A stretch of DNA of 64,000 bases from Candidatus Poribacteria bacterium (lineage in GTDB: Bacteria > Poribacteria > WGA-4E > WGA-3G). Position numbers and translations under genes: made by a program. Of the stretch, positions 1-64,000 are shown in pieces (position 1 is the first letter of the stretch; each line of letters begins with the position of its first letter). The notes below the pieces were generated by a model, which made no database searches, had not been told where the DNA came from, and saw only the letters and a list, made by a program, of their open reading frames with translations. The DNA lies in NCBI GenBank assembly GCA_022821965.1, contig JAJECN010000036.1, positions 1 through 64,000 on the forward strand. Reading direction: 5' to 3'.

Positions 1-102
1 CGCATCGAGTATTTTATCACACAGGTGTATCATCAGAAACGTCCACATTCGGCGTTAGGGTATTTGACACCTATGGAATTTCAACGACAAACCTTATCTT
101 AA
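1..102 (+). CDS. IS3-family transposase, C-terminal end only (cut by window edge)
   Basis: The first 33 codons read in frame to a TAA at 100-102. They contain the sequence HQKRPHSALGYLTPMEF, the hallmark C-terminus of the DDE integrase-core transposase (OrfB) of IS3-family elements (IS150/IS3-like). This protein cuts and joins the element ends. Everything upstream lies outside the window, so neither the catalytic residues nor the subgroup can be seen. The gene points toward a type III restriction gene whose N-terminal half is missing, so the element probably landed inside that gene. The right terminal repeat should lie just after the stop, around 103-135, but I cannot delimit it without the left end. 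Confidence 0.85.
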   Translation, partial: RIEYFITQVYHQKRPHSALGYLTPMEFQRQTLS

Positions 103-177
103 CTTTGCGAAATTGTGGTCTAAATAAGCGTATGCACTACAATCTGCTTCACGACAATCCAGCAACTGCACACCGAC
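103..177 (+). mobile_element. Probable right-end border of the IS3-family element and junction with the res gene
   Basis: These 75 bases link the transposase stop to the first ATG of the restriction gene. The res reading frame has a stop at 121-123. After that stop it is open and reads FTTIQQLHTD directly into the ATG at 178, which looks like genuine helicase sequence. The insertion border therefore lies before about position 150. A neighbouring frame reads YNLL just upstream, so a small frameshift next to the insertion is possible. The exact terminal repeat and target duplication are not visible. Confidence 0.4.
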
Positions 178-2265
178 ATGACCACAGAAAAAGAGAACGC
201 TCTAACCTACGAGAATTTCGGGGACAAGAAAATCGTTCTCTTATCAGATGAAGCGCACCATATAAATGTCAGCACAAAGTCTCAACAAGGGATGCAACTG
301 TTTGAAAGTTGGGAAAACACGGTAGAACGTATTTTTAAGTCTAACGATGCCAATTTATTACTGGAATTCACTGCCACCCACGATTACGAAACACCTACGA
401 TGGTAGAGAAGTATCGGAATAAAGTTATCAATCGTTATGATCTGATAAACTTTCGGAACGATAAATTTTCAAAAGAGGTTGTGCTTGTGCATTCCGATTT
501 GGATCAGGACTCACGTATCTTGCAGGCACTCATTCTCAATCAGTACAAACAAGAGGTCGCGGCAAAAAACAACATTAATCTGAAACCTGTCATTCTGTTC
601 AAGGCACAACGGACAATCACACAATCACAAGAAAACAAGGAAAATTTTCACAGACTGATTGATGGGCTAACTGGTGACCGAATTCAGGATATTCGGAAAT
701 CACATCTTGAGATTGTTCAACGTGCGTTCCGCTTCTTTGATGAAAATGAAATCGGTGCTGATCAGTTAGCAGAACGTCTGAAATCCGAATTTCAGGAAGC
801 ATACTGCCTCTCGGTTAACGATGAAAACGAAAAAAATAACTATCAGATGCAAGTCAACACGCTTGAAGACAAAAATAATCCGATCCGTGCAATCTTTGCC
901 GTGCAAAAACTCAACGAAGGATGGGATGTCCTAAACCTGTTCGATATTGTCCGTTGCTACGAAGCGCGTGATTCAGGCAAAAATAGAATCGGAAAAACGA
1001 CAATCTCTGAAGCACAACTTATCGGGCGCGGTGCCCGCTATTTTCCTTTTGTCCTGCCAGATCACCCAGATCGGTTCCGTCGAAAATTTGATGAGGAGCT
1101 CAACCATGAATTGCGCGTGTTGGAAGAACTGCATTACCACAGCATCCACGATTCGCGCTACATCTCCGAAATCCGTACTGCATTAATTGAGCAAGGGATG
1201 ATGGACGAGCGCATTATAACTCGCGAACTAAAGTTGAAGGACGAGTTTAAGAAAACCAATTTTTACAAATACGGTGTTATTTGGCTCAATGATCAGGTTC
1301 CGAAAGACTATCGACACGTCCAATCTTTTGATGACCTTGCAAGTCTAAGTGTGAAGCAGAAAAACTATGAATATACGATCCATACAGGTGCCGCAGGTGA
1401 AACGACTGTGATGGAAGAGGACACAACACCGATGCAACAAAACAGCGATGGACAGGACATACCAATCGCTGATATTGAACAGAATATTCTCAGATATGCA
1501 ATTGCCCGCAATCCGTTTTTTACCTTTGCATCGCTCAAACGGTACTGTCCACATTTGACATCTGTCCGCGAATTTATGACATCAGAGAATTATTTAGGAA
1601 GTTTGGCAATCACTTTCAAGGGAAATCTCGCCCATTTAGAAGAGAACCGTTCGGCAAAACTGTCCGCCTGTGAAGGGTTGTTAAGTCAAATCGAGACCGA
1701 AATTCGGCAACAAATCACTGAATACGAAGGAACAAAACACTTTCGACCGAGACAGGTCCACGATATTTTTAAAGATAAACTTCTGAAATTCGATGCACGA
1801 AACCCACGTGCCACTATTGATCGGCAGTTTGAAGATCAAGACTGGTTTCCTTTCAACACGCTTTACGGCACGAGCGAAGAAAAAGCCTTCGTGGATCTGT
1901 TAATCAGAAAGATTAAAGATTTAGCCATAGATTACGACGAAATCTATCTACTTCGCAACGAAATGCATTTTGCCATCTACAACTTCTCTGATGGGCAAGC
2001 GTTCTATCCCGATTTCGCCTTGTTCCTTCAAGAGAAAAAAGGAAAATTGGTATGTTATCAATTTTTCGTTGAACCCAAAGGTAAATTCCTCCAAGCGCAT
2101 GACCAATGGAAAGAAGACTTCATGCGCGATATCACCACCGAGTTTAAAGGTAAACTCCTCACCCTTGAAAGCACAAAATACCGGTTGATTGGTTTGCCAT
2201 TCTATAATGAAGAAAATGAAAATCCATTCTGGGATGCCCTTGATGCTGCATTAACGCCCCAGTAG
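178..2265 (+). CDS. Type III restriction enzyme Res subunit, N-terminally truncated remnant
   Basis: Res subunits of type III restriction systems are superfamily 2 helicase-nucleases that translocate on DNA and cut with a Mod partner. This 695-residue piece begins inside the helicase. It has the Walker B box SDEAHH (about residues 22-27), motif III-like FTATH, and the motif VI-like QLIGRGARYF. Near the C-terminus, YPDF followed by FVEPKG fits a PD-(D/E)xK nuclease. The Walker A lobe is absent: sequence before the ATG at 178 still reads like the family (FTTIQQLHTD) until it meets the end of an IS3-family element. I infer that the gene was broken by the insertion and can no longer hydrolyse ATP as a complete enzyme. 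No Mod gene lies beside it. It is only distantly similar to the intact res-like gene at 32-35 kb, so it is a separate system rather than a duplicate. Confidence 0.85.
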   Translation: MTTEKENALTYENFGDKKIVLLSDEAHHINVSTKSQQGMQLFESWENTVERIFKSNDANLLLEFTATHDYETPTMVEKYRNKVINRYDLINFRNDKFSKEVVLVHSDLDQDSRILQALILNQYKQEVAAKNNINLKPVILFKAQRTITQSQENKENFHRLIDGLTGDRIQDIRKSHLEIVQRAFRFFDENEIGADQLAERLKSEFQEAYCLSVNDENEKNNYQMQVNTLEDKNNPIRAIFAVQKLNEGWDVLNLFDIVRCYEARDSGKNRIGKTTISEAQLIGRGARYFPFVLPDHPDRFRRKFDEELNHELRVLEELHYHSIHDSRYISEIRTALIEQGMMDERIITRELKLKDEFKKTNFYKYGVIWLNDQVPKDYRHVQSFDDLASLSVKQKNYEYTIHTGAAGETTVMEEDTTPMQQNSDGQDIPIADIEQNILRYAIARNPFFTFASLKRYCPHLTSVREFMTSENYLGSLAITFKGNLAHLEENRSAKLSACEGLLSQIETEIRQQITEYEGTKHFRPRQVHDIFKDKLLKFDARNPRATIDRQFEDQDWFPFNTLYGTSEEKAFVDLLIRKIKDLAIDYDEIYLLRNEMHFAIYNFSDGQAFYPDFALFLQEKKGKLVCYQFFVEPKGKFLQAHDQWKEDFMRDITTEFKGKLLTLESTKYRLIGLPFYNEENENPFWDALDAALTPQ

Positions 2266-2396
2266 AAATTGACCACACCGTTTTTATAGAAAAGCGTTGA
2301 AAAAGGCAATCAGGTCTCTCTGTAACGACACAAACCCGTTTAGACAACTATCTCCCTTTTGACAAAATATTTACATATTGCGTAAAAACTTTTTGC

Positions 2397-2425
2397 TTGA
2401 CAGAATCTGCAAGAAGTGATACCAT
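2397..2425 (+). promoter_or_regulatory. Sigma-70-type promoter for the def-larE group
   Basis: TTGACA (2397-2402), 17 bases, then TACCAT (2420-2425). The -35 box is perfect and the -10 matches 4 of 6 positions. It lies about 40 bases before the def start codon, in the only gap between the decayed res gene and def. Confidence 0.55.
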
Positions 2426-2467
2426 ATTAAGAGTTATTTTTGTCAGAGATGGAGAACTTTCTGGCAC

Positions 2468-3067
2468 ATGCCGAAACGTAAAAGAAAGCCCAAAAGCACC
2501 GCTGCTTCAGACGTAAGTGGAGAAGACATTGTCGTATTGCGTGAGACTGTACCTTTGCAACTACGCTATTACGGCGACCCGGTCCTTCGTAAAAGAGCCG
2601 AACCTGTTGCAGAGATCACCGACTCAGAACGTCAACTTGCCGAACAGATGTTGATGACTCTGTACGCGACAGGCAATGGTATCGGACTCGCTGCAACACA
2701 GGTCGGTGTTTTGAAGCGGCTCATCATTGTTGACATCGGCGAAGAGGATGACGAAGAATATGAACCCTTGGTGCTATTTAACCCCGAACTTCTGAGTTCT
2801 GACGGGGAAATTGTCGCCGAGGAGGGCTGCCTGAGTATTCCTGATGTTACGGCTGATGTAAAACGCCCGGAGAGCATTGTTGTTGAAGGGGTTAACCTCC
2901 AGTGTGAAGCCATCCGCATTGAAGCCGATGGCTTATTGGCGCGTGTGCTGCAACATGAAATAGATCATCTCAACGGTGTGCTCTTTATTGACCGGATTAG
3001 CGGATTGAAACGTCGGTTGCTTAGCGAGGAATTGACGAGAATCCAACAAGCTGAAAAACCCTATTAA
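2468..3067 (+). CDS. def: Peptide deformylase
   Basis: This enzyme removes the N-formyl group from the initiator Met of nascent proteins at the ribosome. All three signature motifs are present: GIGLAATQVG (71-80), EGCLSIP with the metal ligand Cys121, and QHEIDHLNG with His163, catalytic Glu164 and His167. At 199 residues it is slightly longer than usual because of a lysine/arginine-rich N-terminal tail of about 28 residues before the normal start of the fold. A GGAG sequence precedes the ATG at somewhat long spacing, and a good promoter lies just upstream. It is followed at 43 bases by larE on the same strand. The def/fmt pairing common in other bacteria is not seen here. Function is secure; the exact start is less so, since the basic tail may be non-essential. 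Confidence 0.95.
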   Translation: MPKRKRKPKSTAASDVSGEDIVVLRETVPLQLRYYGDPVLRKRAEPVAEITDSERQLAEQMLMTLYATGNGIGLAATQVGVLKRLIIVDIGEEDDEEYEPLVLFNPELLSSDGEIVAEEGCLSIPDVTADVKRPESIVVEGVNLQCEAIRIEADGLLARVLQHEIDHLNGVLFIDRISGLKRRLLSEELTRIQQAEKPY

Positions 3068-3110
3068 TATCGGAAATCTGTAGCCCGTGCGACGGGCGAG
3101 GCAGTTGTTT

Positions 3111-3944
3111 ATGTCAAAACAAGCACTTGAACCTATCTTACAAACAAAACTAAGCCAACTCTATGAATGCTTGCACGCTTATGAGAAAGTCATCGTCGCT
3201 TTTTCCGGTGGTGTTGATAGCACATTTCTTGCCGAGGCAGCGCAACATGCATTGGGTGATAACGCGCTTGCTGTCACCGCTATCTCTGATTCCTATCCGA
3301 TCCGGGAGATGAGAGCAGCGCAGGAAATTGCAAAGCAAATTGGGATCCGCTTTGAGACGGTCCACACGCAAGAATTAGACTTGGAAGGCTACGCAAGTAA
3401 TCCAACCAACCGCTGCTTTTTCTGTAAGACGGAGTTGTTTGATAAGCTGCAGCCCATCGCTGAAAAATACAGTGTGGGAACTATTGTCTACGGCGCGATT
3501 CCAGATGATGTCGGTGACCATCGTCCCGGAATGGATGCCGCAAAGCAGATGGGTATCCAAGCCCCTTTGATTGATGTTGATTTGACAAAAGCAGAGATTC
3601 GCGAGATTTCAAAGGCGTGGGAACTCCCAACATGGGATAAACCGGCGTTTGCCTGTCTCTCTTCACGGTTCCCTTACGGCATGCGTATCACCCGTGAATT
3701 GCTGCGACAAGTGGATGCTGCCGAGCAATTTCTCTACGATTTAGGTATTCGTCAATTCCGTGTTCGTCATCACGGTGCACTTGCGCGAATTGAACTCGAA
3801 GCAGCGGAAATTTCGCGGCTGCTTTCAAAAACCGTGCGGCGCGACATCAGTGCGCACTTTAAAACACTCGGATATTCTCATATCACGCTTGACTTGCAGG
3901 GGTATCGTTCTGGAAGTCTTAACGAGGGGGTTACGACTTCGTAA
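3111..3944 (+). CDS. larE: LarE-type ATP-dependent sacrificial sulfur transferase
   Basis: LarE adenylates and thiolates the pyridinium dicarboxylate precursor of the nickel-pincer nucleotide, the cofactor of lactate racemase LarA. The protein (277 residues from this ATG) has the PP-loop SGGVDS (32-37) of N-type ATP pyrophosphatases and the family sequence KPAFACLSSRFPYG. Its Cys182 sits where, from memory of the family, the sacrificial cysteine lies (Cys176 in Lactobacillus). A CFFC pair (102, 105) is also present. An in-frame ATG 24 bases upstream exists, but its extension MRRARQLF is not family-like, so I chose 3111. LarA, LarB and LarC are not in the window. The nearby glycolate/lactate-type oxidase subunit glcF suggests a 2-hydroxyacid context. 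The family also includes uncharacterised sulfur transferases, so the substrate is inferred. Confidence 0.85.
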   Translation: MSKQALEPILQTKLSQLYECLHAYEKVIVAFSGGVDSTFLAEAAQHALGDNALAVTAISDSYPIREMRAAQEIAKQIGIRFETVHTQELDLEGYASNPTNRCFFCKTELFDKLQPIAEKYSVGTIVYGAIPDDVGDHRPGMDAAKQMGIQAPLIDVDLTKAEIREISKAWELPTWDKPAFACLSSRFPYGMRITRELLRQVDAAEQFLYDLGIRQFRVRHHGALARIELEAAEISRLLSKTVRRDISAHFKTLGYSHITLDLQGYRSGSLNEGVTTS

Positions 3945-3992
3945 TATCGAAAACCTGCAAGCGGTGGACTCACTAACATCGGAGGTACAGAA

Positions 3993-4325
3993 ATGTATGA
4001 CCTGGAAGGTGTTATAGCCGTTATAGTGGCATACCCGGTCCATATTATGAGTTTTGTAGGTTCTATTTTACTTCTTGGTCTTGTTCTACCGAGGCGGAGG
4101 CGGCAGCGTAAGCAGCCTTTAGTTTCGACTGAACCTCTCTTTGAAAAGAAAGGGTTAACACAAAGCGAAAAAGCAGTCCTAACAGGAAAAATTCGGGACA
4201 GTGGTACCGAGAGTCTGAAAAAAAGTTTTGCTGGCAAAGCAAATCCTGTTTACGTAACGTTAGTTATGATCAGCTTGATTTTGATCTTCTTTTTTGGAGT
4301 TTTTTGGGTGCTGCCCAAGCTTTAA
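3993..4325 (+). CDS. Small two-helix membrane protein of unknown function
   Basis: This 110-residue protein has hydrophobic segments at about residues 8-32 and 83-106. A short, very basic loop (RRRRQRK) follows the first, and a soluble, lysine-rich stretch separates the two. The positive-inside rule places the central loop in the cytoplasm. I do not recognise a family. A strong ribosome binding site (GGAGGT, 3980-3985) sits just before the ATG, which supports a real gene despite its size. It lies 48 bases after larE and 30 bases before glcF, so it is probably co-transcribed and could anchor or assist the GlcF iron-sulfur protein. That role is only a guess from position. Confidence 0.7.
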   Translation: MYDLEGVIAVIVAYPVHIMSFVGSILLLGLVLPRRRRQRKQPLVSTEPLFEKKGLTQSEKAVLTGKIRDSGTESLKKSFAGKANPVYVTLVMISLILIFFFGVFWVLPKL

Positions 4326-4355
4326 AGAAAACGCATAAACCGTAAAAAATTTAAC

Positions 4356-5690
4356 ATGTCGAATCAACATACACAACAACTTATCGGCGTAGAGACTTTC
4401 AGTTGGAAGAAATGGGATGCTTGTACACACTGTGGACTTTGTTTACCAACCTGCCCAACCTATCGAGAATTAGGCTTAGAAACGGATTCACCGAGGGGTA
4501 GGCTCTACCTCATGGGGAGTGCCTTCAAAGATGAAGATGCCACCCCGCTCAGCGAAGAATGGTCAGAATATATCTATCGATGCTTGGACTGTCGGGCGTG
4601 TGAAACCGCTTGTCCTTCTGGTGTTCACTTTGGGGAACTCCTTGAGGAGGCGCGCGCCATCTATGAACAGAACGCCCCGCGCTCAGCAGCTTACCGATTC
4701 TGGACAAACCTCGTCTTCAAACAAATTCTACCGAATAAAGAACGGTTGGACCTAATTTTTGAGGTGATGTGGCTCTATCAACGGCTCGGCATCCGATGGC
4801 TCGTTCAGAAAACGGGCATCCTGAAACTGATGGGACAACTCGGACAGATGGAATCGTTGCTCCCGAAAATCCCACCGCCTCAACTGAAGTATACGATACG
4901 TGACATCACACCCGCGGAAGGCGAAACCCGATATCGGGTTGGATTTATTCCGGGGTGCATCATGAATCAAGTCTTCACGGAGACAAACGTCGCGACGATT
5001 CGGGTCTTAGCGCAGAACGGATGCGAAGTTGTCACGCCACGACAGCAGACCTGTTGCGGCGCGTTGCATCTTCACAACGGCGTACGGGATGTCGCTTCGG
5101 CTCTTGCCAAACAGAACATCGATGCTTTTGAAGAGGAGAATTTAGACGCAATCATTATCAACTCTGCTGGTTGTGGTGCCACGCTAAAAGAATATGAAGC
5201 ACTTTTAGAAAGCGATGACGCTTACGCCGAAAAAGCAGAGAACTTCAGCCATAAGATGCGCGACATCAGCGAGTTCTTAGCCGAAATTGAGATGATACCA
5301 CCGACAGGAGAAATCAAGAAACGTGTTACATACGATGAACCGTGCCACCTTCTCCATGGACAAAGCGTACAGACACAACCTCGCAAGGTGCTCCAAGCGA
5401 TACCGGGGTTGGAGTTGATTGAGCTAACCGAATCCGAGTGGTGCTGTGGTAGTGCTGGAATCTATAACATCACACAACCAGAACTTTCACAAGAGATTTT
5501 GGAACGAAAAATGGCGCACATCGCTGAAACCGATGCGGACATCGTCGCGACTGGAAATCCCGGCTGCTTGCTCCAGATTCAACTCGGTATTCAGAAACAT
5601 GGATTATCTATGAAAGCGATGCATCCTGTTAATTTGCTGGATTATGCCTATCGCGACATTGCTCCAGAGGATTTTTTGCCTGAGCAGTAA
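4356..5690 (+). CDS. glcF: Glycolate/lactate oxidase iron-sulfur subunit GlcF-like
   Basis: GlcF carries electrons from the flavin subunits of glycolate (or D-lactate) dehydrogenase to the membrane quinone pool. The 444-residue protein has two [4Fe-4S] ferredoxin motifs near the N-terminus, CTHCGLCLPTCP (C23/26/29/33) and CLDCRACETACPSG (about 73-86). Two CCG-type cysteine-rich domains follow (CCGALHLHNG near 232 and CCGSAG near 366), the heterodisulfide-reductase-like layout of GlcF. No Shine-Dalgarno sequence is obvious. The flavin subunit usually beside it is not adjacent. The only candidate partner in the window, a GlcD-like oxidase, lies 20 kb away on the other strand. The related LldE and anaerobic glycerol-3-phosphate subunits share the domains, so the donor substrate is not certain. 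Confidence 0.85.
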   Translation: MSNQHTQQLIGVETFSWKKWDACTHCGLCLPTCPTYRELGLETDSPRGRLYLMGSAFKDEDATPLSEEWSEYIYRCLDCRACETACPSGVHFGELLEEARAIYEQNAPRSAAYRFWTNLVFKQILPNKERLDLIFEVMWLYQRLGIRWLVQKTGILKLMGQLGQMESLLPKIPPPQLKYTIRDITPAEGETRYRVGFIPGCIMNQVFTETNVATIRVLAQNGCEVVTPRQQTCCGALHLHNGVRDVASALAKQNIDAFEEENLDAIIINSAGCGATLKEYEALLESDDAYAEKAENFSHKMRDISEFLAEIEMIPPTGEIKKRVTYDEPCHLLHGQSVQTQPRKVLQAIPGLELIELTESEWCCGSAGIYNITQPELSQEILERKMAHIAETDADIVATGNPGCLLQIQLGIQKHGLSMKAMHPVNLLDYAYRDIAPEDFLPEQ

Positions 5691-5751
5691 CTCAAGAAGT
5701 GTTCTACATAAACGGAAGAAACGCTTCAAGCTTCAAAATAATGTAAAAAGA

Positions 5752-6336
5752 ATGTTTTTATCAGATAAAGATATTATCAAATATATAGACAAGGGAAAAA
5801 TCAAAATCTCACCCTCCCCCGACTTAGAAACACAACTCGGGAGTTGCTCCATTGATTTCAGACTGAGCAACACCTTTCGGGTATTTGAGCATAGCAAGTA
5901 CCCATATATTGATTTGGGAGCAGAGATTGATACCGACGACTTGATGCGGCGGGTTGATGTCCCTGATGGTGATGCCTTCACGATGCAACCCGGTGAATTT
6001 GTCTTGGCGGCAACGCAGGAGACCCTTGAATTGGCAGATGACGTGATGGCACGTCTTGAAGGCAGGAGTAGTTTAGGGAGACTCGGCATTATCGTTCACA
6101 GTACTGCGGGACTCTTTGACCCCGGTTGGATCGGTATTCCGACCTTGGAGTTAGGGAATCTCGGGCGTATGCCCGTTAAATTGTACCCTGGCATGCGAAT
6201 CTGTGCGTTTACTTTTGCAAAACTCTCTTCACCGGCACGTGTGCCCTATCAACTCAAACCGGCGAACAAATATGCTGGGCAGAACGGGCCTGAGACAAGC
6301 CGATTCGCCAAAGACGTTGAATTTTCAGAGGAGTGA
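5752..6336 (+). CDS. dcd: dCTP deaminase
   Basis: This enzyme deaminates dCTP to dUTP (or onward to dUMP in bifunctional members) in thymidylate synthesis. The 194-residue protein has the trimeric dUTPase-fold signatures: RSSLGR (105-110), HSTAGLFDPGW (116-126) and the catalytic-type Glu133 in TLELGN. The reading frame is open 108 bases further upstream, but that extension overlaps the end of glcF and lacks family similarity. The chosen ATG gives the normal N-terminus MFLSDKDI. No strong ribosome binding site is visible. It follows glcF after 61 bases on the same strand. Whether it is mono- or bifunctional cannot be decided by eye. Confidence 0.93.
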   Translation: MFLSDKDIIKYIDKGKIKISPSPDLETQLGSCSIDFRLSNTFRVFEHSKYPYIDLGAEIDTDDLMRRVDVPDGDAFTMQPGEFVLAATQETLELADDVMARLEGRSSLGRLGIIVHSTAGLFDPGWIGIPTLELGNLGRMPVKLYPGMRICAFTFAKLSSPARVPYQLKPANKYAGQNGPETSRFAKDVEFSEE

Positions 6337-6562
6337 TCTCAGTGTCGCGATTTTCAATAAATCTGTGGTGCTATGCGCAAAAAACGGGCAATGCTATGCC
6401 TAATAATTTAGCAAGGACTCATCGTTTTTAATGTAGGGCGTGGACAAAATATCGTTGCAGCAGGTCGTTTCACGCCGCAAATCCGCTGTAACTCACGATT
6501 TTACACGAGAATTTGTCTGTTCTTCGTCAAATTAATGCCATCCTGTGTTCAATCACCGTTGA
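6337..6562. other. Intergenic stretch with no recognisable gene
   Basis: Non-coding sequence between dcd and the sigma-54-like site ahead of glnA. A short minus-strand open frame crosses 6553-6786, but it has no family resemblance and overlaps the proposed glnA promoter and leader. I found no NtrC-type paired sites here by eye. Confidence 0.5.
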
Positions 6563-6580
6563 TTGGCATAAATTTTGCTT
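6563..6580 (+). promoter_or_regulatory. Sigma-54 (-24/-12) promoter upstream of glnA
   Basis: The bases TTGGCATAAATTTTGCTT match the RpoN consensus TTGGCAC-N5-TTGC at both cores, with GG (6565-6566) and GC (6577-6578) separated by exactly 10 bases. Transcription would start near 6590 and leave a leader of about 220 bases before glnA. glnA is the classic RpoN/NtrC target in other bacteria, which supports the reading. No activator gene is in the window. Confidence 0.6.
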
Positions 6581-6685
6581 ACTTCTTCAGTAAGACACTC
6601 GTCAAGTGGTATGAGTTGCGCATTCAGTTGACGAATCAAGGACATTTTTCTCAGTTTAGTGAAACGGAATTTTAGGGAGATTATC

Positions 6686-6699
6686 AGGCACTTGTGCCT
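6686..6699 (+). other. Short palindrome in the glnA leader
   Basis: AGGCAC (6686-6691), TT, GTGCCT (6694-6699): a perfect 6-bp inverted repeat inside the proposed glnA leader. It could form a small hairpin or be a protein-binding site. Nothing else is known about it. Confidence 0.35.
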
Positions 6700-6773
6700 C
6701 GTTGCCTTATGCCGTTTTAGCAGATTATAGTCTCGGTCCTTGGATCGAGGAAGTTTTGAGTTTTGATAGCAAG

Positions 6774-6806
6774 TTTCGGCGGACAAGTTACGCCGAAATT
6801 AGGAGG
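6774..6806 (+). promoter_or_regulatory. Hairpin abutting the glnA ribosome binding site
   Basis: TTTCGGCG (6774-6781) and CGCCGAAA (6791-6798) form an 8-bp perfect stem with a 9-base loop. It ends two bases before a full AGGAGG Shine-Dalgarno (6801-6806). Such a stem could shield or present the ribosome binding site, or protect the mRNA 5' region. Which of these applies is inference. Confidence 0.5.
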
Positions 6807-6813
6807 ATATGTA

Positions 6814-8229
6814 ATGACACCAAGTGAGGTGGTTGCACTTGCAAAAGAACATGATGTAAAGATAATTGACCTCAAATTCATGGATCTGCCGGGGATGTGG
6901 CAACACTTTTCCCTTATGGCAAGCGAGTTGACCGAAGATCTCTTTGAAGAAGGTTGTGGTTTTGACGGCTCAAGTATCCGTGGTTTCCAGGCAATTAACG
7001 AGAGCGACATGTTGCTCTTTCCCGATCCAACGACCGCCCTTATTGACCCAGTCTGCAAGGTGCCGACGTTGAGCATCACATGTAACATCAAAGATCCTAT
7101 CACATTGGAGAATTACACGCGTGATGTACGGCATATCGCACAGAAAGCAGAGGCGTATCTCCAATCCACTGGAATCGCCGATACAAGCTACTGGGGACCT
7201 GAGGCAGAATTCTATCTCCTGAACGACATTCGCTACGGACAGGATCAGCATTCCGGTTTCTATTCTGTCGATTCTGTTGAGGGAAGTTGGAACTCAGGGC
7301 GTGAGGAGAATCCGAATCTCGGTTATAAACCGCGCTACAAAGAAGGGTACTTCCCCGTACCGCCCTCGGATACACTCCAAGACCTCCGCTCCGAGATCTG
7401 CCTTAAACTCATCGAATCCGGCGTTGATGTAGAAGTTCACCACCATGAAGTGGGAACCGCCGGTCAAGGCGAAATTGACATCCGTTTTGGTGAGTTAACC
7501 GAGACTGGCGATAAAATTGCGTTGTATAAGTACATCATCAAAAACGTGGCGCGTGAAAACAACCTCGTCGCTACCTTTATGCCGAAACCGCTCTTCCAAG
7601 ACAACGGTTCCGGGATGCACGTCCACCAGAGTCTCTGGAAAAACGGCAAGAACGTTTTCTACGACCCACAAGGATATTCGCTGCTGAGTGAGGACGCGCT
7701 CTATTACATCGGTGGCTTGCTGACGCATGCCCGTTCGCTCTGTGCAATTATCGCTCCGACAACCAACTCTTACAAGCGGTTGGTCCCAGGCTATGAAGCC
7801 CCGGTCAACATCGCCTACTCGCAGCGGAACCGTAGCGCGTGTGTCCGTATTCCTGTCTACTCGAAGAGTGAAAAGGCGAAACGGGTCGAATTCCGTACAC
7901 CGGATCCGTCTTGTAATCCTTACCTTGCTTTCAGTGCATTGCTCATGGCAGGGCTTGACGGCATACAGAACCGCATCCATCCGGGTGATCCGCTGGACAA
8001 AGACCTTTACGATCTCGAGCCGGAAGAACTCGCAGACATTGAGTCCACGCCAGTATCCCTGGGTGACTCCCTTGATGCTTTAGAGGAAGATCACGAATAT
8101 CTTCTCAAGGGCGATGTGTTCACCCAAGATGTCTTGGATGTTTGGATTGATTACAAACGTGAGAATGAGGTCGATGCGATCAACATGCGGCCCCATCCGT
8201 ATGAATTCTTCCTCTATCACGATATTTAG
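6814..8229 (+). CDS. glnA: Glutamine synthetase, type I
   Basis: GlnA makes glutamine from glutamate, ammonia and ATP. The protein is 471 residues, the normal dodecameric GSI length. It contains GCGFDGSSIRGF, the substrate/metal region EVHHHEVGTAGQGEIDI, GSGMHVHQS, and the ATP site region of SQRNRSACVRIP. Tyr399 lies in DKDLYDLEPEE, equivalent to the adenylylated Tyr397 of E. coli, which places it in the adenylylation-capable GSI-beta type. A perfect AGGAGG at 6801 fixes this start. An in-frame ATG 51 bases earlier would put the Shine-Dalgarno inside the gene. It is preceded by a sigma-54-like promoter and followed by the PII gene glnB, so its expression and activity are probably tied to nitrogen status. 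No glnE adenylyltransferase gene is in the window. Confidence 0.97.
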   Translation: MTPSEVVALAKEHDVKIIDLKFMDLPGMWQHFSLMASELTEDLFEEGCGFDGSSIRGFQAINESDMLLFPDPTTALIDPVCKVPTLSITCNIKDPITLENYTRDVRHIAQKAEAYLQSTGIADTSYWGPEAEFYLLNDIRYGQDQHSGFYSVDSVEGSWNSGREENPNLGYKPRYKEGYFPVPPSDTLQDLRSEICLKLIESGVDVEVHHHEVGTAGQGEIDIRFGELTETGDKIALYKYIIKNVARENNLVATFMPKPLFQDNGSGMHVHQSLWKNGKNVFYDPQGYSLLSEDALYYIGGLLTHARSLCAIIAPTTNSYKRLVPGYEAPVNIAYSQRNRSACVRIPVYSKSEKAKRVEFRTPDPSCNPYLAFSALLMAGLDGIQNRIHPGDPLDKDLYDLEPEELADIESTPVSLGDSLDALEEDHEYLLKGDVFTQDVLDVWIDYKRENEVDAINMRPHPYEFFLYHDI

Positions 8230-8263
8230 GTCGTGTGAATGAGGTTTTGAAAAAGACTCTATA

Positions 8264-8285
8264 GGGCGGATCCCCGTATCCGCCC
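8264..8285 (+). other. GC-rich hairpin between glnA and glnB
   Basis: GGGCGGAT (8264-8271) and ATCCGCCC (8278-8285) form a perfect 8-bp stem with a 6-base loop, 34 bases after the glnA stop. The following bases are only moderately T-rich, so it is a weak terminator or mRNA-stability element that may set the glnA:glnB ratio. Its right arm resembles the CCGTATATCCGCC box seen near 11.4 and 23.6 kb. Confidence 0.5.
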
Positions 8286-8331
8286 ACCTACTTGTATTTT
8301 TAACCTTGAGGGCACAGATTGCAAGCCCTGA

Positions 8332-8724
<393 letters not shown>

Positions 8725-8749
8725 CTTTCTATATCTATTTTCTCCCTCG

Positions 8750-8780
8750 GAGGCGGGTTCCCGTGCCCGTCTCTTTTTTT
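8750..8780 (+). terminator. Intrinsic terminator after glnB
   Basis: GAGGCGGG (8750-8757), an 8-base loop, CCCGTCTC (8766-8773), one G-U pair in an 8-bp stem, then seven T. It lies 26 bases after the glnB stop and just before the convergent end of the ceramidase-like gene. Confidence 0.85.
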
Positions 8781-8784
8781 ATGC

Positions 8785-10149
8785 TCATGTAGATTCACGT
8801 GAATCTAACAACGAGGCGACGAGTGCTTCCATTGCTGGAACTGTCCCGACACCCGGCAGGGAGGACATCGCTGCCCATGTTTCATATCCGCCCTCCTGTG
8901 TCAGTGCCTTGTCCGTACAAATATAGCCGATATATCCATTTGCTAAACTAACCAAAAACGTCGGACTCGCATTGGACTCCGATTTAATATTCATTCCCGT
9001 CTCAACGAAAACCTCTCCGGGCAGTGCCACAATAGCCGCTTTCCCCAGACGAATCACTTGAATTGGTGCCGTCATCTGCGCCGGTAATTTCGCCAAACGT
9101 TGGCATTCATGCGCGTAGACATCAACCAAGGCTGTTGGTATCGGCTGTCCGACGACCCAACTAAATGGACCCGTTTCGTAGGCATCGTCCGTTACTTGTG
9201 GCACGGACAGCAACTGTTCAGCAACTTCAAGGTCTTCAGCGGTAATCCGTTTGCGTTGGAACGTCAGCGTGGTAAGGTTTCCGCTGAGGTCAAGCGTGTC
9301 GTGCATCTCCATGAACTGCATCTCAGTGATAAAATGCCCCGCGAGAACGTTCGCCATTTTCACGGCTTGCTGATGTCCGCTTGCTGTCCATTTCGTCCGT
9401 CCACTGAAGTCGGTATTATTAATCTGACCCGATGCGGCGTTCCAGAGAAGCGAGATACACGTATCCCCTAAATAGCGTCGCATGAGTTGATCGAAGTGTC
9501 CAAAATAGTCAGCGGAGAGGGCACTGCCGTTATCTGTGCCGATGTAGTGGAGCGAAAAGTTAGCAACCGCGGAGATCGGCGTACCATCGTCTGCTTCGAC
9601 GAACATCATCGCTAATTCTGGATCGATTGTACCGGTCGGTTCCACAAGATCTGGGTTTTCGACACCGGGATTAAAACGGACAGTGCCATCTTTCATGTGC
9701 CACCGCCGATTGAAGGTGATTCGTCCTTCATTAACACTGGCGAACCCTACCCGTGCAGGCTGGAGTCGCCACACCGCGAGTTCAACCGCATCGGCGATTT
9801 TCAGGGGTACCCACGCTGTATAATCAGTGTCTTCGTCAACACCGAGAAGATCTGCAATTGCAACAGCCGTATGTGTATGCGTGGCATTCACCATAACGTG
9901 TGCTGCAGGAATGCCGCACCGCTCAACGATGCGTGTTTTTGCTGCGTTTGCTACTTTCTCTGGTATAGCGATGAGGTCACAGGTAACAATTGCAATCCGG
10001 GTTTCACCGTTATCGATAACGAGTGCTTTGGCAAAGAGTTCATCGTCAACATTTTCAGCGTATCTCGGTCGGAAACCGCCCGGTATTCTTGTACCGAGTG
10101 GCGCCGTAATATTCACACTCGCGCTTCCTGCTTTAAGAGTTGTTGCCAT
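8785..10149 (-). CDS. Neutral/alkaline ceramidase-like protein
   Basis: This 454-residue protein belongs by sequence to the neutral/alkaline non-lysosomal ceramidase N-terminal family. The N-terminus reads AGSASVNITAPLGT and a zinc-type VNATHTHTA follows near residues 86-94. GGYETW lies near the C-terminus. True ceramidases hydrolyse the amide of ceramide, are secreted, and are about 650-750 residues with a C-terminal immunoglobulin-like domain. This protein has no signal peptide and lacks that domain. It is probably a cytoplasmic hydrolase of the same fold with another amide or ester substrate. The start has AAGGAG at good spacing. It is last in a minus-strand group after a sarcosine-oxidase-like gene (12-base gap). 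Family assignment is good; the substrate is unknown. Confidence 0.75.
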   Translation of the reverse strand: MATTLKAGSASVNITAPLGTRIPGGFRPRYAENVDDELFAKALVIDNGETRIAIVTCDLIAIPEKVANAAKTRIVERCGIPAAHVMVNATHTHTAVAIADLLGVDEDTDYTAWVPLKIADAVELAVWRLQPARVGFASVNEGRITFNRRWHMKDGTVRFNPGVENPDLVEPTGTIDPELAMMFVEADDGTPISAVANFSLHYIGTDNGSALSADYFGHFDQLMRRYLGDTCISLLWNAASGQINNTDFSGRTKWTASGHQQAVKMANVLAGHFITEMQFMEMHDTLDLSGNLTTLTFQRKRITAEDLEVAEQLLSVPQVTDDAYETGPFSWVVGQPIPTALVDVYAHECQRLAKLPAQMTAPIQVIRLGKAAIVALPGEVFVETGMNIKSESNASPTFLVSLANGYIGYICTDKALTQEGGYETWAAMSSLPGVGTVPAMEALVASLLDSREST

Positions 10150-10161
10150 TTTTTACTCTCC

Positions 10162-11370
10162 TTATCCTTGTAACCTTGGGATACCGCTTGAGATTTTATG
10201 TTTTCGGTCAATACGAAATGGCAGGATGTCAAAACCGGTTTCGCCGTTTCGGACGAGTTCGTTCATAATACGCCCGACAAGAGCACAGAACTTGAATCCG
10301 TGCCCTGAAAAACCTGCCGCGATCAACACATTCGAGCAGTGTGGGTGCACATCAATAATAAAGTCTTCGTCCGGAGTTTCGGTATAGAGACAGATTTCGG
10401 CATGCGTGGTTTTTCCAAGTTCAGGAAGGCGTTCTCGCGTGTAAGCATCTATATGGGCGATATAATCTGCATCCGGTGTGCGTTCAAGCGTATCGGGAGA
10501 GATGACCTGTCCTCTGCCGTGGCGGGCAATTTTTAGTCCGCCCCCCGTATTAAAAGAGCCGAAAGCCGGAATGCCGTAAATGAATTCTCCATCAGGAGTC
10601 GCTTCCGTAAAGACTGGAAACCGGTCTGGCTGGAAACTTTTGCTGTCTGCGGGCTGATAGTAACATACCTGTTGTTTTGTAACCGTGAGTGGGAGATTCA
10701 ATTCTGCAAGCAGAGTACCAGCCCATGCCCCCGCTGTCACGATAACTTTTTTTGCACGAAATTGGCTGTTTTCGGTCCGAACAGTTGGAACATCTGTTTG
10801 CCAATCAATATTGGTTACAGGGGTTTCCTCTCGAACTGTTGCGCCGTGTTGTTCTGCCAATTGCAAATGGGTGGAGACACACTCGGCAGCACGGAGAAAA
10901 CCCGTGTCTTTCTGCCAGAGGATCTCCATATCGCCCGTTAATCGGAATTGCGGAAAACGTTCGGCTAACTGTGCTGCATCCCACCACTCGGATTCAACAC
11001 CCGCGGCATCTAAACTTTGTCGTGCGGCGCGTCCATACGGGTTTCCCTTTGTACCGATACCTACACTTCCTGTGATAAACAGCAAAGATTTCCCTGATAC
11101 CGATTCGAGGTCGCGCCATTCGGCGTAGGCGGTTTTCATCAGTTCGGTGTAGAAGGGCTTATCGTAGAAGAAACGGATGATACGCGTTTCTCCATGCGAG
11201 CTGCCGAAGGTATGCCCACGCTGGAACTGTTCTAAAACAAGAACATCTGCGCCGGATTTGGCGAGATGGTATGCGGTCGCGCTGCCCATCCCACCCGCAC
11301 CAATGACAATTGCATCGTAGATATTTTTAATTATTCCTTGCGGTTCGGTCAGGTGGATTTGTGCATTCAC
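10162..11370 (-). CDS. Monomeric sarcosine oxidase-like FAD enzyme
   Basis: MSOX/SolA-type flavoproteins oxidatively demethylate N-methyl amino acids with O2. The 402-residue protein has the FAD dinucleotide-binding GAGGMGSA (24-31), the family sequence GSSHGETRIIR (57-67) and CLYTETPDEDF. Cys327 of the latter matches the cysteine that binds FAD covalently in MSOX (Cys315). The first 17 residues (MNAQIHLTEPQGIIKN) are not family-like. They are encoded by a dispersed leader repeat, and homologues begin at the position of IYDAIVIG. A GGAAGG precedes the ATG, so the extension is probably translated. It lies between a PhyH-like gene and the ceramidase-like gene. A creatininase-family gene in the same run suggests breakdown of creatine- or sarcosine-like compounds. 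Related SoxB, N-methyltryptophan oxidase or pipecolate oxidase activities cannot be excluded. Confidence 0.85.
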   Translation of the reverse strand: MNAQIHLTEPQGIIKNIYDAIVIGAGGMGSATAYHLAKSGADVLVLEQFQRGHTFGSSHGETRIIRFFYDKPFYTELMKTAYAEWRDLESVSGKSLLFITGSVGIGTKGNPYGRAARQSLDAAGVESEWWDAAQLAERFPQFRLTGDMEILWQKDTGFLRAAECVSTHLQLAEQHGATVREETPVTNIDWQTDVPTVRTENSQFRAKKVIVTAGAWAGTLLAELNLPLTVTKQQVCYYQPADSKSFQPDRFPVFTEATPDGEFIYGIPAFGSFNTGGGLKIARHGRGQVISPDTLERTPDADYIAHIDAYTRERLPELGKTTHAEICLYTETPDEDFIIDVHPHCSNVLIAAGFSGHGFKFCALVGRIMNELVRNGETGFDILPFRIDRKHKISSGIPRLQG

Positions 11371-11391
11371 GTGCCTTCCCGTATATCCGCC
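11336..11391 (-). repeat. Two-box leader repeat, copy A
   Basis: Read on the minus strand, GGCGGATATACGG (11391-11379) is followed after 31 bases by CGAACCGCAAGG (11347-11336) and then AATAATTAAAAA. The start codon of the oxidase lies between the boxes, so the second box is translated as TEPQGIIK. Copy B at 23.5 kb has the same boxes at the same spacing in an unrelated gene. Confidence 0.75.
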
Positions 11392-11398
11392 CTCCTAA

Positions 11399-11511
11399 CG
11401 CAAGCCTCTATAGGCTTGCGGGACAATGTTACGGGCTACTTCATCTGAATTATCAAGGACAGGGCATAAGCCCTGATTAAACGAAAACCTTTTAACTGAT
11501 AACCGATAACT
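11399..11511. repeat. Cluster of palindromes between the PhyH and sarcosine-oxidase genes
   Basis: Three structures occur in about 110 bases. CGCAAGCCT/AGGCTTGCG (11399-11420) is a perfect 9-bp stem with a CTAT loop. CAGGGC/GCCCTG (11460-11475) is a second stem. TTAACTGATAACCGATAACT (11492-11511) is a motif that recurs exactly at 41931-41950. They look like dispersed intergenic repeats that could also slow or end minus-strand transcription. Confidence 0.55.
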
Positions 11512-11512
11512 A

Positions 11513-12256
11513 TTAAAAAGGGCTCGGCACAGTCGTGAAGTTCTGGTACCTGTCTTCGCCGCGCAGCAGAATTGGCTTCCAAGGACGCTTCAGCGAATTC
11601 TGTTCTGCCTGTTTCACAGATGGATCTATGTAACGAATCGTTAAGCCGCACCGCCGACGGGTCGAATGATTCGGTAGACTACCGTGGATCATCTGTCCGT
11701 GATGGATGGACATCTCACCCGCCTTTAGCACGAGATCAACAGCGGTTTCTTCCTCCACCTCGGTGACTGAAACTTCCTGATTGATACTGAGTAGGTTCCC
11801 TTCTTGTTCAGATGTTCCGTGTTCTTGGATACCCTGTTGATGGCTTTTGGGGATTACTCGCATACAACCGTTGCCTGTATCGCTATCGTCTATGGCGTAC
11901 CAAGCGGTGATCGCATCCGGTGGTTCAAGTCCCCAGTACGTCACATCTTGATGCCATGCGACGAATTTCTCACGGGGTCCGTATTTGCAGAAGAAGTGTG
12001 TGGCTAACAACATCACATCGGGACCGATGAGTGTTTCAATAACATCCACAATTTTAGGGTGTGTTGCGAGTTTCCAGATGAATTGATGATCAAAATGCCA
12101 ATCAATGAGACCGATTTCACATTTCTCTTTGCCGACTTCTGCTTCCAAGGCATTATAGGCTTGCTGGTAACGTGTCGCTTCAGCTTCGTCAGCGATATGG
12201 ATACCGGTCAAGAATCCCTCTTCTCGATAATTTTCAGCGAGTTGTACGTTTGTCAT
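11513..12256 (-). CDS. Phytanoyl-CoA dioxygenase (PhyH) family protein
   Basis: PhyH proteins are Fe(II)/2-oxoglutarate-dependent oxygenases. This 247-residue member has the metal-binding HxD in AWHQDVTYWG and the distal His and co-substrate Arg in MIHGSLPNHSTRRR. An intervening TGNGCMRVIPKSHQ is typical of the jelly-roll core. An earlier in-frame ATG at 12310 would overlap the upstream creatininase gene. I chose the ATG at 12256, which has GGAGG upstream (about 11 bases) and gives the usual start MTNVQLAENYREEGF. It is 17 bases after the creatininase-like gene and probably in its operon. The substrate is unknown. Four PhyH genes in the window show family expansion rather than phytanate metabolism. 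Confidence 0.85.
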   Translation of the reverse strand: MTNVQLAENYREEGFLTGIHIADEAEATRYQQAYNALEAEVGKEKCEIGLIDWHFDHQFIWKLATHPKIVDVIETLIGPDVMLLATHFFCKYGPREKFVAWHQDVTYWGLEPPDAITAWYAIDDSDTGNGCMRVIPKSHQQGIQEHGTSEQEGNLLSINQEVSVTEVEEETAVDLVLKAGEMSIHHGQMIHGSLPNHSTRRRCGLTIRYIDPSVKQAEQNSLKRPWKPILLRGEDRYQNFTTVPSPF

Positions 12257-12273
12257 TTCTATGATGTCCTCCG

Positions 12274-13161
12274 TTACGGAAGCTCTGGAAGTTTGCATTG
12301 GCGAAACCATTGTGAATCTTCCGGTGGCGATTCTTCAGGATTTTCCATCGTCTCAAAGGTTTTCAGGGCAGGTGATACAGTTTCTGCCCATATCTGTTCG
12401 ACTTCCTCAAAAGTTACAGGTTGGCGTTCACTAATGTCTTGTTGTGCGTAAGCCTCCAATAATTCCTGCATCTTTTCTCCGAGCCATGCAACTTCATCTT
12501 CCACCATACGTTCACCGACGCGGCGGTCAGAATCGGAAGCGTTTGATCCCATTGCGAAGTGTGGTCCTTGTGCGTCCGCTGCGGGCATTCTCGACATATC
12601 AACACACTCCGGCTCTAACGCCCAGAGAAGCGAGGTTTCGACTCTACCAGCGTGATCTGCGCCGTTACCCTGACGGTCAAACCCGGGCGTGTTCGCCTCG
12701 AAATCAGGAAGTCCATAGAGTCGCATGGCAAAGTAGGGTTGAATTACGGATAGGAGCGTTTTAAGGTCCTGCCAGTTCGGTCCGTAGTGTCCAGTGAGGA
12801 AAATAGCGGCGTGAAATCCGAGCGCATCAGCGGCGCGGACGTGATAACACACATTTTTGAAATGTTGCCACGTCGGCATAGCAGTGAGCCAGCTGCGCAC
12901 TTCGCCGACATTCTGATATGCCCAGTTCGCATACATGCCGTGTTCGTGGATATGCCAATAGTCGGGCGGTGCGACAATACCGCCGTGGGTTTGTGCTGCA
13001 CGGCAAGCGATTCCGTGTGCTTTGAGCGCATCAAGCCCTACCGTATTTTGCGGTCCATGCGGTTCGCAAAGCCCGTAGGTAAAGTAGACAGCGGGACATT
13101 CGTCGAAAGCAGCTTCCAATTCATCAGGGAACATCCGTTCCCAGCGTACCTCTTTTCGCAT
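12274..13161 (-). CDS. Creatininase-family amidohydrolase
   Basis: Members hydrolyse creatinine or related cyclic amides with two metal ions (also MftE and FAPy deformylase types). The 295-residue protein has GLCEPHGPQNTVGLDAL, equivalent to the E-HGPHLPLGTD metal site, FLTGHYGPNWQ, and ADHAGRVETSLLWAL, matching the family A-HAGE-ETS block. The usual Glu-Gln-His is altered to Glu-Pro-His. An AGAGG sequence precedes the ATG. It heads a close-packed run with a PhyH-like oxygenase and a sarcosine-oxidase-like enzyme, which suggests a small catabolic operon for an N-methylated guanidino or amide compound. The family is well supported; the substrate is inferred from context. Confidence 0.82.
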   Translation of the reverse strand: MRKEVRWERMFPDELEAAFDECPAVYFTYGLCEPHGPQNTVGLDALKAHGIACRAAQTHGGIVAPPDYWHIHEHGMYANWAYQNVGEVRSWLTAMPTWQHFKNVCYHVRAADALGFHAAIFLTGHYGPNWQDLKTLLSVIQPYFAMRLYGLPDFEANTPGFDRQGNGADHAGRVETSLLWALEPECVDMSRMPAADAQGPHFAMGSNASDSDRRVGERMVEDEVAWLGEKMQELLEAYAQQDISERQPVTFEEVEQIWAETVSPALKTFETMENPEESPPEDSQWFRQCKLPELP

Positions 13162-13215
13162 TCGTATTTTCCTCTGATGAGAATATTGTAATTCGGAGAT
13201 TATTCCTACAGTTGT

Positions 13216-14085
13216 TTATCCGAAAAGTGAACCCATATTTAAGATTTTGCAGATTTTCTTGGCACCGGTAAGGCGAGGTTGCAGTTCAAACGCCATTTTC
13301 AGAACAGTTCGGGCTTCTCGGAACCGATCAATCTCGACGTAGAATTCGGCGATTTTTTTGTACATCCATGCGGTTTCGCGTTTTGAGAGTTTTAATTCAC
13401 GGATTTTCGCCAGCGGGATTTGGCACGCTTGGTCGTACCCCTCAACGGTGAAATGGTAGAGATAGATAAATTTGAGGCGTTCTTTGACTTCCCGAATAAA
13501 ATGTTTGAAACACGGACGTTGTGATTCAGCGGACAAAAGGGATTCATAAAGCAGCCTCGCCTGTTCAATCTTTCGATGCCGATCAAGAACAGAGGATTGA
13601 TCGCCGTTAGAGAACCCGAGTTTCTGGTATGCTTCGGCGATAAGGAACTCGCAGTCCCGACTCTCTTCGTAACTCAGGAAATCGTCAATACGCCACTCCT
13701 TCCCTCTTTCTTGAGAGTGGTGCTGCAGCTGCTCGTACATGGAGATGCCCGTTTCGTACTTGTGATGGAGCAGCGCATGCAGCAGCAATTCCAACTTGGC
13801 GTAAGTCTGATTGAGTTTGTTCAGTCTGTTGAGATAAACTGCGTGTGATTTCTGTTGCCGTTCGATCGTCTGTAACGCCCGGTCATAGTCGGATTTCTGT
13901 TGTTTGTCATGAAGTGTGTTATAAGCGTTACAGACTTCGCGGAACATCTTTTCGGCAAAAGCGGTACGCTCCGGATTTTTATCGGGATGGTAGCGTTTTG
14001 CGAGTTTCCGGAAAGCAATTTTTATTTCGCGAGCGGTGGCATCACGCTTGATCTCTAAGATTTGATAGTAATCTGGAATTCGCAT
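13216..14085 (-). CDS. J-domain (DnaJ-like) protein with helical-repeat C-terminus
   Basis: Residues 4-70 form a standard J domain (DYYQILEIKRDATAREIK) with the HPD tripeptide at 33-35 that stimulates DnaK ATPase. No glycine/phenylalanine region, zinc finger or client-binding beta domains follow. Instead about 200 residues are helical and end in a TPR-like segment (AWMYKKIAEFYVEIDRFREARTVL split across 236-262). It is therefore a type III (class C) J-protein that directs Hsp70 to a special client, not the general DnaJ. It sits 126 bases after the giant uvrA on the same strand. The client is unknown. Confidence 0.85.
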   Translation of the reverse strand: MRIPDYYQILEIKRDATAREIKIAFRKLAKRYHPDKNPERTAFAEKMFREVCNAYNTLHDKQQKSDYDRALQTIERQQKSHAVYLNRLNKLNQTYAKLELLLHALLHHKYETGISMYEQLQHHSQERGKEWRIDDFLSYEESRDCEFLIAEAYQKLGFSNGDQSSVLDRHRKIEQARLLYESLLSAESQRPCFKHFIREVKERLKFIYLYHFTVEGYDQACQIPLAKIRELKLSKRETAWMYKKIAEFYVEIDRFREARTVLKMAFELQPRLTGAKKICKILNMGSLFG

Positions 14086-14211
14086 TATGGATACAACATT
14101 TTTGATAGATACGGTAATATAATTCCATATATTCCAGATTTTGTCAAGCGGAAATTCGGAACGGATGTGTAAAATTTTTGGTGGAAAGAAGTTGAACTTG
14201 GGAGATCGCGC

Positions 14212-17200
14212 CTACAGGACTTCGCGTAAGAAGCGTGCGGTGTGGGACTCTTGAACAGTGGCAACCTCTTCTGGCGTGCCCATCGCGACGACGTTTCCAC
14301 CATCTTTGCTGCCCTCCGGTCCCAAGTCGATAACCCAATCTGCGGATTTGATAACGTCGATGTTATGTTCAACAGCGATAATCGTGTTGCCTGCATCGAC
14401 AAGTGTGTTCAGCACCTTAAGCAGTTTCTGAATGTCATCAAAATGGAGTCCCGTCGTCGGTTCATCCATGATATAGAGCGTTGAACCGGTTTGGCGACGC
14501 GCTAACTCTTTCGCGAGCTTAACACGCTGTGCCTCCCCACCAGAGAGTGTCGGTGCTGATTGCCCTAACTTGATATAACCGAGTCCAACGTCTGTTAACA
14601 TCTGAAGCGTCCGGCAGATACGTGGACTTTCGTCGAAAAATGTGAGTGCCTCATCTACTGTCATCTCCAAGACTTCAGCGATATTCTTGCCCTTATAACG
14701 GATTTCGAGTGTTTCCATGCTATAGCCGGTGCTATTGCACGCCTCACACGGCATCCATACGTCCGGGAGAAAATGCATCTCAACACGATTGAAACGGTGT
14801 CCCTCACAGACATGGCACTGCCCCTGCGCGAGATTGAAGCTGAACCTGCCCATATTGAACCCACGTGTCTTTGCGTCGTGTTGCTCAGCGAAGAGTTCAC
14901 GGATTTTCGTGAAGAGGTCGGTATAGGTTGCTGGATTGGAACGTGGTGTTTCCCCAATCGATTTCTGGTCTACGTTGATGAGACGCTTGATGTAACTAAC
15001 TCCCCGAATGCTTTTATACTCCGGTTGTCCGCAGTCGTTATAGATCGGTTCTCGATCACCATCGCTGAGATAGTGGGTATAGCGATGATCTTCAGGGTCG
15101 CCGGTTTTGATAGAACTACGACTTTCGAGGGCAGGTTTTAGCGTGCCTTCAACGAGCGAACTTTTCCCACATCCTGAGACCCCGGTTACACAGGTGAGCG
15201 TTCCGAGTGGAATCTTGACATCAATATCTTTCAGATTGTTTGTTTTCGCCCCAAATATCGCTAACGCTTTGCCGGTGCCTTCGCGCCGAGTTTTCGGAAC
15301 AGAAATCTCTACTTCATTGGATAGATAGGCTTGCGTCAAGGATTTGGTGGATGAGCGTTTATCGGTAGAGGACGATTCGGCGATCATCTCTACAGGCGTG
15401 CTGCCATTCGTGAAAGTATCCGGGGCACCGATAGCGACGATTTCGCCACCGCCATTACCCGCCTGCGGACCGAAGTCGATCACGTAATCAGCGGCTAAGA
15501 TTGTGTCGCGGTCGTGTTCCACAACGAGGACACTGTTACCGATATCGCGGAGTTCCTTGAGAGCATCAATAAGACGCTCTTGGTCGCGCGGGTGTAAGCC
15601 GATACTTGGTTCATCGAGAATGTAGGTCACCCCAGTGAGACCACTACCGAGTTGACTTGCGAGTCGGATTCTCCGCATTTCGCCCCCAGAAAGTGTTGGT
15701 GCCCCACGATCTAAAGCGAGATAACCGAGACCAATATCTTCCAAGAACTCGAGCCGTGTCTGGATTTGGCTCAGGACTTCAGCTTCAAACTCAGGTGATG
15801 TATGAATATGAAGCGCGGGGTGTGTCGCTCTTGAGGTTGACACACCTGTTTCGATTAGAAGATCGCTCCGATTCGTTTCCGCATCATCGGAAGCAAGCTG
15901 TGCTTTGATCTCTTCGAGTCGAGCGTTAAAGAATTCGATGATTTCTGTAATTGACAGTGCCATCAATTCAGCAATAGTCATATCTTCAAATCTGACGCAG
16001 CTTGAAAAAGGTTTCAGGCGTGTTCCATCGCATTGGTTACAGACATTATACGGTGGGTGTATGTTCCTCCCGCGTCCATCACAGAAATCGCAAGCCCCTA
16101 TTTTGTTGTTGAAGGAAAAATGGCGTGGCGTCAATTGTCCGAAATTGCTTCCGCAAGAAGGACACATCGCGTGTTCGCTGAAGAATTTTTTAATACTGGT
16201 GTCCTGCTGTTGGTTTTCCGTTGGTCTTCGTTTAGATCGGTTGGTCTTTGCAGACGCGTTCGTCATGGAACGCGTCTCCTGGATGAGTACAAACCCGCCA
16301 CTTTGGAGAAGTGCCAACTCGACGGCTTCCGTAAACCGGCTCTTCTCTTCATCAATAAGTTCAACGCGATCGACAACGATAAAAATTTCATGACGAATCC
16401 CCTTACTCAGTTGAGGAACTTCATCAAGACGGTGGATTTCATTATCAATTTGAACGCGTACGAATCCCGCTCGTTGTAATCGGCTGAATACATCCGCATA
16501 ATCCTCGTTGCCCTTCAAACCGTAGGCGGATTCACTCGCATTGATATCAATAATCTTGCCTCTTGCTATACCTGTTTCAGTTTCCGAAATAATCATAAAG
16601 TTTGTGAGAGGCGCAAGTACATCTACTCTTTTCTGCTGGAGGTGCTCAAAAACCTGTTCCGTTATTTCTTCCGCTGTCTGTGCTTGAACCTCCACTTGGC
16701 AATCCGGACAGTAGGGTTTGCCCCATCTCGCATAAAGGGTGCGAAGTCCATCGTGTATCTCGGTAATTGTGGCGACAGTGGAACGTGGATTTTGCCCCGC
16801 ATCGGCGTGCGAAATCGCAATTGCGGGTGAGAGCCCCTCAATTTTTGAGACTTTCGGCTTCCCCATCTGACCTATGAACTGACGCGCGTACGTGCTGAGC
16901 GTCTCGATGTAGCGGCGCTGTCCTTCGGCGTAAATGGTGTCCAATGCCAGGGAGGTTTTACCGGAACCGCTTACGCCTGTCAATGCAGTCATCTTTCGGT
17001 GTGGGATATCGATGTCTATCTCTTTGAGGTTATTTTCCGTGGCACCTCGTACGGCAATCGTTTCTGGACGTATTTCTGACGCTTTACCAAACGCGGAGGT
17101 AAGTTCCGGTTCCATCAGTTGACGCTTTGTGTCTCGCCAAATGTCAAAATCACCGCGGAGTGCCTGTCCTGTGTAAGATTCAGGCACTTCTGCAATCTGT

Positions 17201-20046
17201 TCAGGTGTACCGACAGCAACGATAGTTCCGCCGCCGACACCGCCTTCCGGTCCTAAGTCAATGAGATAATCAGCGGAGTTGATAACTTCAAGATTGTGTT
17301 CAACGACGACGACTGTGTTGCCGTCTTCCACGAGTCGATGAAGAATCGTCAAGAGTTTATTTACATCGTCGAAGTGTAAGCCTGTTGTGGGTTCGTCGAG
17401 AATGTAAAGCGTTTTGCCAGTGCCTCGCTTCGAGAGTTCCCGCGAAAGTTTGATGCGTTGTGCCTCACCACCCGAAAGTGTCGGCGCGGGTTGGCCGAGT
17501 TTGATGTAATCCAGGCCCACATCGTGAAGGAGTTGTAATCCCCTTGCCACTCTTGGAATATCGGCGAAATGCACAAGGGCGGTATCGATATCCATTTCGA
17601 GGACCTCGGAGATGTTTTTTCCCTTATACTTAATGGCAAGGGTTTCGCTGTTGAAGCGTTTTCCCTCACACACTTCGCACTCCACCCAGACATCGGAAAG
17701 CAGCCCCATATCCACTTTTTTCGCACCGTTGCCACTACACGCTTCACATCTACCCCCCGAAACGTTGAAACTAAACCTTCCGGGTTTGTAGCCCCGCAAT
17801 TTTGCATCGGGTAAGCCTGCGTAGAGGGCACGGATCCCATCAAATACCTTTGTGTAAGTTGCAGCGTTGGAACGTGGGGTTCGCCCGATAGGTGCCATGT
17901 CGATGTTGATAATTTTGTCGATAACATCGGAGATCGGGACGTTTTTTCCGTCAATGATACCTTGAATCTTGTCATAGTCGCCCGGGACGGTCTTCGCCTT
18001 CATAAGGTCGCGGGCGAGCGCGTTATAGAGAATATCGTGAATTAAGGAACTTTTTCCAGAACCGCTCACCCCTGTCACACAGCAGAGCGTCCCGACTGGT
18101 ATTTTGGGATTGATGCCTTTGAGGTTGTTTTGACGGGCATTACAGATTTGCACCCATCTGTTTCCCGTTTCACGACGCGATTCTGGTTGAACAATTACCT
18201 TATCACCTCGGAGATATTGGGCGGTGAGTGTGTTACTCTCTTTCATGAACTGCGCGGGTGTTCCGATATCGGTGATCCTTCCGCCCTTGATACCGGCACC
18301 GGGACCAAAATCAACGATCAGGTCTGCCACCAACATAGTTGCCTCGTCGTGTTCAACGACAATGACAGTGTTTCCTTGATTACGTAGGTTTAGGAGGGTT
18401 ATCAGTAGACCCGCATGGTCGCGCGCATGTAAGCCGATGCTCGGTTCGTCAAGCACGTAAGTGACATCGCGTAACCCCGCACCTACTTGGCTGGCGAGGC
18501 GAATCCGTTGCGCTTCACCACCGGAGAGTGTTGGAGCAGGACGAGCGAGCGTCAAGTATCCCAATCCCACATCTATGAGAAACCCAAGCCGTCCTCGAAT
18601 TTCCTTTAGGAGTTCGGTCGCGATGAAAGCCTCGCGCTCTGGAAGTTCCAACGCGTTAAAGAATTGGGATGCATCCTGAATGGACATCTCAAGGATGTCC
18701 GTGATGGCGGTATCGCCTATCGTCACCGCTTTTACCCATGTATTAAGCCGTGTTCCGTCACATGTTCGGCAGCGCATTTTGGTAAAGTAGTCTGGGAAGT
18801 TATCTTCATTGTCCTCGTCGTCGTTTTCAAAGTGGTACTTCTGTTCTTCAGTTGGAATGATCCCATGAAAGCGAGCACGATATTGTCGGCGTTGCTTCCC
18901 TTTTCTGGAACGGCTTGTGCTGGGAGTGGTGATCGTAAGGATATCGTCGCCAGTACCGTAGAGGATGGCGTGCTGCTGTTCAGGTGTAAGGTCTTTCCAA
19001 GGTGTATCAATATCGAATCCAAGGTGTTTTGCGAGTGCTTCGGCGATTACCTTTTCTTTCAGGGTGCTTCGTTTATTAAGAGGGCCCCATAGATTGATGG
19101 CACCTTCTATAATAGAGAGGGTTTCGTCCGGAACAATCAACTTCGGCAGAATCCCCATTTCAACGCCTAAACCCCGACAGCTTTCGCACATGCCATCAGG
19201 GTTGTTGAAAGAGAAATGGCGGGGTTCCGGTTTCACGAAACTAATCCGGCAGTGCAAGCAGGTGTAATCCTGACTGAACAGTAGGTCGTCCTCTTCAGAT
19301 ATGAAAGGAGATGCCTCCCCTTCAGTAGGAATCACATGAACAAGAAGGTTCCCGTCTCCGCGCAAAAGAGCGGCATCCACGGCTTGGGCAACGCGAGATT
19401 CAACGCCTTCTTTGATGATAATTCGGTCGATGACAACGTCAATGTCGTGGCGTTGATTCGGATTGAGGGCGAGTCCCGGTCGGAGTTCATATATTTCACC
19501 ATCAATTCGCAACCTTGCGAAACCGGCGTTGCGTAAGTCTTCGAGTTCTCTTTCGTGTGCCCCGCGGGAGCCTCTGATAATCGGTGCTAAAATGATAAGC
19601 CTTGTGCGCACGGGGTAATCAAGAAGGGTTTTGACAATATCCGCCGCAGTCTGCGAACCGACTTCGCGTCCGCATTCGGGACAGTGGAATTGCCCGACGC
19701 GCGCGTAGAGCACACGTAGATAGTCGTAAATCTCGGTGACAGTAGCAACCGTGGAACGCGGATTGTGTCCTGTTGAACCCTGATCAATAGCAATGGAGGG
19801 GGATAATCCGACGATCTCATCTACATCCGGTTTTCCGAGTTGCCCCAAAAATTGACGTGCATAAGCGGATAAAGATTCGATGTATCGCCGTTGTCCTTCA
19901 GCGTAAACCGTATCAATTGCCATTGAGGATTTGCCGGAACCGCTTACGCCGGTGAAGACGATGAGTTTGTCTTTTGGAAGTTGAATATCAATATTTTTCA
20001 GATTGTGTTCTCGCGCGCCGTGTACGAGAATAGACTCTTCTGTCAT
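14212..20046 (-). CDS. uvrA: Double-length UvrA (two complete UvrA units in tandem)
   Basis: UvrA is the damage-sensing ABC ATPase of nucleotide excision repair. It acts as a dimer with UvrB. A normal UvrA has about 940 residues and two ATPases; this protein has 1,944 residues and four. Walker A boxes lie near residues 33-41, 662, 1025 and 1627. ABC signatures (LSGGEAQRIRL or LSGGEMRRIRL type) lie near 510, 858, 1455 and 1837. Each unit also has CxxC zinc-binding pairs, including CEAC...CEVC in unit one and CHVC...CEAC in unit two. The second unit begins near residue 990 (GATENNLKEIDIDI). Covalent fusion would build the dimer into one chain. Comparable tandem UvrAs are known in Chlamydia. I chose the ATG at 20046 because it has AGGAA upstream and a standard MTEESILVHGAREHNL start. 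era precedes it by 98 bases. Confidence 0.93.
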   Translation of the reverse strand: MTEESILVHGAREHNLKNIDIQLPKDKLIVFTGVSGSGKSSMAIDTVYAEGQRRYIESLSAYARQFLGQLGKPDVDEIVGLSPSIAIDQGSTGHNPRSTVATVTEIYDYLRVLYARVGQFHCPECGREVGSQTAADIVKTLLDYPVRTRLIILAPIIRGSRGAHERELEDLRNAGFARLRIDGEIYELRPGLALNPNQRHDIDVVIDRIIIKEGVESRVAQAVDAALLRGDGNLLVHVIPTEGEASPFISEEDDLLFSQDYTCLHCRISFVKPEPRHFSFNNPDGMCESCRGLGVEMGILPKLIVPDETLSIIEGAINLWGPLNKRSTLKEKVIAEALAKHLGFDIDTPWKDLTPEQQHAILYGTGDDILTITTPSTSRSRKGKQRRQYRARFHGIIPTEEQKYHFENDDEDNEDNFPDYFTKMRCRTCDGTRLNTWVKAVTIGDTAITDILEMSIQDASQFFNALELPEREAFIATELLKEIRGRLGFLIDVGLGYLTLARPAPTLSGGEAQRIRLASQVGAGLRDVTYVLDEPSIGLHARDHAGLLITLLNLRNQGNTVIVVEHDEATMLVADLIVDFGPGAGIKGGRITDIGTPAQFMKESNTLTAQYLRGDKVIVQPESRRETGNRWVQICNARQNNLKGINPKIPVGTLCCVTGVSGSGKSSLIHDILYNALARDLMKAKTVPGDYDKIQGIIDGKNVPISDVIDKIINIDMAPIGRTPRSNAATYTKVFDGIRALYAGLPDAKLRGYKPGRFSFNVSGGRCEACSGNGAKKVDMGLLSDVWVECEVCEGKRFNSETLAIKYKGKNISEVLEMDIDTALVHFADIPRVARGLQLLHDVGLDYIKLGQPAPTLSGGEAQRIKLSRELSKRGTGKTLYILDEPTTGLHFDDVNKLLTILHRLVEDGNTVVVVEHNLEVINSADYLIDLGPEGGVGGGTIVAVGTPEQIAEVPESYTGQALRGDFDIWRDTKRQLMEPELTSAFGKASEIRPETIAVRGATENNLKEIDIDIPHRKMTALTGVSGSGKTSLALDTIYAEGQRRYIETLSTYARQFIGQMGKPKVSKIEGLSPAIAISHADAGQNPRSTVATITEIHDGLRTLYARWGKPYCPDCQVEVQAQTAEEITEQVFEHLQQKRVDVLAPLTNFMIISETETGIARGKIIDINASESAYGLKGNEDYADVFSRLQRAGFVRVQIDNEIHRLDEVPQLSKGIRHEIFIVVDRVELIDEEKSRFTEAVELALLQSGGFVLIQETRSMTNASAKTNRSKRRPTENQQQDTSIKKFFSEHAMCPSCGSNFGQLTPRHFSFNNKIGACDFCDGRGRNIHPPYNVCNQCDGTRLKPFSSCVRFEDMTIAELMALSITEIIEFFNARLEEIKAQLASDDAETNRSDLLIETGVSTSRATHPALHIHTSPEFEAEVLSQIQTRLEFLEDIGLGYLALDRGAPTLSGGEMRRIRLASQLGSGLTGVTYILDEPSIGLHPRDQERLIDALKELRDIGNSVLVVEHDRDTILAADYVIDFGPQAGNGGGEIVAIGAPDTFTNGSTPVEMIAESSSTDKRSSTKSLTQAYLSNEVEISVPKTRREGTGKALAIFGAKTNNLKDIDVKIPLGTLTCVTGVSGCGKSSLVEGTLKPALESRSSIKTGDPEDHRYTHYLSDGDREPIYNDCGQPEYKSIRGVSYIKRLINVDQKSIGETPRSNPATYTDLFTKIRELFAEQHDAKTRGFNMGRFSFNLAQGQCHVCEGHRFNRVEMHFLPDVWMPCEACNSTGYSMETLEIRYKGKNIAEVLEMTVDEALTFFDESPRICRTLQMLTDVGLGYIKLGQSAPTLSGGEAQRVKLAKELARRQTGSTLYIMDEPTTGLHFDDIQKLLKVLNTLVDAGNTIIAVEHNIDVIKSADWVIDLGPEGSKDGGNVVAMGTPEEVATVQESHTARFLREVL

Positions 20047-20144
20047 TATATGATTTCCTGTAGTTTTATGAATCGTATATTTTGGTGAATACCACTTGTA
20101 TTTGTGAAATGACCGAATTATCTGTGTTTGTGAGGCGAACAAAA

Positions 20145-21062
20145 TTACATATCTGTGAAACCACCCAACTCTTTGAGTTTACGGGCATCTTTGCGCCAGT
20201 CGGCTTTGACTGTTACGTACAGTTCTAAAAAGACACGAGTATCCAAGAATTTTTCAATATCAATCCGTGCGAGTTCACCGACCCGTTTAATCAACTTACC
20301 GCCCTTACCGATGATAATTTGTTTTTGCGTCTGCCGTTCCGCGTAGACGATGGCTCGAATATAGATAATTTCATCTGAATTCCTCGTTTGGCGTTTTTCA
20401 AACTCTTCAACAACAACAGCGGAGGCGTAAGGGATTTCGCGTTGAGTCATGAGCATGATCTTTTCGCGAACGGTTTCGGCGATGAAAAAGCGTTCAGGAA
20501 GGTCGCTGAGTTGGTCCTCTGGAAAATAGCGCGGCCCCAACGGTAGATAGTCTTCAATCTGCTCAAGAAGGACAGAGACACCATCAGCCGTTAGCGCGGA
20601 GATCGGGATTATATGTGCGAATTCAAATTTTTGGTTGTAGTCCTCAAAAATAGGGAGTAGCGTCGGCTTATCGACAAGATCTACCTTATTGAGAACGAGG
20701 ATAGTTGTCGATTTGGTGCGCTTGAGGCGTTTTAGAATTCTGTCTTCGATCTCTGGATCTGGGCGCGCGACATCAATCACAAAAAGGACAACGTCAGCAT
20801 CCCCCAAAGCACCATACGCGGTCTTGACCATTTCGCTCTGTAAGCGGTACTTGGGTGTCATCAGTCCGGGTGTATCAACAAAAATAATTTGATAGGTGTC
20901 GGTGGTGACAATTCCACGAATCTGGTTGCGGGTTGTCTGTGGTTTCGGGGTGACGATGGCTAATTTCTGCCCCAAGATAGTATTGAGCAGGGTGGATTTG
21001 CCAACATTAGGCGCACCGATAATACTAACGTAACCGGATTTGAAACTTTGATTTTCGTCCAT
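20145..21062 (-). CDS. era: GTPase Era
   Basis: Era binds the 3' end of 16S rRNA and acts in 30S subunit maturation. The 305-residue protein has the G1 box GAPNVGKST near residue 16, the switch region TTRNQI, G3 DTPGL, G4 NKVDLVD and G5-like ISAL. A C-terminal type II KH domain follows (IIIGKGGKLIKRVGELARIDI). Length and order are normal. No Shine-Dalgarno is obvious before the ATG. uvrA follows after 98 bases on the same strand, so the two may be co-transcribed. Orthologous era operons usually contain rnc or recO instead, so this neighbourhood is lineage-specific. Confidence 0.96.
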   Translation of the reverse strand: MDENQSFKSGYVSIIGAPNVGKSTLLNTILGQKLAIVTPKPQTTRNQIRGIVTTDTYQIIFVDTPGLMTPKYRLQSEMVKTAYGALGDADVVLFVIDVARPDPEIEDRILKRLKRTKSTTILVLNKVDLVDKPTLLPIFEDYNQKFEFAHIIPISALTADGVSVLLEQIEDYLPLGPRYFPEDQLSDLPERFFIAETVREKIMLMTQREIPYASAVVVEEFEKRQTRNSDEIIYIRAIVYAERQTQKQIIIGKGGKLIKRVGELARIDIEKFLDTRVFLELYVTVKADWRKDARKLKELGGFTDM

Positions 21063-21215
21063 AATTTTTGAAGATAGATGTACCTGTGTGGTTGAAGGTA
21101 TTGATGTAGAATTCCAATTTATATAGGTGGAGATCCGATTTCTTGTGTTAGTGAAGTTAACAATTTATTATATCGGATTAGGTTGCAGAAATCAAGGAAA
21201 AGTTTGAGAATTTGG

Positions 21216-21830
21216 TTAGGCGTTCTGTTCCTCAATTTGATGCAATGCCTCGCTGATATAGCGGCGGATCCATTCGCTTTCGGTGGCTTCTGCCAATTCG
21301 TTGAGTGCGGAAATGGCGTGCGGGTTACCGATTCTGCCTAAAGCAACAACAGCTGCAGAACAGACGGCTCTGTCAGTGTCCCAGATGCTGCTCATGAGTG
21401 CCTCTATTACCTGTACCGGTGGCGTTGAGAATCTCTCTTCGCCGAGTCCTAATTCACCGAGGGCAACGACAGCGGCGCATCGCATATCGACTTCTTCGTC
21501 TTGCAGAAACGGGATAAGCACGTCAATGGCGCGGGGGTCGCGGATACGTCCGAGGGAAGAGATAGCGAAACGGCGCACGGTCGAATTGTTGTCAGTTAAG
21601 GCGTTGATGAGCGGCGTGACGGCATGGACATCACCGACTCCACCCAGTCCTTCGGCGGCATAAGCGCGCATCTCAGCGGATTCCGATTTCAGTTTTCGCA
21701 ACAGGACGTGTGTTGGAATATACCGCCAATTCCGAACGGGCCCGTCTCGGTGTGAAAGCCAACCAATAAACTTGCGGACCTTTTGTTGGGCCGACAAGCT
21801 TGAACTGGAGTTTGCGGTTTCACGCGTCAT
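21216..21830 (-). CDS. HEAT-repeat (PBS-lyase-like) protein
   Basis: This 204-residue soluble protein is built of about five HEAT repeats of roughly 30 residues, for example RRFAISSLGRIRDPRAIDVL, MRCAAVVALGELG and VCSAAVVALGRIGNPHAI. These alpha-solenoids bind other proteins or carry out lyase-type chemistry on phycobilin linkers. No phycobiliprotein context exists here, so a scaffold role is more likely. The first 45 residues are not repeats and contain a basic stretch. It lies upstream of era in transcription order, separated by 153 bases with nothing recognisable. Confidence 0.8.
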   Translation of the reverse strand: MTRETANSSSSLSAQQKVRKFIGWLSHRDGPVRNWRYIPTHVLLRKLKSESAEMRAYAAEGLGGVGDVHAVTPLINALTDNNSTVRRFAISSLGRIRDPRAIDVLIPFLQDEEVDMRCAAVVALGELGLGEERFSTPPVQVIEALMSSIWDTDRAVCSAAVVALGRIGNPHAISALNELAEATESEWIRRYISEALHQIEEQNA

Positions 21831-21882
21831 GGTGCCACCTCATTTATTATTACATGTCCGAAGCAATTTGTTGACCTAAAAT

Positions 21883-21963
21883 TCACTGGTGAATTTGTTT
21901 TGGCATACCAAATTCTGGAAGTTCTTCAAAATATCTCCAGAAGCGCGGTGTTGTTCTGTGCAC
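21883..21963 (-). pseudogene. Truncated RelE/ParE-type toxin remnant
   Basis: Directly after the stop of the antitoxin gene, a GTG at 21963 opens a 26-codon frame reading VHRTTPRFWRYFEELPEF before it drifts to a TGA at 21883-21885. RTTPRFW--F--LPE is the characteristic start of a family of RelE/ParE-like toxins of about 90 residues that follow exactly this type of antitoxin. Only the first 18 or so residues remain. The rest, including the RNase core, is gone. I call it a decayed toxin gene whose antitoxin survives. Confidence 0.6.
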
Positions 21964-22173
21964 CTAAAGTTCCTCAAGATTCTTGAGTGTTCCCTTTTCC
22001 TTCGCTTCAATGGCTTCCTCAATTAAGAAATCCAGTTTACCGGCGTTTGAATCCTCTTCAATTTGCCGATCCCATTCGTCCCACTCTAATTCATTAAGCC
22101 ACTGTTTTAACTGTCGGTAATCGGTTTCGGAGAGTGCCAGAATTTCTTCTTGAATTTTTACAATGCTTGCCAC
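21964..22173 (-). CDS. Antitoxin of a decayed type II toxin-antitoxin pair
   Basis: This 69-residue acidic protein from a GTG start reads VASIVKIQEEILALSETDYR, then a WDEWDRQIEEDSNAGKLDFL segment and EAKEKGTLKNLEEL. The pattern ALSE-DYRQLKQWL, W-QWDRQIE-D-AGKLDFLIEEA is that of small antitoxins found next to RelE/ParE toxins. The GTG has GGAG eight bases upstream. An ATG 39 bases further up (22212) lacks such a site and adds a charged, unfamiliar extension. The cognate toxin begins one codon boundary downstream but is truncated after about 18 residues. The surviving antitoxin may be a leftover or may still neutralise a related toxin elsewhere. Confidence 0.6.
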   Translation of the reverse strand: MASIVKIQEEILALSETDYRQLKQWLNELEWDEWDRQIEEDSNAGKLDFLIEEAIEAKEKGTLKNLEEL

Positions 22174-22339
22174 TGTGTTTTCTCCTCTGTCATCATGTTG
22201 CTTCGTGAACATGAATTAAAATTTGCCTGAATCAATTATACCATAGAGTACATCTCGATGGTAATTTTTTTAATTAAACACGAGTCAGAGGTGCCGTGAA
22301 GAACTCTGTTAGCAGCACTTCAGATAAATTCGTGCGAAA

Positions 22340-23572
22340 TTAGAGGCTAATGCCTAATTCGTTTGCGATGGTATAGACATCTTTGTCACCACGTCCCGAT
22401 AAACATACAGCGATGACTTTGTCTTTGCCGAGTTTGGGTGCGAGTTCACGGAGGTAGGCAATGGCGTGCGCGGATTCCAGTGCCGGTATGATGCCCTCTG
22501 TCTCTGATAACAACTGGAATCCTTCTACTGCTTCTGCATCAGTAACTGGGACGTATTCCGCTCTACCCGTTTCACGGTAAAAACTGTGTTCGGGTCCGAC
22601 TCCGGGATAATCTAACCCTGCGGAGATCGAATGTGCGGGGGTTATCTGACCGTCCTCCTCTTGCAACAGATAGCACTTAGCACCGTGAAAAACACCGACG
22701 CTTCCTGCAGTGAGCGGTGCGGCATGTCGTCCACTACGGATGCTTTCACCAGCAGCTTCTACACCGATCAGTCGGACGGATTCATCGGCATAGAACGGAT
22801 AGAACATACCGAGCGAGTTGCTACCACCACCAACGCAAGCAACGACGCAGTCTGGTAAGGCACCCGCTTGCTCTAAAATCTGCGCTCTCGCTTCATCGCC
22901 GATGACGGCTTGGAAGTCCCGGACTATCATCGGATACGGATGCGCACCGACAACCGAACCAAGCAGCAAATAAGTCGTGCGAACATTTGTGACCCAATCT
23001 CGAAAACAGGCGTTGATCGCATCTTTGAGTGTGCGGGAACCGGAATTGACAGGCACCACTTTCGTTCCCATCAGCTGCATGCGGAAGACGTTGAGTGCCT
23101 GCCGTTCTATGTCTTCCTCACCCATATAGACTTCACATTCCATATCGAACTTCGCGGCGACAGTGGCTGTCGCGACCCCGTGTTGTCCTGCGCCGGTTTC
23201 AGCGATGATCCGTTTTTTGCCCATCCAGCGTGCGAGGAGGATTTGTCCAATTGCGCTGTTGATTTTATGGGCACCCGTATGGTTGAGGTCTTCCCGTTTG
23301 AGATATATTTTTGCGCCGCCGAGCGTCTCTGTCAGGTGTTCGGCATAATAAAGCGGATTTGGTCTCCCAACGTATTCACGAAGGTAGTACTGAAATTCTT
23401 TTTGGAAGTCGGGATTATCTTTAAGCTCAATGTATGCCTCTTCGAGTTCTAAAAGCGCAGGCATGAGCGTTTCGGGGACGTATCTGCCCCCGAATTGTCC
23501 GAAATGCCCTGTTGCGTCAGGGAGTTTTTTAATTATACCTTGCGGTTCGCTTGGGTGTACCTGGGATTTCAT
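22340..23572 (-). CDS. trpB: Tryptophan synthase beta chain
   Basis: TrpB joins indole and L-serine to give tryptophan, using pyridoxal phosphate. The PLP lysine is Lys103 in [16 protein letters not shown] (Lys87 in E. coli), and [10 protein letters not shown] binds the cofactor phosphate. [18 protein letters not shown] is the conserved N-terminal block. The first 15 residues ([15 protein letters not shown]) are foreign to the family and come from a dispersed leader repeat. The ATG at 23572 has GGAG at good spacing, so the extension is probably translated. trpA is not beside it, which is unusual for the TrpB1 type because the two subunits normally form a channelled complex. TrpA must be encoded elsewhere. 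Catalytic residues look intact. Confidence 0.95.
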
Positions 23573-23593
23573 ATTTATCTCCGTATATCCGCC
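23538..23593 (-). repeat. Two-box leader repeat, copy B
   Basis: On the minus strand GGCGGATATACGG (23593-23581), 31 bases, CGAACCGCAAGG (23549-23538), then TATAATTAAAAA. Box identity and spacing are the same as in copy A at 11.3 kb. The trpB start codon lies between the boxes, so box two is translated as SEPQGIIK. Confidence 0.75.
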
Positions 23594-23797
23594 TGCGCCG
23601 TTGTTGCAGGCTACACTTTGGGTTCAACAGCTCATTTTCTAACCGGATGTGTTAGGATTCACAACATCTATAGACATCAGAAGTTCAGGAAAAGCAGAGA
23701 TTTCCGTTGCACATTAGGTTTTGGTCTTTACCTCCTCAATTCAATCTACGGATCCCCGCATTCAGGTTTTTAATTATCAAATTCACATAGGAGTCCA

Positions 23798-24799
23798 TCA
23801 TCGGAAATTTGCCCGGAGGTTTGGTTGTTCCAGAACCGATGGGTTAACAACAGATTCTGGCAGTTGTCCTTTGAGTACTTGCGCGACACACTTAGCAGCA
23901 GTAACCTCCAGGTCAAGAATCGATTCCTCTGAAATGAAAGCAGCGTGCGGTGTAACAACAACATTTTCAAGCGTTAGGAGTTCCTCGTTTTGATTGGGTG
24001 GTTCCGTTTCCAAAACATCTAAACCCGCACCGGCGATGTCTCCGTTTCGGAGCGCGATTGTGAGGGCAGCGGTGTCTACAATGCCGCCGCGCGATGTGTT
24101 AATTAAAAATGCTGTCGGTTTCATCGCCAGAAACTCAGCATCGCTAAATAGGTGTTGTGTTTCTGGGGTCAGTGGCGCATGAATTGTGATAAAATCCGAC
24201 GTTCCGAGGAGTTCTGGGAATGAGACCTTTTGTGCACCGTGCTGCTGAATTAATTCAGGAGCGGTGCGTGGGGAACAGACATTGATTGTCAATCCAAATG
24301 CTTTCGCTTTTGGCACGATTGACCGCCCAATCCGTCCGAATCCGATGACACCGAGTGTTTTGCCTCGGATTCTACGCATCGCTGGTCCGACGTTCTGGTC
24401 CCATCTGCCTTCTCTGATTGCCCGATCAAAGCGTGAAATTTTCCGGGCACACGCCAGTAGGAGTCCCATCGCGTGGTCGGAGACTTCATCAACACAGTAG
24501 GCAGGGACGTTCGTGACAACGATGCCGTGTTCGGTAGCTGCTTCTACATCAATATTGTCGAGTCCAATGCCGCAACGCCCGATAACCTGACATTTTTTAG
24601 CGGAGGTAATAACAGCCTCACGGACAGGTTTCCAACAGGTCAGGATGCCATCCATTGTTGGGGCAAGAGTTAGGAGTTCTGCTTCTTCACCAGTCTCCGC
24701 AGCGATGAGTTCCGCCCCAATTTCGGCAAGTACTTGTCGTTCAGGCTCTATAGAGGGCCAAGCATAATCAGTGATGAGGACTTTCCAGTTGTTTTGCAT
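23798..24799 (-). CDS. D-isomer 2-hydroxyacid dehydrogenase (SerA/phosphoglycerate-dehydrogenase-like)
   Basis: This 333-residue NAD-dependent dehydrogenase interconverts a 2-oxoacid and a D-2-hydroxyacid. It has the Rossmann motif GKTLGVIGFGRIGRSIV near residues 142-158, NTSRGGIVDTAAL with the substrate-binding Arg, a later catalytic Glu, and the catalytic His in VTPHAAFISEES. It lacks the ACT/ASB regulatory domains of full-length SerA. The in-frame ATG 33 bases earlier is less family-like; MQNNWKVLITDY is the natural start. It follows the GlcD-like oxidase after 110 bases on the same strand, which suggests linked 2-hydroxyacid metabolism (for example glyoxylate/hydroxypyruvate or lactate). 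The substrate cannot be read from sequence. Confidence 0.85.
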   Translation of the reverse strand: MQNNWKVLITDYAWPSIEPERQVLAEIGAELIAAETGEEAELLTLAPTMDGILTCWKPVREAVITSAKKCQVIGRCGIGLDNIDVEAATEHGIVVTNVPAYCVDEVSDHAMGLLLACARKISRFDRAIREGRWDQNVGPAMRRIRGKTLGVIGFGRIGRSIVPKAKAFGLTINVCSPRTAPELIQQHGAQKVSFPELLGTSDFITIHAPLTPETQHLFSDAEFLAMKPTAFLINTSRGGIVDTAALTIALRNGDIAGAGLDVLETEPPNQNEELLTLENVVVTPHAAFISEESILDLEVTAAKCVAQVLKGQLPESVVNPSVLEQPNLRANFR

Positions 24800-24909
24800 G
24801 CTTCCATCTCTATCCGCAGACCCGGTAGGCACTGTTTGAAACTGCGCCGGTCATCGAGCGAGGGTATTGCCTCGGTCGTCAATTTTAGGGGTGCGATTGG
24901 AAAACGCTC

Positions 24910-26292
24910 CTATAAAAAGATTTTACCCGGATTCATTAAGTTGCGTGGATCCAAGGCGTGTTTAATCGCACGCATTAAATCGACTCCTTCTCCGTGTTCC
25001 TTCTCTAATGCATTCCGTTTACCGACACCGACACCGTGTTCACCGGTGCAGGTCCCGTCCATCTCCAAGGCGATATCTACAATCTGGTGACTGAGCTGCT
25101 GCGCCTCTGCTAATTCGTCCTTGTTGTCGGGTTCAAGGGGGAAGACAACGTGGAAATTACCGTCGCCCACGTGTCCGAGGATCGATGGAACAAGGCTTGA
25201 TTTAGCAAGTACAACTTTCGTTTTCGCGATACACGCAGCGAGTTGGGAGATGGGGACACAGACATCGGTGACATAGCCGACAGAACCCGGACGGCGGTTG
25301 AGTGCGGCGTAGTAGCTATCGTATCGCGCTTGCCAGAGGCGTTTGCGTTCACTTTCATCCGTTGCCCATCGGAAGTCACCACTCCCGTGTGCGCCTGCGA
25401 TTTTACCAGCGATCTCCGAGCTCTCCGCGACGGTATACGTGGACCCGTGGAATTCAAAAAAGAGCGTCGGCGCAACTTCATAATCTAATCCTGCATATTT
25501 GTTGACAGCATCCATCTGGCGTTCGTCTAACAGTTCGATGCGGGCGATGTTGGCACTTGTGTCCATCAGTTTGATAACAGTATCTACTGCTGCATCTACA
25601 CTTGGAAAAGCACAGACAGCGGCAGCGACTGATTCCGGCAATCGTGTTAATTTGAGCGTGATTTCGGTGATGATCCCCAATGTGCCTTCTGAACCGATGA
25701 AGAGACGGGTGAGATCATAGCCTGCAGCGGATTTCCGCGCCCGACTCCCCGTATAGATGATGGCACCGTCGGCGGTGACGACGGTCAAGCCGAGGACGTT
25801 ATCAAGCATTGTCCCGTATCGCACCGCACTCGTCCCAGATGCGCGTGTCGCGACCATCCCTCCGAGTGAAGCATCTGCTCCGGGATCAACCGGAAAGTGG
25901 AGTTGTGTCCCGATGTCCATAAGATGGTAGTTCAATTGGAAACGCGTTACGCCTGCTTGGACGGTGGCATCTCTATCATCTGGACTGACACGGAGGATGC
26001 GGTTCATTTCGTTCAACGCGATGCAGAGTGTGTCTTCGGACGCAACAACAGCACCTTCGACACCGGTGCCGGTGCCGTAAGGGATTATCGGTATGTTATA
26101 TTTTGCGCAGATTTTGACAATCTCAGAAACTTCGGCGTTGGTTTTAGGAAAGACAACGGCATCTGGTAATGCCCCGCGGTGGTATGAGGCATCGCGTGCG
26201 TGTGCATCTCGAACAGCACTGTCTGTGCTGAAGCGTGTTCCGAGAAGGTCGTGTAGTTCTTTATGCGGGTGTTTTAAGTCGTGTTGATTCAT
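24910..26292 (-). CDS. glcD: FAD-linked 2-hydroxyacid oxidase, GlcD-like
   Basis: This 460-residue flavoprotein is of the PCMH-type FAD-binding family (glycolate oxidase GlcD, D-lactate dehydrogenases). It contains IPYGTGTGVEGAVV, the FAD pyrophosphate loop DPGADASLGGMVATRASGTS, metal and substrate histidines in LGHVGDGNFHVVF, and the C-terminal GTCTGEHGVGVGKR and RNLMNPGKIF. It fits as the flavin partner of the iron-sulfur protein GlcF at 4.4 kb, although the two genes are far apart and on opposite strands. The 29-base promoter-shaped repeat ends only nine bases before its ATG, and no Shine-Dalgarno is present. If that promoter is used, the mRNA would be nearly leaderless. Glycolate and D-lactate are equally plausible substrates. 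Confidence 0.85.
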   Translation of the reverse strand: MNQHDLKHPHKELHDLLGTRFSTDSAVRDAHARDASYHRGALPDAVVFPKTNAEVSEIVKICAKYNIPIIPYGTGTGVEGAVVASEDTLCIALNEMNRILRVSPDDRDATVQAGVTRFQLNYHLMDIGTQLHFPVDPGADASLGGMVATRASGTSAVRYGTMLDNVLGLTVVTADGAIIYTGSRARKSAAGYDLTRLFIGSEGTLGIITEITLKLTRLPESVAAAVCAFPSVDAAVDTVIKLMDTSANIARIELLDERQMDAVNKYAGLDYEVAPTLFFEFHGSTYTVAESSEIAGKIAGAHGSGDFRWATDESERKRLWQARYDSYYAALNRRPGSVGYVTDVCVPISQLAACIAKTKVVLAKSSLVPSILGHVGDGNFHVVFPLEPDNKDELAEAQQLSHQIVDIALEMDGTCTGEHGVGVGKRNALEKEHGEGVDLMRAIKHALDPRNLMNPGKIFL

Positions 26293-26301
26293 GCTGTGTG
26301 T

Positions 26302-26330
26302 ATTTTAGCATAATTTGGGGGTGGTAGCAA
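26302..26330 (-). promoter_or_regulatory. Promoter-shaped 29-bp direct repeat, glcD copy
   Basis: On the minus strand TTGCTA (26330-26325), exactly 17 bases, TAAAAT (26307-26302): a complete -35/-10 layout just before glcD. The same 29 bases recur with one mismatch at 31881-31909, in the same orientation, on the other side of the CBASS operon. Confidence 0.6.
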
Positions 26331-26397
26331 GGTAAATTGAAAATGATAAGACCGTGTTTTTGGATGGGTAATCGGATTGGCAAACTATAACTTGTGT

Positions 26398-26922
26398 TTA
26401 TATTTCCTCATTTTGCATAAGGTAGAGTGTAATCTTGCCCTGTTTCCGTGAATATACAAAAACGCCCATTTCATTGAAATTCGGGCCTCCGACAATGATA
26501 AGAATGCATTCAGGACAGTTAGTTTTTGTATCCATTGTAATATCAAGTTGATTTCGGTCATCTGTACCACTGGGAGTAGGAGCACCGTCTGGATGACTGT
26601 GCCACTCACCTACATAATGTCTTTTACCGGAGAAGGTTTGACGCAACTTCGCAAAAAACTTACGTAAGCCAACTGTGCCTCTATAAAACGAAGTGCGCTG
26701 ACCTTTCGAGTCCGGACTTAAGGGGGCTAAGTCCAGTACAGAAGCCTCAAAACCATCATCAGAATAGCATCCAACCAATGATGTTCCAACTTCGTTTGGG
26801 TAGTGCTCCTGCGCCATTTCTGTCATCTTAAAAAGGCAGGGCTCTGAGATATAAACTGTATATTTTTTGCATTCAGAGTGCCATTTTAGCGAAGATTTAT
26901 TTGTCAATATTCTTTCTTCCAT
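26398..26922 (-). CDS. cap3: CBASS Cap3: JAB/JAMM deconjugating protease
   Basis: Cap3 removes the CD-NTase from its conjugates in type II CBASS defence and so opposes Cap2. The 174-residue JAB-domain protein has the full JAMM zinc site: Glu44 in NEVGTSLVG, then His108, His110 and Asp121 in GEWHSHPDGAPTPSGTD. It is the last gene of the four-gene minus-strand operon, and its ATG lies 19 bases inside the end of cap2. Translational coupling is likely. Nothing appears truncated. Without the neighbours it would be annotated as a generic Mov34/MPN/PAD-1 protein; the E1-E2 and CD-NTase partners make the CBASS assignment firm. Confidence 0.92.
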   Translation of the reverse strand: MEERILTNKSSLKWHSECKKYTVYISEPCLFKMTEMAQEHYPNEVGTSLVGCYSDDGFEASVLDLAPLSPDSKGQRTSFYRGTVGLRKFFAKLRQTFSGKRHYVGEWHSHPDGAPTPSGTDDRNQLDITMDTKTNCPECILIIVGGPNFNEMGVFVYSRKQGKITLYLMQNEEI

Positions 26923-28754
26923 GCTATCTTAACAAGTGGTCCGATTTGGACACCATTTTGTAGAACTGATTGTCTCTCGACAATTGCTGCAAGCCCACTT
27001 TCGGATTTGAAACTAATGGAATGACTGATAATATCTACAGCGTGTGCTGCTAGAATCTGCACGTGTGCATATTGGGCGGGAAAAGTTGAATGCCAACACC
27101 CGGCTCCCTCCATAATTTCCTCTTCTTCTGAGAGTTCATGAAAATAGACCCCAGGATCAATTCGGGTCCGATTCTGCTGAACAGAACGATTTAAATCCAA
27201 AAAGATGTCTCCACATGACTTGGAATCACCTGATATACAGATCGTGAGTAATTCGGCACCCAGGTTGAAGAACAAGGAAATCAGTCGTTTGCTGCTTTCT
27301 GCAGCTTTTTGGTTCAACCAATCAAACGCTGTTTCACTTGTGGTACAATCAATAAATATATCAGCAGCCTCAAGCACTTGATGAATTGTTTCATCTGATC
27401 GTGAGTTTAGAGGTATTCTTACATCATGTCCCTTAATTTTTGAAAGAGGGTTTGCTCTCGAAAGTCTCTCTGCTAGTTCTTCGGCTTTGTTTAAACCTAT
27501 AGATGAACCATCAAGAGAGTGACGACAGAAATTTCCGAACGCTATTGAGTCCGAGTCGAACAGATTAAGTTGTTTTACGCCGCCTCGTGCAAGTAATTCA
27601 GCGACGGAACTTCCTAATGCACCACAACCGAAAAGAGCAATGGATGCTGACTGAACCTCTGAGGGATGAGCCCCTCTTACATACAATCGGTCACTGGTAA
27701 TATTTTCTACGTTTCCCCATGGCAACGGTTGAAATGGTGAGAAACCTCCACTGCCTATTAATTTCTCCCAAATCTGACTTTGTCTACTAGATTGTGATTT
27801 AGGACGACGCTTTGTGCCTCGTTTTTTTGCCTCATTATAATTCTCAAAAAAGAGGGGTTGCCAGTGGATTTCAGTCGGATCCTGTCCAACAATTTTGGGA
27901 ATTGGGAAACCAATGAGGAGAATACCAAATTTACATGGATTTTCAAGAATCCACGCTGATCTGAGATTTCGGTAAAAATCCACATCATTTGCTGAACATA
28001 ATTTAACTATTTCCTCATAGGTATGAGGTGGACGGTGTCTTTCATAACGAATATCCTGAACAATAATCCATCTCCCCTTAATTTTACTATCTTTTTTCAG
28101 GATATTCTGAGCATAATCTGATTTTCCAATCGCTGAACCGTCTTTATCGCAAAATTTGACAGCAAAAATCGCAGGAATTCCTTCGCCCAGAAAGCATTCG
28201 ACATTTCCTGATGAGTTAATATGAGACTTCCAACTTTCGTAGGAATTAAGTGATTCCTCAAAAATCAAGAGGTCCTTTGTTGGCAGAGACAGATCTAGCT
28301 GTGTATGCCTGAAGTCAGGCAACTCATATGGATCGCCCGATTTAAGAAGTATGCCATTCGCGGCATCTTTGAGCCATTTGATTGCCCATTTGACGTAGCA
28401 AACAAGCCGAGAAGGATCCCGAGGTGCCAGACGTTCTTCGTGCAAACATAGTTTTCTTAATCCAGCAGCATCTTGATGTGGGAATCCGCGTACCTCTTCA
28501 CAAATAGGATAGATGTCCACTGGAGCATATGGAAAAGCTTCAGGCATTGAGACGTATAAAGGAATTTCACGCGGAAGATTTTCTTGATTCGGATACGGTA
28601 CTTGAACTGTACACTCAAATATCCAGTCCGTTGTCCCCTCTTTTGGGTTCTGTTGAATCGGTTCAGTAATTTCAACAATCCGGTGTTGAACCAAAAGATC
28701 GTATGCTTCCGCCATAACATCAGGGATTTCGCTTTGGTTTAATGCTTTATCCAT
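26904..28754 (-). CDS. cap2: CBASS Cap2: E2-E1 fusion conjugating enzyme
   Basis: Cap2 is a ubiquitin-transfer-like enzyme that attaches the C-terminus of the CD-NTase to targets and primes it for second-messenger synthesis. The 616-residue protein has an N-terminal E2-like domain (about 1-150) with candidate catalytic Cys103 in LRKLCLHEE. A linker follows, then an E1/ThiF adenylation domain with ALFGCGALGSSVAELLARGG (nucleotide loop), FDSDSIAFGNFCRHSL and the E1 catalytic-type Cys553 in GAGCWHSTFPAQ. These cysteines sit close to C109 and C548 of the studied Enterobacter cloacae enzyme (numbers from memory). Its ATG overlaps the CD-NTase stop (ATGGATAA) and its end overlaps cap3. The domain set is complete. 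Confidence 0.93.
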   Translation of the reverse strand: MDKALNQSEIPDVMAEAYDLLVQHRIVEITEPIQQNPKEGTTDWIFECTVQVPYPNQENLPREIPLYVSMPEAFPYAPVDIYPICEEVRGFPHQDAAGLRKLCLHEERLAPRDPSRLVCYVKWAIKWLKDAANGILLKSGDPYELPDFRHTQLDLSLPTKDLLIFEESLNSYESWKSHINSSGNVECFLGEGIPAIFAVKFCDKDGSAIGKSDYAQNILKKDSKIKGRWIIVQDIRYERHRPPHTYEEIVKLCSANDVDFYRNLRSAWILENPCKFGILLIGFPIPKIVGQDPTEIHWQPLFFENYNEAKKRGTKRRPKSQSSRQSQIWEKLIGSGGFSPFQPLPWGNVENITSDRLYVRGAHPSEVQSASIALFGCGALGSSVAELLARGGVKQLNLFDSDSIAFGNFCRHSLDGSSIGLNKAEELAERLSRANPLSKIKGHDVRIPLNSRSDETIHQVLEAADIFIDCTTSETAFDWLNQKAAESSKRLISLFFNLGAELLTICISGDSKSCGDIFLDLNRSVQQNRTRIDPGVYFHELSEEEEIMEGAGCWHSTFPAQYAHVQILAAHAVDIISHSISFKSESGLAAIVERQSVLQNGVQIGPLVKIAWKKEY

Positions 28755-29892
28755 ATCTGCGAGGACTTAAGTCACCTGTCGGTTTTTGGGCAGTTGTAGC
28801 AACAAAGGGACCCTTTGAACTGTTTCCTTTATTTCCGTTATCATCAGAATCATCGGAATCTGGAAACTTACTACCAAACAATTCTCGCCATTTCTTGATG
28901 GACTTTTCTTTATCCTGAATATCAAGAGCTTCGCGGGCAATTTCAGCTGCTTCCTTAGCGTGTTCGTAAAATGCGGCAAACTCTTCGCCTTCTACTCTAC
29001 CCAAGACATTATGTCTAGGAACACCGTGGTCAGGAAGAAAGGGGGTTTGTTTATATAGAGCGTACGTATCATAATTTGCAACAATAGTTTCTAAGGTCAG
29101 GGTAACCCCTTTGGCAACAGATGTTATTCTGTCGGGACAGCAAACTCCCACAAGATGTTCTAGTGGATAACCTTTCGGGCAGTCGTCCTCATGATTAACT
29201 CTCTGCCACCATTTTATTCCCTTGACGACATTAACGTAATGCTTATTACAACTCGCGTTCTTTTTCGATGTCCATTTAATCTGTTCTAACGGATGTGTCT
29301 TTTCCCAATTACCTGCATCTCGATTTGGAATCAATAACGGTTCAGTTTTCCATTCTTTCCCACGGATGCTTTCCAAAAAAGTAGTTTGATTTATCCGTTC
29401 ATCCGGCGGGATCCATGACTTCATTAGCAACCAATCATTCACATCTTCCAGTGTCAGATTTGTTCTGACAGCCTTGCTTTTGTAAATTTCTTCTTCAGCC
29501 TCGGACGGTGCTGAAGTGATGACAAGGTCGAGGTTCACATGCGAACGCTCAATACCAAACGAACGCCCCTGCTTCTGATATTTGCCTTCGTAATATTTAT
29601 CTAAAAAAGATAAAAATAAATCCATGGCCTTATCTGGATTGGGATAATCACATTGACTTAGGTTGGTTACAGTAATAATGTCTACATCTAACTTAGATTC
29701 CCCCTTCGGGCGAACAGCGGTAGCGCGGCGGTAACTTCCTTGTAAAAAAGTGCTTACGAGAATTGGTTTCAAATCCTCATCTCTGTGCAGTCGCTCTCGC
29801 AGCGTGTTATGCGCTGTTTTGCAATTATCCCTTTGATTTTCCGTAGGACGGATCTCTTTGAGAAATCTTGTAAAATAGGTTGGCAATTCCAT
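28747..29892 (-). CDS. cdn: CBASS CD-NTase (cGAS/DncV-like nucleotidyltransferase)
   Basis: CD-NTases make cyclic di- or trinucleotides on phage infection. The 381-residue protein shows the nucleotidyltransferase site FLQGSYRRAT (Gly52-Ser53), the metal-binding pair in LDVDIIT (Asp69, Asp71) and a third acidic residue, Asp122, in VNLDLVITSAP. It ends in RRYG; a C-terminal glycine is what Cap2 activates, so the substrate of conjugation is visible in the sequence. I chose the ATG at 29892 (GAGGAG upstream) rather than a longer frame that runs back into the effector gene. It is 19 bases after the SAVED effector and overlaps cap2. A SAVED effector suggests a cyclic trinucleotide product (CdnD-like), but clade and product need alignment. 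Confidence 0.93.
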   Translation of the reverse strand: MELPTYFTRFLKEIRPTENQRDNCKTAHNTLRERLHRDEDLKPILVSTFLQGSYRRATAVRPKGESKLDVDIITVTNLSQCDYPNPDKAMDLFLSFLDKYYEGKYQKQGRSFGIERSHVNLDLVITSAPSEAEEEIYKSKAVRTNLTLEDVNDWLLMKSWIPPDERINQTTFLESIRGKEWKTEPLLIPNRDAGNWEKTHPLEQIKWTSKKNASCNKHYVNVVKGIKWWQRVNHEDDCPKGYPLEHLVGVCCPDRITSVAKGVTLTLETIVANYDTYALYKQTPFLPDHGVPRHNVLGRVEGEEFAAFYEHAKEAAEIAREALDIQDKEKSIKKWRELFGSKFPDSDDSDDNGNKGNSSKGPFVATTAQKPTGDLSPRRYG

Positions 29893-29911
29893 AATGTAAT
29901 TCTCCTCATGG

Positions 29912-31423
29912 TTAAGGTTGATAGGGGACACGTAAACTTGGATAATATCTTTCCTTGTAACGTTGTTCTTCAAAATCGTGTTCATACAGTTGGGTAACTG
30001 GGACAATATAACGAAGTGTATGACCAAGAATATATGCTAAAGCTGCTGGAACCGCAAAAAAGAGGTGTATCTTACGGCACGTATTAGGGAGCATCCCACG
30101 GAGTTGTTTATCAAGTTGATATCCGAGTTGCCAAGCATGATCTCCATCAGGTACTGCTTTGGGTCCGATACCTCCGATCGGACGAACTAAAATTTGGGGC
30201 AATTTGCTAAGCCCCTGAGCCTTTAAGTAAGGTTCCATCTCTTTCTGTACTTGATGTACCACCGAAATCCCTAAAACTAATTCTTCACCTATTTCACCGC
30301 TTGTTTCAAATTTCCAGAGTGGAGTATCAGTCTGGGGCGTATTCGGTTCCCAAAGAGTGAAGTTGCTCCCGTTCTTTTGTGTCGGTATAACGGAAATTCC
30401 ATGTTTAGGGCTAATCATGGAACCAGCTAAGAATGCAATACTCAGATGACAGTCAAAGAAGATATGAATGGGTTGGGGCAAATTGATCAGTTCTTCATTT
30501 AGCATGAGTGCTGAGACTCGTTCAGGAATTTCTTTTTTCCAATGTGAATCATCTTTGGGAAAGCGTCCATCAAAAAACAGCCGTAAATCGAGATGGGCTG
30601 CTTGAAGATCGCGGGGTCGTCGCGCGAACTGTGAGAAACTTTGAATGGAGATTTCACTATGTTTCGTGATTAGTGGGACCTTTAACTTTTCTTCCTCTAC
30701 CATCCGATTAAAATCCTCTTCATCAAACGAATGATGACCTTGCGCAAAAAGTTTCCAAGGGAGATCGTCGTAGACAACGTGAGTTACTGTAGGATCAATT
30801 GGCTGCAGATTAGCTAATTTAAGGAGCGGTTTCATCTGTCTTTCTAAATCTATAAGATTTTCCCCAAGTCTGAATCGAATAGTGTTTAAGAATGCGCTGA
30901 GCTCCTCTGCTGATACCGATAGGTGCTCTATCAATTCCGAGCGTACTCTACCTTCTTTGGTACTTGACCCTTTTTCATGAAAAGTTGAACAAAGCATTTC
31001 CTCATGACAATGCTTGGCAAGCACATCTTCTGAATCCCAAGGCCAACTGGAGACAACGTATAATCGGAACGTATCTGTCTCTAATTCCTCTAAAATTCTT
31101 AAATATGCCTGATGTAAACGTTTCAGCATTGAAGTCTTACTGTAGATGAAATCAGGATTAATCAGGTTTTTATAGGTGAATGCATTGCCAGATTTCATAT
31201 GGTACTTACACTGAAAGAAGTCTTGAACTACTTGCTTACCTGTCAGGCGGTCTTTTATTGGTTCACCGTAGGAAACAACAACGTCATCAACAAAGGGGGC
31301 TTCGTCGCTTTCAAAAGTAACAGATTCAATATGATCATCGGTTCCCAATTCAAGCAATTTCAGCCAGAAGAATCTAGCTTGGTATTCATCTCCTTTTCTC
31401 CGCGCGATGATGGCTTTTGCCAT
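29912..31423 (-). CDS. cap4: CBASS effector: N-terminal nuclease plus SAVED sensor (Cap4-like)
   Basis: Cap4 effectors bind a cyclic oligonucleotide through a SAVED domain and then degrade DNA. The 503-residue protein starts with a PD-(D/E)xK-type domain: GDEYQARFFWLKLL (11-24), acidic FVDDVVV (Asp46/47) and QCKYH (Gln71-x-Lys73), the D...QxK pattern of Mrr/DUF4297-like nucleases. The C-terminal third has the SAVED pattern ILVRPIGGIGPKAVPDGDHA, IHLFFAVPAALAYILGHTL and QLYEHDF. The ATG at 31423 has GGGAGGG at good spacing; the ATG 18 bases upstream does not. It is the first gene of the operon. A near-perfect sigma-54-type promoter and a GTGCCAA-A-TTGGCAC palindrome lie upstream. Confidence 0.88.
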   Translation of the reverse strand: MAKAIIARRKGDEYQARFFWLKLLELGTDDHIESVTFESDEAPFVDDVVVSYGEPIKDRLTGKQVVQDFFQCKYHMKSGNAFTYKNLINPDFIYSKTSMLKRLHQAYLRILEELETDTFRLYVVSSWPWDSEDVLAKHCHEEMLCSTFHEKGSSTKEGRVRSELIEHLSVSAEELSAFLNTIRFRLGENLIDLERQMKPLLKLANLQPIDPTVTHVVYDDLPWKLFAQGHHSFDEEDFNRMVEEEKLKVPLITKHSEISIQSFSQFARRPRDLQAAHLDLRLFFDGRFPKDDSHWKKEIPERVSALMLNEELINLPQPIHIFFDCHLSIAFLAGSMISPKHGISVIPTQKNGSNFTLWEPNTPQTDTPLWKFETSGEIGEELVLGISVVHQVQKEMEPYLKAQGLSKLPQILVRPIGGIGPKAVPDGDHAWQLGYQLDKQLRGMLPNTCRKIHLFFAVPAALAYILGHTLRYIVPVTQLYEHDFEEQRYKERYYPSLRVPYQP

Positions 31424-31509
31424 AAAAAAGTGCCCTCCCATTCGTAAACGTTATGTAAGATTGTTCCTATCCGATATATTCCAAAGATGCCAAAAAGGCA
31501 GACTAACCT

Positions 31510-31524
31510 GTGCCAAATTGGCAC
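31510..31524. promoter_or_regulatory. Perfect 15-bp palindrome in the CBASS leader
   Basis: GTGCCAA-A-TTGGCAC: two perfect 7-base arms around one base, about 45 bases downstream of the sigma-54-like site and 87 bases before cap4. A repressor operator is the simplest reading. Each arm also contains the TTGGCAC of a -24 box, but neither has a matching -12 GC at the right distance. Confidence 0.5.
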
Positions 31525-31568
31525 GAAATTCCAATAACAACTGTCAAATTCACTATCTATGAATATAG

Positions 31569-31586
31569 TAGCAATTTCCGTGCCAA
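31569..31586 (-). promoter_or_regulatory. Sigma-54 (-24/-12) promoter of the CBASS operon
   Basis: On the minus strand TTGGCACGGAAATTGCTA matches the RpoN consensus TTGGCACG-N4-TTGC at every conserved base, with GG and GC exactly 10 bases apart. Transcription would start near 31559 and leave a leader of about 135 bases before cap4. It is the strongest of three such sites in the window. Confidence 0.65.
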
Positions 31587-31880
31587 CTTTCCTGCAGTCA
31601 GCTAACACGCAGTGGATGAAATCATATAGTGGTACCCTTTAGGATGAGCGGTCTACAACGCTTTTTCACCAATACTATCCGGAAAAAAGCACTTATTAGA
31701 AGTTGCTGGGAGCCAAGTGTGCTGGAAGTGGGAATCCAGCTACAGATACGACATTGTAACTTTCATCAAGAATAGTGTCGTTTTGGTGGTGAGGACTATT
31801 GCTTGTATACCGTGAGTATCAATCAGCACCGAGTCAGACATAGTGTCTGACGATCTCCAATGGATGGCTTTATTATCCAT
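31587..31880. other. Non-coding stretch upstream of the CBASS promoter
   Basis: No gene is recognisable here. It holds a tight hairpin, GTCAGACA/TGTCTGAC (31833-31851, 3-base loop). If an activator of the sigma-54-type promoter binds DNA, its enhancer sites should lie here. Confidence 0.45.
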
Positions 31881-31909
31881 ATTTTAGCATAATTTGGGGA
31901 TGGTAGCAA
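31881..31909 (-). repeat. Promoter-shaped 29-bp direct repeat, upstream copy
   Basis: Same orientation and 28/29 identical to 26302-26330: TTGCTA, 17 bases, TAAAAT on the minus strand. It sits 48 bases after the res gene stop. The two copies bracket the CBASS operon and its control region (5.6 kb), so this copy may mark an insertion border or supply a second promoter. Confidence 0.65.
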
Positions 31910-31957
31910 CGGAAAAGCACAGTATAATATAGGATGGTGATAATCAGAAGATTCTTC

Positions 31958-34900
31958 CTATTGAGGAGGAAGGTTACCATCTAAATCTTGGAAGATTGGG
32001 GACAGGTAACTGGTATCATCATGGTCTGGAAAGAGGATATGCCACTTTTCTTCCAATTCCTGCTTACCTATACCACCTCTATAACGTAGTTTGACAAGAG
32101 GTGTTTTTGAGATAATAAAGGAATCCATTTGTACATGTTCGCTACGGAAACGTTTGTAAGAAAAATCACGTAGTCTTTTGAAAAGGTTAATTTTTGGATT
32201 GTGTTCGTTGATTGGTTCATGTATCAGACCGTGTGGTTCAATGAAGACAATACGTTGTCTTGCACCTTCAAGGATCCATAGGATAAAGTCCGGATAGAAG
32301 CCTTCGTTTTCGTAGAAACCTATTCCTTTACCGCGGCTTTGGTTGCGTAAGAGAAAAATCTCCTTTTTAGCAAGATCCTTGTGCGGTTGACGTACATAAG
32401 ATCGGAGATCTCCTACAAAATCTTCCTCGCTTTTTTCTAAAGCAGGTGGCGTTATACGTAGCGTTGAGTCTGCTCCGCCTATAGTCAGAAGCGGTTGGTA
32501 TAAGTGTCGATCATTATGGATGTTGGGAAGATCAGTTAGATCAGGTCCATATATTCTACCATCTTCTATTAGGTGTCTGATGATTGGTTCGAGTTCGTCG
32601 GACTTATCTCGGGGAATGGAAACTTTCCAATCTATGAAGTTGGAATTCTTTTCGTCTAACTTTTTTAAACGCACACCTTCATCATTCCAACGTTTCTGAA
32701 TGATACGGTAGAATTTAGTAATGTATTTACGGAGGAGTGTGAGCACCAATTCCTCTAACTGTTTAAGTTGCTCCAATGATTCCGGCTCAACTTCAGATTT
32801 ATGCATAACTTTGAGTTCATACAAAGGATTATCCGTATTGAGGATATCCCTGAGAATATCAGCATCAAAAACGAGGTTGTGATACCCTCTCTCTTGCTTA
32901 TACTCAACAAGCTGAAGATAGATTTTTTCCCAATCAACCAGATCTAAGTACTGCTCTTTAATTGAAGTTTCATTTGCCGCTTCCGCGCTTTCGTCTTGGA
33001 TACTGTCTGCTGAACTACTACCGATAATACTAACGGTTTGGGTTGTGTGAGTAACAATTATATCTTCACACGCCTCAAGCATTACACATTTTCCTTTTGC
33101 AGCTTTGTCATAAGATAGGACTTTGGGAACATAAAGCCGTTTCGCCAGGTAATCCGTGTTAGGTTTGATCGGTAATTCCAGTTGGATTGGATCTTCGTGT
33201 GGAACCCCTTCGCGCTTGAGGTATTTTTGGAAGTCTGTCATAAAATTAGCACGCACGGCGAAGATATTGAGCGTTTCCAAAAGTGGTAGGTTAGGCGGAT
33301 GATCGCCATCAAGTGCAGTGCTACGTTTGAGACTCATGTTTTTGCCGCGTAGACGGACACCACGACCAAACAGCTGGATAATCTGCGACCCTTCCTGTCT
33401 GCCGATATTGAGCAGTCCCATTGTGGTAACTCGCCAACTGTCCCATCCTTCAATAAACTTTTTCGCGCCGATGAGTATATTGATTGAACTTTCGGGTTTG
33501 TTGATGGCGTTAAAGAGACTTTCTGTTAACACATCTTCAGGGTCCATGATGATTCCCGCATCGTCATTTTGAACGAGTTTTTTGAATTTGGGCACATCAC
33601 CAATATTGATAACACCAAATTCTTTGCTACCATGGGTGGTTTTTAAGGCGATTTCCCCCTGTGCATTTCGGACATCACAAAGATGTAAAGCACCGCTTGA
33701 ATCGGTATGGAAAATTTCCTTGAGGATGTCGGTATAGATTTGTGATGCCGCTTCTGCCGTGTTTTTAAGGTAGGCGAGCCGGTTCTTAAAAACATCGTTG
33801 CCATTGACATCGGATAATCCCGATGCACCATTTAGAATATCTTCTATACCTTGAATTGCCCATTTCTCTTCATTTCTTAGGAACCGATGCAGAAAGCGGA
33901 TAACGTTAAGGACATCTGAGCGTTCTTTTCCTTTTTCTTTATAGACAACTTTGGCGTTGACTCTGCTACCAACAAATGTCCATAAGGGTAATTCTAAGCC
34001 GTAGGCACGCACAGCCTCTATATTTTCCTTGAAATAGCGTTTCTGTTGATAGAAGCTGAGGAGATTCGCTAAAAAAAGTATTTCGGTTTGGGTTTCGTTA
34101 TCGTGGCCAACGTTGATGATACGGAAGTCCTTCCCATATCCATCAGTGTAGAAATACCGATAGGAATAATCAAAGGCAATTGCTTTTCCGTATTCATCAA
34201 CAAGGTCATCATCTTTCGCAGCAGCTAGTGCTTGTCCAAAAGTTGCACTGTATTCAAAGGTAAAACCGCTTTCGGCGAGTCTTTTGCGACGAGTCCGCCA
34301 GACTGCATCCTCACTACGAGTGCCTTTATGCCCTTCATCAACGAAAACCAAGTTCCTGCCTTCACATGCCTCAATTGGAACACTTACGCCTTCCGCTGTC
34401 TTTTCATCAACTAACTTATAGTTGTCAATGACCCGCACTACATCGCGAGCGTATCCTGCTCGATTGGCTTCAATTTTGAAAGGTTCACACGGAATGCAGG
34501 ATTTATCCATTTCCTGCATGTGTTGCTCGCTTAACCCTTCATTCGGTGTAATCAGCACAACGTTGTCCAACCCTTCTTTGCTATAGTGCAAATACTGGTA
34601 ATAGTTGATGTGCATGATAAGAGTTTTACCAGCACCTGTTGCCATCCAGAAAGCGATTTTTTCAATATCTGTTTCTAAGAAAGGGGTATCCATCGCGTCC
34701 CCGGGTGCTCTTGCATCATTACGAGTTTGGACGAAATCATTAAGTTGGCGTAGGAATTCCGCCGGTCTGTTGAATTTCCAATCCAAGAATATCTCGGTAT
34801 AGAGGAGAGCAAGATATTGAAAATAGCGGAGGACAATTGGTTGTGTGCGTCTGTTGTTTATGGCGGATAAGTGGCGTTTGATATTGGCATCGTAGATTGG

Positions 34901-35125
34901 TAATGGATCCTCAATCTCATTTTTTAAATTTGGGCGGGACATAAGGAATTCGCAGATTGGTGAGTATCCACTTGGGGTGAATCCCTCGTCAACGTTTGCA
35001 ACATCACTAAGTAGGTCACGAGTAGTTTCATACCCGAATTGGTCATTTAGCCATCCATGTAGGGTGAGATGGTTGTTGAGTTCTTTCGTTTTCTTTTTGG
35101 GCATAGTGGTTTCTTTAGCGGACAT
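31958..35125 (-). CDS. Type III-like restriction enzyme, Res (helicase-nuclease) subunit
   Basis: This 1,055-residue SF2 helicase-nuclease is intact. Walker A WMATGAGKTLIMH lies near residues 158-170 and the DEAH-like box LVFVDEGHKG follows. QLFGRGVRLRG is motif VI. Near the C-terminus, GFYPDFILWIL then VFIEPHGL matches a PD-(D/E)xK-type nuclease, although the usual Lys after E-P is His here, so cleavage activity should be checked. The ATG follows the mod stop with no gap (TAAATG on the minus strand), a clear sign of translational coupling. The CBASS cassette begins about 50 bases beyond its end. It is not closely similar to the broken res gene at 0.2-2.3 kb. Confidence 0.88.
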   Translation of the reverse strand: MSAKETTMPKKKTKELNNHLTLHGWLNDQFGYETTRDLLSDVANVDEGFTPSGYSPICEFLMSRPNLKNEIEDPLPIYDANIKRHLSAINNRRTQPIVLRYFQYLALLYTEIFLDWKFNRPAEFLRQLNDFVQTRNDARAPGDAMDTPFLETDIEKIAFWMATGAGKTLIMHINYYQYLHYSKEGLDNVVLITPNEGLSEQHMQEMDKSCIPCEPFKIEANRAGYARDVVRVIDNYKLVDEKTAEGVSVPIEACEGRNLVFVDEGHKGTRSEDAVWRTRRKRLAESGFTFEYSATFGQALAAAKDDDLVDEYGKAIAFDYSYRYFYTDGYGKDFRIINVGHDNETQTEILFLANLLSFYQQKRYFKENIEAVRAYGLELPLWTFVGSRVNAKVVYKEKGKERSDVLNVIRFLHRFLRNEEKWAIQGIEDILNGASGLSDVNGNDVFKNRLAYLKNTAEAASQIYTDILKEIFHTDSSGALHLCDVRNAQGEIALKTTHGSKEFGVINIGDVPKFKKLVQNDDAGIIMDPEDVLTESLFNAINKPESSINILIGAKKFIEGWDSWRVTTMGLLNIGRQEGSQIIQLFGRGVRLRGKNMSLKRSTALDGDHPPNLPLLETLNIFAVRANFMTDFQKYLKREGVPHEDPIQLELPIKPNTDYLAKRLYVPKVLSYDKAAKGKCVMLEACEDIIVTHTTQTVSIIGSSSADSIQDESAEAANETSIKEQYLDLVDWEKIYLQLVEYKQERGYHNLVFDADILRDILNTDNPLYELKVMHKSEVEPESLEQLKQLEELVLTLLRKYITKFYRIIQKRWNDEGVRLKKLDEKNSNFIDWKVSIPRDKSDELEPIIRHLIEDGRIYGPDLTDLPNIHNDRHLYQPLLTIGGADSTLRITPPALEKSEEDFVGDLRSYVRQPHKDLAKKEIFLLRNQSRGKGIGFYENEGFYPDFILWILEGARQRIVFIEPHGLIHEPINEHNPKINLFKRLRDFSYKRFRSEHVQMDSFIISKTPLVKLRYRGGIGKQELEEKWHILFPDHDDTSYLSPIFQDLDGNLPPQ

Positions 35126-38100
35126 TTACTGAGGAAACATCAATTGTTTGAATAATGGATCTAAGGATTTAGCTTTTGGAATGTTACTGTCTTTATTAAC
35201 ATATACTTCTGCTGCATCTTCTATTAGTTTATGCTCATGAACGAAATTGTAATCACGTTCGTAGTCTTCTTGTTTCCAGTCTGCGGTTTCACGCCAGATA
35301 ATGACAACCGATTTTTGCCCGACTGTGCCTTTGTAGATGAGGTAACGTCTATCATCGTCGTGCAGGCATCGACGCGTCTGAACTGATAAGCCGAGAAGGT
35401 AGTTGAAGGTTTCAGGTAGGTCTATGGTCTGTATTTGTGTCTGCATATTTTTGACGATATTAAGTTGATAACTGAAAGGATTTTGGAACTTGAATGTGTT
35501 TAGGAGCGTTGGGCTTTCCCTTGTATCGCTCTCCAACATATAACTCAATGGGTGTTCATCAAGTAATAGATTCTTACCTTCGGTTTTGTCGAGTTCTATA
35601 TTGTTGAGGGCATCTTCATAGGATTCAATGCGTTGGTATTTGATAATGTGAGAGAGACGACTTTCACGAGATATTGGTTTTGCCTCTTTCCATTTTTCGG
35701 CATAGATTGCCTTCAGAACTCGAGGTTTTAGGACGGTGTTAAAATGATGTCCCATCTCAATAAGGATGTATTTGCGCTTTCCTCCGTCTTGGCGATTGAG
35801 GTTAATGGCAGCGTGGGCAGTCGTTCCAGAACCTGCAAAGTAATCCAGCACAGTATCGTTTTTACCAAAAGAGGAAACACGAAGGCAATCTTCAACGAGA
35901 TGGATAGACTTGGGAAACGGAAATGCCAACGCGTCACCTAGCATATTTTTTAATAAACCGGTTCCGTAGGTCGTTGCTGAGTATTTTGCTTTGTCCGTGT
36001 CATCATTCTTGCAATTGTCGACTTGATCTTCATCCTCTGCATATTCTATTTTACCCCACCATGTTGTTGGCAATGTTCCTTCTTCGTTTAAAAAGCGTTT
36101 GAAACGGATTGAAATATTGTCATTATTGTCTGTTTTTGAAGATATTTCAGATAATGCTAGTTTTTCTTTGAGTGTTTTAACTTCAAAGTTCCATGTCATC
36201 TCTTCACCATTTTCGTTGATTGGCCAAATCTCTTTTTCACCAGGGCGCGCTGTCTCTTCAAGAGACCATTCTCGTGATGTGCTACTCCAATCCATTTTGG
36301 GAATTCGAATATGATTATCCTTGACAAAAATTGGATAAAACAAGCGCGGTCTAGCAATTCGTCGGGCATTAGGTCCGCCAGATTTTCTGAGAGATCTCCA
36401 TTGGAAACGATGTCCATTTTTATCAACGTGTTTATAGTTTTCGAGCTGTCTTTTTGTCCATTCTAGGCGACTAATTTTTGAAGCTTCGCTTATTCCAAAG
36501 AACATTGCGTATTCATGGGCAGGAGCAAAGCCTCTTGGTCTTTTACGACCTCCTGGGTTGGAACAGACCGAGACAATTCCGAGCTCGTTTTTTTTCCTAA
36601 ATAGGTGTTGGAGAAGATATCGGAGGTTGGAAGCCTCAACGTCATCAATGGCGGCACAGAAAATACTATTGCCCGCCAGCAATTCACGTGAGGTTGAGAT
36701 TCTATCTGCCATTAACGACATCCATGATGAATCCTTATAGTTATTCTTATATAGAATTGCAGAGGCATCGGTATTATAAGGCGGATCGATATAGATGGTT
36801 TTTAGGGATTCACGGTATTTCTCTTTCAACAAATTTAATCCTTGAAAGTTTTCTCCGTGAATAAAAATGCCATCTATTTCATTGTCTAAATCATGGAAAC
36901 ATGCTAGGAGGCGATCTTTGAAATCTGAATCAAAGTGGCAAGTATCCAGGACGAGATTTGGATTTTCTTTTAAGAAGTTAACAGAAAGTGGTTCCGTGTA
37001 GTCGGCACCTATGAGATTACTGTCTATTTCGTGAATAGCAAAAAGGTTTTTCCATTCATTGAGTTGATCCGTGTTCTGCGTGATTTCAGGGTAAAATTCT
37101 TCTGGAACGCGGTCAAGCGTGAGGCAATAGTTAGTAGAGAGAACAAACTTCTTTTTCAGCCAGAGACGTTTTTGGAACTCCTCAATGTGTACCAAAAAGT
37201 CAATAATTTTAGAAACTATGGAATTCACGAGTTTACTTGTTTCAATCCAATTTACTCTCTTTAAGCTATCCTCTTGAAAATTAGCATCATTAAAAATGAG
37301 TGAGGACAGCGGCATCACTTCGTTTTTGATGTAGACATCCAGTTCGCGGTTGAGAAATTGCTTAAGGTCTTTGTGAATGAAGAAGTCTGCGGTGTTGCGG
37401 ACTGTGTAGCGTTCAAAGTGTTTTTCAAGTATAGTTTTTGTGCCTATAGGTCGGTCTAATGCAGCATGAACTTTAAAATTGTTGCTAAACTGTTTTAATA
37501 TTCGCTTTCTCGATTTTACATTTATTTTATTTTGGATTTTGTCCTGTTGGGTTCGTTTGCCGTAGAGAGATTTCTCGTCATCAGTGAGTGGACGGTATTC
37601 AAATGGAATGCAAACCTCGCAGGTTTCTGAATTATACTTTGTTTCTACAGATAGGGGAATAAAGAAACGTTTCACACCTTGGACATTGTCTTTTTCAATA
37701 TCTACATCGCGGAGGTCAAAGATAACAGTAATACCTTGAGATTCAAATCTATAGGTAGGAAAATGCTCGCTGCTCTTGACGTAATACTGGTCGCGGTTTG
37801 CCCAGTGGAGATAGACCTCTTCACCGTTGTATGGAACAGCGTAGCGTTCCGTTTGGGAATAGCGTCTGCGCGGAATGAAGTCGCCGTTTTCGTAGTAGCG
37901 GGAGAAGAAGGTATAGAGATGGTTATAGACAGTATCTTCGCGTTGGTTGCGAGTTTGTGTTTCACCGCGTTTTTCTTTTGCTTCAAGGAATTTCTTGACC
38001 ACGGGAACCTGTGCAAACGCCTCGTTGATCGGGTTGTCATTTGCATCTAACATTCCGTCGGGGATCTGCTCTCGTAAAAATTCGATTTCTTTTCCCGCTG

Positions 38101-38293
38101 TATCTGCTTCGTCGTTTTCGTTGAGGGCCTCCTTGACGATGGTAGGAAGTTTCTCATCAATGAAGTTTTGAATCTGGTCGCGTCGATAGTTGATGATGCG
38201 GTAGATACCGAAGTCGAGGTCGGCGGCATCTGCGCGGAAGAGTTTTTGGAGGAGATTCTGTAATTTTTGTAAGGATTCTTGCATATTTTTCAA
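35126..38293 (-). CDS. Type III-like adenine DNA methyltransferase, Mod subunit
   Basis: This 1,055-residue methyltransferase modifies adenine in the recognition site to protect host DNA. Motif IV DPPYNTDAS (near residue 500) precedes motif I-type FAGSGTTAHAA (near 820), the beta-class order of type III Mod proteins. It is much longer than classical Mod (about 650). An N-terminal 450 residues of unknown fold (DADLDFGIYRIINYRRDQI-like start) precede the catalytic core, and a 180-residue region follows it. These extra parts are typical of large Mod proteins paired with a helicase and probably hold target recognition. res follows immediately. The system is likely a restriction-modification unit of the local defence island. 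Confidence 0.88.
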   Translation of the reverse strand: MKNMQESLQKLQNLLQKLFRADAADLDFGIYRIINYRRDQIQNFIDEKLPTIVKEALNENDEADTAGKEIEFLREQIPDGMLDANDNPINEAFAQVPVVKKFLEAKEKRGETQTRNQREDTVYNHLYTFFSRYYENGDFIPRRRYSQTERYAVPYNGEEVYLHWANRDQYYVKSSEHFPTYRFESQGITVIFDLRDVDIEKDNVQGVKRFFIPLSVETKYNSETCEVCIPFEYRPLTDDEKSLYGKRTQQDKIQNKINVKSRKRILKQFSNNFKVHAALDRPIGTKTILEKHFERYTVRNTADFFIHKDLKQFLNRELDVYIKNEVMPLSSLIFNDANFQEDSLKRVNWIETSKLVNSIVSKIIDFLVHIEEFQKRLWLKKKFVLSTNYCLTLDRVPEEFYPEITQNTDQLNEWKNLFAIHEIDSNLIGADYTEPLSVNFLKENPNLVLDTCHFDSDFKDRLLACFHDLDNEIDGIFIHGENFQGLNLLKEKYRESLKTIYIDPPYNTDASAILYKNNYKDSSWMSLMADRISTSRELLAGNSIFCAAIDDVEASNLRYLLQHLFRKKNELGIVSVCSNPGGRKRPRGFAPAHEYAMFFGISEASKISRLEWTKRQLENYKHVDKNGHRFQWRSLRKSGGPNARRIARPRLFYPIFVKDNHIRIPKMDWSSTSREWSLEETARPGEKEIWPINENGEEMTWNFEVKTLKEKLALSEISSKTDNNDNISIRFKRFLNEEGTLPTTWWGKIEYAEDEDQVDNCKNDDTDKAKYSATTYGTGLLKNMLGDALAFPFPKSIHLVEDCLRVSSFGKNDTVLDYFAGSGTTAHAAINLNRQDGGKRKYILIEMGHHFNTVLKPRVLKAIYAEKWKEAKPISRESRLSHIIKYQRIESYEDALNNIELDKTEGKNLLLDEHPLSYMLESDTRESPTLLNTFKFQNPFSYQLNIVKNMQTQIQTIDLPETFNYLLGLSVQTRRCLHDDDRRYLIYKGTVGQKSVVIIWRETADWKQEDYERDYNFVHEHKLIEDAAEVYVNKDSNIPKAKSLDPLFKQLMFPQ

Positions 38294-38384
38294 TCTTGTT
38301 GTCTGAGAATGGTGGTTTTGGATTGTATTTTAATTATGCCCTGATTCTTGTAAAATACCAAAGAACTGAATAGTGTAGACACAT

Positions 38385-38837
38385 TCAGTTTTCATTGCGA
38401 GCGTTTATTTCCATTAGTTTTTCACGTGCCAAAATTTCAAAGACTGGCATCACTCTTTCGACGAGTTCGGAGTGTCGTCCGGACAAACGATCGTGTGCTG
38501 TCTGGAGTGCCTTGTGTTCTCTGGTAAGGGCATCGAGCCCAGCTCGGAGCGTCGCGTTTTCCTCTTTCAAGATTTCTTGTTCTTGCTGTAGGGCGTTATA
38601 CCGCTGGTCAGCAGCACTTTGGAAGTTGCTAAACTCTTCCTGTAGGTTTCCGTGTTCTTCGTGCAGGGCGTTATACCGCTGGTCAGCAGCACTTTGAAGG
38701 TCAATAAGTTCCTGTTGAAGTGCGTTGTATCGTTTGTCTTCGCGCTTTTTGACGATCCATCCAGTAGCCAGGGCAATTACGCCGAAACTAAATATCCCTA
38801 TATCTATGAGACTGATTGTAGCCCAACTGAAATCCAT
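38385..38837 (-). CDS. Membrane-anchored coiled-coil protein with internal repeats
   Basis: This 150-residue protein has one N-terminal transmembrane helix (about residues 8-28, IDIGIFSFGVIALATGWIV), a basic KKRED and then almost pure coiled coil. Two copies of SAADQRYNALxxE (near 50 and 80) and a third related RYNALQQE (near 37) form a roughly 30-residue repeat visible at DNA level too. It has no enzyme motif and I recognise no family. It sits between the mod gene (91 bases) and the Uma2 gene. It may be a spacer or membrane tether in the defence island, but no function can be claimed. Repeat number probably varies between strains. Confidence 0.65.
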   Translation of the reverse strand: MDFSWATISLIDIGIFSFGVIALATGWIVKKREDKRYNALQQELIDLQSAADQRYNALHEEHGNLQEEFSNFQSAADQRYNALQQEQEILKEENATLRAGLDALTREHKALQTAHDRLSGRHSELVERVMPVFEILAREKLMEINARNEN

Positions 38838-39020
38838 TTCATTTTCCCCGTTGCTTTATCGTTCCCCTAGCTTCTATGATTGTGCGCTGGCAATCATGGT
38901 TGTGCTAATTTGAATTAAGTCTAACATTTTCAAGCACGACTGTCAAGAAAAATTGTGGATACCCAGAGGCGAGATTAGGAAACCTCACCAGCACGGAAGG
39001 GACATCTTTAGATATTGGTG

Positions 39021-39611
39021 CTACTCAGGAAATGGAACGCTTTCGTATATCTCTTGGAGGGGCAATTCACATTGGATGGAAGTGAGTGGAAGGTGTTGCT
39101 CAAGTTCTTGAAAATCGGTGAGAATCCACTGTGCTGCGTGTCGGACGTAGTGATCAACGCGCACCTTGTCTTGGGAGACGAGGACATATTCTTGCAAGGA
39201 TGTGAGTTGTCGGTAGTGTGCAAATTTGTCGCCTCTGTCGTAAGCCTCTGTTGACGGAGAAAGCACCTCTACGACGACAATCGGGTTGAGGAGTGTATCA
39301 AAAACATCGTCTTCAAAACGGGGTTCTTCACAAACGACACCGACATCAGGATAAAAATAGGAATTTGCTGAGGGGATACTGACACGCATTTCGTTGGCGA
39401 ATACGAAGCATCCCCTGTTTCTCAAGCGGGTGTAAAGTCCAGCGACAATGTTGCCTGTAATAAGATTGTGTGAAAGGTTAGAACTGGATCTTCCAATTAT
39501 TTTACCGTTCATGTACTCGCTTCTAACTGTCTCAGCATCAGGGATTGCCTTGCGTTCTAAAGTGATGTATTCTTCCGGTGTGAAATATGCCTGGGATATC
39601 CTCATCGTCAT
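39021..39611 (-). CDS. Uma2-family (DUF820) putative nuclease
   Basis: This 196-residue Uma2 protein belongs to an expanded family with a PD-(D/E)xK-like fold, common in cyanobacteria and other environmental bacteria. Visible blocks are FTPEEYITLERKA at the N-terminus, HNLITGNIVAGL, YPDVGVVCEEP, VVEVLSPSTEAYDRGDKFAHY and EYVLVSQDKVRVDHY, in normal order and length. The Asp of YPD and the Glu of VEVLSPS are the probable metal ligands. The biological role of the family is unproven. A close paralogue lies at 54692-55279. It follows fic by 27 bases on the same strand, inside the defence island. Confidence 0.88.
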   Translation of the reverse strand: MTMRISQAYFTPEEYITLERKAIPDAETVRSEYMNGKIIGRSSSNLSHNLITGNIVAGLYTRLRNRGCFVFANEMRVSIPSANSYFYPDVGVVCEEPRFEDDVFDTLLNPIVVVEVLSPSTEAYDRGDKFAHYRQLTSLQEYVLVSQDKVRVDHYVRHAAQWILTDFQELEQHLPLTSIQCELPLQEIYESVPFPE

Positions 39612-39638
39612 AATTTCCTCATTTTCGCGTCGAATTCG

Positions 39639-40766
39639 CTAACTTCTAAAGAGGTTCAGATATTTCTCCAAGACAAAGAGGCGGTTGCGGGAGAATCCTG
39701 TGGTTTCCTTGAGTATGTCCAATTCTGTCAGGGATTTTAGGAGCAAACTTGCACTGGAAAAAGCCATTCCTAATTCTTCTGTAGTCCAATTTGCGTTGAC
39801 TATTGGCTGGGCGAACATGGATTGAAGTAATTTATGTGCATTCTTCGCTCTGGAACCAAGCGTTAGGATCCTTTCCTCATATTCTTGGCGAAGCGAAATA
39901 ATTTCTCGGAATATCTCAATTCCATGCCGTGCAGCGTCAGCGATGCCGCTTAAGAAAAACGTAATCCACTGCTCTAAGTCATTTGATGTACGAACTATAG
40001 AGAGCGAGTCATAGTAGGAAGCCCTATGTCTTTCAAAAAAGGTAGACATATAGAGGACCGGCTTTTGCAATATCTGTGCATCAAGAAGCTGCAAGACAAT
40101 TAACAACCTTCCACATCTTCCATTCCCATCTAAGAAAGGATGAATGGTTTCAAACTGATAATGGGTGATCGCAATTTTGATGAGTTGGGGAATCTGTAGT
40201 GATGGATTGTGCCAGAATTTTTCCAGATCGCTTAAAAGATCCGGAAGTTCTCCAGCAGAGGGTGGCACGAAAAAAGCATCAGCGAGCGAGGAACCACCAA
40301 TCCAGTTTTGACTTTTACGAATTTCTCCTGGGGCCCTGTGTTGCCCGCGAACACCGGAAAGCAATATCTTGTGTGCCTCCTTTAAGAGTCGCATACACAG
40401 CGGAAGTTCGGGCAGTTTGGCTATTGCGAAGTTCATCGCTTTGATATAATTCTGGACTTCATCCCAATCATCACGTTTTTCTGGTTCAATTTCCTCCTGG
40501 GGTAGTAAAACATCATCAAGTTCGGTTCTGGTTCCTTCAATCAGATTGGAATCCCTCGCTTCTTTTACAATCTTCATTCGGATAAAAAAATCAACATCGG
40601 GTATGAGTTCCGCGTAAGCGTTTAATTCACCTAAGAGCCCTCTGGCTTGTTCTATCAGAACATCTATCTGCGGATTATCCCAGATAAAACGGTTATTTAC
40701 AAAGGAGGGTGTAAAACTTCTATATTCTTGTTGTTGCTTGTATTCGCCTGCCACGAATTTTTTCAT
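39639..40766 (-). CDS. Fic-domain AMPylating enzyme with built-in inhibitory helix
   Basis: Fic proteins usually transfer AMP to a hydroxyl of a target protein. The 375-residue protein has an N-terminal Fic_N-type region with SNLIEGT, which fits the inhibitory (S/T)xxxE(G/N) motif of class II Fic proteins. The catalytic loop is HPFLDGNGRCGR, fully consistent with an active enzyme. A C-terminal winged-helix-like segment (about 305-375) ends the chain. The self-inhibited layout means no separate antitoxin is needed. The gene is flanked by Uma2 and MoxR genes. An 11-bp inverted repeat lies 55 bases before its start, so self-regulation through the winged helix is possible. The target is unknown. 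Confidence 0.9.
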   Translation of the reverse strand: MKKFVAGEYKQQQEYRSFTPSFVNNRFIWDNPQIDVLIEQARGLLGELNAYAELIPDVDFFIRMKIVKEARDSNLIEGTRTELDDVLLPQEEIEPEKRDDWDEVQNYIKAMNFAIAKLPELPLCMRLLKEAHKILLSGVRGQHRAPGEIRKSQNWIGGSSLADAFFVPPSAGELPDLLSDLEKFWHNPSLQIPQLIKIAITHYQFETIHPFLDGNGRCGRLLIVLQLLDAQILQKPVLYMSTFFERHRASYYDSLSIVRTSNDLEQWITFFLSGIADAARHGIEIFREIISLRQEYEERILTLGSRAKNAHKLLQSMFAQPIVNANWTTEELGMAFSSASLLLKSLTELDILKETTGFSRNRLFVLEKYLNLFRS

Positions 40767-40820
40767 ATTATGATTCCCTCAATTTTCGTAATATGGAACC
40801 CTATATTTTGATTTTTAGAC

Positions 40821-40856
40821 ATTTTTCATAACATAAAATTCTATATTATGAAAAAT
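40821..40856. promoter_or_regulatory. AT-rich inverted repeat upstream of fic
   Basis: ATTTTTCATAA (40821-40831) and TTATGAAAAAT (40846-40856): perfect 11-bp arms with a 14-base spacer. A related CCTATATT-containing stretch lies about 40 bases closer to fic. It is an operator-like site for the fic promoter. Confidence 0.45.
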
Positions 40857-40873
40857 AATAATATAGCACGATT

Positions 40874-41857
40874 CTATCTCTCCGAAAGCACATTACGAAC
40901 TTCGTTGACAATGGTGTCGGGTTCGATGCCTTCGCCTTGTCCCTCGAAGTTGAGGAGGATGCGGTGGCGGAGTGCGGGAAGCAGCACGGTGTCGAGATCC
41001 GAGAAGGCGACGTTGTAACGCTCGTCAAGGAGGGCGTTGATTTTAGCGGTGAGGGCTATGGCTTGGACACTCCGAATACCAGCACCGAGATGAACGTATT
41101 GTTTGACGATCTCCGGTGCGTCCTCAGAATCTGGGTGTGTCGCACGGACGAGTCGGATAATATGGCGTTCGACATGCTCGGCAATGGGCACTTGCGGGAC
41201 AAGTCGGCGCATCTGGTTGAGTGTCTCAGCATTTGTGACCTTGTTGATGGTGATGTCAGCACCGGATGTGGTGCGGCGTAGAATTTCGACGATCTCGTCT
41301 TCGCTCGGAAAGTCGATAAGGAGTTTGAATAAAAACCGATCCAGTTGCGCTTCTGGAAGCGGATAGGTGCCCTCCATTTCCAGCGGGTTTTGTGTTGCGA
41401 GGACGCAAAAAGGTTCCTCTAACGTGTGGCTGGTGCGTCCGACGGTGACGGTGCGCTCTTGCATCGCCTCAAGAAGGGCGGATTGTGTGCGTGGTGTGGC
41501 GCGGTTGATCTCGTCGGCGAGGATGAGTTGGGAGAAAATGGGTCCCTGTTGGAATTCAAACTGCCTCTTTCCGTGTTCATCCTCAATGAGAAGTGTAGTA
41601 CCTGTGATGTCGGAGGGCATCATATCCGGTGTGAATTGGATGCGCTTGAAGGAGAGATCCAATGCTTCGCTGAGAGTATAAATCAGCTGCGTTTTGCCTA
41701 AACCGGGGATACCTTCAAGGAGTGCGTGTCCATTGGCGAGCAAGCAGAAGAGAACACCTTCGATAATCGCGTCTTGACCGACGATACGTTTTTGGACTTC
41801 GGTCTTGACATTGTAAAAGGTTTCTCGGAATTGCTGGATTTGGGTTTCTAAGTTCAT
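40874..41857 (-). CDS. MoxR-family AAA+ ATPase
   Basis: MoxR ATPases act as chaperone-like remodellers, usually with a von Willebrand A-domain partner. The 327-residue protein has Walker A EGIPGLGKTQL near residues 45-55, Walker B LILADEINRATPRTQSALLEAMQE, sensor-like ATQNPLEMEGTYPLPEAQLDRF and a C-terminal lid. The length is normal. The usual downstream DUF58/VWA genes are missing; fic follows 107 bases later instead. It may therefore serve a partner encoded elsewhere, or the classical operon has been broken by island insertion. No Shine-Dalgarno is visible before the ATG. A palindromic repeat lies just upstream. Confidence 0.9.
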   Translation of the reverse strand: MNLETQIQQFRETFYNVKTEVQKRIVGQDAIIEGVLFCLLANGHALLEGIPGLGKTQLIYTLSEALDLSFKRIQFTPDMMPSDITGTTLLIEDEHGKRQFEFQQGPIFSQLILADEINRATPRTQSALLEAMQERTVTVGRTSHTLEEPFCVLATQNPLEMEGTYPLPEAQLDRFLFKLLIDFPSEDEIVEILRRTTSGADITINKVTNAETLNQMRRLVPQVPIAEHVERHIIRLVRATHPDSEDAPEIVKQYVHLGAGIRSVQAIALTAKINALLDERYNVAFSDLDTVLLPALRHRILLNFEGQGEGIEPDTIVNEVRNVLSER

Positions 41858-41869
41858 CTTTGGAGGAGT

Positions 41870-41950
41870 AGTTATCGGTCGTCAGTTATCAGGCATCAGT
41901 TACAAGAGGTTTCCTTAAACGATACCCCTCTTAACTGATAACCGATAACT
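41870..41950. repeat. Dispersed AGTTATCGGTTATCAGTTAA-type repeat, inverted pair
   Basis: TTAACTGATAACCGATAACT at 41931-41950 is identical to 11492-11511. A near-inverted copy (AGTTATCGGT-CG-TCAGTTATC) lies at 41870-41890. Together they could form a long stem between the Gfo/Idh and moxR genes. Confidence 0.55.
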
Positions 41951-41976
41951 GAAAGCGAACGAAGTGAGCGAACCGA

Positions 41977-43026
41977 TTACCAGTTATCTCTGGTGACATA
42001 GAGAGAACGGTTTTCCATCGGGAGTGAGATGTGCTTACCGCCGAGCCGATGCGATTCGATCATGCCCATGAGCGTCTCTTGACTGCGACGTGCGAGGTGG
42101 ACGGGTCCCTTGGTCTCGCGGTCTTCATCAAGGGCTTCGGCGATGTCGGTGATTCCCATAACGGTGCCTGTCGCACGGGATGTTTCTGGGAACGGCACCT
42201 CTTCAAAGAACGTCCCATCCTTTTTTCGGAATTGGATTTCTCTGCTGTTGTTTTGCACACGGATTTTGCCACCTGTACCGCAGACCTCATATTCGGGTCC
42301 CGTGCCTGCGGTATTGTACCCGTGAACACCATTGGAATAGCGGATATAACCGCAGGCGATGCCCGGATCGACATTCAGACGATTACCGTCCCAATCTGAA
42401 TCATTGCATATAATAGCGCCTTGCACGAAGTCAACCTCCGGATCACCGGCGAGGAAGAGGAGCATGTCTGCGGCGTGGGTCAAGCCCCAGAGCGCGGAAC
42501 TAGCACCGTATTGGGCAATGGAGCATTGGACATCGCCGATTTCGCCAGCATCCACGAGTTCGCGGATTTTGCGATAAATCGGCATGTAACGGCGTTGTGT
42601 GCCGTAGTTGAATTTGACCCCGTGCTTTTGAACGATGTCTACCATGATGTCTGCTTCCTCCATAGAGCAGCAGAGCGGTTTTTCGCAGTAGATACCCTTG
42701 ACACCGTTTTCAGCGGCGAAGACGGTCATGTCGGCGTGGGGACCGGGACGCGTGGCGATACAGACGATATCGGGTTTCTCTTTTTCAATCATCTCTTGGT
42801 AGTCTGTATAGGCGCGCTCGGCTCCGTAGCGTTGTCTGATGGTTTCGGCTTTTTCCGCAAAGACATCAGAAACGGCAACGAGGTCTGTTCGGTCACAAGC
42901 GACGGCTGCTGCGGCATGCGAAAAGGGTTGCCATATAAAACTGTCGGGTCTGCCTGCGACTTCGTCGTCGATGGTCGCGCCCATCCGTCCGCATCCGATG
43001 AGACAGGCTTTGTATGTGCGTGGCAT
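41977..43026 (-). CDS. Gfo/Idh/MocA-family oxidoreductase
   Basis: This 349-residue NAD(P)-dependent dehydrogenase is of the glucose-fructose oxidoreductase/inositol dehydrogenase family, which acts on sugars and cyclitols. The Rossmann loop is CLIGCGRMGATIDDE and the family block is GIYCEKPLCCSMEEAD, with the catalytic-type Lys in EKP. The C-terminal alpha/beta substrate domain is complete. GGAG precedes the ATG. It shares the general plan of the genes at 47144 and 48971 but is clearly divergent from them. It lies downstream of an intact toxin-antitoxin pair and a sulfatase-like gene in the sugar/oxygenase block, so a carbohydrate-derived substrate is likely. The exact substrate is unknown. 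Confidence 0.88.
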   Translation of the reverse strand: MPRTYKACLIGCGRMGATIDDEVAGRPDSFIWQPFSHAAAAVACDRTDLVAVSDVFAEKAETIRQRYGAERAYTDYQEMIEKEKPDIVCIATRPGPHADMTVFAAENGVKGIYCEKPLCCSMEEADIMVDIVQKHGVKFNYGTQRRYMPIYRKIRELVDAGEIGDVQCSIAQYGASSALWGLTHAADMLLFLAGDPEVDFVQGAIICNDSDWDGNRLNVDPGIACGYIRYSNGVHGYNTAGTGPEYEVCGTGGKIRVQNNSREIQFRKKDGTFFEEVPFPETSRATGTVMGITDIAEALDEDRETKGPVHLARRSQETLMGMIESHRLGGKHISLPMENRSLYVTRDNW

Positions 43027-43084
43027 AAATTTCTCCTTTATGAGACGGCACCTTTATGAATTCGGATAATCGTATAGTCCTGAA

Positions 43085-43363
43085 TTATGGGTTATACGCT
43101 TTTCCTCGCGTAGAGATACTCAGGACGATACATTTTTGATTTTGTGAGTCTACTTCATAGATTATCCTATAACTTCCAACACGATAGCGATACTGCCCAA
43201 TGTGAGAGCCTTTGAGTTTGACGATATTGGGTCCAAAGAAGGGATTCTGGATTAACCGTTCAATTGCCTCATCAATCCGGCGTTCCATATTGGTATCAAG
43301 ACCGTTGTAATCCGCTTGTGCCCTACCGGTGAATTGAATTTCAAACACCTCGTTTAACATCAT
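43085..43363 (-). CDS. RelE/ParE-family toxin
   Basis: This 92-residue basic protein has the RelE/ParE fold pattern: FEIQFTGRAQADYNGLD, IDEAIERLIQNPFFGPNIVKL, YRYRVGSYRIIYEVD and a final IVLSISTRGKAY. GSYRIIYEVD is the characteristic core strand of RelE-type mRNA interferases. Its start overlaps the antitoxin gene by 23 bases, the usual coupled layout. Unlike the decayed pair at 21.9-22.2 kb it is intact. Two consecutive ATGs are possible and the difference is trivial. Whether it cuts ribosome-bound mRNA (RelE) or poisons gyrase (ParE) cannot be told by eye. Confidence 0.85.
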   Translation of the reverse strand: MMLNEVFEIQFTGRAQADYNGLDTNMERRIDEAIERLIQNPFFGPNIVKLKGSHIGQYRYRVGSYRIIYEVDSQNQKCIVLSISTRGKAYNP

Positions 43364-43571
43364 CCCAACTTTTAAGTCTACCTGCTTTCACATCGGCTTC
43401 AGCTTGTTTTAGGCTTTTGATAACTTCGGGATCGCTTGCCAATTCATACGTTGCTTCCCATGCCTCCTTATCGTAGAGATAGTTCATATAATCAATAGCG
43501 GCTCTGAGTTTCTCGGTCGGAAGTCGCTCGATTAACATCACTGCCTGCTGCTGGAGGTTTGATTTCTTCAT
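43341..43571 (-). CDS. Antitoxin partner of the RelE/ParE toxin
   Basis: This 76-residue protein reads MKKSNLQQQAVMLIERLPTE then AIDYMNYLYDKEAWEATYEL and DVKAGRLKSWDDVKRGV. The N-terminal helix pattern and the acidic tail ending in a W-DDV-RG motif match small type II antitoxins (DUF2281/Phd-like set) that precede RelE toxins. The tail presumably wraps the toxin. It is first in the two-gene minus-strand operon and overlaps the toxin start by 23 bases. DNA binding and autorepression are expected from the family but not shown by a clear operator here. Confidence 0.78.
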   Translation of the reverse strand: MKKSNLQQQAVMLIERLPTEKLRAAIDYMNYLYDKEAWEATYELASDPEVIKSLKQAEADVKAGRLKSWDDVKRGV

Positions 43572-43755
43572 CAGAGGAACTCCTTAAAGGGTTGACTTTC
43601 CATTGGTTTATTTTGTTAATAGGTTACCAGAACTCTGAACGGTTTTCAAGTCTATCGGAGGTTACTGAGTGCCGTTAGGAGATTTAGTCTACGGATAAAC
43701 TAAATCTGTTCCTTGTATTACATTCGCACCTACCGTGATTGGAAAACCTAAAAAG

Positions 43756-45210
43756 TTACTCACCAGTGTAGAGTTTGCCGAAGTAAGGACGGAAGCCCTC
43801 GGGTCCGGGAAAACCGTTCCAGTAGTTGGCATCGGCGGGAAAAGCGTCCTCACCACCGCTACGAAGCCACGCGATGAGCGCAGGATCGGTACCGCGACGT
43901 TCAATTTCATCAACAGCAGCAGCGTGCAGTTTCGCAACAACATCGGGATGTTCACTGGCAACGTCGTCTAATTCACCGAGTCGGACGAGTTTTGAATTTT
44001 CAGGTTTCGTGCCGACCTCTAAACTCCACTCACGGTCGAAAGCGGTGAAGAGATTGAGATTCGGGTTCTGTGTACTGTTTTCCCACCGCTCAATACTTCC
44101 GCCTGAAAGCGCAAGCTGCCTTTCGCCGGTTTCTCCGTTTCGGGCTGGGGTTAGGATATCGTGTCCCTCAATACCGTCAGGACGTTCCTCGCCCAAGATA
44201 TTGAGAATCGTCGGGAAGAAATCCTGTGGTTGGACGATGACATTGCTTCTCCCTGTGTCCCCATCCGGAAGTCGAATAAAGAGAGGGACATGTGCCTCCT
44301 GCTGACGGACGGGTTGTCCTTTACCAAACCTACCGCGTTCACCGACATTTGTGCCGTGGTCCGCGGTAAAAATAACAGCAGTGTTCTTATCAAGACCAGT
44401 AGACTCAAGAGCATCAAGGAACTGTCCGAAGCAGTGATCCATCCATGTCGTTTTAGCGGCATATTGCGCTTTGATATGCTGTCTCGCTTCATCTGAGAGT
44501 TCAGCATTACCCCGTGCACCGAGGCTACGCGGATCGACACGTCCGTCGTAACCGGGACGGGTGTCGTATTTTTTCATGAACTCAAGCGGGGCATCCCAAG
44601 GTTCATGCGGATCGAAGCAATCTATCCAGAGGAAGAAATTATCACGTTTGGCGTTATCTTTGAGGAATTGTGCAGCGGTGTTAAAGAGTTTTGCGCAGTT
44701 CCAGTCTTCCGGTTTCTTTCGGTTTCTGTTTGCGCGGGCGTAGCTGCGGAGCATTCCCGATTCAGCGGCTTTGTCATCAATGCAATCGAAAAGTGGTTGC
44801 CGGGTCCAGTTATCGGGCCATGCTACAGTATCGGTGATCCAATCTCTATCGACTTCTGCACCGCGAACGAAGGTCCACGCGTGGAAGGGCCAGTCGAAAT
44901 TGTGTCCGCCGTTGACGAGATGCGGTGTATCATGAATGAGTTGTGTTGCGTAACCGTTTCCTGCGAGTGTCCACGGTAAGGTTTGGCGTTCGTGACGTAG
45001 TGGTTTCCAAGGGTGAAAGGGCGCGCCGTATTGCCCAGTGATGACATCCGTCCGGTAGGGGATCGTTGGAAAACTGGCACAGAAAGCGTAGTCATAAGCC
45101 AAGGCTTTGGAAGCAAACCGATCAATGTTGGGTGTTTCTATCCAGTCGTTTCCATTTGCGCCAATATAGTCGTAGCGGAGTGTATCGATAACAATGTAAG
45201 CAAGGTTCAT
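43756..45210 (-). CDS. Sulfatase-like alkaline phosphatase superfamily protein with Thr at the nucleophile position
   Basis: The 484-residue protein follows the sulfatase fold: N-terminal AYIVIDTLRYDYIG with metal ligand Asp9, and FTADHGTNVGERGRFGKG for the C-terminal metal site. The expected (C/S)-x-P-x-R formylglycine motif appears as TIPYR (49-53), with Thr in place of Cys or Ser. A Thr cannot be converted to formylglycine. Thr is the nucleophile in related phosphodiesterases and in LtaS-type enzymes. This protein may thus be a phosphoric-ester hydrolase rather than a sulfatase. It has no signal peptide, another departure from classical sulfatases. It is co-directional with two PhyH genes. 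Confidence 0.82.
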   Translation of the reverse strand: MNLAYIVIDTLRYDYIGANGNDWIETPNIDRFASKALAYDYAFCASFPTIPYRTDVITGQYGAPFHPWKPLRHERQTLPWTLAGNGYATQLIHDTPHLVNGGHNFDWPFHAWTFVRGAEVDRDWITDTVAWPDNWTRQPLFDCIDDKAAESGMLRSYARANRNRKKPEDWNCAKLFNTAAQFLKDNAKRDNFFLWIDCFDPHEPWDAPLEFMKKYDTRPGYDGRVDPRSLGARGNAELSDEARQHIKAQYAAKTTWMDHCFGQFLDALESTGLDKNTAVIFTADHGTNVGERGRFGKGQPVRQQEAHVPLFIRLPDGDTGRSNVIVQPQDFFPTILNILGEERPDGIEGHDILTPARNGETGERQLALSGGSIERWENSTQNPNLNLFTAFDREWSLEVGTKPENSKLVRLGELDDVASEHPDVVAKLHAAAVDEIERRGTDPALIAWLRSGGEDAFPADANYWNGFPGPEGFRPYFGKLYTGE

Positions 45211-45230
45211 ATATTTCTCCGTTAGTTTAC

Positions 45231-45247
45231 GGCACGCGGCGCGTGCC
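45231..45247. repeat. REP-like hairpin between PhyH and sulfatase-like genes
   Basis: GGCACGC-GGC-GCGTGCC followed by TAC: a perfect 7-bp stem with a 3-base loop. A sister element at 48955-48971 has the same plan and the same TAC flank. Confidence 0.55.
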
Positions 45248-45258
45248 TACTACTTTAC

Positions 45259-46005
45259 TTACCATTTTGGGATTGCGCCGAGCAAGAGTTGCTGTTGCGG
45301 TGTCCCCTCTTCTCGGAGTTTTGTGACGCGAGGACCGTCAAAAGGTTCTCTGGATTTCATCCAGGCGTTTTGATAGCACATGAGGCAGACGCGACGACGT
45401 TGTGAGGAATTGTTAGCAGCACCCCGATGCCATGTCCATCCATCAAACATAACGGCTTGTCCGGGGGAGACGAGAACCCGTTTCTCATCAGGCAATTCAA
45501 CGGGAGTCGGGGGTGGACGGAAAGGTGCCCTATGACTGCCGGGTTGGATAACCGTGGGACCGTTGTCGTCGGTAACTTCGTCGAGATAGTAGCCACAATT
45601 GATCTGTGCCGGTAGACTCCCATAAGGCGTTCCGTTCGGTGCAACGGGCCAGGGACCGTCACGGTGCCAATGCTGATCTGGCGTTCCGGGTTCGGTGATA
45701 CGTGCTGTTGCGCTGTGGAGTTGGACACAGGTGCCTAATATCGCTTCCATCCGCTTTAGTACCGGAGGGTTGTCCAACAGAAATGCGAACCGATCGTCCT
45801 CCTCAAGGAGTTCACCGATGAATTGGCTTTTGTCTCTGCGTTCGTAGCTTTCATCAAGTGCCTCGCGCAACGACTCGAGCTGTTCTGGTGTTGCTGCATC
45901 GTCAACGATGAGATAACCCCAATTGAGGAAGAAGTTGACCTCTTGTTGCAGTTGGTGATCCAGTTCAACATTGAGTGTTGGTGGCACTACGCTCGGATTT
46001 GCCAT
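45259..46005 (-). CDS. Phytanoyl-CoA dioxygenase (PhyH) family protein
   Basis: This 248-residue Fe(II)/2-oxoglutarate oxygenase shows the metal-binding HxD in QHWHRDGPWPVA, GPTVIQPGSHRAPF in the core, and the distal His with the 2-oxoglutarate Arg in GWTWHRGAANNSSQRRRVCL. A longer frame to 46119 would overlap the upstream PhyH gene. The ATG at 46005 has a perfect GGAGG that lies inside the end of that gene, only four bases past its stop. The pair is therefore translationally coupled. The two proteins are not closely similar to one another, so they may act on successive substrates. The substrate is unknown. Confidence 0.87.
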   Translation of the reverse strand: MANPSVVPPTLNVELDHQLQQEVNFFLNWGYLIVDDAATPEQLESLREALDESYERRDKSQFIGELLEEDDRFAFLLDNPPVLKRMEAILGTCVQLHSATARITEPGTPDQHWHRDGPWPVAPNGTPYGSLPAQINCGYYLDEVTDDNGPTVIQPGSHRAPFRPPPTPVELPDEKRVLVSPGQAVMFDGWTWHRGAANNSSQRRRVCLMCYQNAWMKSREPFDGPRVTKLREEGTPQQQLLLGAIPKW

Positions 46006-46009
46006 GGGA

Positions 46010-46834
46010 TTATGCCTCCTTAATTGCCTCTTGATCGGCGGTTGCCCATTCTTCCCAACGTTCTTCGTCGGATTGGAGGAAGCCAGAGTTGCATCGCGGT
46101 TGAAGTTGCTCATCGACACCGAGGAGCCGCATGTGTTGATGATTATTGGCGGCTTTTGCGGCTTCCAACAATTTTTGGGTATGCGGACCTGTGTGATGGT
46201 CAGTGTGTTTCAGCCACGTCAGGTTGTAATAAATGCTGAAGAAATAGCGTAACTTGTCGGAAGTATTTGGTGTACCAGAATGGATGAGTCCGTTGTGTGT
46301 GATGACGACATCACCGGCTCCCATGTGGATGAGTGTTTCGTCGGGATGTGGAACTCCGCGTTGCGAGTCTTCCATAGTAATCGGCTTCCGGTGCGAACCA
46401 ACAATGACCCGGAGAGGTCCGAATTCATCCGTCAAGTCTTGCAGATAAGAGATGGCGTTGATAGCGTTCGGGCGGTGATACGCGTCGGTATAGGGAACAT
46501 GTGCCCACCGATCGCGGTGCCAGCCAGAGACCCTCCCTTCCGCTTTTTCCTTTTCCATCGGTGGAAACGCTGCGAGCGTGAGGTTATCTAATTGCACGAA
46601 AGGTCCCATCACTTTTTCTATAAACTCAAGGATTGTGGGATGCGAGACGGCGGACCACATCAGTTCGGGTGCTAATTCAAGCGTGTTTCCGAACCAGGTC
46701 TGTCCGTCGTTGGCTGCGGAGAGTTCGGCGTGTTTCTCGCGCCAACTTTGCATCTGGGGTTCATCAAAGACTTTTTCAAATATTGCAAAGCCGTCGGTCT
46801 TATAGGTTTCAAAGCGTTCATCTAATGTTGGCAT
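46010..46834 (-). CDS. Phytanoyl-CoA dioxygenase (PhyH) family protein
   Basis: This 274-residue oxygenase shows the HxD in SGWHRDRWAHVP, GPLRVIVGSHRKPI, and the distal His in VVITHNGLIHSGTPNTSDKLR, followed by the conserved Arg. The N-terminal half (YKTDGFAIFEKVFDEPQMQSW) is typical. The ATG directly follows the second box of a dispersed leader repeat (CGAACCGCAAGGA, then ATTAAAAA), which can serve as its ribosome binding site at slightly long spacing. A MITE-like element interrupts that leader upstream. It is the first gene of a PhyH-PhyH-sulfatase-like run. The substrate is unknown. Confidence 0.87.
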   Translation of the reverse strand: MPTLDERFETYKTDGFAIFEKVFDEPQMQSWREKHAELSAANDGQTWFGNTLELAPELMWSAVSHPTILEFIEKVMGPFVQLDNLTLAAFPPMEKEKAEGRVSGWHRDRWAHVPYTDAYHRPNAINAISYLQDLTDEFGPLRVIVGSHRKPITMEDSQRGVPHPDETLIHMGAGDVVITHNGLIHSGTPNTSDKLRYFFSIYYNLTWLKHTDHHTGPHTQKLLEAAKAANNHQHMRLLGVDEQLQPRCNSGFLQSDEERWEEWATADQEAIKEA

Positions 46835-46846
46835 TTTTTAATTTTT

Positions 46847-47021
46847 CCTTGCGGTTCGGTCAGACAGGTTATACCATTTCTAAAAGTTTATATCGCATTA
46901 ACCGCCCTTTAGTGCACAGACTAACAGTCTATGCTACAAGGGAACACAAACTAAAAGTTTGTGCTACAATTTCAATCAGAAATGGTATTAGATATCTAAC
47001 GCGCTTCTCCGTAGATCCGCC
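46847..47021 (-). repeat. Two-box leader repeat, copy C, split by a MITE
   Basis: On the minus strand GGCGGATCTACGG (47021-47009) and CGAACCGCAAGG (46858-46847) are the same two boxes as in copies A and B, but 150 bases apart. Removing the 118-base element at 46871-46988 leaves 32 bases, against 31 in the other copies. Confidence 0.75.
46871..46988. mobile_element. 118-bp MITE-like element
   Basis: The ends are perfect 11-bp inverted repeats, ATACCATTTCT (46871-46881) and AGAAATGGTAT (46978-46988). Inside are two related units of about 26 bases, each a small hairpin (AGACT-AACAGTCT and ACAAACT-AAAGTTTGT) followed by GCTACAA. It has no coding capacity. It lies inside a leader repeat, which shows that it moved as a unit. 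Confidence 0.75.
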
Positions 47022-47143
47022 CTCCGCTACGCTTACGGGCTCAGGTTTTAGTTTAAATCTCAAAAAAATGTTAAAAATTAACCAGAAACCCGGGCATGCC
47101 GAAATAGAGAGTAATTCAAAGGCACATACCAAAAAATACAAAT

Positions 47144-48088
47144 TTATTCGCGCAGTCCACTGAGGATTGCTTCGGCAAGTTGCATGGTTTTAACAGCTTC
47201 GTCAAGGTTGGCGGCGGGGAATGAAACAGGCGTGTCAGATTTGACACAGTCTAAGAAATACCTGTTCTGCTCAACAGTGCCGCCGGTGCCTGCTTCCGTG
47301 AGTTTGTGTTGCGTGCCATCACAGAAAACCGTTCCTTGGGAGACCCCTTCAAGGTATGCGGAGATGTCTCTGCCGTGAATCTCATAGCGTTCAAGGCGTG
47401 CATCTGTCGTGTAATTGGCGATGTGTTGAGCGACACACCCGTTATCAAACAGGATGAGCGCAGCGTGGACATCTTTGTAATCTGAGATTGCCCGCTGCAC
47501 GACACTATGAACTTCTTGGACCTCGGCTTCAGCGATGGCGCGGATTGTATCGAGGGCGTGGATCGGTGTTTCCAAGAACATATTGTCCATCAGGTGTTCT
47601 GGAAACCTGCCTGTCAGTCGGGTAATACTCTTGTGGAATTCACCAACGATTTGTGTGACGGGACCGCGTGCGGTTACCTGTCGTTTCGCTTCAACGATGA
47701 TCGGGTGAAAACGACGGTTCCAGCCCACCATCCCTTTCGCACCTGTCCGTTCTGCAGCACTGCGCAGGGCAACTGTCTCCGCAACGCTCATCCCCGGTGG
47801 TTTTTCTAACAGCGTATGGACACCGCGTTCAAAGCAAGGAAGTGCCGCTTCACCGTTGAGGTGTGCGGGTGTGGCGACAAAGATAGCATCTAAGGTTTCG
47901 TTGTCTAACAATGCCTCGATGTTCTCATAGCGGTTTGAGACGTTGAACATGTCTGCTGCATTGTTTCGTGCTCCTTCAACCGGATCGCATACAGCAACGA
48001 GGTCGGTATCGTCAAATTCTGAGAGGATTTTCATGTGACCGCGACCTCTACCGCCGCAGCCGATGACAGCAACTTGTAGTTTCGACAT
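47144..48088 (-). CDS. Gfo/Idh/MocA-family oxidoreductase
   Basis: This 314-residue NAD(P)-dependent sugar/cyclitol dehydrogenase-type protein has the nucleotide loop VAVIGCGGRGRGHMKIL and the family block VHTLLEKPPGMSVAE with the catalytic-type Lys (EKP). A shortened C-terminal substrate domain ends in AVKTMQLAEAILSGLRE. AAGGAG precedes the ATG. It lies between a PhyH gene upstream and the split leader repeat downstream, within an alternating Gfo/Idh - PhyH block. The substrate is not determinable; the family spans myo-inositol, aminosugars and biliverdin. Confidence 0.88.
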   Translation of the reverse strand: MSKLQVAVIGCGGRGRGHMKILSEFDDTDLVAVCDPVEGARNNAADMFNVSNRYENIEALLDNETLDAIFVATPAHLNGEAALPCFERGVHTLLEKPPGMSVAETVALRSAAERTGAKGMVGWNRRFHPIIVEAKRQVTARGPVTQIVGEFHKSITRLTGRFPEHLMDNMFLETPIHALDTIRAIAEAEVQEVHSVVQRAISDYKDVHAALILFDNGCVAQHIANYTTDARLERYEIHGRDISAYLEGVSQGTVFCDGTQHKLTEAGTGGTVEQNRYFLDCVKSDTPVSFPAANLDEAVKTMQLAEAILSGLRE

Positions 48089-48113
48089 GGTTTTCTCCTT
48101 CGACGGGTAAAGC

Positions 48114-48141
48114 GTCGCGATTCTATTGAGAGGGTCGCGAC
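48114..48141. repeat. Palindrome between PhyH and Gfo/Idh genes
   Basis: GTCGCGA (48114-48120) and TCGCGAC (48135-48141) form a perfect 7-bp stem with a 14-base loop, in the 60-base gap between the two genes. It is another of the small palindromes that fill gaps in this block. Confidence 0.45.
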
Positions 48142-48148
48142 ATAGCGT

Positions 48149-48937
48149 TTAGTGCCGGATGTGGGGTGCCTCCATAACTTCTCGCTGTTCAGGGGACATA
48201 TCCTCAATGTAATCGGGATACGTAACCTGATGTGCCCCGACCCCATAAGACTGGAATCCAGGGCTGAACTTGTAGAGCAGTGCGCGTCGTTGATGGCTGC
48301 CTGTCCACGGAAGCGTGCCGTGTGTCAAGGTTTCAGTGAAAATCACGGCATCGCCAGCCTTAGCATTGACTTCAAGCACCAGATTCTGGTATTCCTCGTA
48401 CCGCTTCATGCTGCTGGGACAGGGGAGGTTCGCCTTGTGGCTGCCCGGGACGATAGCCAAACCTCCATCGCCGGGTCCCTCGTCAGCGAGCATGTATTCG
48501 ACGACAGTCAAGCCTGTGTATATCCGTCCATATTTGAAGAAGTAGGCTTCGGAGAAATTGGGGCGTTCAATCCCGCCACCGTGTAAAGTGCCGCCTTCTG
48601 TCCCTTTTTCCATGGCGATTAAACCGGGACCGTGGTCGAGTCGATACTGTTTGCCCAATGCCTCTTCAAGGCAGGGTTTAACATTGGGATGCACGAGGAG
48701 ATTGCGAAACGGTTCACACCAAGGTTTCTCCCATGCGAGCATGCCCCCCATGTCCATCCGGTGCGCTGTGCCGGAGAGTGCAGCGGAACCGCCTGCCAGA
48801 GAGCTGTCGCGTTCCCTGAGTCCTTCGATGTGATGATCGATGGCAGCGTTACATTGTGCTACTTCTTCTTCTGTCAAAGCGTTTTCGACGATGATGTATC
48901 CTGTCAAATCGAATAGGTACTTTTGATCTTCGTTCAT
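48149..48937 (-). CDS. Phytanoyl-CoA dioxygenase (PhyH) family protein
   Basis: This 262-residue oxygenase starts MNEDQKYLFDLTGYIIVENAL. The usual Fe-binding HxD region is altered: the core reads EGGTLHGGGIERPNFSEAY, so the first motif is HGG rather than HxD. GGLAIVPGSHKANLPCP, VIFTETLTHGTLPW and the Arg in SHQRRALLYKF are conserved. The missing Asp could abolish iron binding, or be compensated as in halogenase-type relatives, which replace it with Gly or Ala. GGAG at good spacing supports the start at 48937 over an ATG 24 bases upstream. It is flanked by two Gfo/Idh genes. Confidence 0.82.
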   Translation of the reverse strand: MNEDQKYLFDLTGYIIVENALTEEEVAQCNAAIDHHIEGLRERDSSLAGGSAALSGTAHRMDMGGMLAWEKPWCEPFRNLLVHPNVKPCLEEALGKQYRLDHGPGLIAMEKGTEGGTLHGGGIERPNFSEAYFFKYGRIYTGLTVVEYMLADEGPGDGGLAIVPGSHKANLPCPSSMKRYEEYQNLVLEVNAKAGDAVIFTETLTHGTLPWTGSHQRRALLYKFSPGFQSYGVGAHQVTYPDYIEDMSPEQREVMEAPHIRH

Positions 48938-48954
48938 CGTTGTTCTCCTGTTAT

Positions 48955-48971
48955 GGCACACGGTGTGTGCC
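48955..48971. repeat. REP-like hairpin between Gfo/Idh and PhyH genes
   Basis: GGCACAC-GGT-GTGTGCC followed by TAC: same plan as 45231-45247. It touches the stop codon of the Gfo/Idh gene. Confidence 0.55.
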
Positions 48972-50032
48972 TACGACTTCGCTTCTTCAATGCTTTGAGG
49001 TCTACCGGTTACGTCACCTCCGAGCCATCGGTAGGGACGTGGGTAGAGTGCTAAAGATCTGTCTTCAATTGGTAGTTTAATGGGTGCACTGTTTCGGTTT
49101 GCGGAGAGTTTCGCAGCGATGGCGACTTCCAAGGCTTGTCGGAGGTCTGCGCCTGTAATCCATGGATCTCCGTTGCCATCAACAGCGGATAAAAAGGAGC
49201 GGATGGAACCTGTGAGATAGCTGAATTCGCTCCACGAATACGGGCTATAGTTGGGTTCAAGTCGAATACGATTGCCGTGCTGGTCGTAGTCTTTAAAAAT
49301 CTCTGGAGGATTCCAATCCCAGCGGACAAGACATTCGTCTGTCCAAACATCCACGCCGCGACACGTTGTTGGTGTTCCGAAGACACTACATTCCAAGCCG
49401 TTTGTAAGATAAAAGCGTCCGTTGATGATTAAGCCTTCATCGGTTTCTGCGCTTAGTGCTTCAGGTGGTGTTCCCCACGCGATGACTTCTTCAACTTCAG
49501 CGTTGGTGAAAAGTCTTAGGACAGAGATATGTTGGCATCCACCACCGGAGATTTCACCGCCAAAACCGTGAACGCTTGCGCCTCTAATATTCCCAAATTC
49601 ACCCTTGTGCAGGCGAGCTGCGGCTTCCTGAACTTCATTCATAGCGCGTTGCAGATTGCCTCCGGCAAATACTATATCGCGTTCGGAACACGCTTCAACC
49701 ATCGCGTCAGCATCTTGCAAGCGTGCGGCGATCGGTTTCTCTGTGGAAATACCTTTAACACCGGCTTCGGCACATGCAATCACGACATCTTTCATGTATT
49801 TCGTGGGAGTGACAACCACTGCGATGTCCGGCACCATATCCTTCAATAATGTTTCTACATCTGGGTAGAGCGCAGCGACACCGAAACGCGTGCCGAGGAC
49901 ATCCCGTCGCTGTGCATTGGCATCGACGATCGCGACGATCTCTGTATCGGGATAGGTGGTGTATGCTTCGGCATAGTTCTGTCCCATCCGTCCACAGCCG
50001 ATGATGGCTACTCGATATTTGGTGTTACTCAT
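48971..50032 (-). CDS. Gfo/Idh/MocA-family oxidoreductase
   Basis: This 353-residue NAD(P)-dependent oxidoreductase has the nucleotide-binding RVAIIGCGRMGQNYAEAY at the N-terminus. The family block is GVKGISTEKPIAARLQDAD with the catalytic-type Lys, followed by a full substrate domain including GGGCQHISVLRLF. AGGAG precedes the ATG. It is the first gene of the long minus-strand run and is divergent from glnD. The 340-base gap between them holds a glnD promoter, and its own promoter should lie there too, though I could not pick one. It probably acts on a sugar or cyclitol in concert with the neighbouring oxygenase. Confidence 0.88.
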   Translation of the reverse strand: MSNTKYRVAIIGCGRMGQNYAEAYTTYPDTEIVAIVDANAQRRDVLGTRFGVAALYPDVETLLKDMVPDIAVVVTPTKYMKDVVIACAEAGVKGISTEKPIAARLQDADAMVEACSERDIVFAGGNLQRAMNEVQEAAARLHKGEFGNIRGASVHGFGGEISGGGCQHISVLRLFTNAEVEEVIAWGTPPEALSAETDEGLIINGRFYLTNGLECSVFGTPTTCRGVDVWTDECLVRWDWNPPEIFKDYDQHGNRIRLEPNYSPYSWSEFSYLTGSIRSFLSAVDGNGDPWITGADLRQALEVAIAAKLSANRNSAPIKLPIEDRSLALYPRPYRWLGGDVTGRPQSIEEAKS

Positions 50033-50296
50033 TTTTAGATCTCCTGATTGCGTATGTTATCAAGGTTCAAAAAGTCTGTCAAGAAAAAACGATGTGCTCA
50101 AGGAGCATACCCAACGAAGGGAGATTAAGGCTCTACCTTCATCAAGGGACCTAAAATCACCAAATACACGTGAAACCCAACATTCTCGCGCTCCGTATAA
50201 ATATAAGTAGGATCGTTGTCTTTCACCATTCAATCTTATCTACATTTGCTTCAGTTTTTAGTATTGAACGCACGTTGGAGAAACCCAAAAACGCGC

Positions 50297-50325
50297 TTGC
50301 CTTTTTTTAGTTTTTGATGTATAAT
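50297..50325 (+). promoter_or_regulatory. Sigma-70-type promoter of glnD
   Basis: TTGCCT (50297-50302), 17 bases, then a perfect TATAAT (50320-50325). The rest of the gap from 50033 holds no gene. Because the -10 overlaps an ATG at 50324, that ATG cannot be the start codon of a transcript made from here. Confidence 0.7.
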
Positions 50326-50371
50326 GACTTCAAACGAGAACATTTATTCATTTCCTGATTTCAAGGGAACT

Positions 50372-53134
50372 ATGGAACAATTGGATTGTTCTGATAATTG
50401 GGGCAAAAAAAAAATGGATACCAAACAGATCGAGAAACGACTCAATGACTATGTCCCAGATTTAGATGTGCCTTTTGAAGATTTGCAGAAACAGCTGGCT
50501 GCTTTCATCCAAGCCGAACGGGAACTGTTGAAAGCCCGTATCTTAGAAGGAGAAAGAGGATTTGAGGCTTGCAAGATTCACACGGAGATATGGGATGTCG
50601 TTATTCAAAAGGTTTATGAGGTAGCTTCCTTTCAGATTCGGGATGAATTTCAGAAACAGATTGATGTCCTGAGTCTGCTTCCGGACGTTGATACCAGCGA
50701 CTTGGAGGCGGAATTGGAAGGATGGATGCCGGATGTCGCACTCTACGGTGTCGGTAGTTACGGTAGAAATGAGTTGTGCTATTTTTCGGATGTAGATGTC
50801 ATCTATACCTCCTCTGTGGACTTAGAGGATATTTACGATGAGAGCACTCTTGAACTTATCCGATGGTTCTACGATTTTTTTGACAGTCTCCATTCGGTAA
50901 TTCCGGGGTTTGAGTTCAGTTTCATCTATCGTCCGCTGGCGGATGTCTCACAATGGAATTATCAAGACATGACCGCCCTGATTGATATGCGGTTTATCGC
51001 TGGCGATTCAACACTGACAGAGCGTTTTCGGAAGACAGTGCATTCTGAAAAATCGGATATTTCACTTGTATTGGACCTGCTGAAATCGAAAGCGGATTCT
51101 TTTGAAGCATCTGAGGATACGATCTATCTCAATCAACCGAACATAAAAACAGGGCGAGGTGGATTGCGGACACTTCAATACGCACTCTGGATATGTGGAC
51201 TTCCAAGTTTTGTATCAATTCCTGAGCTCTACGAGCAATATGATGACGCACGGCTCATGCCATCCCTTGATTTCATGTTCAAGGTGCGGAATCTTCTGCA
51301 TGTCCTTGCTGATGCACCGCATGATGACCTTACCTATCATCCTGAAAAAGGGAATTTGCTCCAAGCACAGATCGCTGAGGTACTCGGATTTTCAGATGAG
51401 AGCGATGAAGGGCGTTATAAGTTCATGGCAGAATATTATGCGATGGCGAAATATCTGCATTTCAAAGCGGAACTTCTGATCCGAAAAATGTTGGCGAACG
51501 GGATTCCTATCTCGGACGTGCTTGCTGTCCGGACAGAGATGCTGTATTGCATTGATAACAACTTCGGTGAGCTTGATGCTGATGAACTCTTTACATTGTT
51601 TACCTACTACCAACAGTACGATTTTGAAATTGATGCCTCGCTTTCTACGTTCATCTTCCGTTATGTTGACGCATTTGATTGGGATTCTTTCCAGCGTCGA
51701 ATGGCGGAATTAATAAACATACCGGGCGATGTCGCGAAAACATTAACCCGTTTGCACAGATTGAGTATTCTGTCGCGTCTCGGAGAGGGCGGAGAACTTT
51801 TTGAAAGAGCGATGATGACCCGGAGTGAGCGGAGCCTGGATCCGTATACAGTGGGCAAACATACACTCGTTGCGATTGGCTATCTTGACGAGATCCGTCA
51901 AGTAGAATCCAGTAGTCCATTCGGTGGTGCTGCTCGATTAGGTTCGCCGATATCGCCGTCGCCGACTTCTGAATTGGAGGAACTCAACGCTGCATTTCGC
52001 GCGCTTTCAGATCCAGCACCACTCTATATGGCACTCTTCCTTCACGATATAGATAAACCCGACCCAAAGCATCCAGCAACCGGGGCGGAAAAAGCAGAGC
52101 GCATCGCGCCTGAATTTGGGTTCAATTCGCAACAGACAGATGATATTTGCTTTCTGATTCGGGAACACTTGACAATGATAGAGTTGGCGCGGTATCACCA
52201 TTGGGATGAAAGCACGATCTCTGAATTCTGTAAGAAGGTTAATTCGTTAGAACGGTTGACTGCGCTGTATCTGCTCACTTATTGCGATTCCAGAGCGAAC
52301 GGTTCACAGAATTTCAGCCATGTTGTTAAGCATAACTTAAAAAGTTTGTATGAGGTTGCGCGGACGCGTTTTGTTGGACAAGAGGAAACGCAGTGGGGTG
52401 CCTTCGCTCCGGTCGAAGAATTCCAGCAATTCCTTCACCACATGCCCGTCTCTTACCGTATTAGTGTTTCACCTGAAGAAATCGCCATGCATATAAAGAT
52501 GACGACGCAGGCTGAAGCCGCTGCTACAGAGACCGACGCAACACCCAGTACAGGGATTATCCAATTTGTTGACCGCCCAGGGTTTACTGAGCTGCACCTC
52601 TGTAGTCCGAGTCGTATTGGAAAATTGCACACAGTAAGTGGACTCTTCTTCGCAAATGGTATAGATGTTCGCGATGCGCGCGTCTACACAAAACAGGATA
52701 CAAACATTGAACTTGAACTCTATCGTCTTGTGCATCAACCACCGCATCATCGTGGAGAGCCAATGCCGCTGGATGAGGAACTTAAACGGGACCTCGATTT
52801 CGACATCCGGAGTCTCCTCGCGGAAGAGGTAACGCTTGATCAAGTTTTTGATAAGCACTACGTGAATCTGGCTGAGACATGGCAGGTTGACACTGTAACT
52901 GTTGAGACGGCACGGAACTATTCAGAGATTGTGGTCGTTGGTGAGGAGAAAGTTGGATTTCTTCACTATTTCAGTGGCATTTTAGCGAAACTCGGATTGA
53001 ACGTTGAAATGTGTAAGTGCTCCGGTTTGGGTGGGCAGGCAATTGATCGGTTCTATGTGCAACCGGTTGCTGATCCGAAAGCGGTGCACGCTGATATTAT
53101 GGCGGCGTTGGAATCTGAGAACGGAGAACTGTAA
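50372..53134 (+). CDS. glnD: Bifunctional PII uridylyltransferase/uridylyl-removing enzyme
   Basis: GlnD uridylylates PII when glutamine is low and deuridylylates it when glutamine is high. The 920-residue protein has an N-terminal nucleotidyltransferase domain (GVGSYGRNELCYFSDVDV, with G-S and the D-x-D pair near residues 128-142). A GlnE-like helical region follows. The HD hydrolase domain is in ALFLHDIDKPDPKHPATG, and two C-terminal ACT glutamine-sensing domains end the protein (GFTELHLCSPSRIGKLHTV and IVVVGEEKVGFLHYFSG). An earlier ATG at 50324 overlaps the promoter -10 box. I chose the ATG at 50372, with AAGGGA five bases upstream. Another ATG at 50414 is possible. Its substrate PII, with Tyr51, is at 8.4 kb. 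Confidence 0.93.
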   Translation: MEQLDCSDNWGKKKMDTKQIEKRLNDYVPDLDVPFEDLQKQLAAFIQAERELLKARILEGERGFEACKIHTEIWDVVIQKVYEVASFQIRDEFQKQIDVLSLLPDVDTSDLEAELEGWMPDVALYGVGSYGRNELCYFSDVDVIYTSSVDLEDIYDESTLELIRWFYDFFDSLHSVIPGFEFSFIYRPLADVSQWNYQDMTALIDMRFIAGDSTLTERFRKTVHSEKSDISLVLDLLKSKADSFEASEDTIYLNQPNIKTGRGGLRTLQYALWICGLPSFVSIPELYEQYDDARLMPSLDFMFKVRNLLHVLADAPHDDLTYHPEKGNLLQAQIAEVLGFSDESDEGRYKFMAEYYAMAKYLHFKAELLIRKMLANGIPISDVLAVRTEMLYCIDNNFGELDADELFTLFTYYQQYDFEIDASLSTFIFRYVDAFDWDSFQRRMAELINIPGDVAKTLTRLHRLSILSRLGEGGELFERAMMTRSERSLDPYTVGKHTLVAIGYLDEIRQVESSSPFGGAARLGSPISPSPTSELEELNAAFRALSDPAPLYMALFLHDIDKPDPKHPATGAEKAERIAPEFGFNSQQTDDICFLIREHLTMIELARYHHWDESTISEFCKKVNSLERLTALYLLTYCDSRANGSQNFSHVVKHNLKSLYEVARTRFVGQEETQWGAFAPVEEFQQFLHHMPVSYRISVSPEEIAMHIKMTTQAEAAATETDATPSTGIIQFVDRPGFTELHLCSPSRIGKLHTVSGLFFANGIDVRDARVYTKQDTNIELELYRLVHQPPHHRGEPMPLDEELKRDLDFDIRSLLAEEVTLDQVFDKHYVNLAETWQVDTVTVETARNYSEIVVVGEEKVGFLHYFSGILAKLGLNVEMCKCSGLGGQAIDRFYVQPVADPKAVHADIMAALESENGEL

Positions 53135-53147
53135 GGAACCTTAAAAA

Positions 53148-53906
53148 ATGAAGCAACGGGTACTCATTACAGGGGCAGCTGGCACAGTCGGCAGCGCGCT
53201 CTGGCAGGCATGGGAAGAACAGGATCTTTATACATTGACGTTGACGGATATTAACCCTATTGAGGGAGCGAATTCGCGCGTTGTGCAAGCAGATATTCGG
53301 GACTACGCTGCAATGCAAGAATTGTGTCGTGATCAGGATGTCTTGGTGCATCTCGCTTATATACGTCAAGATTCACTTGGGAAGGTGCCGGATGAAGTCA
53401 GCGACATCGGGGCATCTATGAATATATTTGAAGCCGCGCGAGAGGGTGGTATTCAGAAGATTGTTTATGCCAGCACAAATCATGTGTCGGGGTGGAATGA
53501 GCGGTTAAATTCGCCACCTCGCTTTTCTACGGGGGATCAGTTTCGTCCCGATGGGTGGTACGGCGCGATGAAGGGGATGGCAGAGATCGCTGGACGGTAT
53601 CTCGTTGATGCGCACGACATGCGGTTCATCAGCTTTCGAATCGGGAGTTTCAACGGCACCTATGAGCCGAGTGGGATCCGTCATTGCAGCACACTCCTGA
53701 CACCGCGGGATTGCGTCCAACTCTTCGGATTGGCTGTGGATTACGATGGCCCGGTCAAATATCTAATCACTTATGGACGTTCTGCGAATTCTGATGGCTA
53801 TCAACAGAGCTATCTTGATATAAGTGGTGCCGTTGAGGTACTCGGCTATCAACCACAGGACAATTTGGTTAAGACGCATCTCCACAAATTTCTGTCAGAA
53901 TCTTAA
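53148..53906 (+). CDS. NAD-dependent epimerase/dehydratase family protein
   Basis: This 252-residue extended short-chain dehydrogenase has the N-terminal nucleotide loop VLITGAAGTVGSALW and the active-site Tyr and Lys in WYGAMKGMAE (YxxxK). VYASTNHVSGW matches the catalytic Ser/Thr region. Length and the NHVSGW sequence resemble uronate dehydrogenase-like members, which oxidise hexuronic acids. That fits the sugar-enzyme content of the window but is not proven. It is 13 bases after glnD with AAGGAA before its ATG, so it is probably co-transcribed. The C-terminal substrate domain is short. Confidence 0.82.
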   Translation: MKQRVLITGAAGTVGSALWQAWEEQDLYTLTLTDINPIEGANSRVVQADIRDYAAMQELCRDQDVLVHLAYIRQDSLGKVPDEVSDIGASMNIFEAAREGGIQKIVYASTNHVSGWNERLNSPPRFSTGDQFRPDGWYGAMKGMAEIAGRYLVDAHDMRFISFRIGSFNGTYEPSGIRHCSTLLTPRDCVQLFGLAVDYDGPVKYLITYGRSANSDGYQQSYLDISGAVEVLGYQPQDNLVKTHLHKFLSES

Positions 53907-53938
53907 TTAGCCATCCGCGTTTCCAAAGATACCCTAAA

Positions 53939-53963
53939 CGAACCGCAAGGTAAGTTATAAAGA
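53939..53963 (+). repeat. Leader repeat, second box only (copy D)
   Basis: CGAACCGCAAGG (53939-53950) followed by an AT-rich tail directly before the trmB ATG. The first box is missing. It is on the plus strand, unlike copies A-C. Confidence 0.6.
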
Positions 53964-54668
53964 ATGCGTGAGAATCCAGATTATAACGACCTCTACTATC
54001 AGAATACGACCGTCCACTCCCAGATAATTGACATTTTAACAAAGCGTGCCGTATCATTAAGCGAATTCTCACTACCGATTGATTGGGAAGCGTGCTTTGG
54101 AAACCCGCGTCCCGTAGAAATAGAAATTGGATTTGGAAAAGGGCGTTTTCTGCTCGAAGCCTCAAAAAGGCATCCAAAGGTCAACTATATCGGGATAGAA
54201 CGGGCACAAAAGTACGTCGAATTGACGCGGGAACGGTTTGAGAAGTACATGCGGCATTTCGGCGTGGACAAAACGTCAGGGACATTCTCGAATGTCCGTC
54301 TCGCGTGGACAGATGCGAACTACTTTGTGACCCGGTATGTACCTGCAGAATCTGTCCAAGCGTATCACATCTATTTTCCAGATCCGTGGCCCAAAAAGCG
54401 ACAGCGGAAACGCCGAATTTTTCGGAATCAGGACTTTCTGGCTGCATTGACGCGAACACTAAGATCAGATAGCGGTAGGCTTTATATTGTGACGGATTAT
54501 GAGGAATACTTCCAAGAGATTCAAGAGCGTCTGGCAGGTTTATCAGCGTTGCATCAGGCTGCAGCGGATCTCAGCCCAGATCAGGATATCGCGACGAACT
54601 TTGAGATGAAGTATGTCCTGGAAGGTAGAGAAATCTATCGGGCGGTATATGAGAAAGTTTTGCCTTAA
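53964..54668 (+). CDS. trmB: tRNA (guanine-N7-)-methyltransferase
   Basis: TrmB makes 7-methylguanosine at position 46 of tRNA with S-adenosylmethionine. The 234-residue protein has the SAM-binding block VEIEIGFGKGRFLLEASK, the acidic IGIERAQKY, and the signature YHIYFPDPWPKKRQRKRRI. The final TNFEMKYVLEGREIYR block is also typical. Length is normal. Its ATG follows a copy of the dispersed CGAACCGCAAGG element, which may supply the ribosome binding site. It lies between the epimerase-like gene (57 bases) and a Uma2 gene (23 bases) on the plus strand. Confidence 0.95.
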   Translation: MRENPDYNDLYYQNTTVHSQIIDILTKRAVSLSEFSLPIDWEACFGNPRPVEIEIGFGKGRFLLEASKRHPKVNYIGIERAQKYVELTRERFEKYMRHFGVDKTSGTFSNVRLAWTDANYFVTRYVPAESVQAYHIYFPDPWPKKRQRKRRIFRNQDFLAALTRTLRSDSGRLYIVTDYEEYFQEIQERLAGLSALHQAAADLSPDQDIATNFEMKYVLEGREIYRAVYEKVLP

Positions 54669-54691
54669 CACCAAACAAAAGCGGAGAAACC

Positions 54692-55279
54692 ATGGAAACT
54701 ACAACAAATATTGGGGCACAAGCCATCTTCACACCTGAAGAATATCTCGCGAGGGAACGGAAAGCATTGGACAAGAGTGAATACCGCGATGGACGAATAT
54801 ATGCAATGCCGGGGGCAAGCCGTAAACATAACCTCATTACGGGGAACACACTGGCTGAACTCCACGTCCAATTACGCAATCGGGTATGTGAAGTATATCC
54901 AAGTGATATGCGTGTGAAAGTGAGTTCAACTGGAACGTATACATATCCAGACGTTGTGGTCGTTTGCGAAGAACCGCAGTTTGAGGATTCATATTTTGAT
55001 ACGCTTCTTAACCCGACTGTTTTGATAGAGGTGCTTTCTCCATCAACCGCAGCCTATGACCGAGGCGAGAAATTCGCATCCTATCAGAAACTTGATTCCT
55101 TGTGTGAATATGTCCTCATTTCACAAGACAGAGTCCGCGTTGAATACTATTTGCGGCAGCAACAGACGTGGGATTTAACAGAATTTCATTCCTTGTCAGA
55201 TGTGTTTCAACTCGTTTCAATTGCATGTGAGTTGTCTTTGCAAGCAATCTATGCTAAGGTTCAATTCCCTGAAGCGTAG
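54692..55279 (+). CDS. Uma2-family (DUF820) putative nuclease
   Basis: This 195-residue paralogue of the gene at 39021 shares nearly the same blocks: FTPEEYLARERKAL, HNLITGNTLAELHVQLRN, YPDVVVVCEEPQFEDSYFD, VLSPSTAAYDRGEKFASY and EYVLISQDRVRVEYY. The YPD Asp and the IEVLSPST Glu are probable metal ligands of the PD-(D/E)xK-like fold. GGAG lies five bases from the ATG. It sits alone between trmB and uvrC, outside the defence island, which shows that the family spreads as single genes. The role is unknown. Confidence 0.88.
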   Translation: METTTNIGAQAIFTPEEYLARERKALDKSEYRDGRIYAMPGASRKHNLITGNTLAELHVQLRNRVCEVYPSDMRVKVSSTGTYTYPDVVVVCEEPQFEDSYFDTLLNPTVLIEVLSPSTAAYDRGEKFASYQKLDSLCEYVLISQDRVRVEYYLRQQQTWDLTEFHSLSDVFQLVSIACELSLQAIYAKVQFPEA

Positions 55280-55324
55280 ATGCAATCGCCGAAACATGCC
55301 ACAAACCGAAAAGGGGCATAAACA

Positions 55325-57178
55325 ATGAAGGCAGAACAACTTAACAGTGTTGAAAACCCCCAAGTTACGCCTGAATTGTGGCAATCCCTGCCGAACGCGC
55401 CAGGGGTCTATCTGATGAAAGCCTCTGATGGCACCGCCATCTATGTCGGAAAAGCAATCCGTTTGCGGTCTCGGGTCAGATCCTATTTCCGAGAAAAATC
55501 TGCGCACGCGCTAACCTCGCAGATGATGCGGTATGTCACAGAAATCGATTATATCGTCACAGAGACTGAAGTAGAAGCACTGATTTTAGAGAATAACCTG
55601 ATTAAAGCACATCAGCCCCGTTACAACGTAAAACTGAAAGACGATAAGCGTTATCCCTATCTATGTGTCACTGTCAATGAACCCTTTCCCCGCATCCACA
55701 TTACGCGTAAAGCCGAGAATGACGGTGCTCGATATTTCGGGCCGTTTGTTCACGTTCGCTCAACACGCCAAGTGCTCAAACAACTAACAAAATTATTTCC
55801 TATTCGCACCTGCACGCTGCCGCTTACGGAAACGGAGAACAGATACCGGGTCTGTTTAGATTATCACATTGGTCGGTGTCCGGGGCCCTGTGCTGATAAG
55901 ATAGACGTACCGGACTACGACAAGATCGTTCAGAAGGTGTGTCAGTTCTTAAGCGGAAATACGGACGCTGTTGTTAAAGAGTTGACAGAACAGATGCAAG
56001 CGGCGGCAGAGGCTCTTGATTTCGAGACTGCCGCAAAATATCGGGACACGCTTAAGGATGTTCAACAGGCGATTACCACACAAAACATGGATAGTGTTTC
56101 CGCTGCAGACGAGGATGTCATCGGCATTGCTGCACGAACTGATGTCGCATGCGTTCAACTTTTGCGGGTCCGGGATGGTAAGCTGCTTGAGCGTGAGCAT
56201 TATTATCTCAACGATGCAGATCCAGAATCCCTCGCCACTGGGTTAAATGCTTTCATTTCGCAGTATTATCAGAATGCTGTTTTTGTCCCGAAAACGGTTG
56301 TCCTACCGATGCCAATTGCGTCGATGGAACTAATTGAGGATTGGCTCAGCGAAAAACGAGGGAGCCGTGTCGGGTTGCATGTGCCGCGGGCAGGTAGACT
56401 CAGAAAGTTGCAGACTTTGGCATCGAAAAATGCTGAGATTCTTCTGACACAGCGTGAGCAGAACGTCGTTTATAGCAGTGGTGTGGAGCCTGCACTCGTT
56501 GAACTACAAGAACTGCTGGGGTTGAAGCATCCGCTCAGGCGCATTGAAGCGTATGATATTTCCAACCTCGGCGATAGATTTGCGGTGGGATCAATGGTCG
56601 TCTTGGAGGATGGGAAACCTGCTTCAGGAGAATATCGGCGGTTCAAGATCCGCTCGGTTGAAGGACAGAACGATTTCGCGATGATGCAAGAGGTAATCAC
56701 TCGCCGCTTCCGCCGTGCTCTCGCGGATGATGAAAAGTTTAATAAGCTGCCAGATTTGATGCTGATTGATGGTGGGAAAGGACAGTTGAGTGCTGCACAA
56801 GCAGCCATGAAAACGTTCGCTTCATCTCACCTTCCTGATATTCCAATGATTGCTCTTGCGAAAAGGGTTGAGGAGATTTTTGTTCCGGGGAAGTCGGATT
56901 CAATTGTGCTGCGAGAAGATAATCCAACGCTACACATGATCCAGCGGCTACGGGATGAGGCACATCGGTTTGCGGTCACGTATCATCGCAGGCTCCGCCA
57001 GAAATCGCTGAGTGAGTCAGTGCTTGACGAAATTCCAAACCTCGGTCCGAAGCGGAAACAGGCACTGCTTCGGCATTTCGGTTCAATTGAAGCGATTCGA
57101 GAAGCGAGTTTAGATGAATTGCTCTCTGTGAAAGGGATTCCACGCAGCGTCGCTGAGAATATTCGGAAGCACCTCTGA
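55325..57178 (+). CDS. uvrC: Excinuclease ABC subunit C
   Basis: UvrC makes both incisions in nucleotide excision repair after UvrA and UvrB have marked the lesion. The 617-residue protein has an N-terminal GIY-YIG nuclease (PGVYLMKASDGTAIYVGKA), a UVR domain near residue 205-240, and the RNase H-like 5' nuclease region with IEAYDISNLGDRFAVGSMVV. Two C-terminal helix-hairpin-helix motifs follow (LDEIPNLGPKRKQALLRHFG and LLSVKGIPRSVAENI). All expected domains are present and the length is normal. AAGGGG precedes the ATG. uvrA lies at 14-20 kb on the other strand; uvrB is not in the window. Confidence 0.96.
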   Translation: MKAEQLNSVENPQVTPELWQSLPNAPGVYLMKASDGTAIYVGKAIRLRSRVRSYFREKSAHALTSQMMRYVTEIDYIVTETEVEALILENNLIKAHQPRYNVKLKDDKRYPYLCVTVNEPFPRIHITRKAENDGARYFGPFVHVRSTRQVLKQLTKLFPIRTCTLPLTETENRYRVCLDYHIGRCPGPCADKIDVPDYDKIVQKVCQFLSGNTDAVVKELTEQMQAAAEALDFETAAKYRDTLKDVQQAITTQNMDSVSAADEDVIGIAARTDVACVQLLRVRDGKLLEREHYYLNDADPESLATGLNAFISQYYQNAVFVPKTVVLPMPIASMELIEDWLSEKRGSRVGLHVPRAGRLRKLQTLASKNAEILLTQREQNVVYSSGVEPALVELQELLGLKHPLRRIEAYDISNLGDRFAVGSMVVLEDGKPASGEYRRFKIRSVEGQNDFAMMQEVITRRFRRALADDEKFNKLPDLMLIDGGKGQLSAAQAAMKTFASSHLPDIPMIALAKRVEEIFVPGKSDSIVLREDNPTLHMIQRLRDEAHRFAVTYHRRLRQKSLSESVLDEIPNLGPKRKQALLRHFGSIEAIREASLDELLSVKGIPRSVAENIRKHL

Positions 57179-57388
57179 GCGTTCTGCACGAATTTGTGCT
57201 TTTTGCTAAAATTCTGCCCCTTATCGTGCAGCAAATTTTTCAGTTTCCTTCGGTGAAAAAAGAAACACGCCGCCAGCCTCGGTAGGTTTATACCGAATAG
57301 AGAACAACAAAGCCCAATACAAAGTTTCCATTGCGTCGGATTGCTGGATTTCACTTATGTTCGATCCAACCTATTGGAAATTATATGG
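57179..57388. other. Gap between uvrC and the YibE/F gene
   Basis: There is no gene. A short GCAC-GAATTT-GTGC stem followed by five T (about 57186-57205), ten bases after the uvrC stop, may be a weak terminator. The rest has no visible structure up to the sigma-54-like site. Confidence 0.45.
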
Positions 57389-57406
57389 TTGGCATATTAT
57401 TTGCTA
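57389..57406 (+). promoter_or_regulatory. Sigma-54 (-24/-12) promoter upstream of the YibE/F gene
   Basis: TTGGCATATTATTTGCTA has GG (57391-57392) and GC (57403-57404) exactly 10 bases apart, and matches the glnA site closely (TTGGCAT, then TTTGCT). Transcription would begin near 57416, 70 bases before the ATG. Confidence 0.55.
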
Positions 57407-57485
57407 AAGAAAGATTAATGATACCTTTGCTTTAATTCACAAATTTTTGAGGTTTTGAGAATACAAGAACAGATAAAAACAAAAC

Positions 57486-60098
57486 ATGAGAGAAAAAAAC
57501 ATCAAAATCATAGCGATCTTGCTCATCCTGTTGAGCGTCGCGGCGTTGCACATAAAACTCTATCGGTTCGCCGAGGTGACACATGACGGTGCCCTGCAGG
57601 TGTTAGTCTGTTTGGGGCGCGTTGTTCATATAGACACAAACGACGAGGCGGATCAAGTTTTGTCCTTCCGTATCCTTTCTGGTCAGTTTCGAGGCGAAAC
57701 TGTTCAAGTAAACAACGTTTGGACCGGACGCGCCTTCGGCGATCGCGTACTAAGCAAGGGAGATGTGCTATTCCTCGATATTCCGCTCCGAGATCCGTCA
57801 AATCCGAGAATTGACACCGTGTCAATGCGTGAATATTTCCGCACACCGTTCCTGCTCTATCTTGCGGGGGCATTGGGTGTCCTGATGATACTTGTCGCCG
57901 GTATGAAGGGTGTCCGAGCGATTCTGACGTTGTTTGTTACCGCATTCACCGTGCTTTATCTATTGGTGCCGCTGACGATCAGTGGTTACAACCCTATTGC
58001 GGTTGCGCTGCTGATTGCTGCCCTGCTGACGTTCGCAACCTTCCTTCTCATTACAGGATTTAGTTTCAAGGTAATCTCCGGTGTAATTGGAACGCTCGGC
58101 GGATTAGCCGCTGTTGGGATTTTGTCTGTCATTAGCCAGCATGCAATGGCATTGACCGGATTGGCGCAGGAGTTCGGTTTCTTGGAGCTTGGGATCGCGC
58201 TCTGGCGGACACCTGCCTCGCATCATTGGAATTTCACAGGTATTTTGTCTGCAGGCATCATCTTAGGTGCTGTCGGTGCAATGATGGATGTGAGCATGTC
58301 TATCTCCTCAAGCGTCCATGAGGTCAAGCAGGTGAATCCGAACATTACCGTCCGACAAGCGATCCGTGCTGGCTTGAATGTGGGCAGAGACATTATGGGG
58401 ACGATGGCGGATACGCTCATCTTTGCTTACCTCGGTGCTCACATGATGACGATGTTGCTTCCGCGCATCGATTTCCCTGAAGTCGGTGTTCTCTATCCTT
58501 TTCTCCGCCTTGTCAACGATGAAGCGACAGCAGTTGCGATTATTCAAGCTGTCGTAGGCACGATCGGATTGGTGCTCACGGTTCCGATTGCGGCATCGGT
58601 TGCCGGATTCCTCACGCAGTACGCGAAAGTAGACATATCTGAAATTCATGAAGACCTACCTTCGGAAGAGGAGTTAGAAGAGTTATTCCGTGCGGATCCA
58701 CCGCGTAGCAAAGCCCGAATCGCTGTTCCGATCGCGATGGTAATTGTTCTGGTCGGTACCATCTTTGTTTACTACCGTACGCATGACCTCTCCGCAACGG
58801 TTCTGGAGCAACGGGATGCAGATGGCAATCCTGTTAACAGGTCGGAGTACGCAAAAGGCAGAGTTGTCCGTTTGCTGGAATCCACTGCGAATTTCCTGTT
58901 TAACATTGACAGTAGTGCTACGGACGATCTGAACAACCTGATTGTTCCTTCGGCTTTACGTGAGGCATTCAGTAACCAAAAGATCCCGTTTTCCGATGAA
59001 GTCATCGTCTCAATTAAACCGTGGAAGGATAGCCGTTGGCTACTCTCGGATACGAAATATGAGCAGACGTATAGTATTCGGGCAATGGAGGATGACGGAG
59101 AGAATGTCCTCAATGTTTACGAGTCGAAAAACGAGCATCATATCCTTGAGGTGGAGATGCTGAGTGGGATGTATAAAGGTAGACGCTTAGTGCTGCGGAA
59201 CATTGTGAATCACAATATGCCGTTGTTGAGCATTCCTGCGGAACCGGGAGATGTCATCCTTTGTCGGGTCGCAGGAGACCCGGAACAGGTTAGTCTCGTT
59301 AATATTGTCCAAGATTACGGTAGGGATCGATTTCTGATTTGGATGGTAGGTGGGATGCTGCTACTTATTATCCTCGTGGGTAGACTTGAGGGCATTCGTA
59401 CGGCGTGTGCGATGCTAATGTCTGCTGGGGTTATCTATTTCTTCATGCTACCCTTGATTTCGCAAGGTGCAAATGCCGTATTCATCGTGACGCTGACTTC
59501 GGGAGTCGTGGCGTTTGTGTCTCTGGTATTCGTGATCGGTCCAAGCCGGAAAACGTTTTCGGCTGTGCTGGGAACGATGGGTGGAATCTTGGTTGCGGGT
59601 CTGATTGTCCTGTTCGCGCAGCAGCATCTCCATTTTTCTGGGTTAGAGAATGCAATTTCGGCAGATATTATAGAAGCGACGCGGACACCACCGTTCGATT
59701 TCGTACAGATTCTCTTGGCGGGCATGCTGATGGGCGTGCTGGGTGTCGCTGTTGACGGTGCGATCGAGGTGGCATCAAGTATGGAGGAAATTCGCAGGGC
59801 AAATCCGAACATGCCGACCTGGCGGCTTATCGCCTCCGGCTTGAATGTCGGGACGGACATCCTTGGCACGATGGTGAATACATTGGTGTTTGCCTATCTT
59901 GGTGTCGAGTTGCTACTCGTCGTCACGGTTACAGCACCGAATCTGGACTTTTTCAAATCGCCGCCAGCACAGCTATTGAGTATCGGCGTCGTATCCGCGG
60001 AGATTGTGCGGTTGCTCGCTGGCACGCTTGGTTTAGTTCTGGCGATTCCAATCACGGCGATAATTTGTGCGTTCTGGAACCCGAAACAGAAGGCGTAG
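57486..60098 (+). CDS. Double-length YibE/F-family membrane protein
   Basis: YibE/F proteins are polytopic membrane proteins of unknown transport role, normally about 370-420 residues. This one has 870 and contains two units. Each has a soluble beta-type domain after one N-terminal helix (FRILSGQFRGETVQVNN in unit one; VEMLSGMYKGRRLVLRN in unit two). Each then has about six to seven transmembrane helices ending in the same signature. Unit one has GAVGAMMDVSMSISSSVHEV and GLNVGRDIMGTMADTLIFAY; unit two has GVLGVAVDGAIEVASSMEEI and GLNVGTDILGTMVNTLVFAY. The duplication is therefore old but complete. A sigma-54-like promoter lies upstream, and its last 47 bases overlap a minus-strand antitoxin gene. 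Confidence 0.87.
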   Translation: MREKNIKIIAILLILLSVAALHIKLYRFAEVTHDGALQVLVCLGRVVHIDTNDEADQVLSFRILSGQFRGETVQVNNVWTGRAFGDRVLSKGDVLFLDIPLRDPSNPRIDTVSMREYFRTPFLLYLAGALGVLMILVAGMKGVRAILTLFVTAFTVLYLLVPLTISGYNPIAVALLIAALLTFATFLLITGFSFKVISGVIGTLGGLAAVGILSVISQHAMALTGLAQEFGFLELGIALWRTPASHHWNFTGILSAGIILGAVGAMMDVSMSISSSVHEVKQVNPNITVRQAIRAGLNVGRDIMGTMADTLIFAYLGAHMMTMLLPRIDFPEVGVLYPFLRLVNDEATAVAIIQAVVGTIGLVLTVPIAASVAGFLTQYAKVDISEIHEDLPSEEELEELFRADPPRSKARIAVPIAMVIVLVGTIFVYYRTHDLSATVLEQRDADGNPVNRSEYAKGRVVRLLESTANFLFNIDSSATDDLNNLIVPSALREAFSNQKIPFSDEVIVSIKPWKDSRWLLSDTKYEQTYSIRAMEDDGENVLNVYESKNEHHILEVEMLSGMYKGRRLVLRNIVNHNMPLLSIPAEPGDVILCRVAGDPEQVSLVNIVQDYGRDRFLIWMVGGMLLLIILVGRLEGIRTACAMLMSAGVIYFFMLPLISQGANAVFIVTLTSGVVAFVSLVFVIGPSRKTFSAVLGTMGGILVAGLIVLFAQQHLHFSGLENAISADIIEATRTPPFDFVQILLAGMLMGVLGVAVDGAIEVASSMEEIRRANPNMPTWRLIASGLNVGTDILGTMVNTLVFAYLGVELLLVVTVTAPNLDFFKSPPAQLLSIGVVSAEIVRLLAGTLGLVLAIPITAIICAFWNPKQKA

Positions 60099-60471
60099 CG
60101 GTGTCTTCTGACGCGGGTTTCGGCATTATAGGGTACTTCCCTTCAGCAATCAATCTTTGTCGGGCTTCTTCCAAGCGTTCCTCCCAATTAATCAGCGTAG
60201 GGGTTTTGCCATACATTTCTATGAGTTTCCCAGCTTCTTCATCCATAAGCTTCTCGCGCTCAAGGTAGGCTTCCACTTCCTCCTTGTTGGCAAGATAATA
60301 GAGGATGGTGGCGTAGATCTTCTCCATGGACAAAGTCGGGAAGCGGCGGTGAAGTTCATCAACGCCCTTACCTTGTCGATACTTATTTAACACATGTTGA
60401 ATAGCAATACGATGTCCTTTGATGCGTATGTCGATTTCGCTGTTGAAGTCAAAGTAGTCTCGTAGTTCCAT
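60052..60471 (-). CDS. DUF433-family antitoxin-like protein (downstream copy)
   Basis: This 139-residue protein begins MELRDYFDFNSEIDIRIKGH. The sequence IRIKGHRIAIQHVLNKYRQG, then LHRRFPTLSMEKIYATILYY, is the DUF433 winged-helix fold of VapB45-like antitoxins. The C-terminal 60 residues are charged and helical. It starts two bases after the stop of the PIN-like toxin, the reverse of the usual antitoxin-first order, and is a paralogue of the gene at 60827-61195. Its last 47 bases overlap the convergent YibE/F gene. One toxin flanked by two antitoxin paralogues is unusual. Confidence 0.8.
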   Translation of the reverse strand: MELRDYFDFNSEIDIRIKGHRIAIQHVLNKYRQGKGVDELHRRFPTLSMEKIYATILYYLANKEEVEAYLEREKLMDEEAGKLIEMYGKTPTLINWEERLEEARQRLIAEGKYPIMPKPASEDTATPSVSGSRTHKLSP

Positions 60472-60473
60472 TC

Positions 60474-60830
60474 TTACCTCTTTTTTTCCGGCAGATATTG
60501 TATAACATCTTGATATTGTTCAGGTGTAAAGGAGTTCCAAACCCTACGCAACTCCTTGACGTAAGTTCCAATTGAGGTCCGCTGTGGGAAACAAAGAATT
60601 CCGGGGACATGCCCGCCAGCCTGCAAATGATCAGCAAGGTGTCTTGGCATGGTTGTTCTGTTGTTGGTAATTAGGATGTAGTTGTTGCGTTCAATCCACG
60701 TCAGAATATCCGGATCGGGAGTTGCGAGTGGGGGCACGCCTTCATCTCCAATGCGTTGAACGTGCATTTCAAGGAGTTGTTCCTGAATTGCACGCCTGAG
60801 GTGTTCATCAAGGAGAAATCGGGGCCTCAT
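60474..60830 (-). CDS. DUF5615 PIN-like toxin (VapC45-like)
   Basis: This 118-residue protein starts MRPRFLLDEHLRRAIQEQLL. Asp8-Glu9 early, PDPDILTWIERNNYILITNN and later HVPGILCFPQRT fit the small PIN-like (Mut7-C/DUF5615) fold, an RNase that typically pairs with a DUF433 antitoxin. The ATG overlaps the upstream antitoxin stop (ATGA), so translation is coupled. A second DUF433 gene follows two bases after its stop. The acidic residues look intact, so I assume it is active. Confidence 0.82.
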   Translation of the reverse strand: MRPRFLLDEHLRRAIQEQLLEMHVQRIGDEGVPPLATPDPDILTWIERNNYILITNNRTTMPRHLADHLQAGGHVPGILCFPQRTSIGTYVKELRRVWNSFTPEQYQDVIQYLPEKKR

Positions 60831-61195
60831 GCAGGTTCATCCCAAAGCGGGTTAAACTTTCCTGCAGCGATCTGTTTTTCCCGCTCCTTTCGGAGGTGTT
60901 CTCGTTCTTCAATGAACATTAGGGTAGGACCCTGGGTTTGCTCCCATTCCCTGTCTGATTTCTTTTTTTGTTGCCTCACCCGTTCCAAGTAAGCCTCTAC
61001 CTCGGTTTTGTTTGCCTCATAGTAGAGGAGCGTGGCGTAGATTTTCTCTAAGGGCAGTTTTGGGAAACAGCGCAAAATTTCTTCAGGTTCTTTGCCTTGT
61101 AAACGTTTTTCTAACACCTCGTCAATATAGACACGGTGTCCTTTGATGCGGATGCTGGTTTCATCAATAAAGTCAAAATAGTCTTGCACATCCAT
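60827..61195 (-). CDS. DUF433-family antitoxin (upstream copy)
   Basis: This 122-residue protein starts MDVQDYFDFIDETSIRIKGH. IRIKGHRVYIDEVLEKRLQG, ILRCFPKLPLEKIYATLLYY and the helical charged tail are the DUF433/VapB45 pattern. It is first in the operon, with GGAG at good spacing, and overlaps the PIN-like toxin start by four bases. Family logic makes it the cognate antitoxin that also represses the operon. The second copy after the toxin has diverged in the tail but keeps the same fold. Confidence 0.82.
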   Translation of the reverse strand: MDVQDYFDFIDETSIRIKGHRVYIDEVLEKRLQGKEPEEILRCFPKLPLEKIYATLLYYEANKTEVEAYLERVRQQKKKSDREWEQTQGPTLMFIEEREHLRKEREKQIAAGKFNPLWDEPA

Positions 61196-61322
61196 CGTCT
61201 GTCTCCTTTCACGTGATATTTAAAATTTTAGATGAAGACATGGAAAAAGTCAAGGCTTAATTGGGTGTTTTCAGAATATAGGTATTAGGCAAGGGGCTGC
61301 CTTTCTTTCCGCTTACCGACCC

Positions 61323-62033
61323 CTATTGCGGGCACCACGCCATCACCGTGCCGAAGCTGGCGAACACGCTGTTTTCACCGCTCGTTAGGATTCGCGAGCC
61401 TTGGACAACAATTCGCGTATCACGGCTCGTAATTTTGTAGCTGACGGGAGCATCTTTGGCAATGAGCGGTTCACCATTTTCGTCCTTGAGTTTATCAAGC
61501 CGATAATGTACCGAGCGGTGTGCTGACACGTTAAATTCGCAGGAAACGTTCTCCAACGTAGGGTCCTCATAAAGCACTTCTAAAAGACAACGTGTATCTC
61601 TATCGGCGGTGTTGGAGATGCATATAGACTCGTGTGAGAAATAGCCACCCCCATGCTCTTCCCATTCCTGTTCCGCTGGCGTGAGTGCCGCCATATAGCC
61701 ATCCGGGATAACCCAAACGTAAGTCCCATCACCATCTGAACTATAGCATTTGAGTGCTTCCGCTATTGTCTCTGGATTTTCATCTACTTTATCCAGTGAA
61801 ATTACAAGACATCGGGAGCTGGTTTTTATTCCGTTTATTGATGTGGCGTGTTTTAATTCGCCTCTCACGTTCAGGCATACTGTGTTATCTCCTAACATCA
61901 TGAGATGACTGATGCCTTGCGAGGCGAGCCAATCGCCGAATGTATCGTTGAGGAGTGTTGATAAAGTTTCGAGGTTTGATACCCCCACCAGTTTATAATC
62001 TTGAATCGTTGCTAATAATGTTCCAAATGTCAT
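61323..62033 (-). CDS. Sensory-rhodopsin-transducer-like (ASRT) domain protein
   Basis: The C-terminal 130 residues of this 236-residue protein match the soluble beta-sandwich family of Anabaena sensory rhodopsin transducer: VWVIPDGYMA, FSHESICISNTADRDTRCLL, VSAHRSVHYRLDKL, VSYKITSRDTRIVVQGSRI. ASRT relatives are also found without rhodopsin, often near sugar enzymes. No rhodopsin gene is present here. The N-terminal 100 residues (TFGTLLATIQDYKLVGVSNL...) form a separate domain that I do not recognise. I chose the ATG at 62033 with AAGGAAG upstream; a TTG further up overlaps the preceding gene. It is paired with that gene at a 13-base gap. Ligand and partner are unknown. Confidence 0.7.
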   Translation of the reverse strand: MTFGTLLATIQDYKLVGVSNLETLSTLLNDTFGDWLASQGISHLMMLGDNTVCLNVRGELKHATSINGIKTSSRCLVISLDKVDENPETIAEALKCYSSDGDGTYVWVIPDGYMAALTPAEQEWEEHGGGYFSHESICISNTADRDTRCLLEVLYEDPTLENVSCEFNVSAHRSVHYRLDKLKDENGEPLIAKDAPVSYKITSRDTRIVVQGSRILTSGENSVFASFGTVMAWCPQ

Positions 62034-62046
62034 AGTTTTCTTCCTT

Positions 62047-62391
62047 TTAGACCATCCATCGTTCACCAATACCGAGCAGTGCCATCAATACTTGCAAGAG
62101 AACGCTTTCGGCATCGGTTCCAACGAACTGTCGATGCGTATCAATATAAGTGCCATAATCGGCAGCCCACTCCCGAAAATAAGTTTGGTATTCCCAACCC
62201 CCTGCGGTGCGTTGGAAAACTGACCGGTCTGGATACGGGAGTTTCTGTTTTAAGAGTTGCTGTAGTTGTTCGGAAGTGGGTATCCATACACCTCCGGTGT
62301 TTTCTCTGTCGGGTCGGAGTGCCTGAATTTTAGGATGTAAGCATCGCTCTAAATATGTTTGCGAATGTGTCTGCTTTTCAGATAGATTCAT
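62047..62391 (-). CDS. Hypothetical protein paired with the ASRT-like gene
   Basis: This soluble protein of about 114 residues starts MNLSEKQTHSQTYLERCLHP. It contains EYQTYFREWAADYGTYIDTH and ends in LLQVLMALLGIGERWMV. I do not recognise a family; it has no signal peptide or membrane segment. The frame is open to a TTG at 62439, so a longer form of 130 residues is possible, and no clear Shine-Dalgarno decides between them. The ASRT-like gene follows after 13 bases and its ribosome binding site touches the stop, so the two are probably one operon. Confidence 0.55.
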   Translation of the reverse strand: MNLSEKQTHSQTYLERCLHPKIQALRPDRENTGGVWIPTSEQLQQLLKQKLPYPDRSVFQRTAGGWEYQTYFREWAADYGTYIDTHRQFVGTDAESVLLQVLMALLGIGERWMV

Positions 62392-62439
62392 GGATTTGCG
62401 ATAAAATCTAAAATATGTAGACAGGCGTTCAATGAACAA

Positions 62440-62935
62440 GGACCCGCCGCCGCTGGCGAGAGAGCAATTCTATAGACATATCACCCCTCTGGGGTGTGGA
62501 AAGAGACTCAAAAACTTTTCTGGAATGTGCAAAATCTGTCAGTAGCAACTTGGGTTATAAAGGATATTATACGGTCTGAACATTTCAGTGTCAATACTTC
62601 CGTCGCAAATTTTTGTCACCTTTTCATAGCGATTACGTAATTACAAGGTAAGCTATCATATTTTTTAGAAATATCAAAAATCTTGAGGAATCGGGAAAGG
62701 AAAATATCAATGAATTTCCTAATAGTACTCTCCGTATTTTGGGTGAGCGTGCTTGTTAAATTTTCCAGATACAACTAAATCTGGAGAGCATTTCAAACCG
62801 CGTATTGTTCAGCGATCTGTTTCTGGACGATAGAGCCTCAATCTGGTTCGGCTGGTGTTATAACATTTGCAACGCCACCATACGTCATAGGTACCCACAA
62901 CCTAAAGGTTGGGGAAACTTGTGCTTCGTAGCGAT
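62440..62935. other. Intergenic region without recognisable gene
   Basis: I found no supported gene. A small CACCCC-TCT-GGGGTG palindrome lies near 62488. It may be the former flank of the repeat element that follows. Confidence 0.5.
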
Positions 62936-63164
62936 GTAGGTTGGGTTGAACGGATCCCCTCGGAACGCTTGTCCATCAAAAACACGGCTTGCTTCGGGCA
63001 GCTCACACTCTCAAAGGACCGAGTGAAACCCAACGATTTTCTCGTCCGGTTTCCCGCCCGACGTTGGGTTTCACTATGTTTTTGGAAAATAAGCGCCCCT
63101 ACTAGATGTGACACATCTTTCAGGGACAACATGGAATTTCTTATCGCCGTTCAACCCAACCTAC
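62936..63164. mobile_element. Nested palindromic repeat element, MITE-like
   Basis: The ends are perfect 18-bp inverted repeats, GTAGGTTGGGTTGAACGG (62936-62953) and its complement (63147-63164). Inside, AGTGAAACCCAACG (63022-63035) and CGTTGGGTTTCACT (63062-63075) form a second perfect 14-bp pair. Repeats of the type GTAGGTTGGGTTGA-CG-GTGAAACCCAAC are widespread in bacteria as non-autonomous elements. It encodes nothing recognisable. Confidence 0.75.
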
Positions 63165-63237
63165 GGTGATACTTAAATTTTTTATCGAATTCACGTTAGT
63201 ATACCCCACCCTAAATGCCCACACAACAAAATTTCCG

Positions 63238-63266
63238 TTGCAATTCTACCCTAACCCTTGTATAAT
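63238..63266 (+). promoter_or_regulatory. Sigma-70-type promoter of the restriction-like gene
   Basis: TTGCAA (63238-63243), 17 bases, perfect TATAAT (63261-63266), about 40 bases before the ATG at 63308. GGAG at 63297-63300 is its ribosome binding site. Confidence 0.7.
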
Positions 63267-63307
63267 TTGGCATTGTTTCGTCCATCGAAAACGTCCGGAG
63301 AAAATAG

Positions 63308-64000
63308 ATGCCAGATTTCAATATCAAACCAACACACAAGCCCATCAAAAACTACTATACTGAACTTGAAAAATATGCACAACATGGCGCAGAAAATGAA
63401 GGCACCGTCCGTGCCGCATTCCAGAATCTGCTTCAGCACTACTGCCACCAATCCAACCTCACGCTCCTCTGCGAAAAAAGTCTCTACACGTCGGAGAAAA
63501 GACGGATAACCCCCGACGGTGAAGTCGTCGATCCCTTCGGCTTACCACACGGCTATTGGGAGGCGAAAGACACCCAAGACGATCTACACGTTGAGGCGGA
63601 CAAGAAATTCGCCGCAGGCTACCCCTCAAAAAATATCGTCATCCAGTCTCCGACCCATGCGCTTCTCTATCAACACGGACGACTACAGCTCGACCTTGAC
63701 ATCACCGAACCGAGAAACCTCATTCAAGTTCTCCAGACCTTCTTCGCATATCAGGAAGAGAATATCTCCGCATGGCATACAGCGGTCTCTGAATTCAAAG
63801 ACACGGTGCCGGAACTCGGTGAAAAATTGGCGGCGTTGATTGAAACGGAACGCCAAAACAATCCGCATTTTCAGGAAGCATTCGCCAGTTTTCATCAACA
63901 GTGTCAAGCTTCGATTAACCCGAACCTCTCCGTCGCTGCCGTAGAGGAGATGCTCATCCAGCATCTGTTGACAGAACGCATCTTCCGCACTGTCTTTGAT
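63308..64000 (+). CDS. Large restriction-type protein, N-terminal nuclease part (cut by window edge)
   Basis: The first 231 codons are open to the end of the window. They begin MPDFNIKPTHKPIKNYYTEL and contain EVVDPFGLPHGYWEAKDT, a D...ExK pattern of an Mrr-like PD-(D/E)xK nuclease domain. NIVIQSPTHALLYQHGRLQ follows, then long helical linkers. This layout starts single-polypeptide type ISP-like restriction enzymes and helicase-methylase relatives, in which a helicase and an adenine methyltransferase come later. Those domains are outside the window, so the class is a hypothesis. The gene has a good promoter and Shine-Dalgarno, and it is a third restriction-type locus in 64 kb. Confidence 0.55.
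   Translation, partial: MPDFNIKPTHKPIKNYYTELEKYAQHGAENEGTVRAAFQNLLQHYCHQSNLTLLCEKSLYTSEKRRITPDGEVVDPFGLPHGYWEAKDTQDDLHVEADKKFAAGYPSKNIVIQSPTHALLYQHGRLQLDLDITEPRNLIQVLQTFFAYQEENISAWHTAVSEFKDTVPELGEKLAALIETERQNNPHFQEAFASFHQQCQASINPNLSVAAVEEMLIQHLLTERIFRTVFD

Follow-up and report, generated by a model that had tools for sequence, protein, structure and literature searches.

We found that a type II CBASS operon, cap4-cdn-cap2-cap3, is probably transcribed from a sigma-54 promoter as a member of its lineage's sigma-54 proteostasis (heat-shock) regulon, with an activator that would act through two dyads in the operon's leader. The sequence evidence for this reading consists of an exact promoter match, a conserved regulatory block, a box shared with chaperone genes and a different promoter type at homologous operons.

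The sigma-54 site and the operon behind it

Minus-strand bases 31586-31569 of the window (the whole 64-kb stretch of DNA that was analysed) read TTGGCACGGAAATTGCTA and fit the pattern TGGCAYRNNNNTTGCW exactly, with the spacing GG-N10-GC. G004 and G008 below are two other species carrying the same locus.

31569..31586, minus strand: sigma-54 -24/-12 promoter TTGGCACGGAAATTGCTA; exact consensus, position weight matrix (PWM) score 25.9, identical in G004 and G008
31584-31583 (GG), 31572-31571 (GC) and ~31559 (predicted start), minus strand: promoter core positions, from the sequence
29912..31423, minus strand: cap4, SAVED-domain endonuclease; PADLOC effector E 1.6e-114, Pfam SAVED
28747..29892, minus strand: CD-NTase, cyclic oligonucleotide synthase; PADLOC cyclase E 9.5e-156, Pfam SMODS
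26904..28754, minus strand: cap2, E1-E2 fusion; PADLOC E1-E2 E 2.7e-98, Pfam ThiF
26398..26922, minus strand: cap3, JAB isopeptidase; PADLOC JAB E 2e-37, Pfam Prok-JAB
31958..38293, minus strand: type III restriction-modification genes res (31958-35125) and mod (35126-38293); a possible source of read-through, syntenic in G004 and G008

A CD-NTase, an effector, a Cap2 E1-E2 protein and a Cap3 JAB protein within one operon identify the system as type II CBASS. The start of cap4 was placed at ATG 31423 in preference to 31441 because that start is conserved in relatives, and the CD-NTase start at a conserved MELPTYF methionine; the end of the sigma-54 site lies 146 bp from ATG 31423 and 128 bp from 31441, the first ATG. 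Genes for res, mod, Uma2 and Fic lie upstream of the operon, and a FAD-oxidase-like gene, read by eye, lies downstream. Between res and cap4, at 31833-31851, there is a perfect palindrome, GTCAGACA-CTA-TGTCTGAC, partly kept in G004 and G008; having no T-run, it is not a typical terminator.

Three exact matches to TGGCAYRNNNNTTGCW occur in the window. Beside the CBASS site there is one at 6564-6579 (plus strand), ahead of glutamine synthetase (6814-8226), and one at 57390-57405 (plus strand), ahead of a YibE/F-like gene (57486-59888). The 5.69-Mb genome holds 47 exact sites, versus 4 for a control in which the pattern was reversed, and 39 of the 47 are intergenic though coding sequence makes up about 80% of the DNA around them. 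The PWM was built from the genome's own sigma-54 sites, with the CBASS site included in the training set, so it is the count against the control pattern that provides independent evidence. On that matrix the CBASS site scored best in the window and joint best among the 47 genome sites, and Markov-simulated 64-kb sequences reached a maximum of 17.8. The match to the RpoN -24/-12 consensus with 10-base GG-GC spacing, as claimed in a preliminary description of this DNA, is therefore exact and above chance, and it stands clear of simulated sequence. Between the dyads and cap4 no candidate scored above 6.3, and a further sigma-54 site there was rejected. Many sigma-54 sites elsewhere in the genome precede genes for WD40, PD40 or DUF4159 proteins (at eight loci), and these beta-propeller and DUF4159 genes are an unusual sigma-54 regulon.

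Sigma-54 promoters stay silent until an enhancer-binding AAA+ activator responds to a signal. The genome has a single copy of rpoN and ten strong enhancer-binding protein (EBP) genes (eight domain-scanned, two read by eye), six with receiver domains and none on the window's contig. We found no sigma-70-like promoter with at least 8 of 12 matches in the leader of the studied genome and rejected one there; weak 9/12 matches occur in the G004 and G008 leaders. A leader RNA element was likewise rejected (fold z -0.57, no Rfam match). The scanned adjacent upstream ORFs contain no HTH or WYL domain, and we rejected a local regulator beside CBASS; nor does a regulator gene of the CapW, CapH+CapP or CapK+CapS kind adjoin the operon. 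Conservation of the site at two orthologous loci, the presence of rpoN and EBPs, a leader free of sigma-70-like sites and upstream ORFs free of HTH and WYL domains make a sigma-54 gate requiring an enhancer-binding activator a well-supported prediction. This agrees with the preliminary description, which had proposed such a gate in place of a WYL/HTH repressor and had looked to rpoN and enhancer-binding genes in the same genome.

A conserved block and a box shared with chaperone promoters

The sigma-54 site is one end of a conserved block that also carries two copies of a dyad, TGCCAAnTTGGCA, absent from the preliminary description.

31475..31586, minus strand: regulatory block with promoter, start region and both dyads; 110/112 identical to G008, 107/113 to G004
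31511..31523, no strand: dyad 1, TGCCAATTTGGCA; centre ~+42, exact box as at dnaK
31488..31500, no strand: dyad 2, TGCCTTTTTGGCA as read on the minus strand; differs from the box at two positions, centre ~+65

Synteny in G004 and G008 extends over the entire locus (mod, res, promoter, CBASS, FAD oxidase). The block is 95-98% identical in these two species, whereas fourfold-degenerate cap4 sites are 55% (G008) and 66% (G004) identical. The 18-mer sigma-54 site and dyad 2 are unchanged in both, and in G004 the flanking pair of dyad 1 has changed symmetrically, from G..C to A..T. Past the block, the G008 leader is identical at only 29 of 52 positions, and on the upstream side of the -24 element G008 has a shorter, different sequence. 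The rest of the G004 leader is likewise well conserved beyond the block (48/51), which makes the G004 comparison weaker on its own. Taken with the diverged G008 flanks, the excess of block identity over that of fourfold sites argues for selection on the promoter, the start region and the two palindromes together. Among 98 genomes the block was found at the three CBASS loci only; as it lies nowhere else in them, we rejected a mobile promoter block. Since the three loci are syntenic, they may represent one evolutionary event.

Two exact copies of TGCCAATTTGGCA exist in the genome: one in the CBASS leader, the other at dnaK (HSP70), 54 bp upstream of the sigma-54 site there. Allowing up to one mismatch, the dyad lies near 5 of 46 sigma-54 loci, those of dnaK, groESL, clpB, hsp20 and CBASS (6 positions versus 0.04 in shuffles), and its overlap with the four chaperone loci has P ~3e-5. 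Genome-wide, copies at this threshold are about as frequent as the control (26 versus 20). By coordinates, every remaining copy is more than 300 bp away from any exact sigma-54 site, and the best sigma-54 score near the eleven other copies inspected with the PWM was 13.7. In 35 of the 38 genomes of the genus, a dyad precedes a sigma-54 site at a distance of 32-62 bp, 62 times in all, and the control gave none. Of 30 such loci examined, 20 precede HSP70, 5 ClpB and 1 Lon (a gene named by eye from sequence); the rest precede an ABC-2-like permease (1) or a secreted protein (1) or reach a contig end (2). HrcA was searched for and not found. Given the sharing with chaperone promoters, the recurrence in the genus and the outcome of the HrcA search, the box is most likely the site from which a proteostasis activator switches these promoters on.

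Two further observations concern these promoters. In some species the dyad with a sigma-54 site stands ahead of genes for an ABC-2-like permease and for a secreted protein, and hsp20 has two tandem exact sigma-54 sites 88 bp apart (locus L012, 1501 and 1589), a doubling repeated in another species.

At CBASS the dyad is exact and lies beside an exact sigma-54 site, as in the chaperone regulon, but the order is reversed: the sigma-54 site comes first and the dyads follow, centred some 42 and 65 bp past the predicted start, whereas at every chaperone promoter the dyads are upstream of the start. Among 85 genomes of the phylum this reversed order was seen at the three CBASS loci only. The DNA distance between dyads and promoter, ~50-70 bp, is similar to that at dnaK.

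Promoter type at homologous CBASS operons

Nine further loci in relatives encode a Cap4 62-76% identical to the one studied here; two distant relatives from the scan of genome contigs were left out of later comparison. At six of the seven other homologous loci the promoter is near-consensus sigma-70: TTGACA-17/18-TATAAT (12/12) in G007, G016, G018 (C10), G023 and G047, and an 11/12 match in G041. A lone second cap4 in G018 (C61) has no clear promoter. The six operons have the same four genes in the same order as the studied one (PADLOC models), and four of them (G007, G016, G018 and G023) have a divergent XRE-like gene upstream, read by eye; the studied operon has instead a sigma-54 site and a heat-shock box. 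Neither a sigma-54 site nor the dyad is present at any of the seven loci, and the DNA examined at the genus's other CBASS or SMODS loci held no strong sigma-54 site or dyad. The conservation anticipated at homologous CBASS operons thus holds in G004 and G008, where the site is identical, and fails at the other homologous operons. Within this one CBASS family, then, regulation at the three sigma-54 loci is either derived or separate, and, judged by promoter sequence, promoter type has been exchanged among homologous operons.

Four of the homologous operons show a divergent XRE-like gene, a consensus sigma-70 promoter and then a GTTCGTTAAGATAAAC-like sequence, a possible operator. By search count, the G023 cap4 homologue contains one in-frame TAA, which may reflect decay or an assembly error.

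Control by a chaperone activator and its alternatives

We give roughly even odds to capture of this CBASS by the host's heat-shock activator via a downstream enhancer, such that proteotoxic stress would arm abortive infection along with DnaK, GroEL, ClpB and Lon. Sigma-54 polymerase would be held closed at the CBASS promoter, the one step of this scheme that the sequence supports. An EBP encoded elsewhere, activated by unfolded or damaged protein, would bind the TGCCAAnTTGGCA dyads at the dnaK, groESL, clpB, hsp20 and lon promoters and open the waiting complex. On the CBASS leader dyads, the same EBP would contact the polymerase by looping and open the complex, raising CD-NTase, effector and Cap2/Cap3 levels. 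Chaperones and CBASS would then rise together under proteotoxic stress, which lytic phage infection may cause; the promoter would merely arm the system, and killing would still need an infection cue that activates the CD-NTase. Binding, the sign of the effect, the signal and the identity of the activator are what we infer here. In the neighbourhoods of all ten EBP genes, as read, we saw neither a link to chaperones nor a dyad at any EBP gene, and therefore dropped naming the activator from gene neighbourhood.

Sigma-54 activators are able to act from downstream. At Bacillus subtilis rocG the activator box is downstream of a sigma-54-type promoter, beyond the gene; the CBASS box lies instead in the leader, ~42 bp after the predicted start. 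This known capacity and the dnaK-like dyad distance lead us to favour activation from downstream at CBASS. The main rival, to which we give a minor but appreciable share of probability, keeps the sigma-54 promoter and makes the dyads negative: the heat-shock activator or another dyad-binding protein at +42/+65 would block elongation, CBASS would be down or buffered during chaperone induction, and another activator would drive the promoter. The position of the dyads within the transcribed leader, found at no chaperone promoter, fits such a roadblock. It sits poorly with the dyad distance, and no other conserved activator site was found, the G008 DNA upstream of -24 having diverged.

An unlikely alternative is that the sigma-54 site serves nitrogen or some other non-heat-shock control and that the leader dyads are coincidental or meant for a different protein. 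Glutamine synthetase in the same window does have an exact sigma-54 site, and both -24 elements and the dyad half-site contain TTGGCA; but the glnA site has no dyad, on which ground nitrogen control was rejected, and the exact 13-mer, found only in the CBASS leader and before dnaK, is conserved in all three species. As the leader box is that of chaperone promoters and the glnA site lacks it, proteotoxic stress is likely to be the signal in preference to nitrogen. Of the two signals suggested in the preliminary description for its activator gate, stress thus gains support and nitrogen does not.

Marginally less probable again is a minor role for the sigma-54 promoter, with most transcripts of the operon starting at an unseen sigma-70 promoter or running on from the restriction-modification genes upstream. 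The genes res and cap4 share a strand and are syntenic in three species, and no terminator-like site was found between them. The gap between them is, however, 534 bp in the studied genome, whose leader offers no sigma-70-like site, and strong selection on the 112-bp block demands a function. That the site is a chance match, its -24 half being just another dyad half-site (TTGGCAC) with no sigma-54 binding, is very improbable: the -24 element does resemble a half-dyad (inverted repeat I2), but both the -12 element and the spacing match exactly, no other site in the genome scores higher, the excess over the control speaks against chance and the 18-mer is unaltered across all three species.

The CBASS controls described so far, CapW/BrxR, CapH+CapP and CapK+CapS, respond to DNA damage with a repressor encoded beside the operon (PMC9122588, PMC13373217), and all those reviewed in PMC13373217 sense DNA damage through local regulators. 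They resemble the operon studied here in that transcription is held back until a stress signal; here, by contrast, the switch would be a positive sigma-54 one, with a distant activator and a protein-damage regulon, and no adjacent HTH or WYL gene was seen. For Planctomycetota and Bacteroidota, promoters of the sigma-54 type have been predicted at chaperone genes (PMC12316311), with dnaK, groESL and small heat-shock genes behind them as in the studied genome. In its excerpted text, that survey mentions neither an activator dyad common to these promoters nor an anti-phage system, CBASS or otherwise, among the genes of the group. The open-access papers searched describe no CBASS under sigma-54 (RpoN) control, although such absence is weak evidence.

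Through the dyad, a heat-shock regulon can be defined in a lineage known from genomes. If our reading is true, CBASS belongs to the chaperone regulon and the host wires abortive infection into its global response to damaged protein. Alongside DNA damage, protein damage would then form a second class of CBASS arming signal, and the family would offer a natural case in which sigma-54 control took the place of a sigma-70 promoter accompanied by a local HTH gene.

Follow-up and report, generated by a model that had tools for sequence, protein, structure and literature searches.

Canonical members of the PhyH family, exemplified by human PhyH (2a1x), ectoine hydroxylase (4mhr) and PHYHD1, display the HxD...H iron motif of PF05721. 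In SyrB2 and CytC3, which are PhyH-like proteins, Gly or Ala replaces the Asp of this motif. Human AspH, which has an HXG...H motif, belongs to another branch of the 2-oxoglutarate (2OG) superfamily. HygX from Streptomyces hygroscopicus (4xc9, 4xca, 4xcb and 4zpi) is a hygromycin B oxidative cyclase that reads LHGG...NEALMHG...R at the corresponding positions. A review notes that the structures of HygX fit a mechanism in which the metal catalyses hydrogen abstraction from the substrate (PMC8234114). Relatives of PHYHD1, one of them from Poribacteria, are described as stripping 2'-O-methyl groups from nucleosides (PMC12709175), and high numbers of PhyH proteins in Poribacteria have already been reported (PMC3909097).

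Here we describe P0001, a protein encoded in a 64,000-nucleotide stretch of DNA from Candidatus Poribacteria bacterium (hereafter the window). P0001 shares with canonical PhyH proteins the Pfam family, the fold, two His and an Arg, but it lacks the Asp of HxD and carries a Glu four residues before the distal His (His-4), a position filled by Pro in 2a1x and Cys in 4mhr, the two structures compared. On the basis of sequence comparison and a structural model, it is likely that P0001 is an active HygX-type Fe(II)/2OG oxygenase that uses Glu202 as its carboxylate ligand and acts on a sugar-like substrate.

P0001 lacks the canonical metal-binding aspartate

The gene and the codons of its putative active site are located as follows.

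48149..48937, minus strand: P0001, a PhyH-fold (DSBH) protein of 262 amino acids assigned to the D-less HygX-like clan described below (Pfam, profile, model and tree)
48575..48583, minus strand: codons of His119-Gly120-Gly121, the proximal metal His and the Gly at the canonical Asp position (sequence and alignments)
48332..48334, minus strand: codon of Glu202, the His-4 acid and proposed replacement carboxylate ligand (conservation, clan contrast and the Glu of HygX)
48320..48322, minus strand: codon of His206, the distal metal His (invariant in the homologue alignment)
48287..48289, minus strand: codon of Arg217, the expected 2OG-binding Arg, 11 residues after the distal His (His+11; conservation)

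The open reading frame begins with ATG, and an alternative open GTG start lies 24 bases upstream. PF05721 covers residues 9-219 (1.2e-12; 49.1 bits against a gathering cut-off of 22), a scan against NCBIfam returned matches far below cut-off only, and the Foldseek and VIA rows for P0001 were, among the matches listed, Fe/2OG oxygenases with a DSBH-type fold. In a profile alignment the first motif, GTLHGGGIERP, places His119 on the proximal His column and Gly121 on the Asp column; the HxD...H motif of PF05721 is therefore incomplete in P0001, the Asp being absent. As judged from sequence, P0001 is within Pfam PhyH but outside the canonical metal-site type. The alignment bore out the original prediction that the HGG of P0001 differs from the HxD of the three other PhyH proteins in the window (HQD at about 11516-12334, HRD at 45259-46119 and HRD at 46010-46834). 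The listed coordinates of the two HRD reading frames overlap, since an upstream GTG was taken as the start of the downstream one.

The loss of the Asp is a stable feature of the orthologues, a point that the original prediction had marked for checking. HGG occurs in 51 of 52 P0001-homologous loci, the exception being L081 of Gemmatimonadetes MAG RS821 (genome G084; 50% identity to P0001), which reads HGS. A shift of the motif or a sequencing slip is ruled out by this recurrence and by the clean alignment of the Asp column in nearly all of the 143 domains with both His from the window's own genome. Furthermore, His119, Gly120, Gly121, Glu202, His206 and Arg217 are identical in 44/44 sequences, down to 72% identity; this alignment comprises P0001 and 43 orthologues, with 8 further loci and L081 left out. 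The retention of HGG across the loci and of the six site residues across the alignment shows that the site is not decaying. Among named records the closest are Candidatus Poribacteria MAGs (96% identity), and matches to P0001 (E <= 0.001, paralogues included) were found in 78 of the 84 genomes searched in the phylum. A plasmid scan gave only two weak Cupriavidus matches, and no relatives were found in the viral contigs scanned.

An acidic residue precedes the distal histidine in most D-less PhyH domains

The window's genome (5.7 Mb) contains 145 PhyH matches. G084, at 5.4 Mb, has at least 152, as many as the Poribacteria genome, and the expansion is thus not confined to Poribacteria. PhyH domains from both genomes were placed in one profile alignment and retained if both metal His were present. 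In the window's genome 147 domains gave 145 with both columns and 143 with both His, while in G084 at least 168 domains gave 156 and 152, respectively; the remainder were dropped. The counts include two doubtful rows, GEM L272|4570 and L289, which read HWD a few residues further on and are probably canonical but misaligned, and L256, a partial domain.

Asp or Glu is absent from the HxD position (hereafter D-less) in 29 of the 143 domains in the window's genome. An acid is present at His-4 in 24 of these 29 domains, compared with 7 of the 114 D-bearing domains (Fisher 2e-16, relatedness ignored). The same contrast is seen in G084, with 26/34 against 5/118 among the matches listed (Fisher 1.6e-17, relatedness ignored). 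This second half of the pattern had been overlooked in the original prediction. Gly or Ala occupies the third position of the motif in 22 of 143 domains in the window's genome and, among the matches listed, in 26 of 152 in G084.

In a tree built without the motif columns, a clan of 60 domains, 29 from the window's genome and 31 from G084 among the matches listed, contains 49 of the 50 domains that lack the Asp and carry an acid at -4. Among the matches listed, His-4 is acidic in 51/60 clan domains but in only 11/235 others; in a further four clan domains the turn is longer by one residue (FMDG type) and the acid falls at -5, and five have no acid at either position. The residue equivalent to Gly121 varies within the clan (G 35, A 10, D 4, S 4, H 3, N 2, P 1 and V 1 among the matches listed). 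Two of the four Asp-bearing clan domains, L138:1027-1926 and L137:1051-1938, lack the acid and two have both residues, while outside the clan ten HxD domains likewise carry an acid at -4 (among the matches listed). Asp, as HAD or HSD, and the His-4 Glu occur together in the clan members L116:1471-2265, L265:2388-3278 of G084 and L353, which are possible intermediates or reversions and would be useful as controls in a ligand-swap test.

Arg is found at His+11 in 60/60 clan domains and 229/235 others, and the His206 position is His in all 295 domains, a set pre-filtered for His at both positions (both among the matches listed). When the 34 acidic residues of P0001 that fall in the aligned region were ranked by clan/non-clan contrast, Glu202 came first in the matches listed. 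Three other acids also mark the clan but were rejected as ligands. Asp10 is acidic in 58/58 clan domains and 73/230 others among the matches listed, but lies in the first helix of the AlphaFold2 model and was thus judged remote from the iron site. Asp157 (37/60 against 14/234) and Asp101 (33/59 against 19/234) are acidic in too few of the clan domains among the matches listed.

The co-variation derives mostly from one clade, so the Glu could have been inherited from a common ancestor and serve a different function; a sign test on six independent pairs was under-powered and not significant (median p 0.5). The pattern within the clan, in which the Asp position varies and the His-4 acid is mostly kept, speaks for a functional role, as far as can be read from sequence. 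In six other genomes of the phylum, 30 loci yielded 31 distinct clan-type domains, 30 with Glu at His-4 and one of FMDG type, with first motifs that read HGG, HGS, HCA, HMH, HQH, HEG, HHT, HHH, HGQ, HGA, HAD or HFD. These loci were selected for highest similarity to the clan and include at least two P0001 orthologues (L331 and L343); they therefore demonstrate conservation rather than independence.

HygX is the closest solved relative by sequence

When a profile of 22 clan sequences (A1) was run against the PDB, the best matches were the HygX entries (6e-28), followed at lower significance by human PhyH (2.4e-15), ectoine hydroxylase (5.9e-13), SyrB2 (7.6e-10) and CytC3 (6.1e-08). HygX is only ~20% identical to P0001 and differs in its organism and gene neighbourhood, but the two proteins have in common HGG, Glu at distal His-4 and Arg at His+11. 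In a tree of the 60 clan domains and 50 sampled from the 235 others, again without the motif columns, HygX and one HRD domain, GEM L241, join the clan (SH-aLRT 99), with no firm placing of HygX inside it. HygX is the one clan member with a solved structure found in this analysis.

The AlphaFold2 model of P0001 built with an alignment of 58 sequences (A3) has a pLDDT of 77.6 and a pTM of 0.83, with residues 122-140, beside the site, below a pLDDT of 50; a single-sequence AlphaFold model (pLDDT 34.6) was set aside in its favour. In the A3-based model His119 is at the end of a strand, while Glu202, just after a strand, and His206, at the start of the next, flank one tight turn. Foldseek ranked HygX first (3.5e-15), with 8zyb and OkaE close (1.0e-14). 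In VIA-align HygX (Z 21.0) came at rank 40, slightly behind several fungal oxygenases, SptF (Z 22.6) among them, and the fold alone therefore does not single out HygX. The Foldseek titles of the HygX entries refer to iron, nickel/2OG and hygromycin B complexes. McCulloch et al. 2015 (PNAS) reportedly mention in their abstract 'a variation in metal coordination in HygX', and we take the Glu of NEALMHG to be a metal ligand in that enzyme; our literature search found no text on the HygX metal ligands.

Gene neighbourhood of P0001

P0001 is part of a conserved cluster that contains the following genes.

48971..50032, minus strand: GFO/IDH/MocA oxidoreductase upstream of P0001 (Pfam; in 22 of 52 loci)
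47144..48088, minus strand: GFO/IDH/MocA oxidoreductase, the next gene downstream (Pfam; immediately following P0001 in 40 of 52 loci)
45259..46834, minus strand: two canonical PhyH genes (HRD and HRD) of the same cluster (both with P0001 in 36 of 52 loci)
43756..45210, minus strand: sulfatase-family gene at the end of the cluster (PF00884, 1.5e-40; in 36 of 52 loci)

These counts, obtained by tblastn at an identity of at least 45% across the 52 homologous loci, are lower bounds as some contigs end early. None of these neighbours was seen by tblastn in 11 more distant loci (L066-L073, L075, L081 and L082). The proteins around five of these (L067, L071, L075, L081 and L082) were scanned against Pfam. 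In L071 the homologue is adjacent to a different GFO/IDH/MocA gene, and in L067 such a gene is two genes away. L067 and L082 have ThuA-family genes upstream; neither family was present among the proteins scanned in L075 and L081. The neighbourhood points weakly to sugar-like chemistry for P0001.

Other PhyH variants and features of the window

A further PhyH variant, in which HSH or HTH replaces HxD and the distal site reads MWTHA(A/L)H, occurs in both censused genomes and a third (L152:754-1518 and L152:1660-2517 on contig C18 of the window's genome, L240:5735-6514 of G084, and L356), and by its sequence would give a three-His site. Two-domain PhyH proteins of about 520-610 amino acids, in which the first domain is without one or both metal His and the second has both, are encoded at L119:658-2397 in the window's genome and at L266:9062-10885, L258:1383-2951 and L262:4-1767 in G084; in both genomes the first domain is, from its sequence, an apparent pseudo-enzyme domain.

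Elsewhere in the window, 14212-20142 encodes a UvrA-like protein that, at 1976 residues, is roughly twice as long as a typical UvrA and matches the UvrA interaction domain in two stretches. Adjacent 1055-residue reading frames at 31958-38293, with ResIII/DEAD helicase and N6_N4_Mtase domains, are probably a restriction-modification pair.

Discussion

The sequence pattern of P0001, its conservation, its fold and its kinship with HygX lead us to infer metal ligation by Glu202, catalytic activity and the class of substrate. In the proposed mechanism iron would be held by His119 and His206, with Glu202, in the turn just before His206, replacing the Asp of HxD as the carboxylate. Arg217 would anchor 2OG, the role expected of this residue in PhyH proteins. 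P0001 probably oxidises a small molecule resembling a sugar or cyclitol, by hydroxylation, demethylation or oxidative cyclisation, and may act in a pathway with the GFO/IDH/MocA dehydrogenases. Of the three readings offered by the original prediction, the suggestion that a different residue supplies the ligand fits best, as Glu202 is conserved both in the D-less clan and in HygX; the other two, a halogenase and an inactive paralogue, fare poorly.

The strongest competitor, though an unlikely one, is an oxygenase in which His119, His206 and water bind the iron as in AspH, and Glu202 is a second-sphere residue that, for example, holds the water; such an enzyme would still oxidise its substrate. 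Human AspH is an active hydroxylase that, like P0001, displays HXG...H, and FIH in which the Asp is changed to Gly retains some activity (PMC10947486). In contrast to the site proposed for P0001, the iron of AspH is held by two His only, with no claim of a relocated acid. The five of 60 clan domains with no acid at -4 or -5 (among the matches listed) are consistent with a two-His site, which, however, gives no strong reason for the mostly conserved acid beside the distal His, a residue absent from most HxD domains.

The example of AspH, an active hydroxylase with HXG...H, also means that HxG is no proof of a halogenase (PMC10947486). In a halogenase of the SyrB2 kind, Gly121 would leave room for chloride or bromide and an aliphatic carbon would be halogenated. 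HXG/A serves as a halogenase mark (PMC12871659), HxG is strictly kept in the P0001 orthologues, and SyrB2 and CytC3 are detectable as relatives. Their kinship with P0001 is distant, however, and much more remote than that of HygX, so that the closest solved relative by sequence is not a halogenase. Unlike the Gly or Ala of SyrB2 and CytC3, position 121 in the clan drifts to S, H, N, P, V and D while the acid at His-4 is mostly kept, and a conserved acid beside the open site would presumably compete with the halide. The neighbours are sugar-type dehydrogenases, and the neighbouring proteins scanned included no carrier protein and no member of an NRPS or PKS family; free-standing halogenases exist. 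A halogenase is accordingly improbable. Least probable, despite the missing Asp, the decay expected among 145 PhyH matches and the existence of degenerate domains such as the first domain of L119, is a paralogue without catalytic activity that is retained for binding or regulation, since the two His, the Arg and Glu202 do not vary across the 44 aligned sequences and the place beside the dehydrogenase is kept in 40 of 52 loci.

If ligation by Glu202 is extended from P0001 to its relatives, the whole PhyH clan, some 30 domains per genome in one sponge-type Poribacteria genome and one Gemmatimonadetes genome among the matches listed, may have shifted the carboxylate of the iron site out of HxD and onto a Glu at His-4. 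Such a move would free the old Asp position and re-orient the open coordination sites, perhaps admitting bulky sugars and favouring oxidative cyclisation or demethylation. We advance this tentatively, at rather less than even probability. The clan is large and, within the literature searched, undescribed as such, with no text found on a relocated acid in PhyH proteins; P0001 itself joins the already known HygX type.

P0001, a protein of a sponge symbiont, is thus probably neither broken nor a halogenase; most of its D-less relatives, like HygX, have another acid next to the iron site. In each of the two genomes censused, the HXG/A mark of halogenases (PMC12871659) would pick out many genes for which a HygX-like oxygenase is the better reading, and we propose an acid at distal His-4, the second half of the motif, as a simple sequence filter. 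If the Glu is a ligand, the clan would constitute a natural experiment in the relocation of a metal ligand within one fold.
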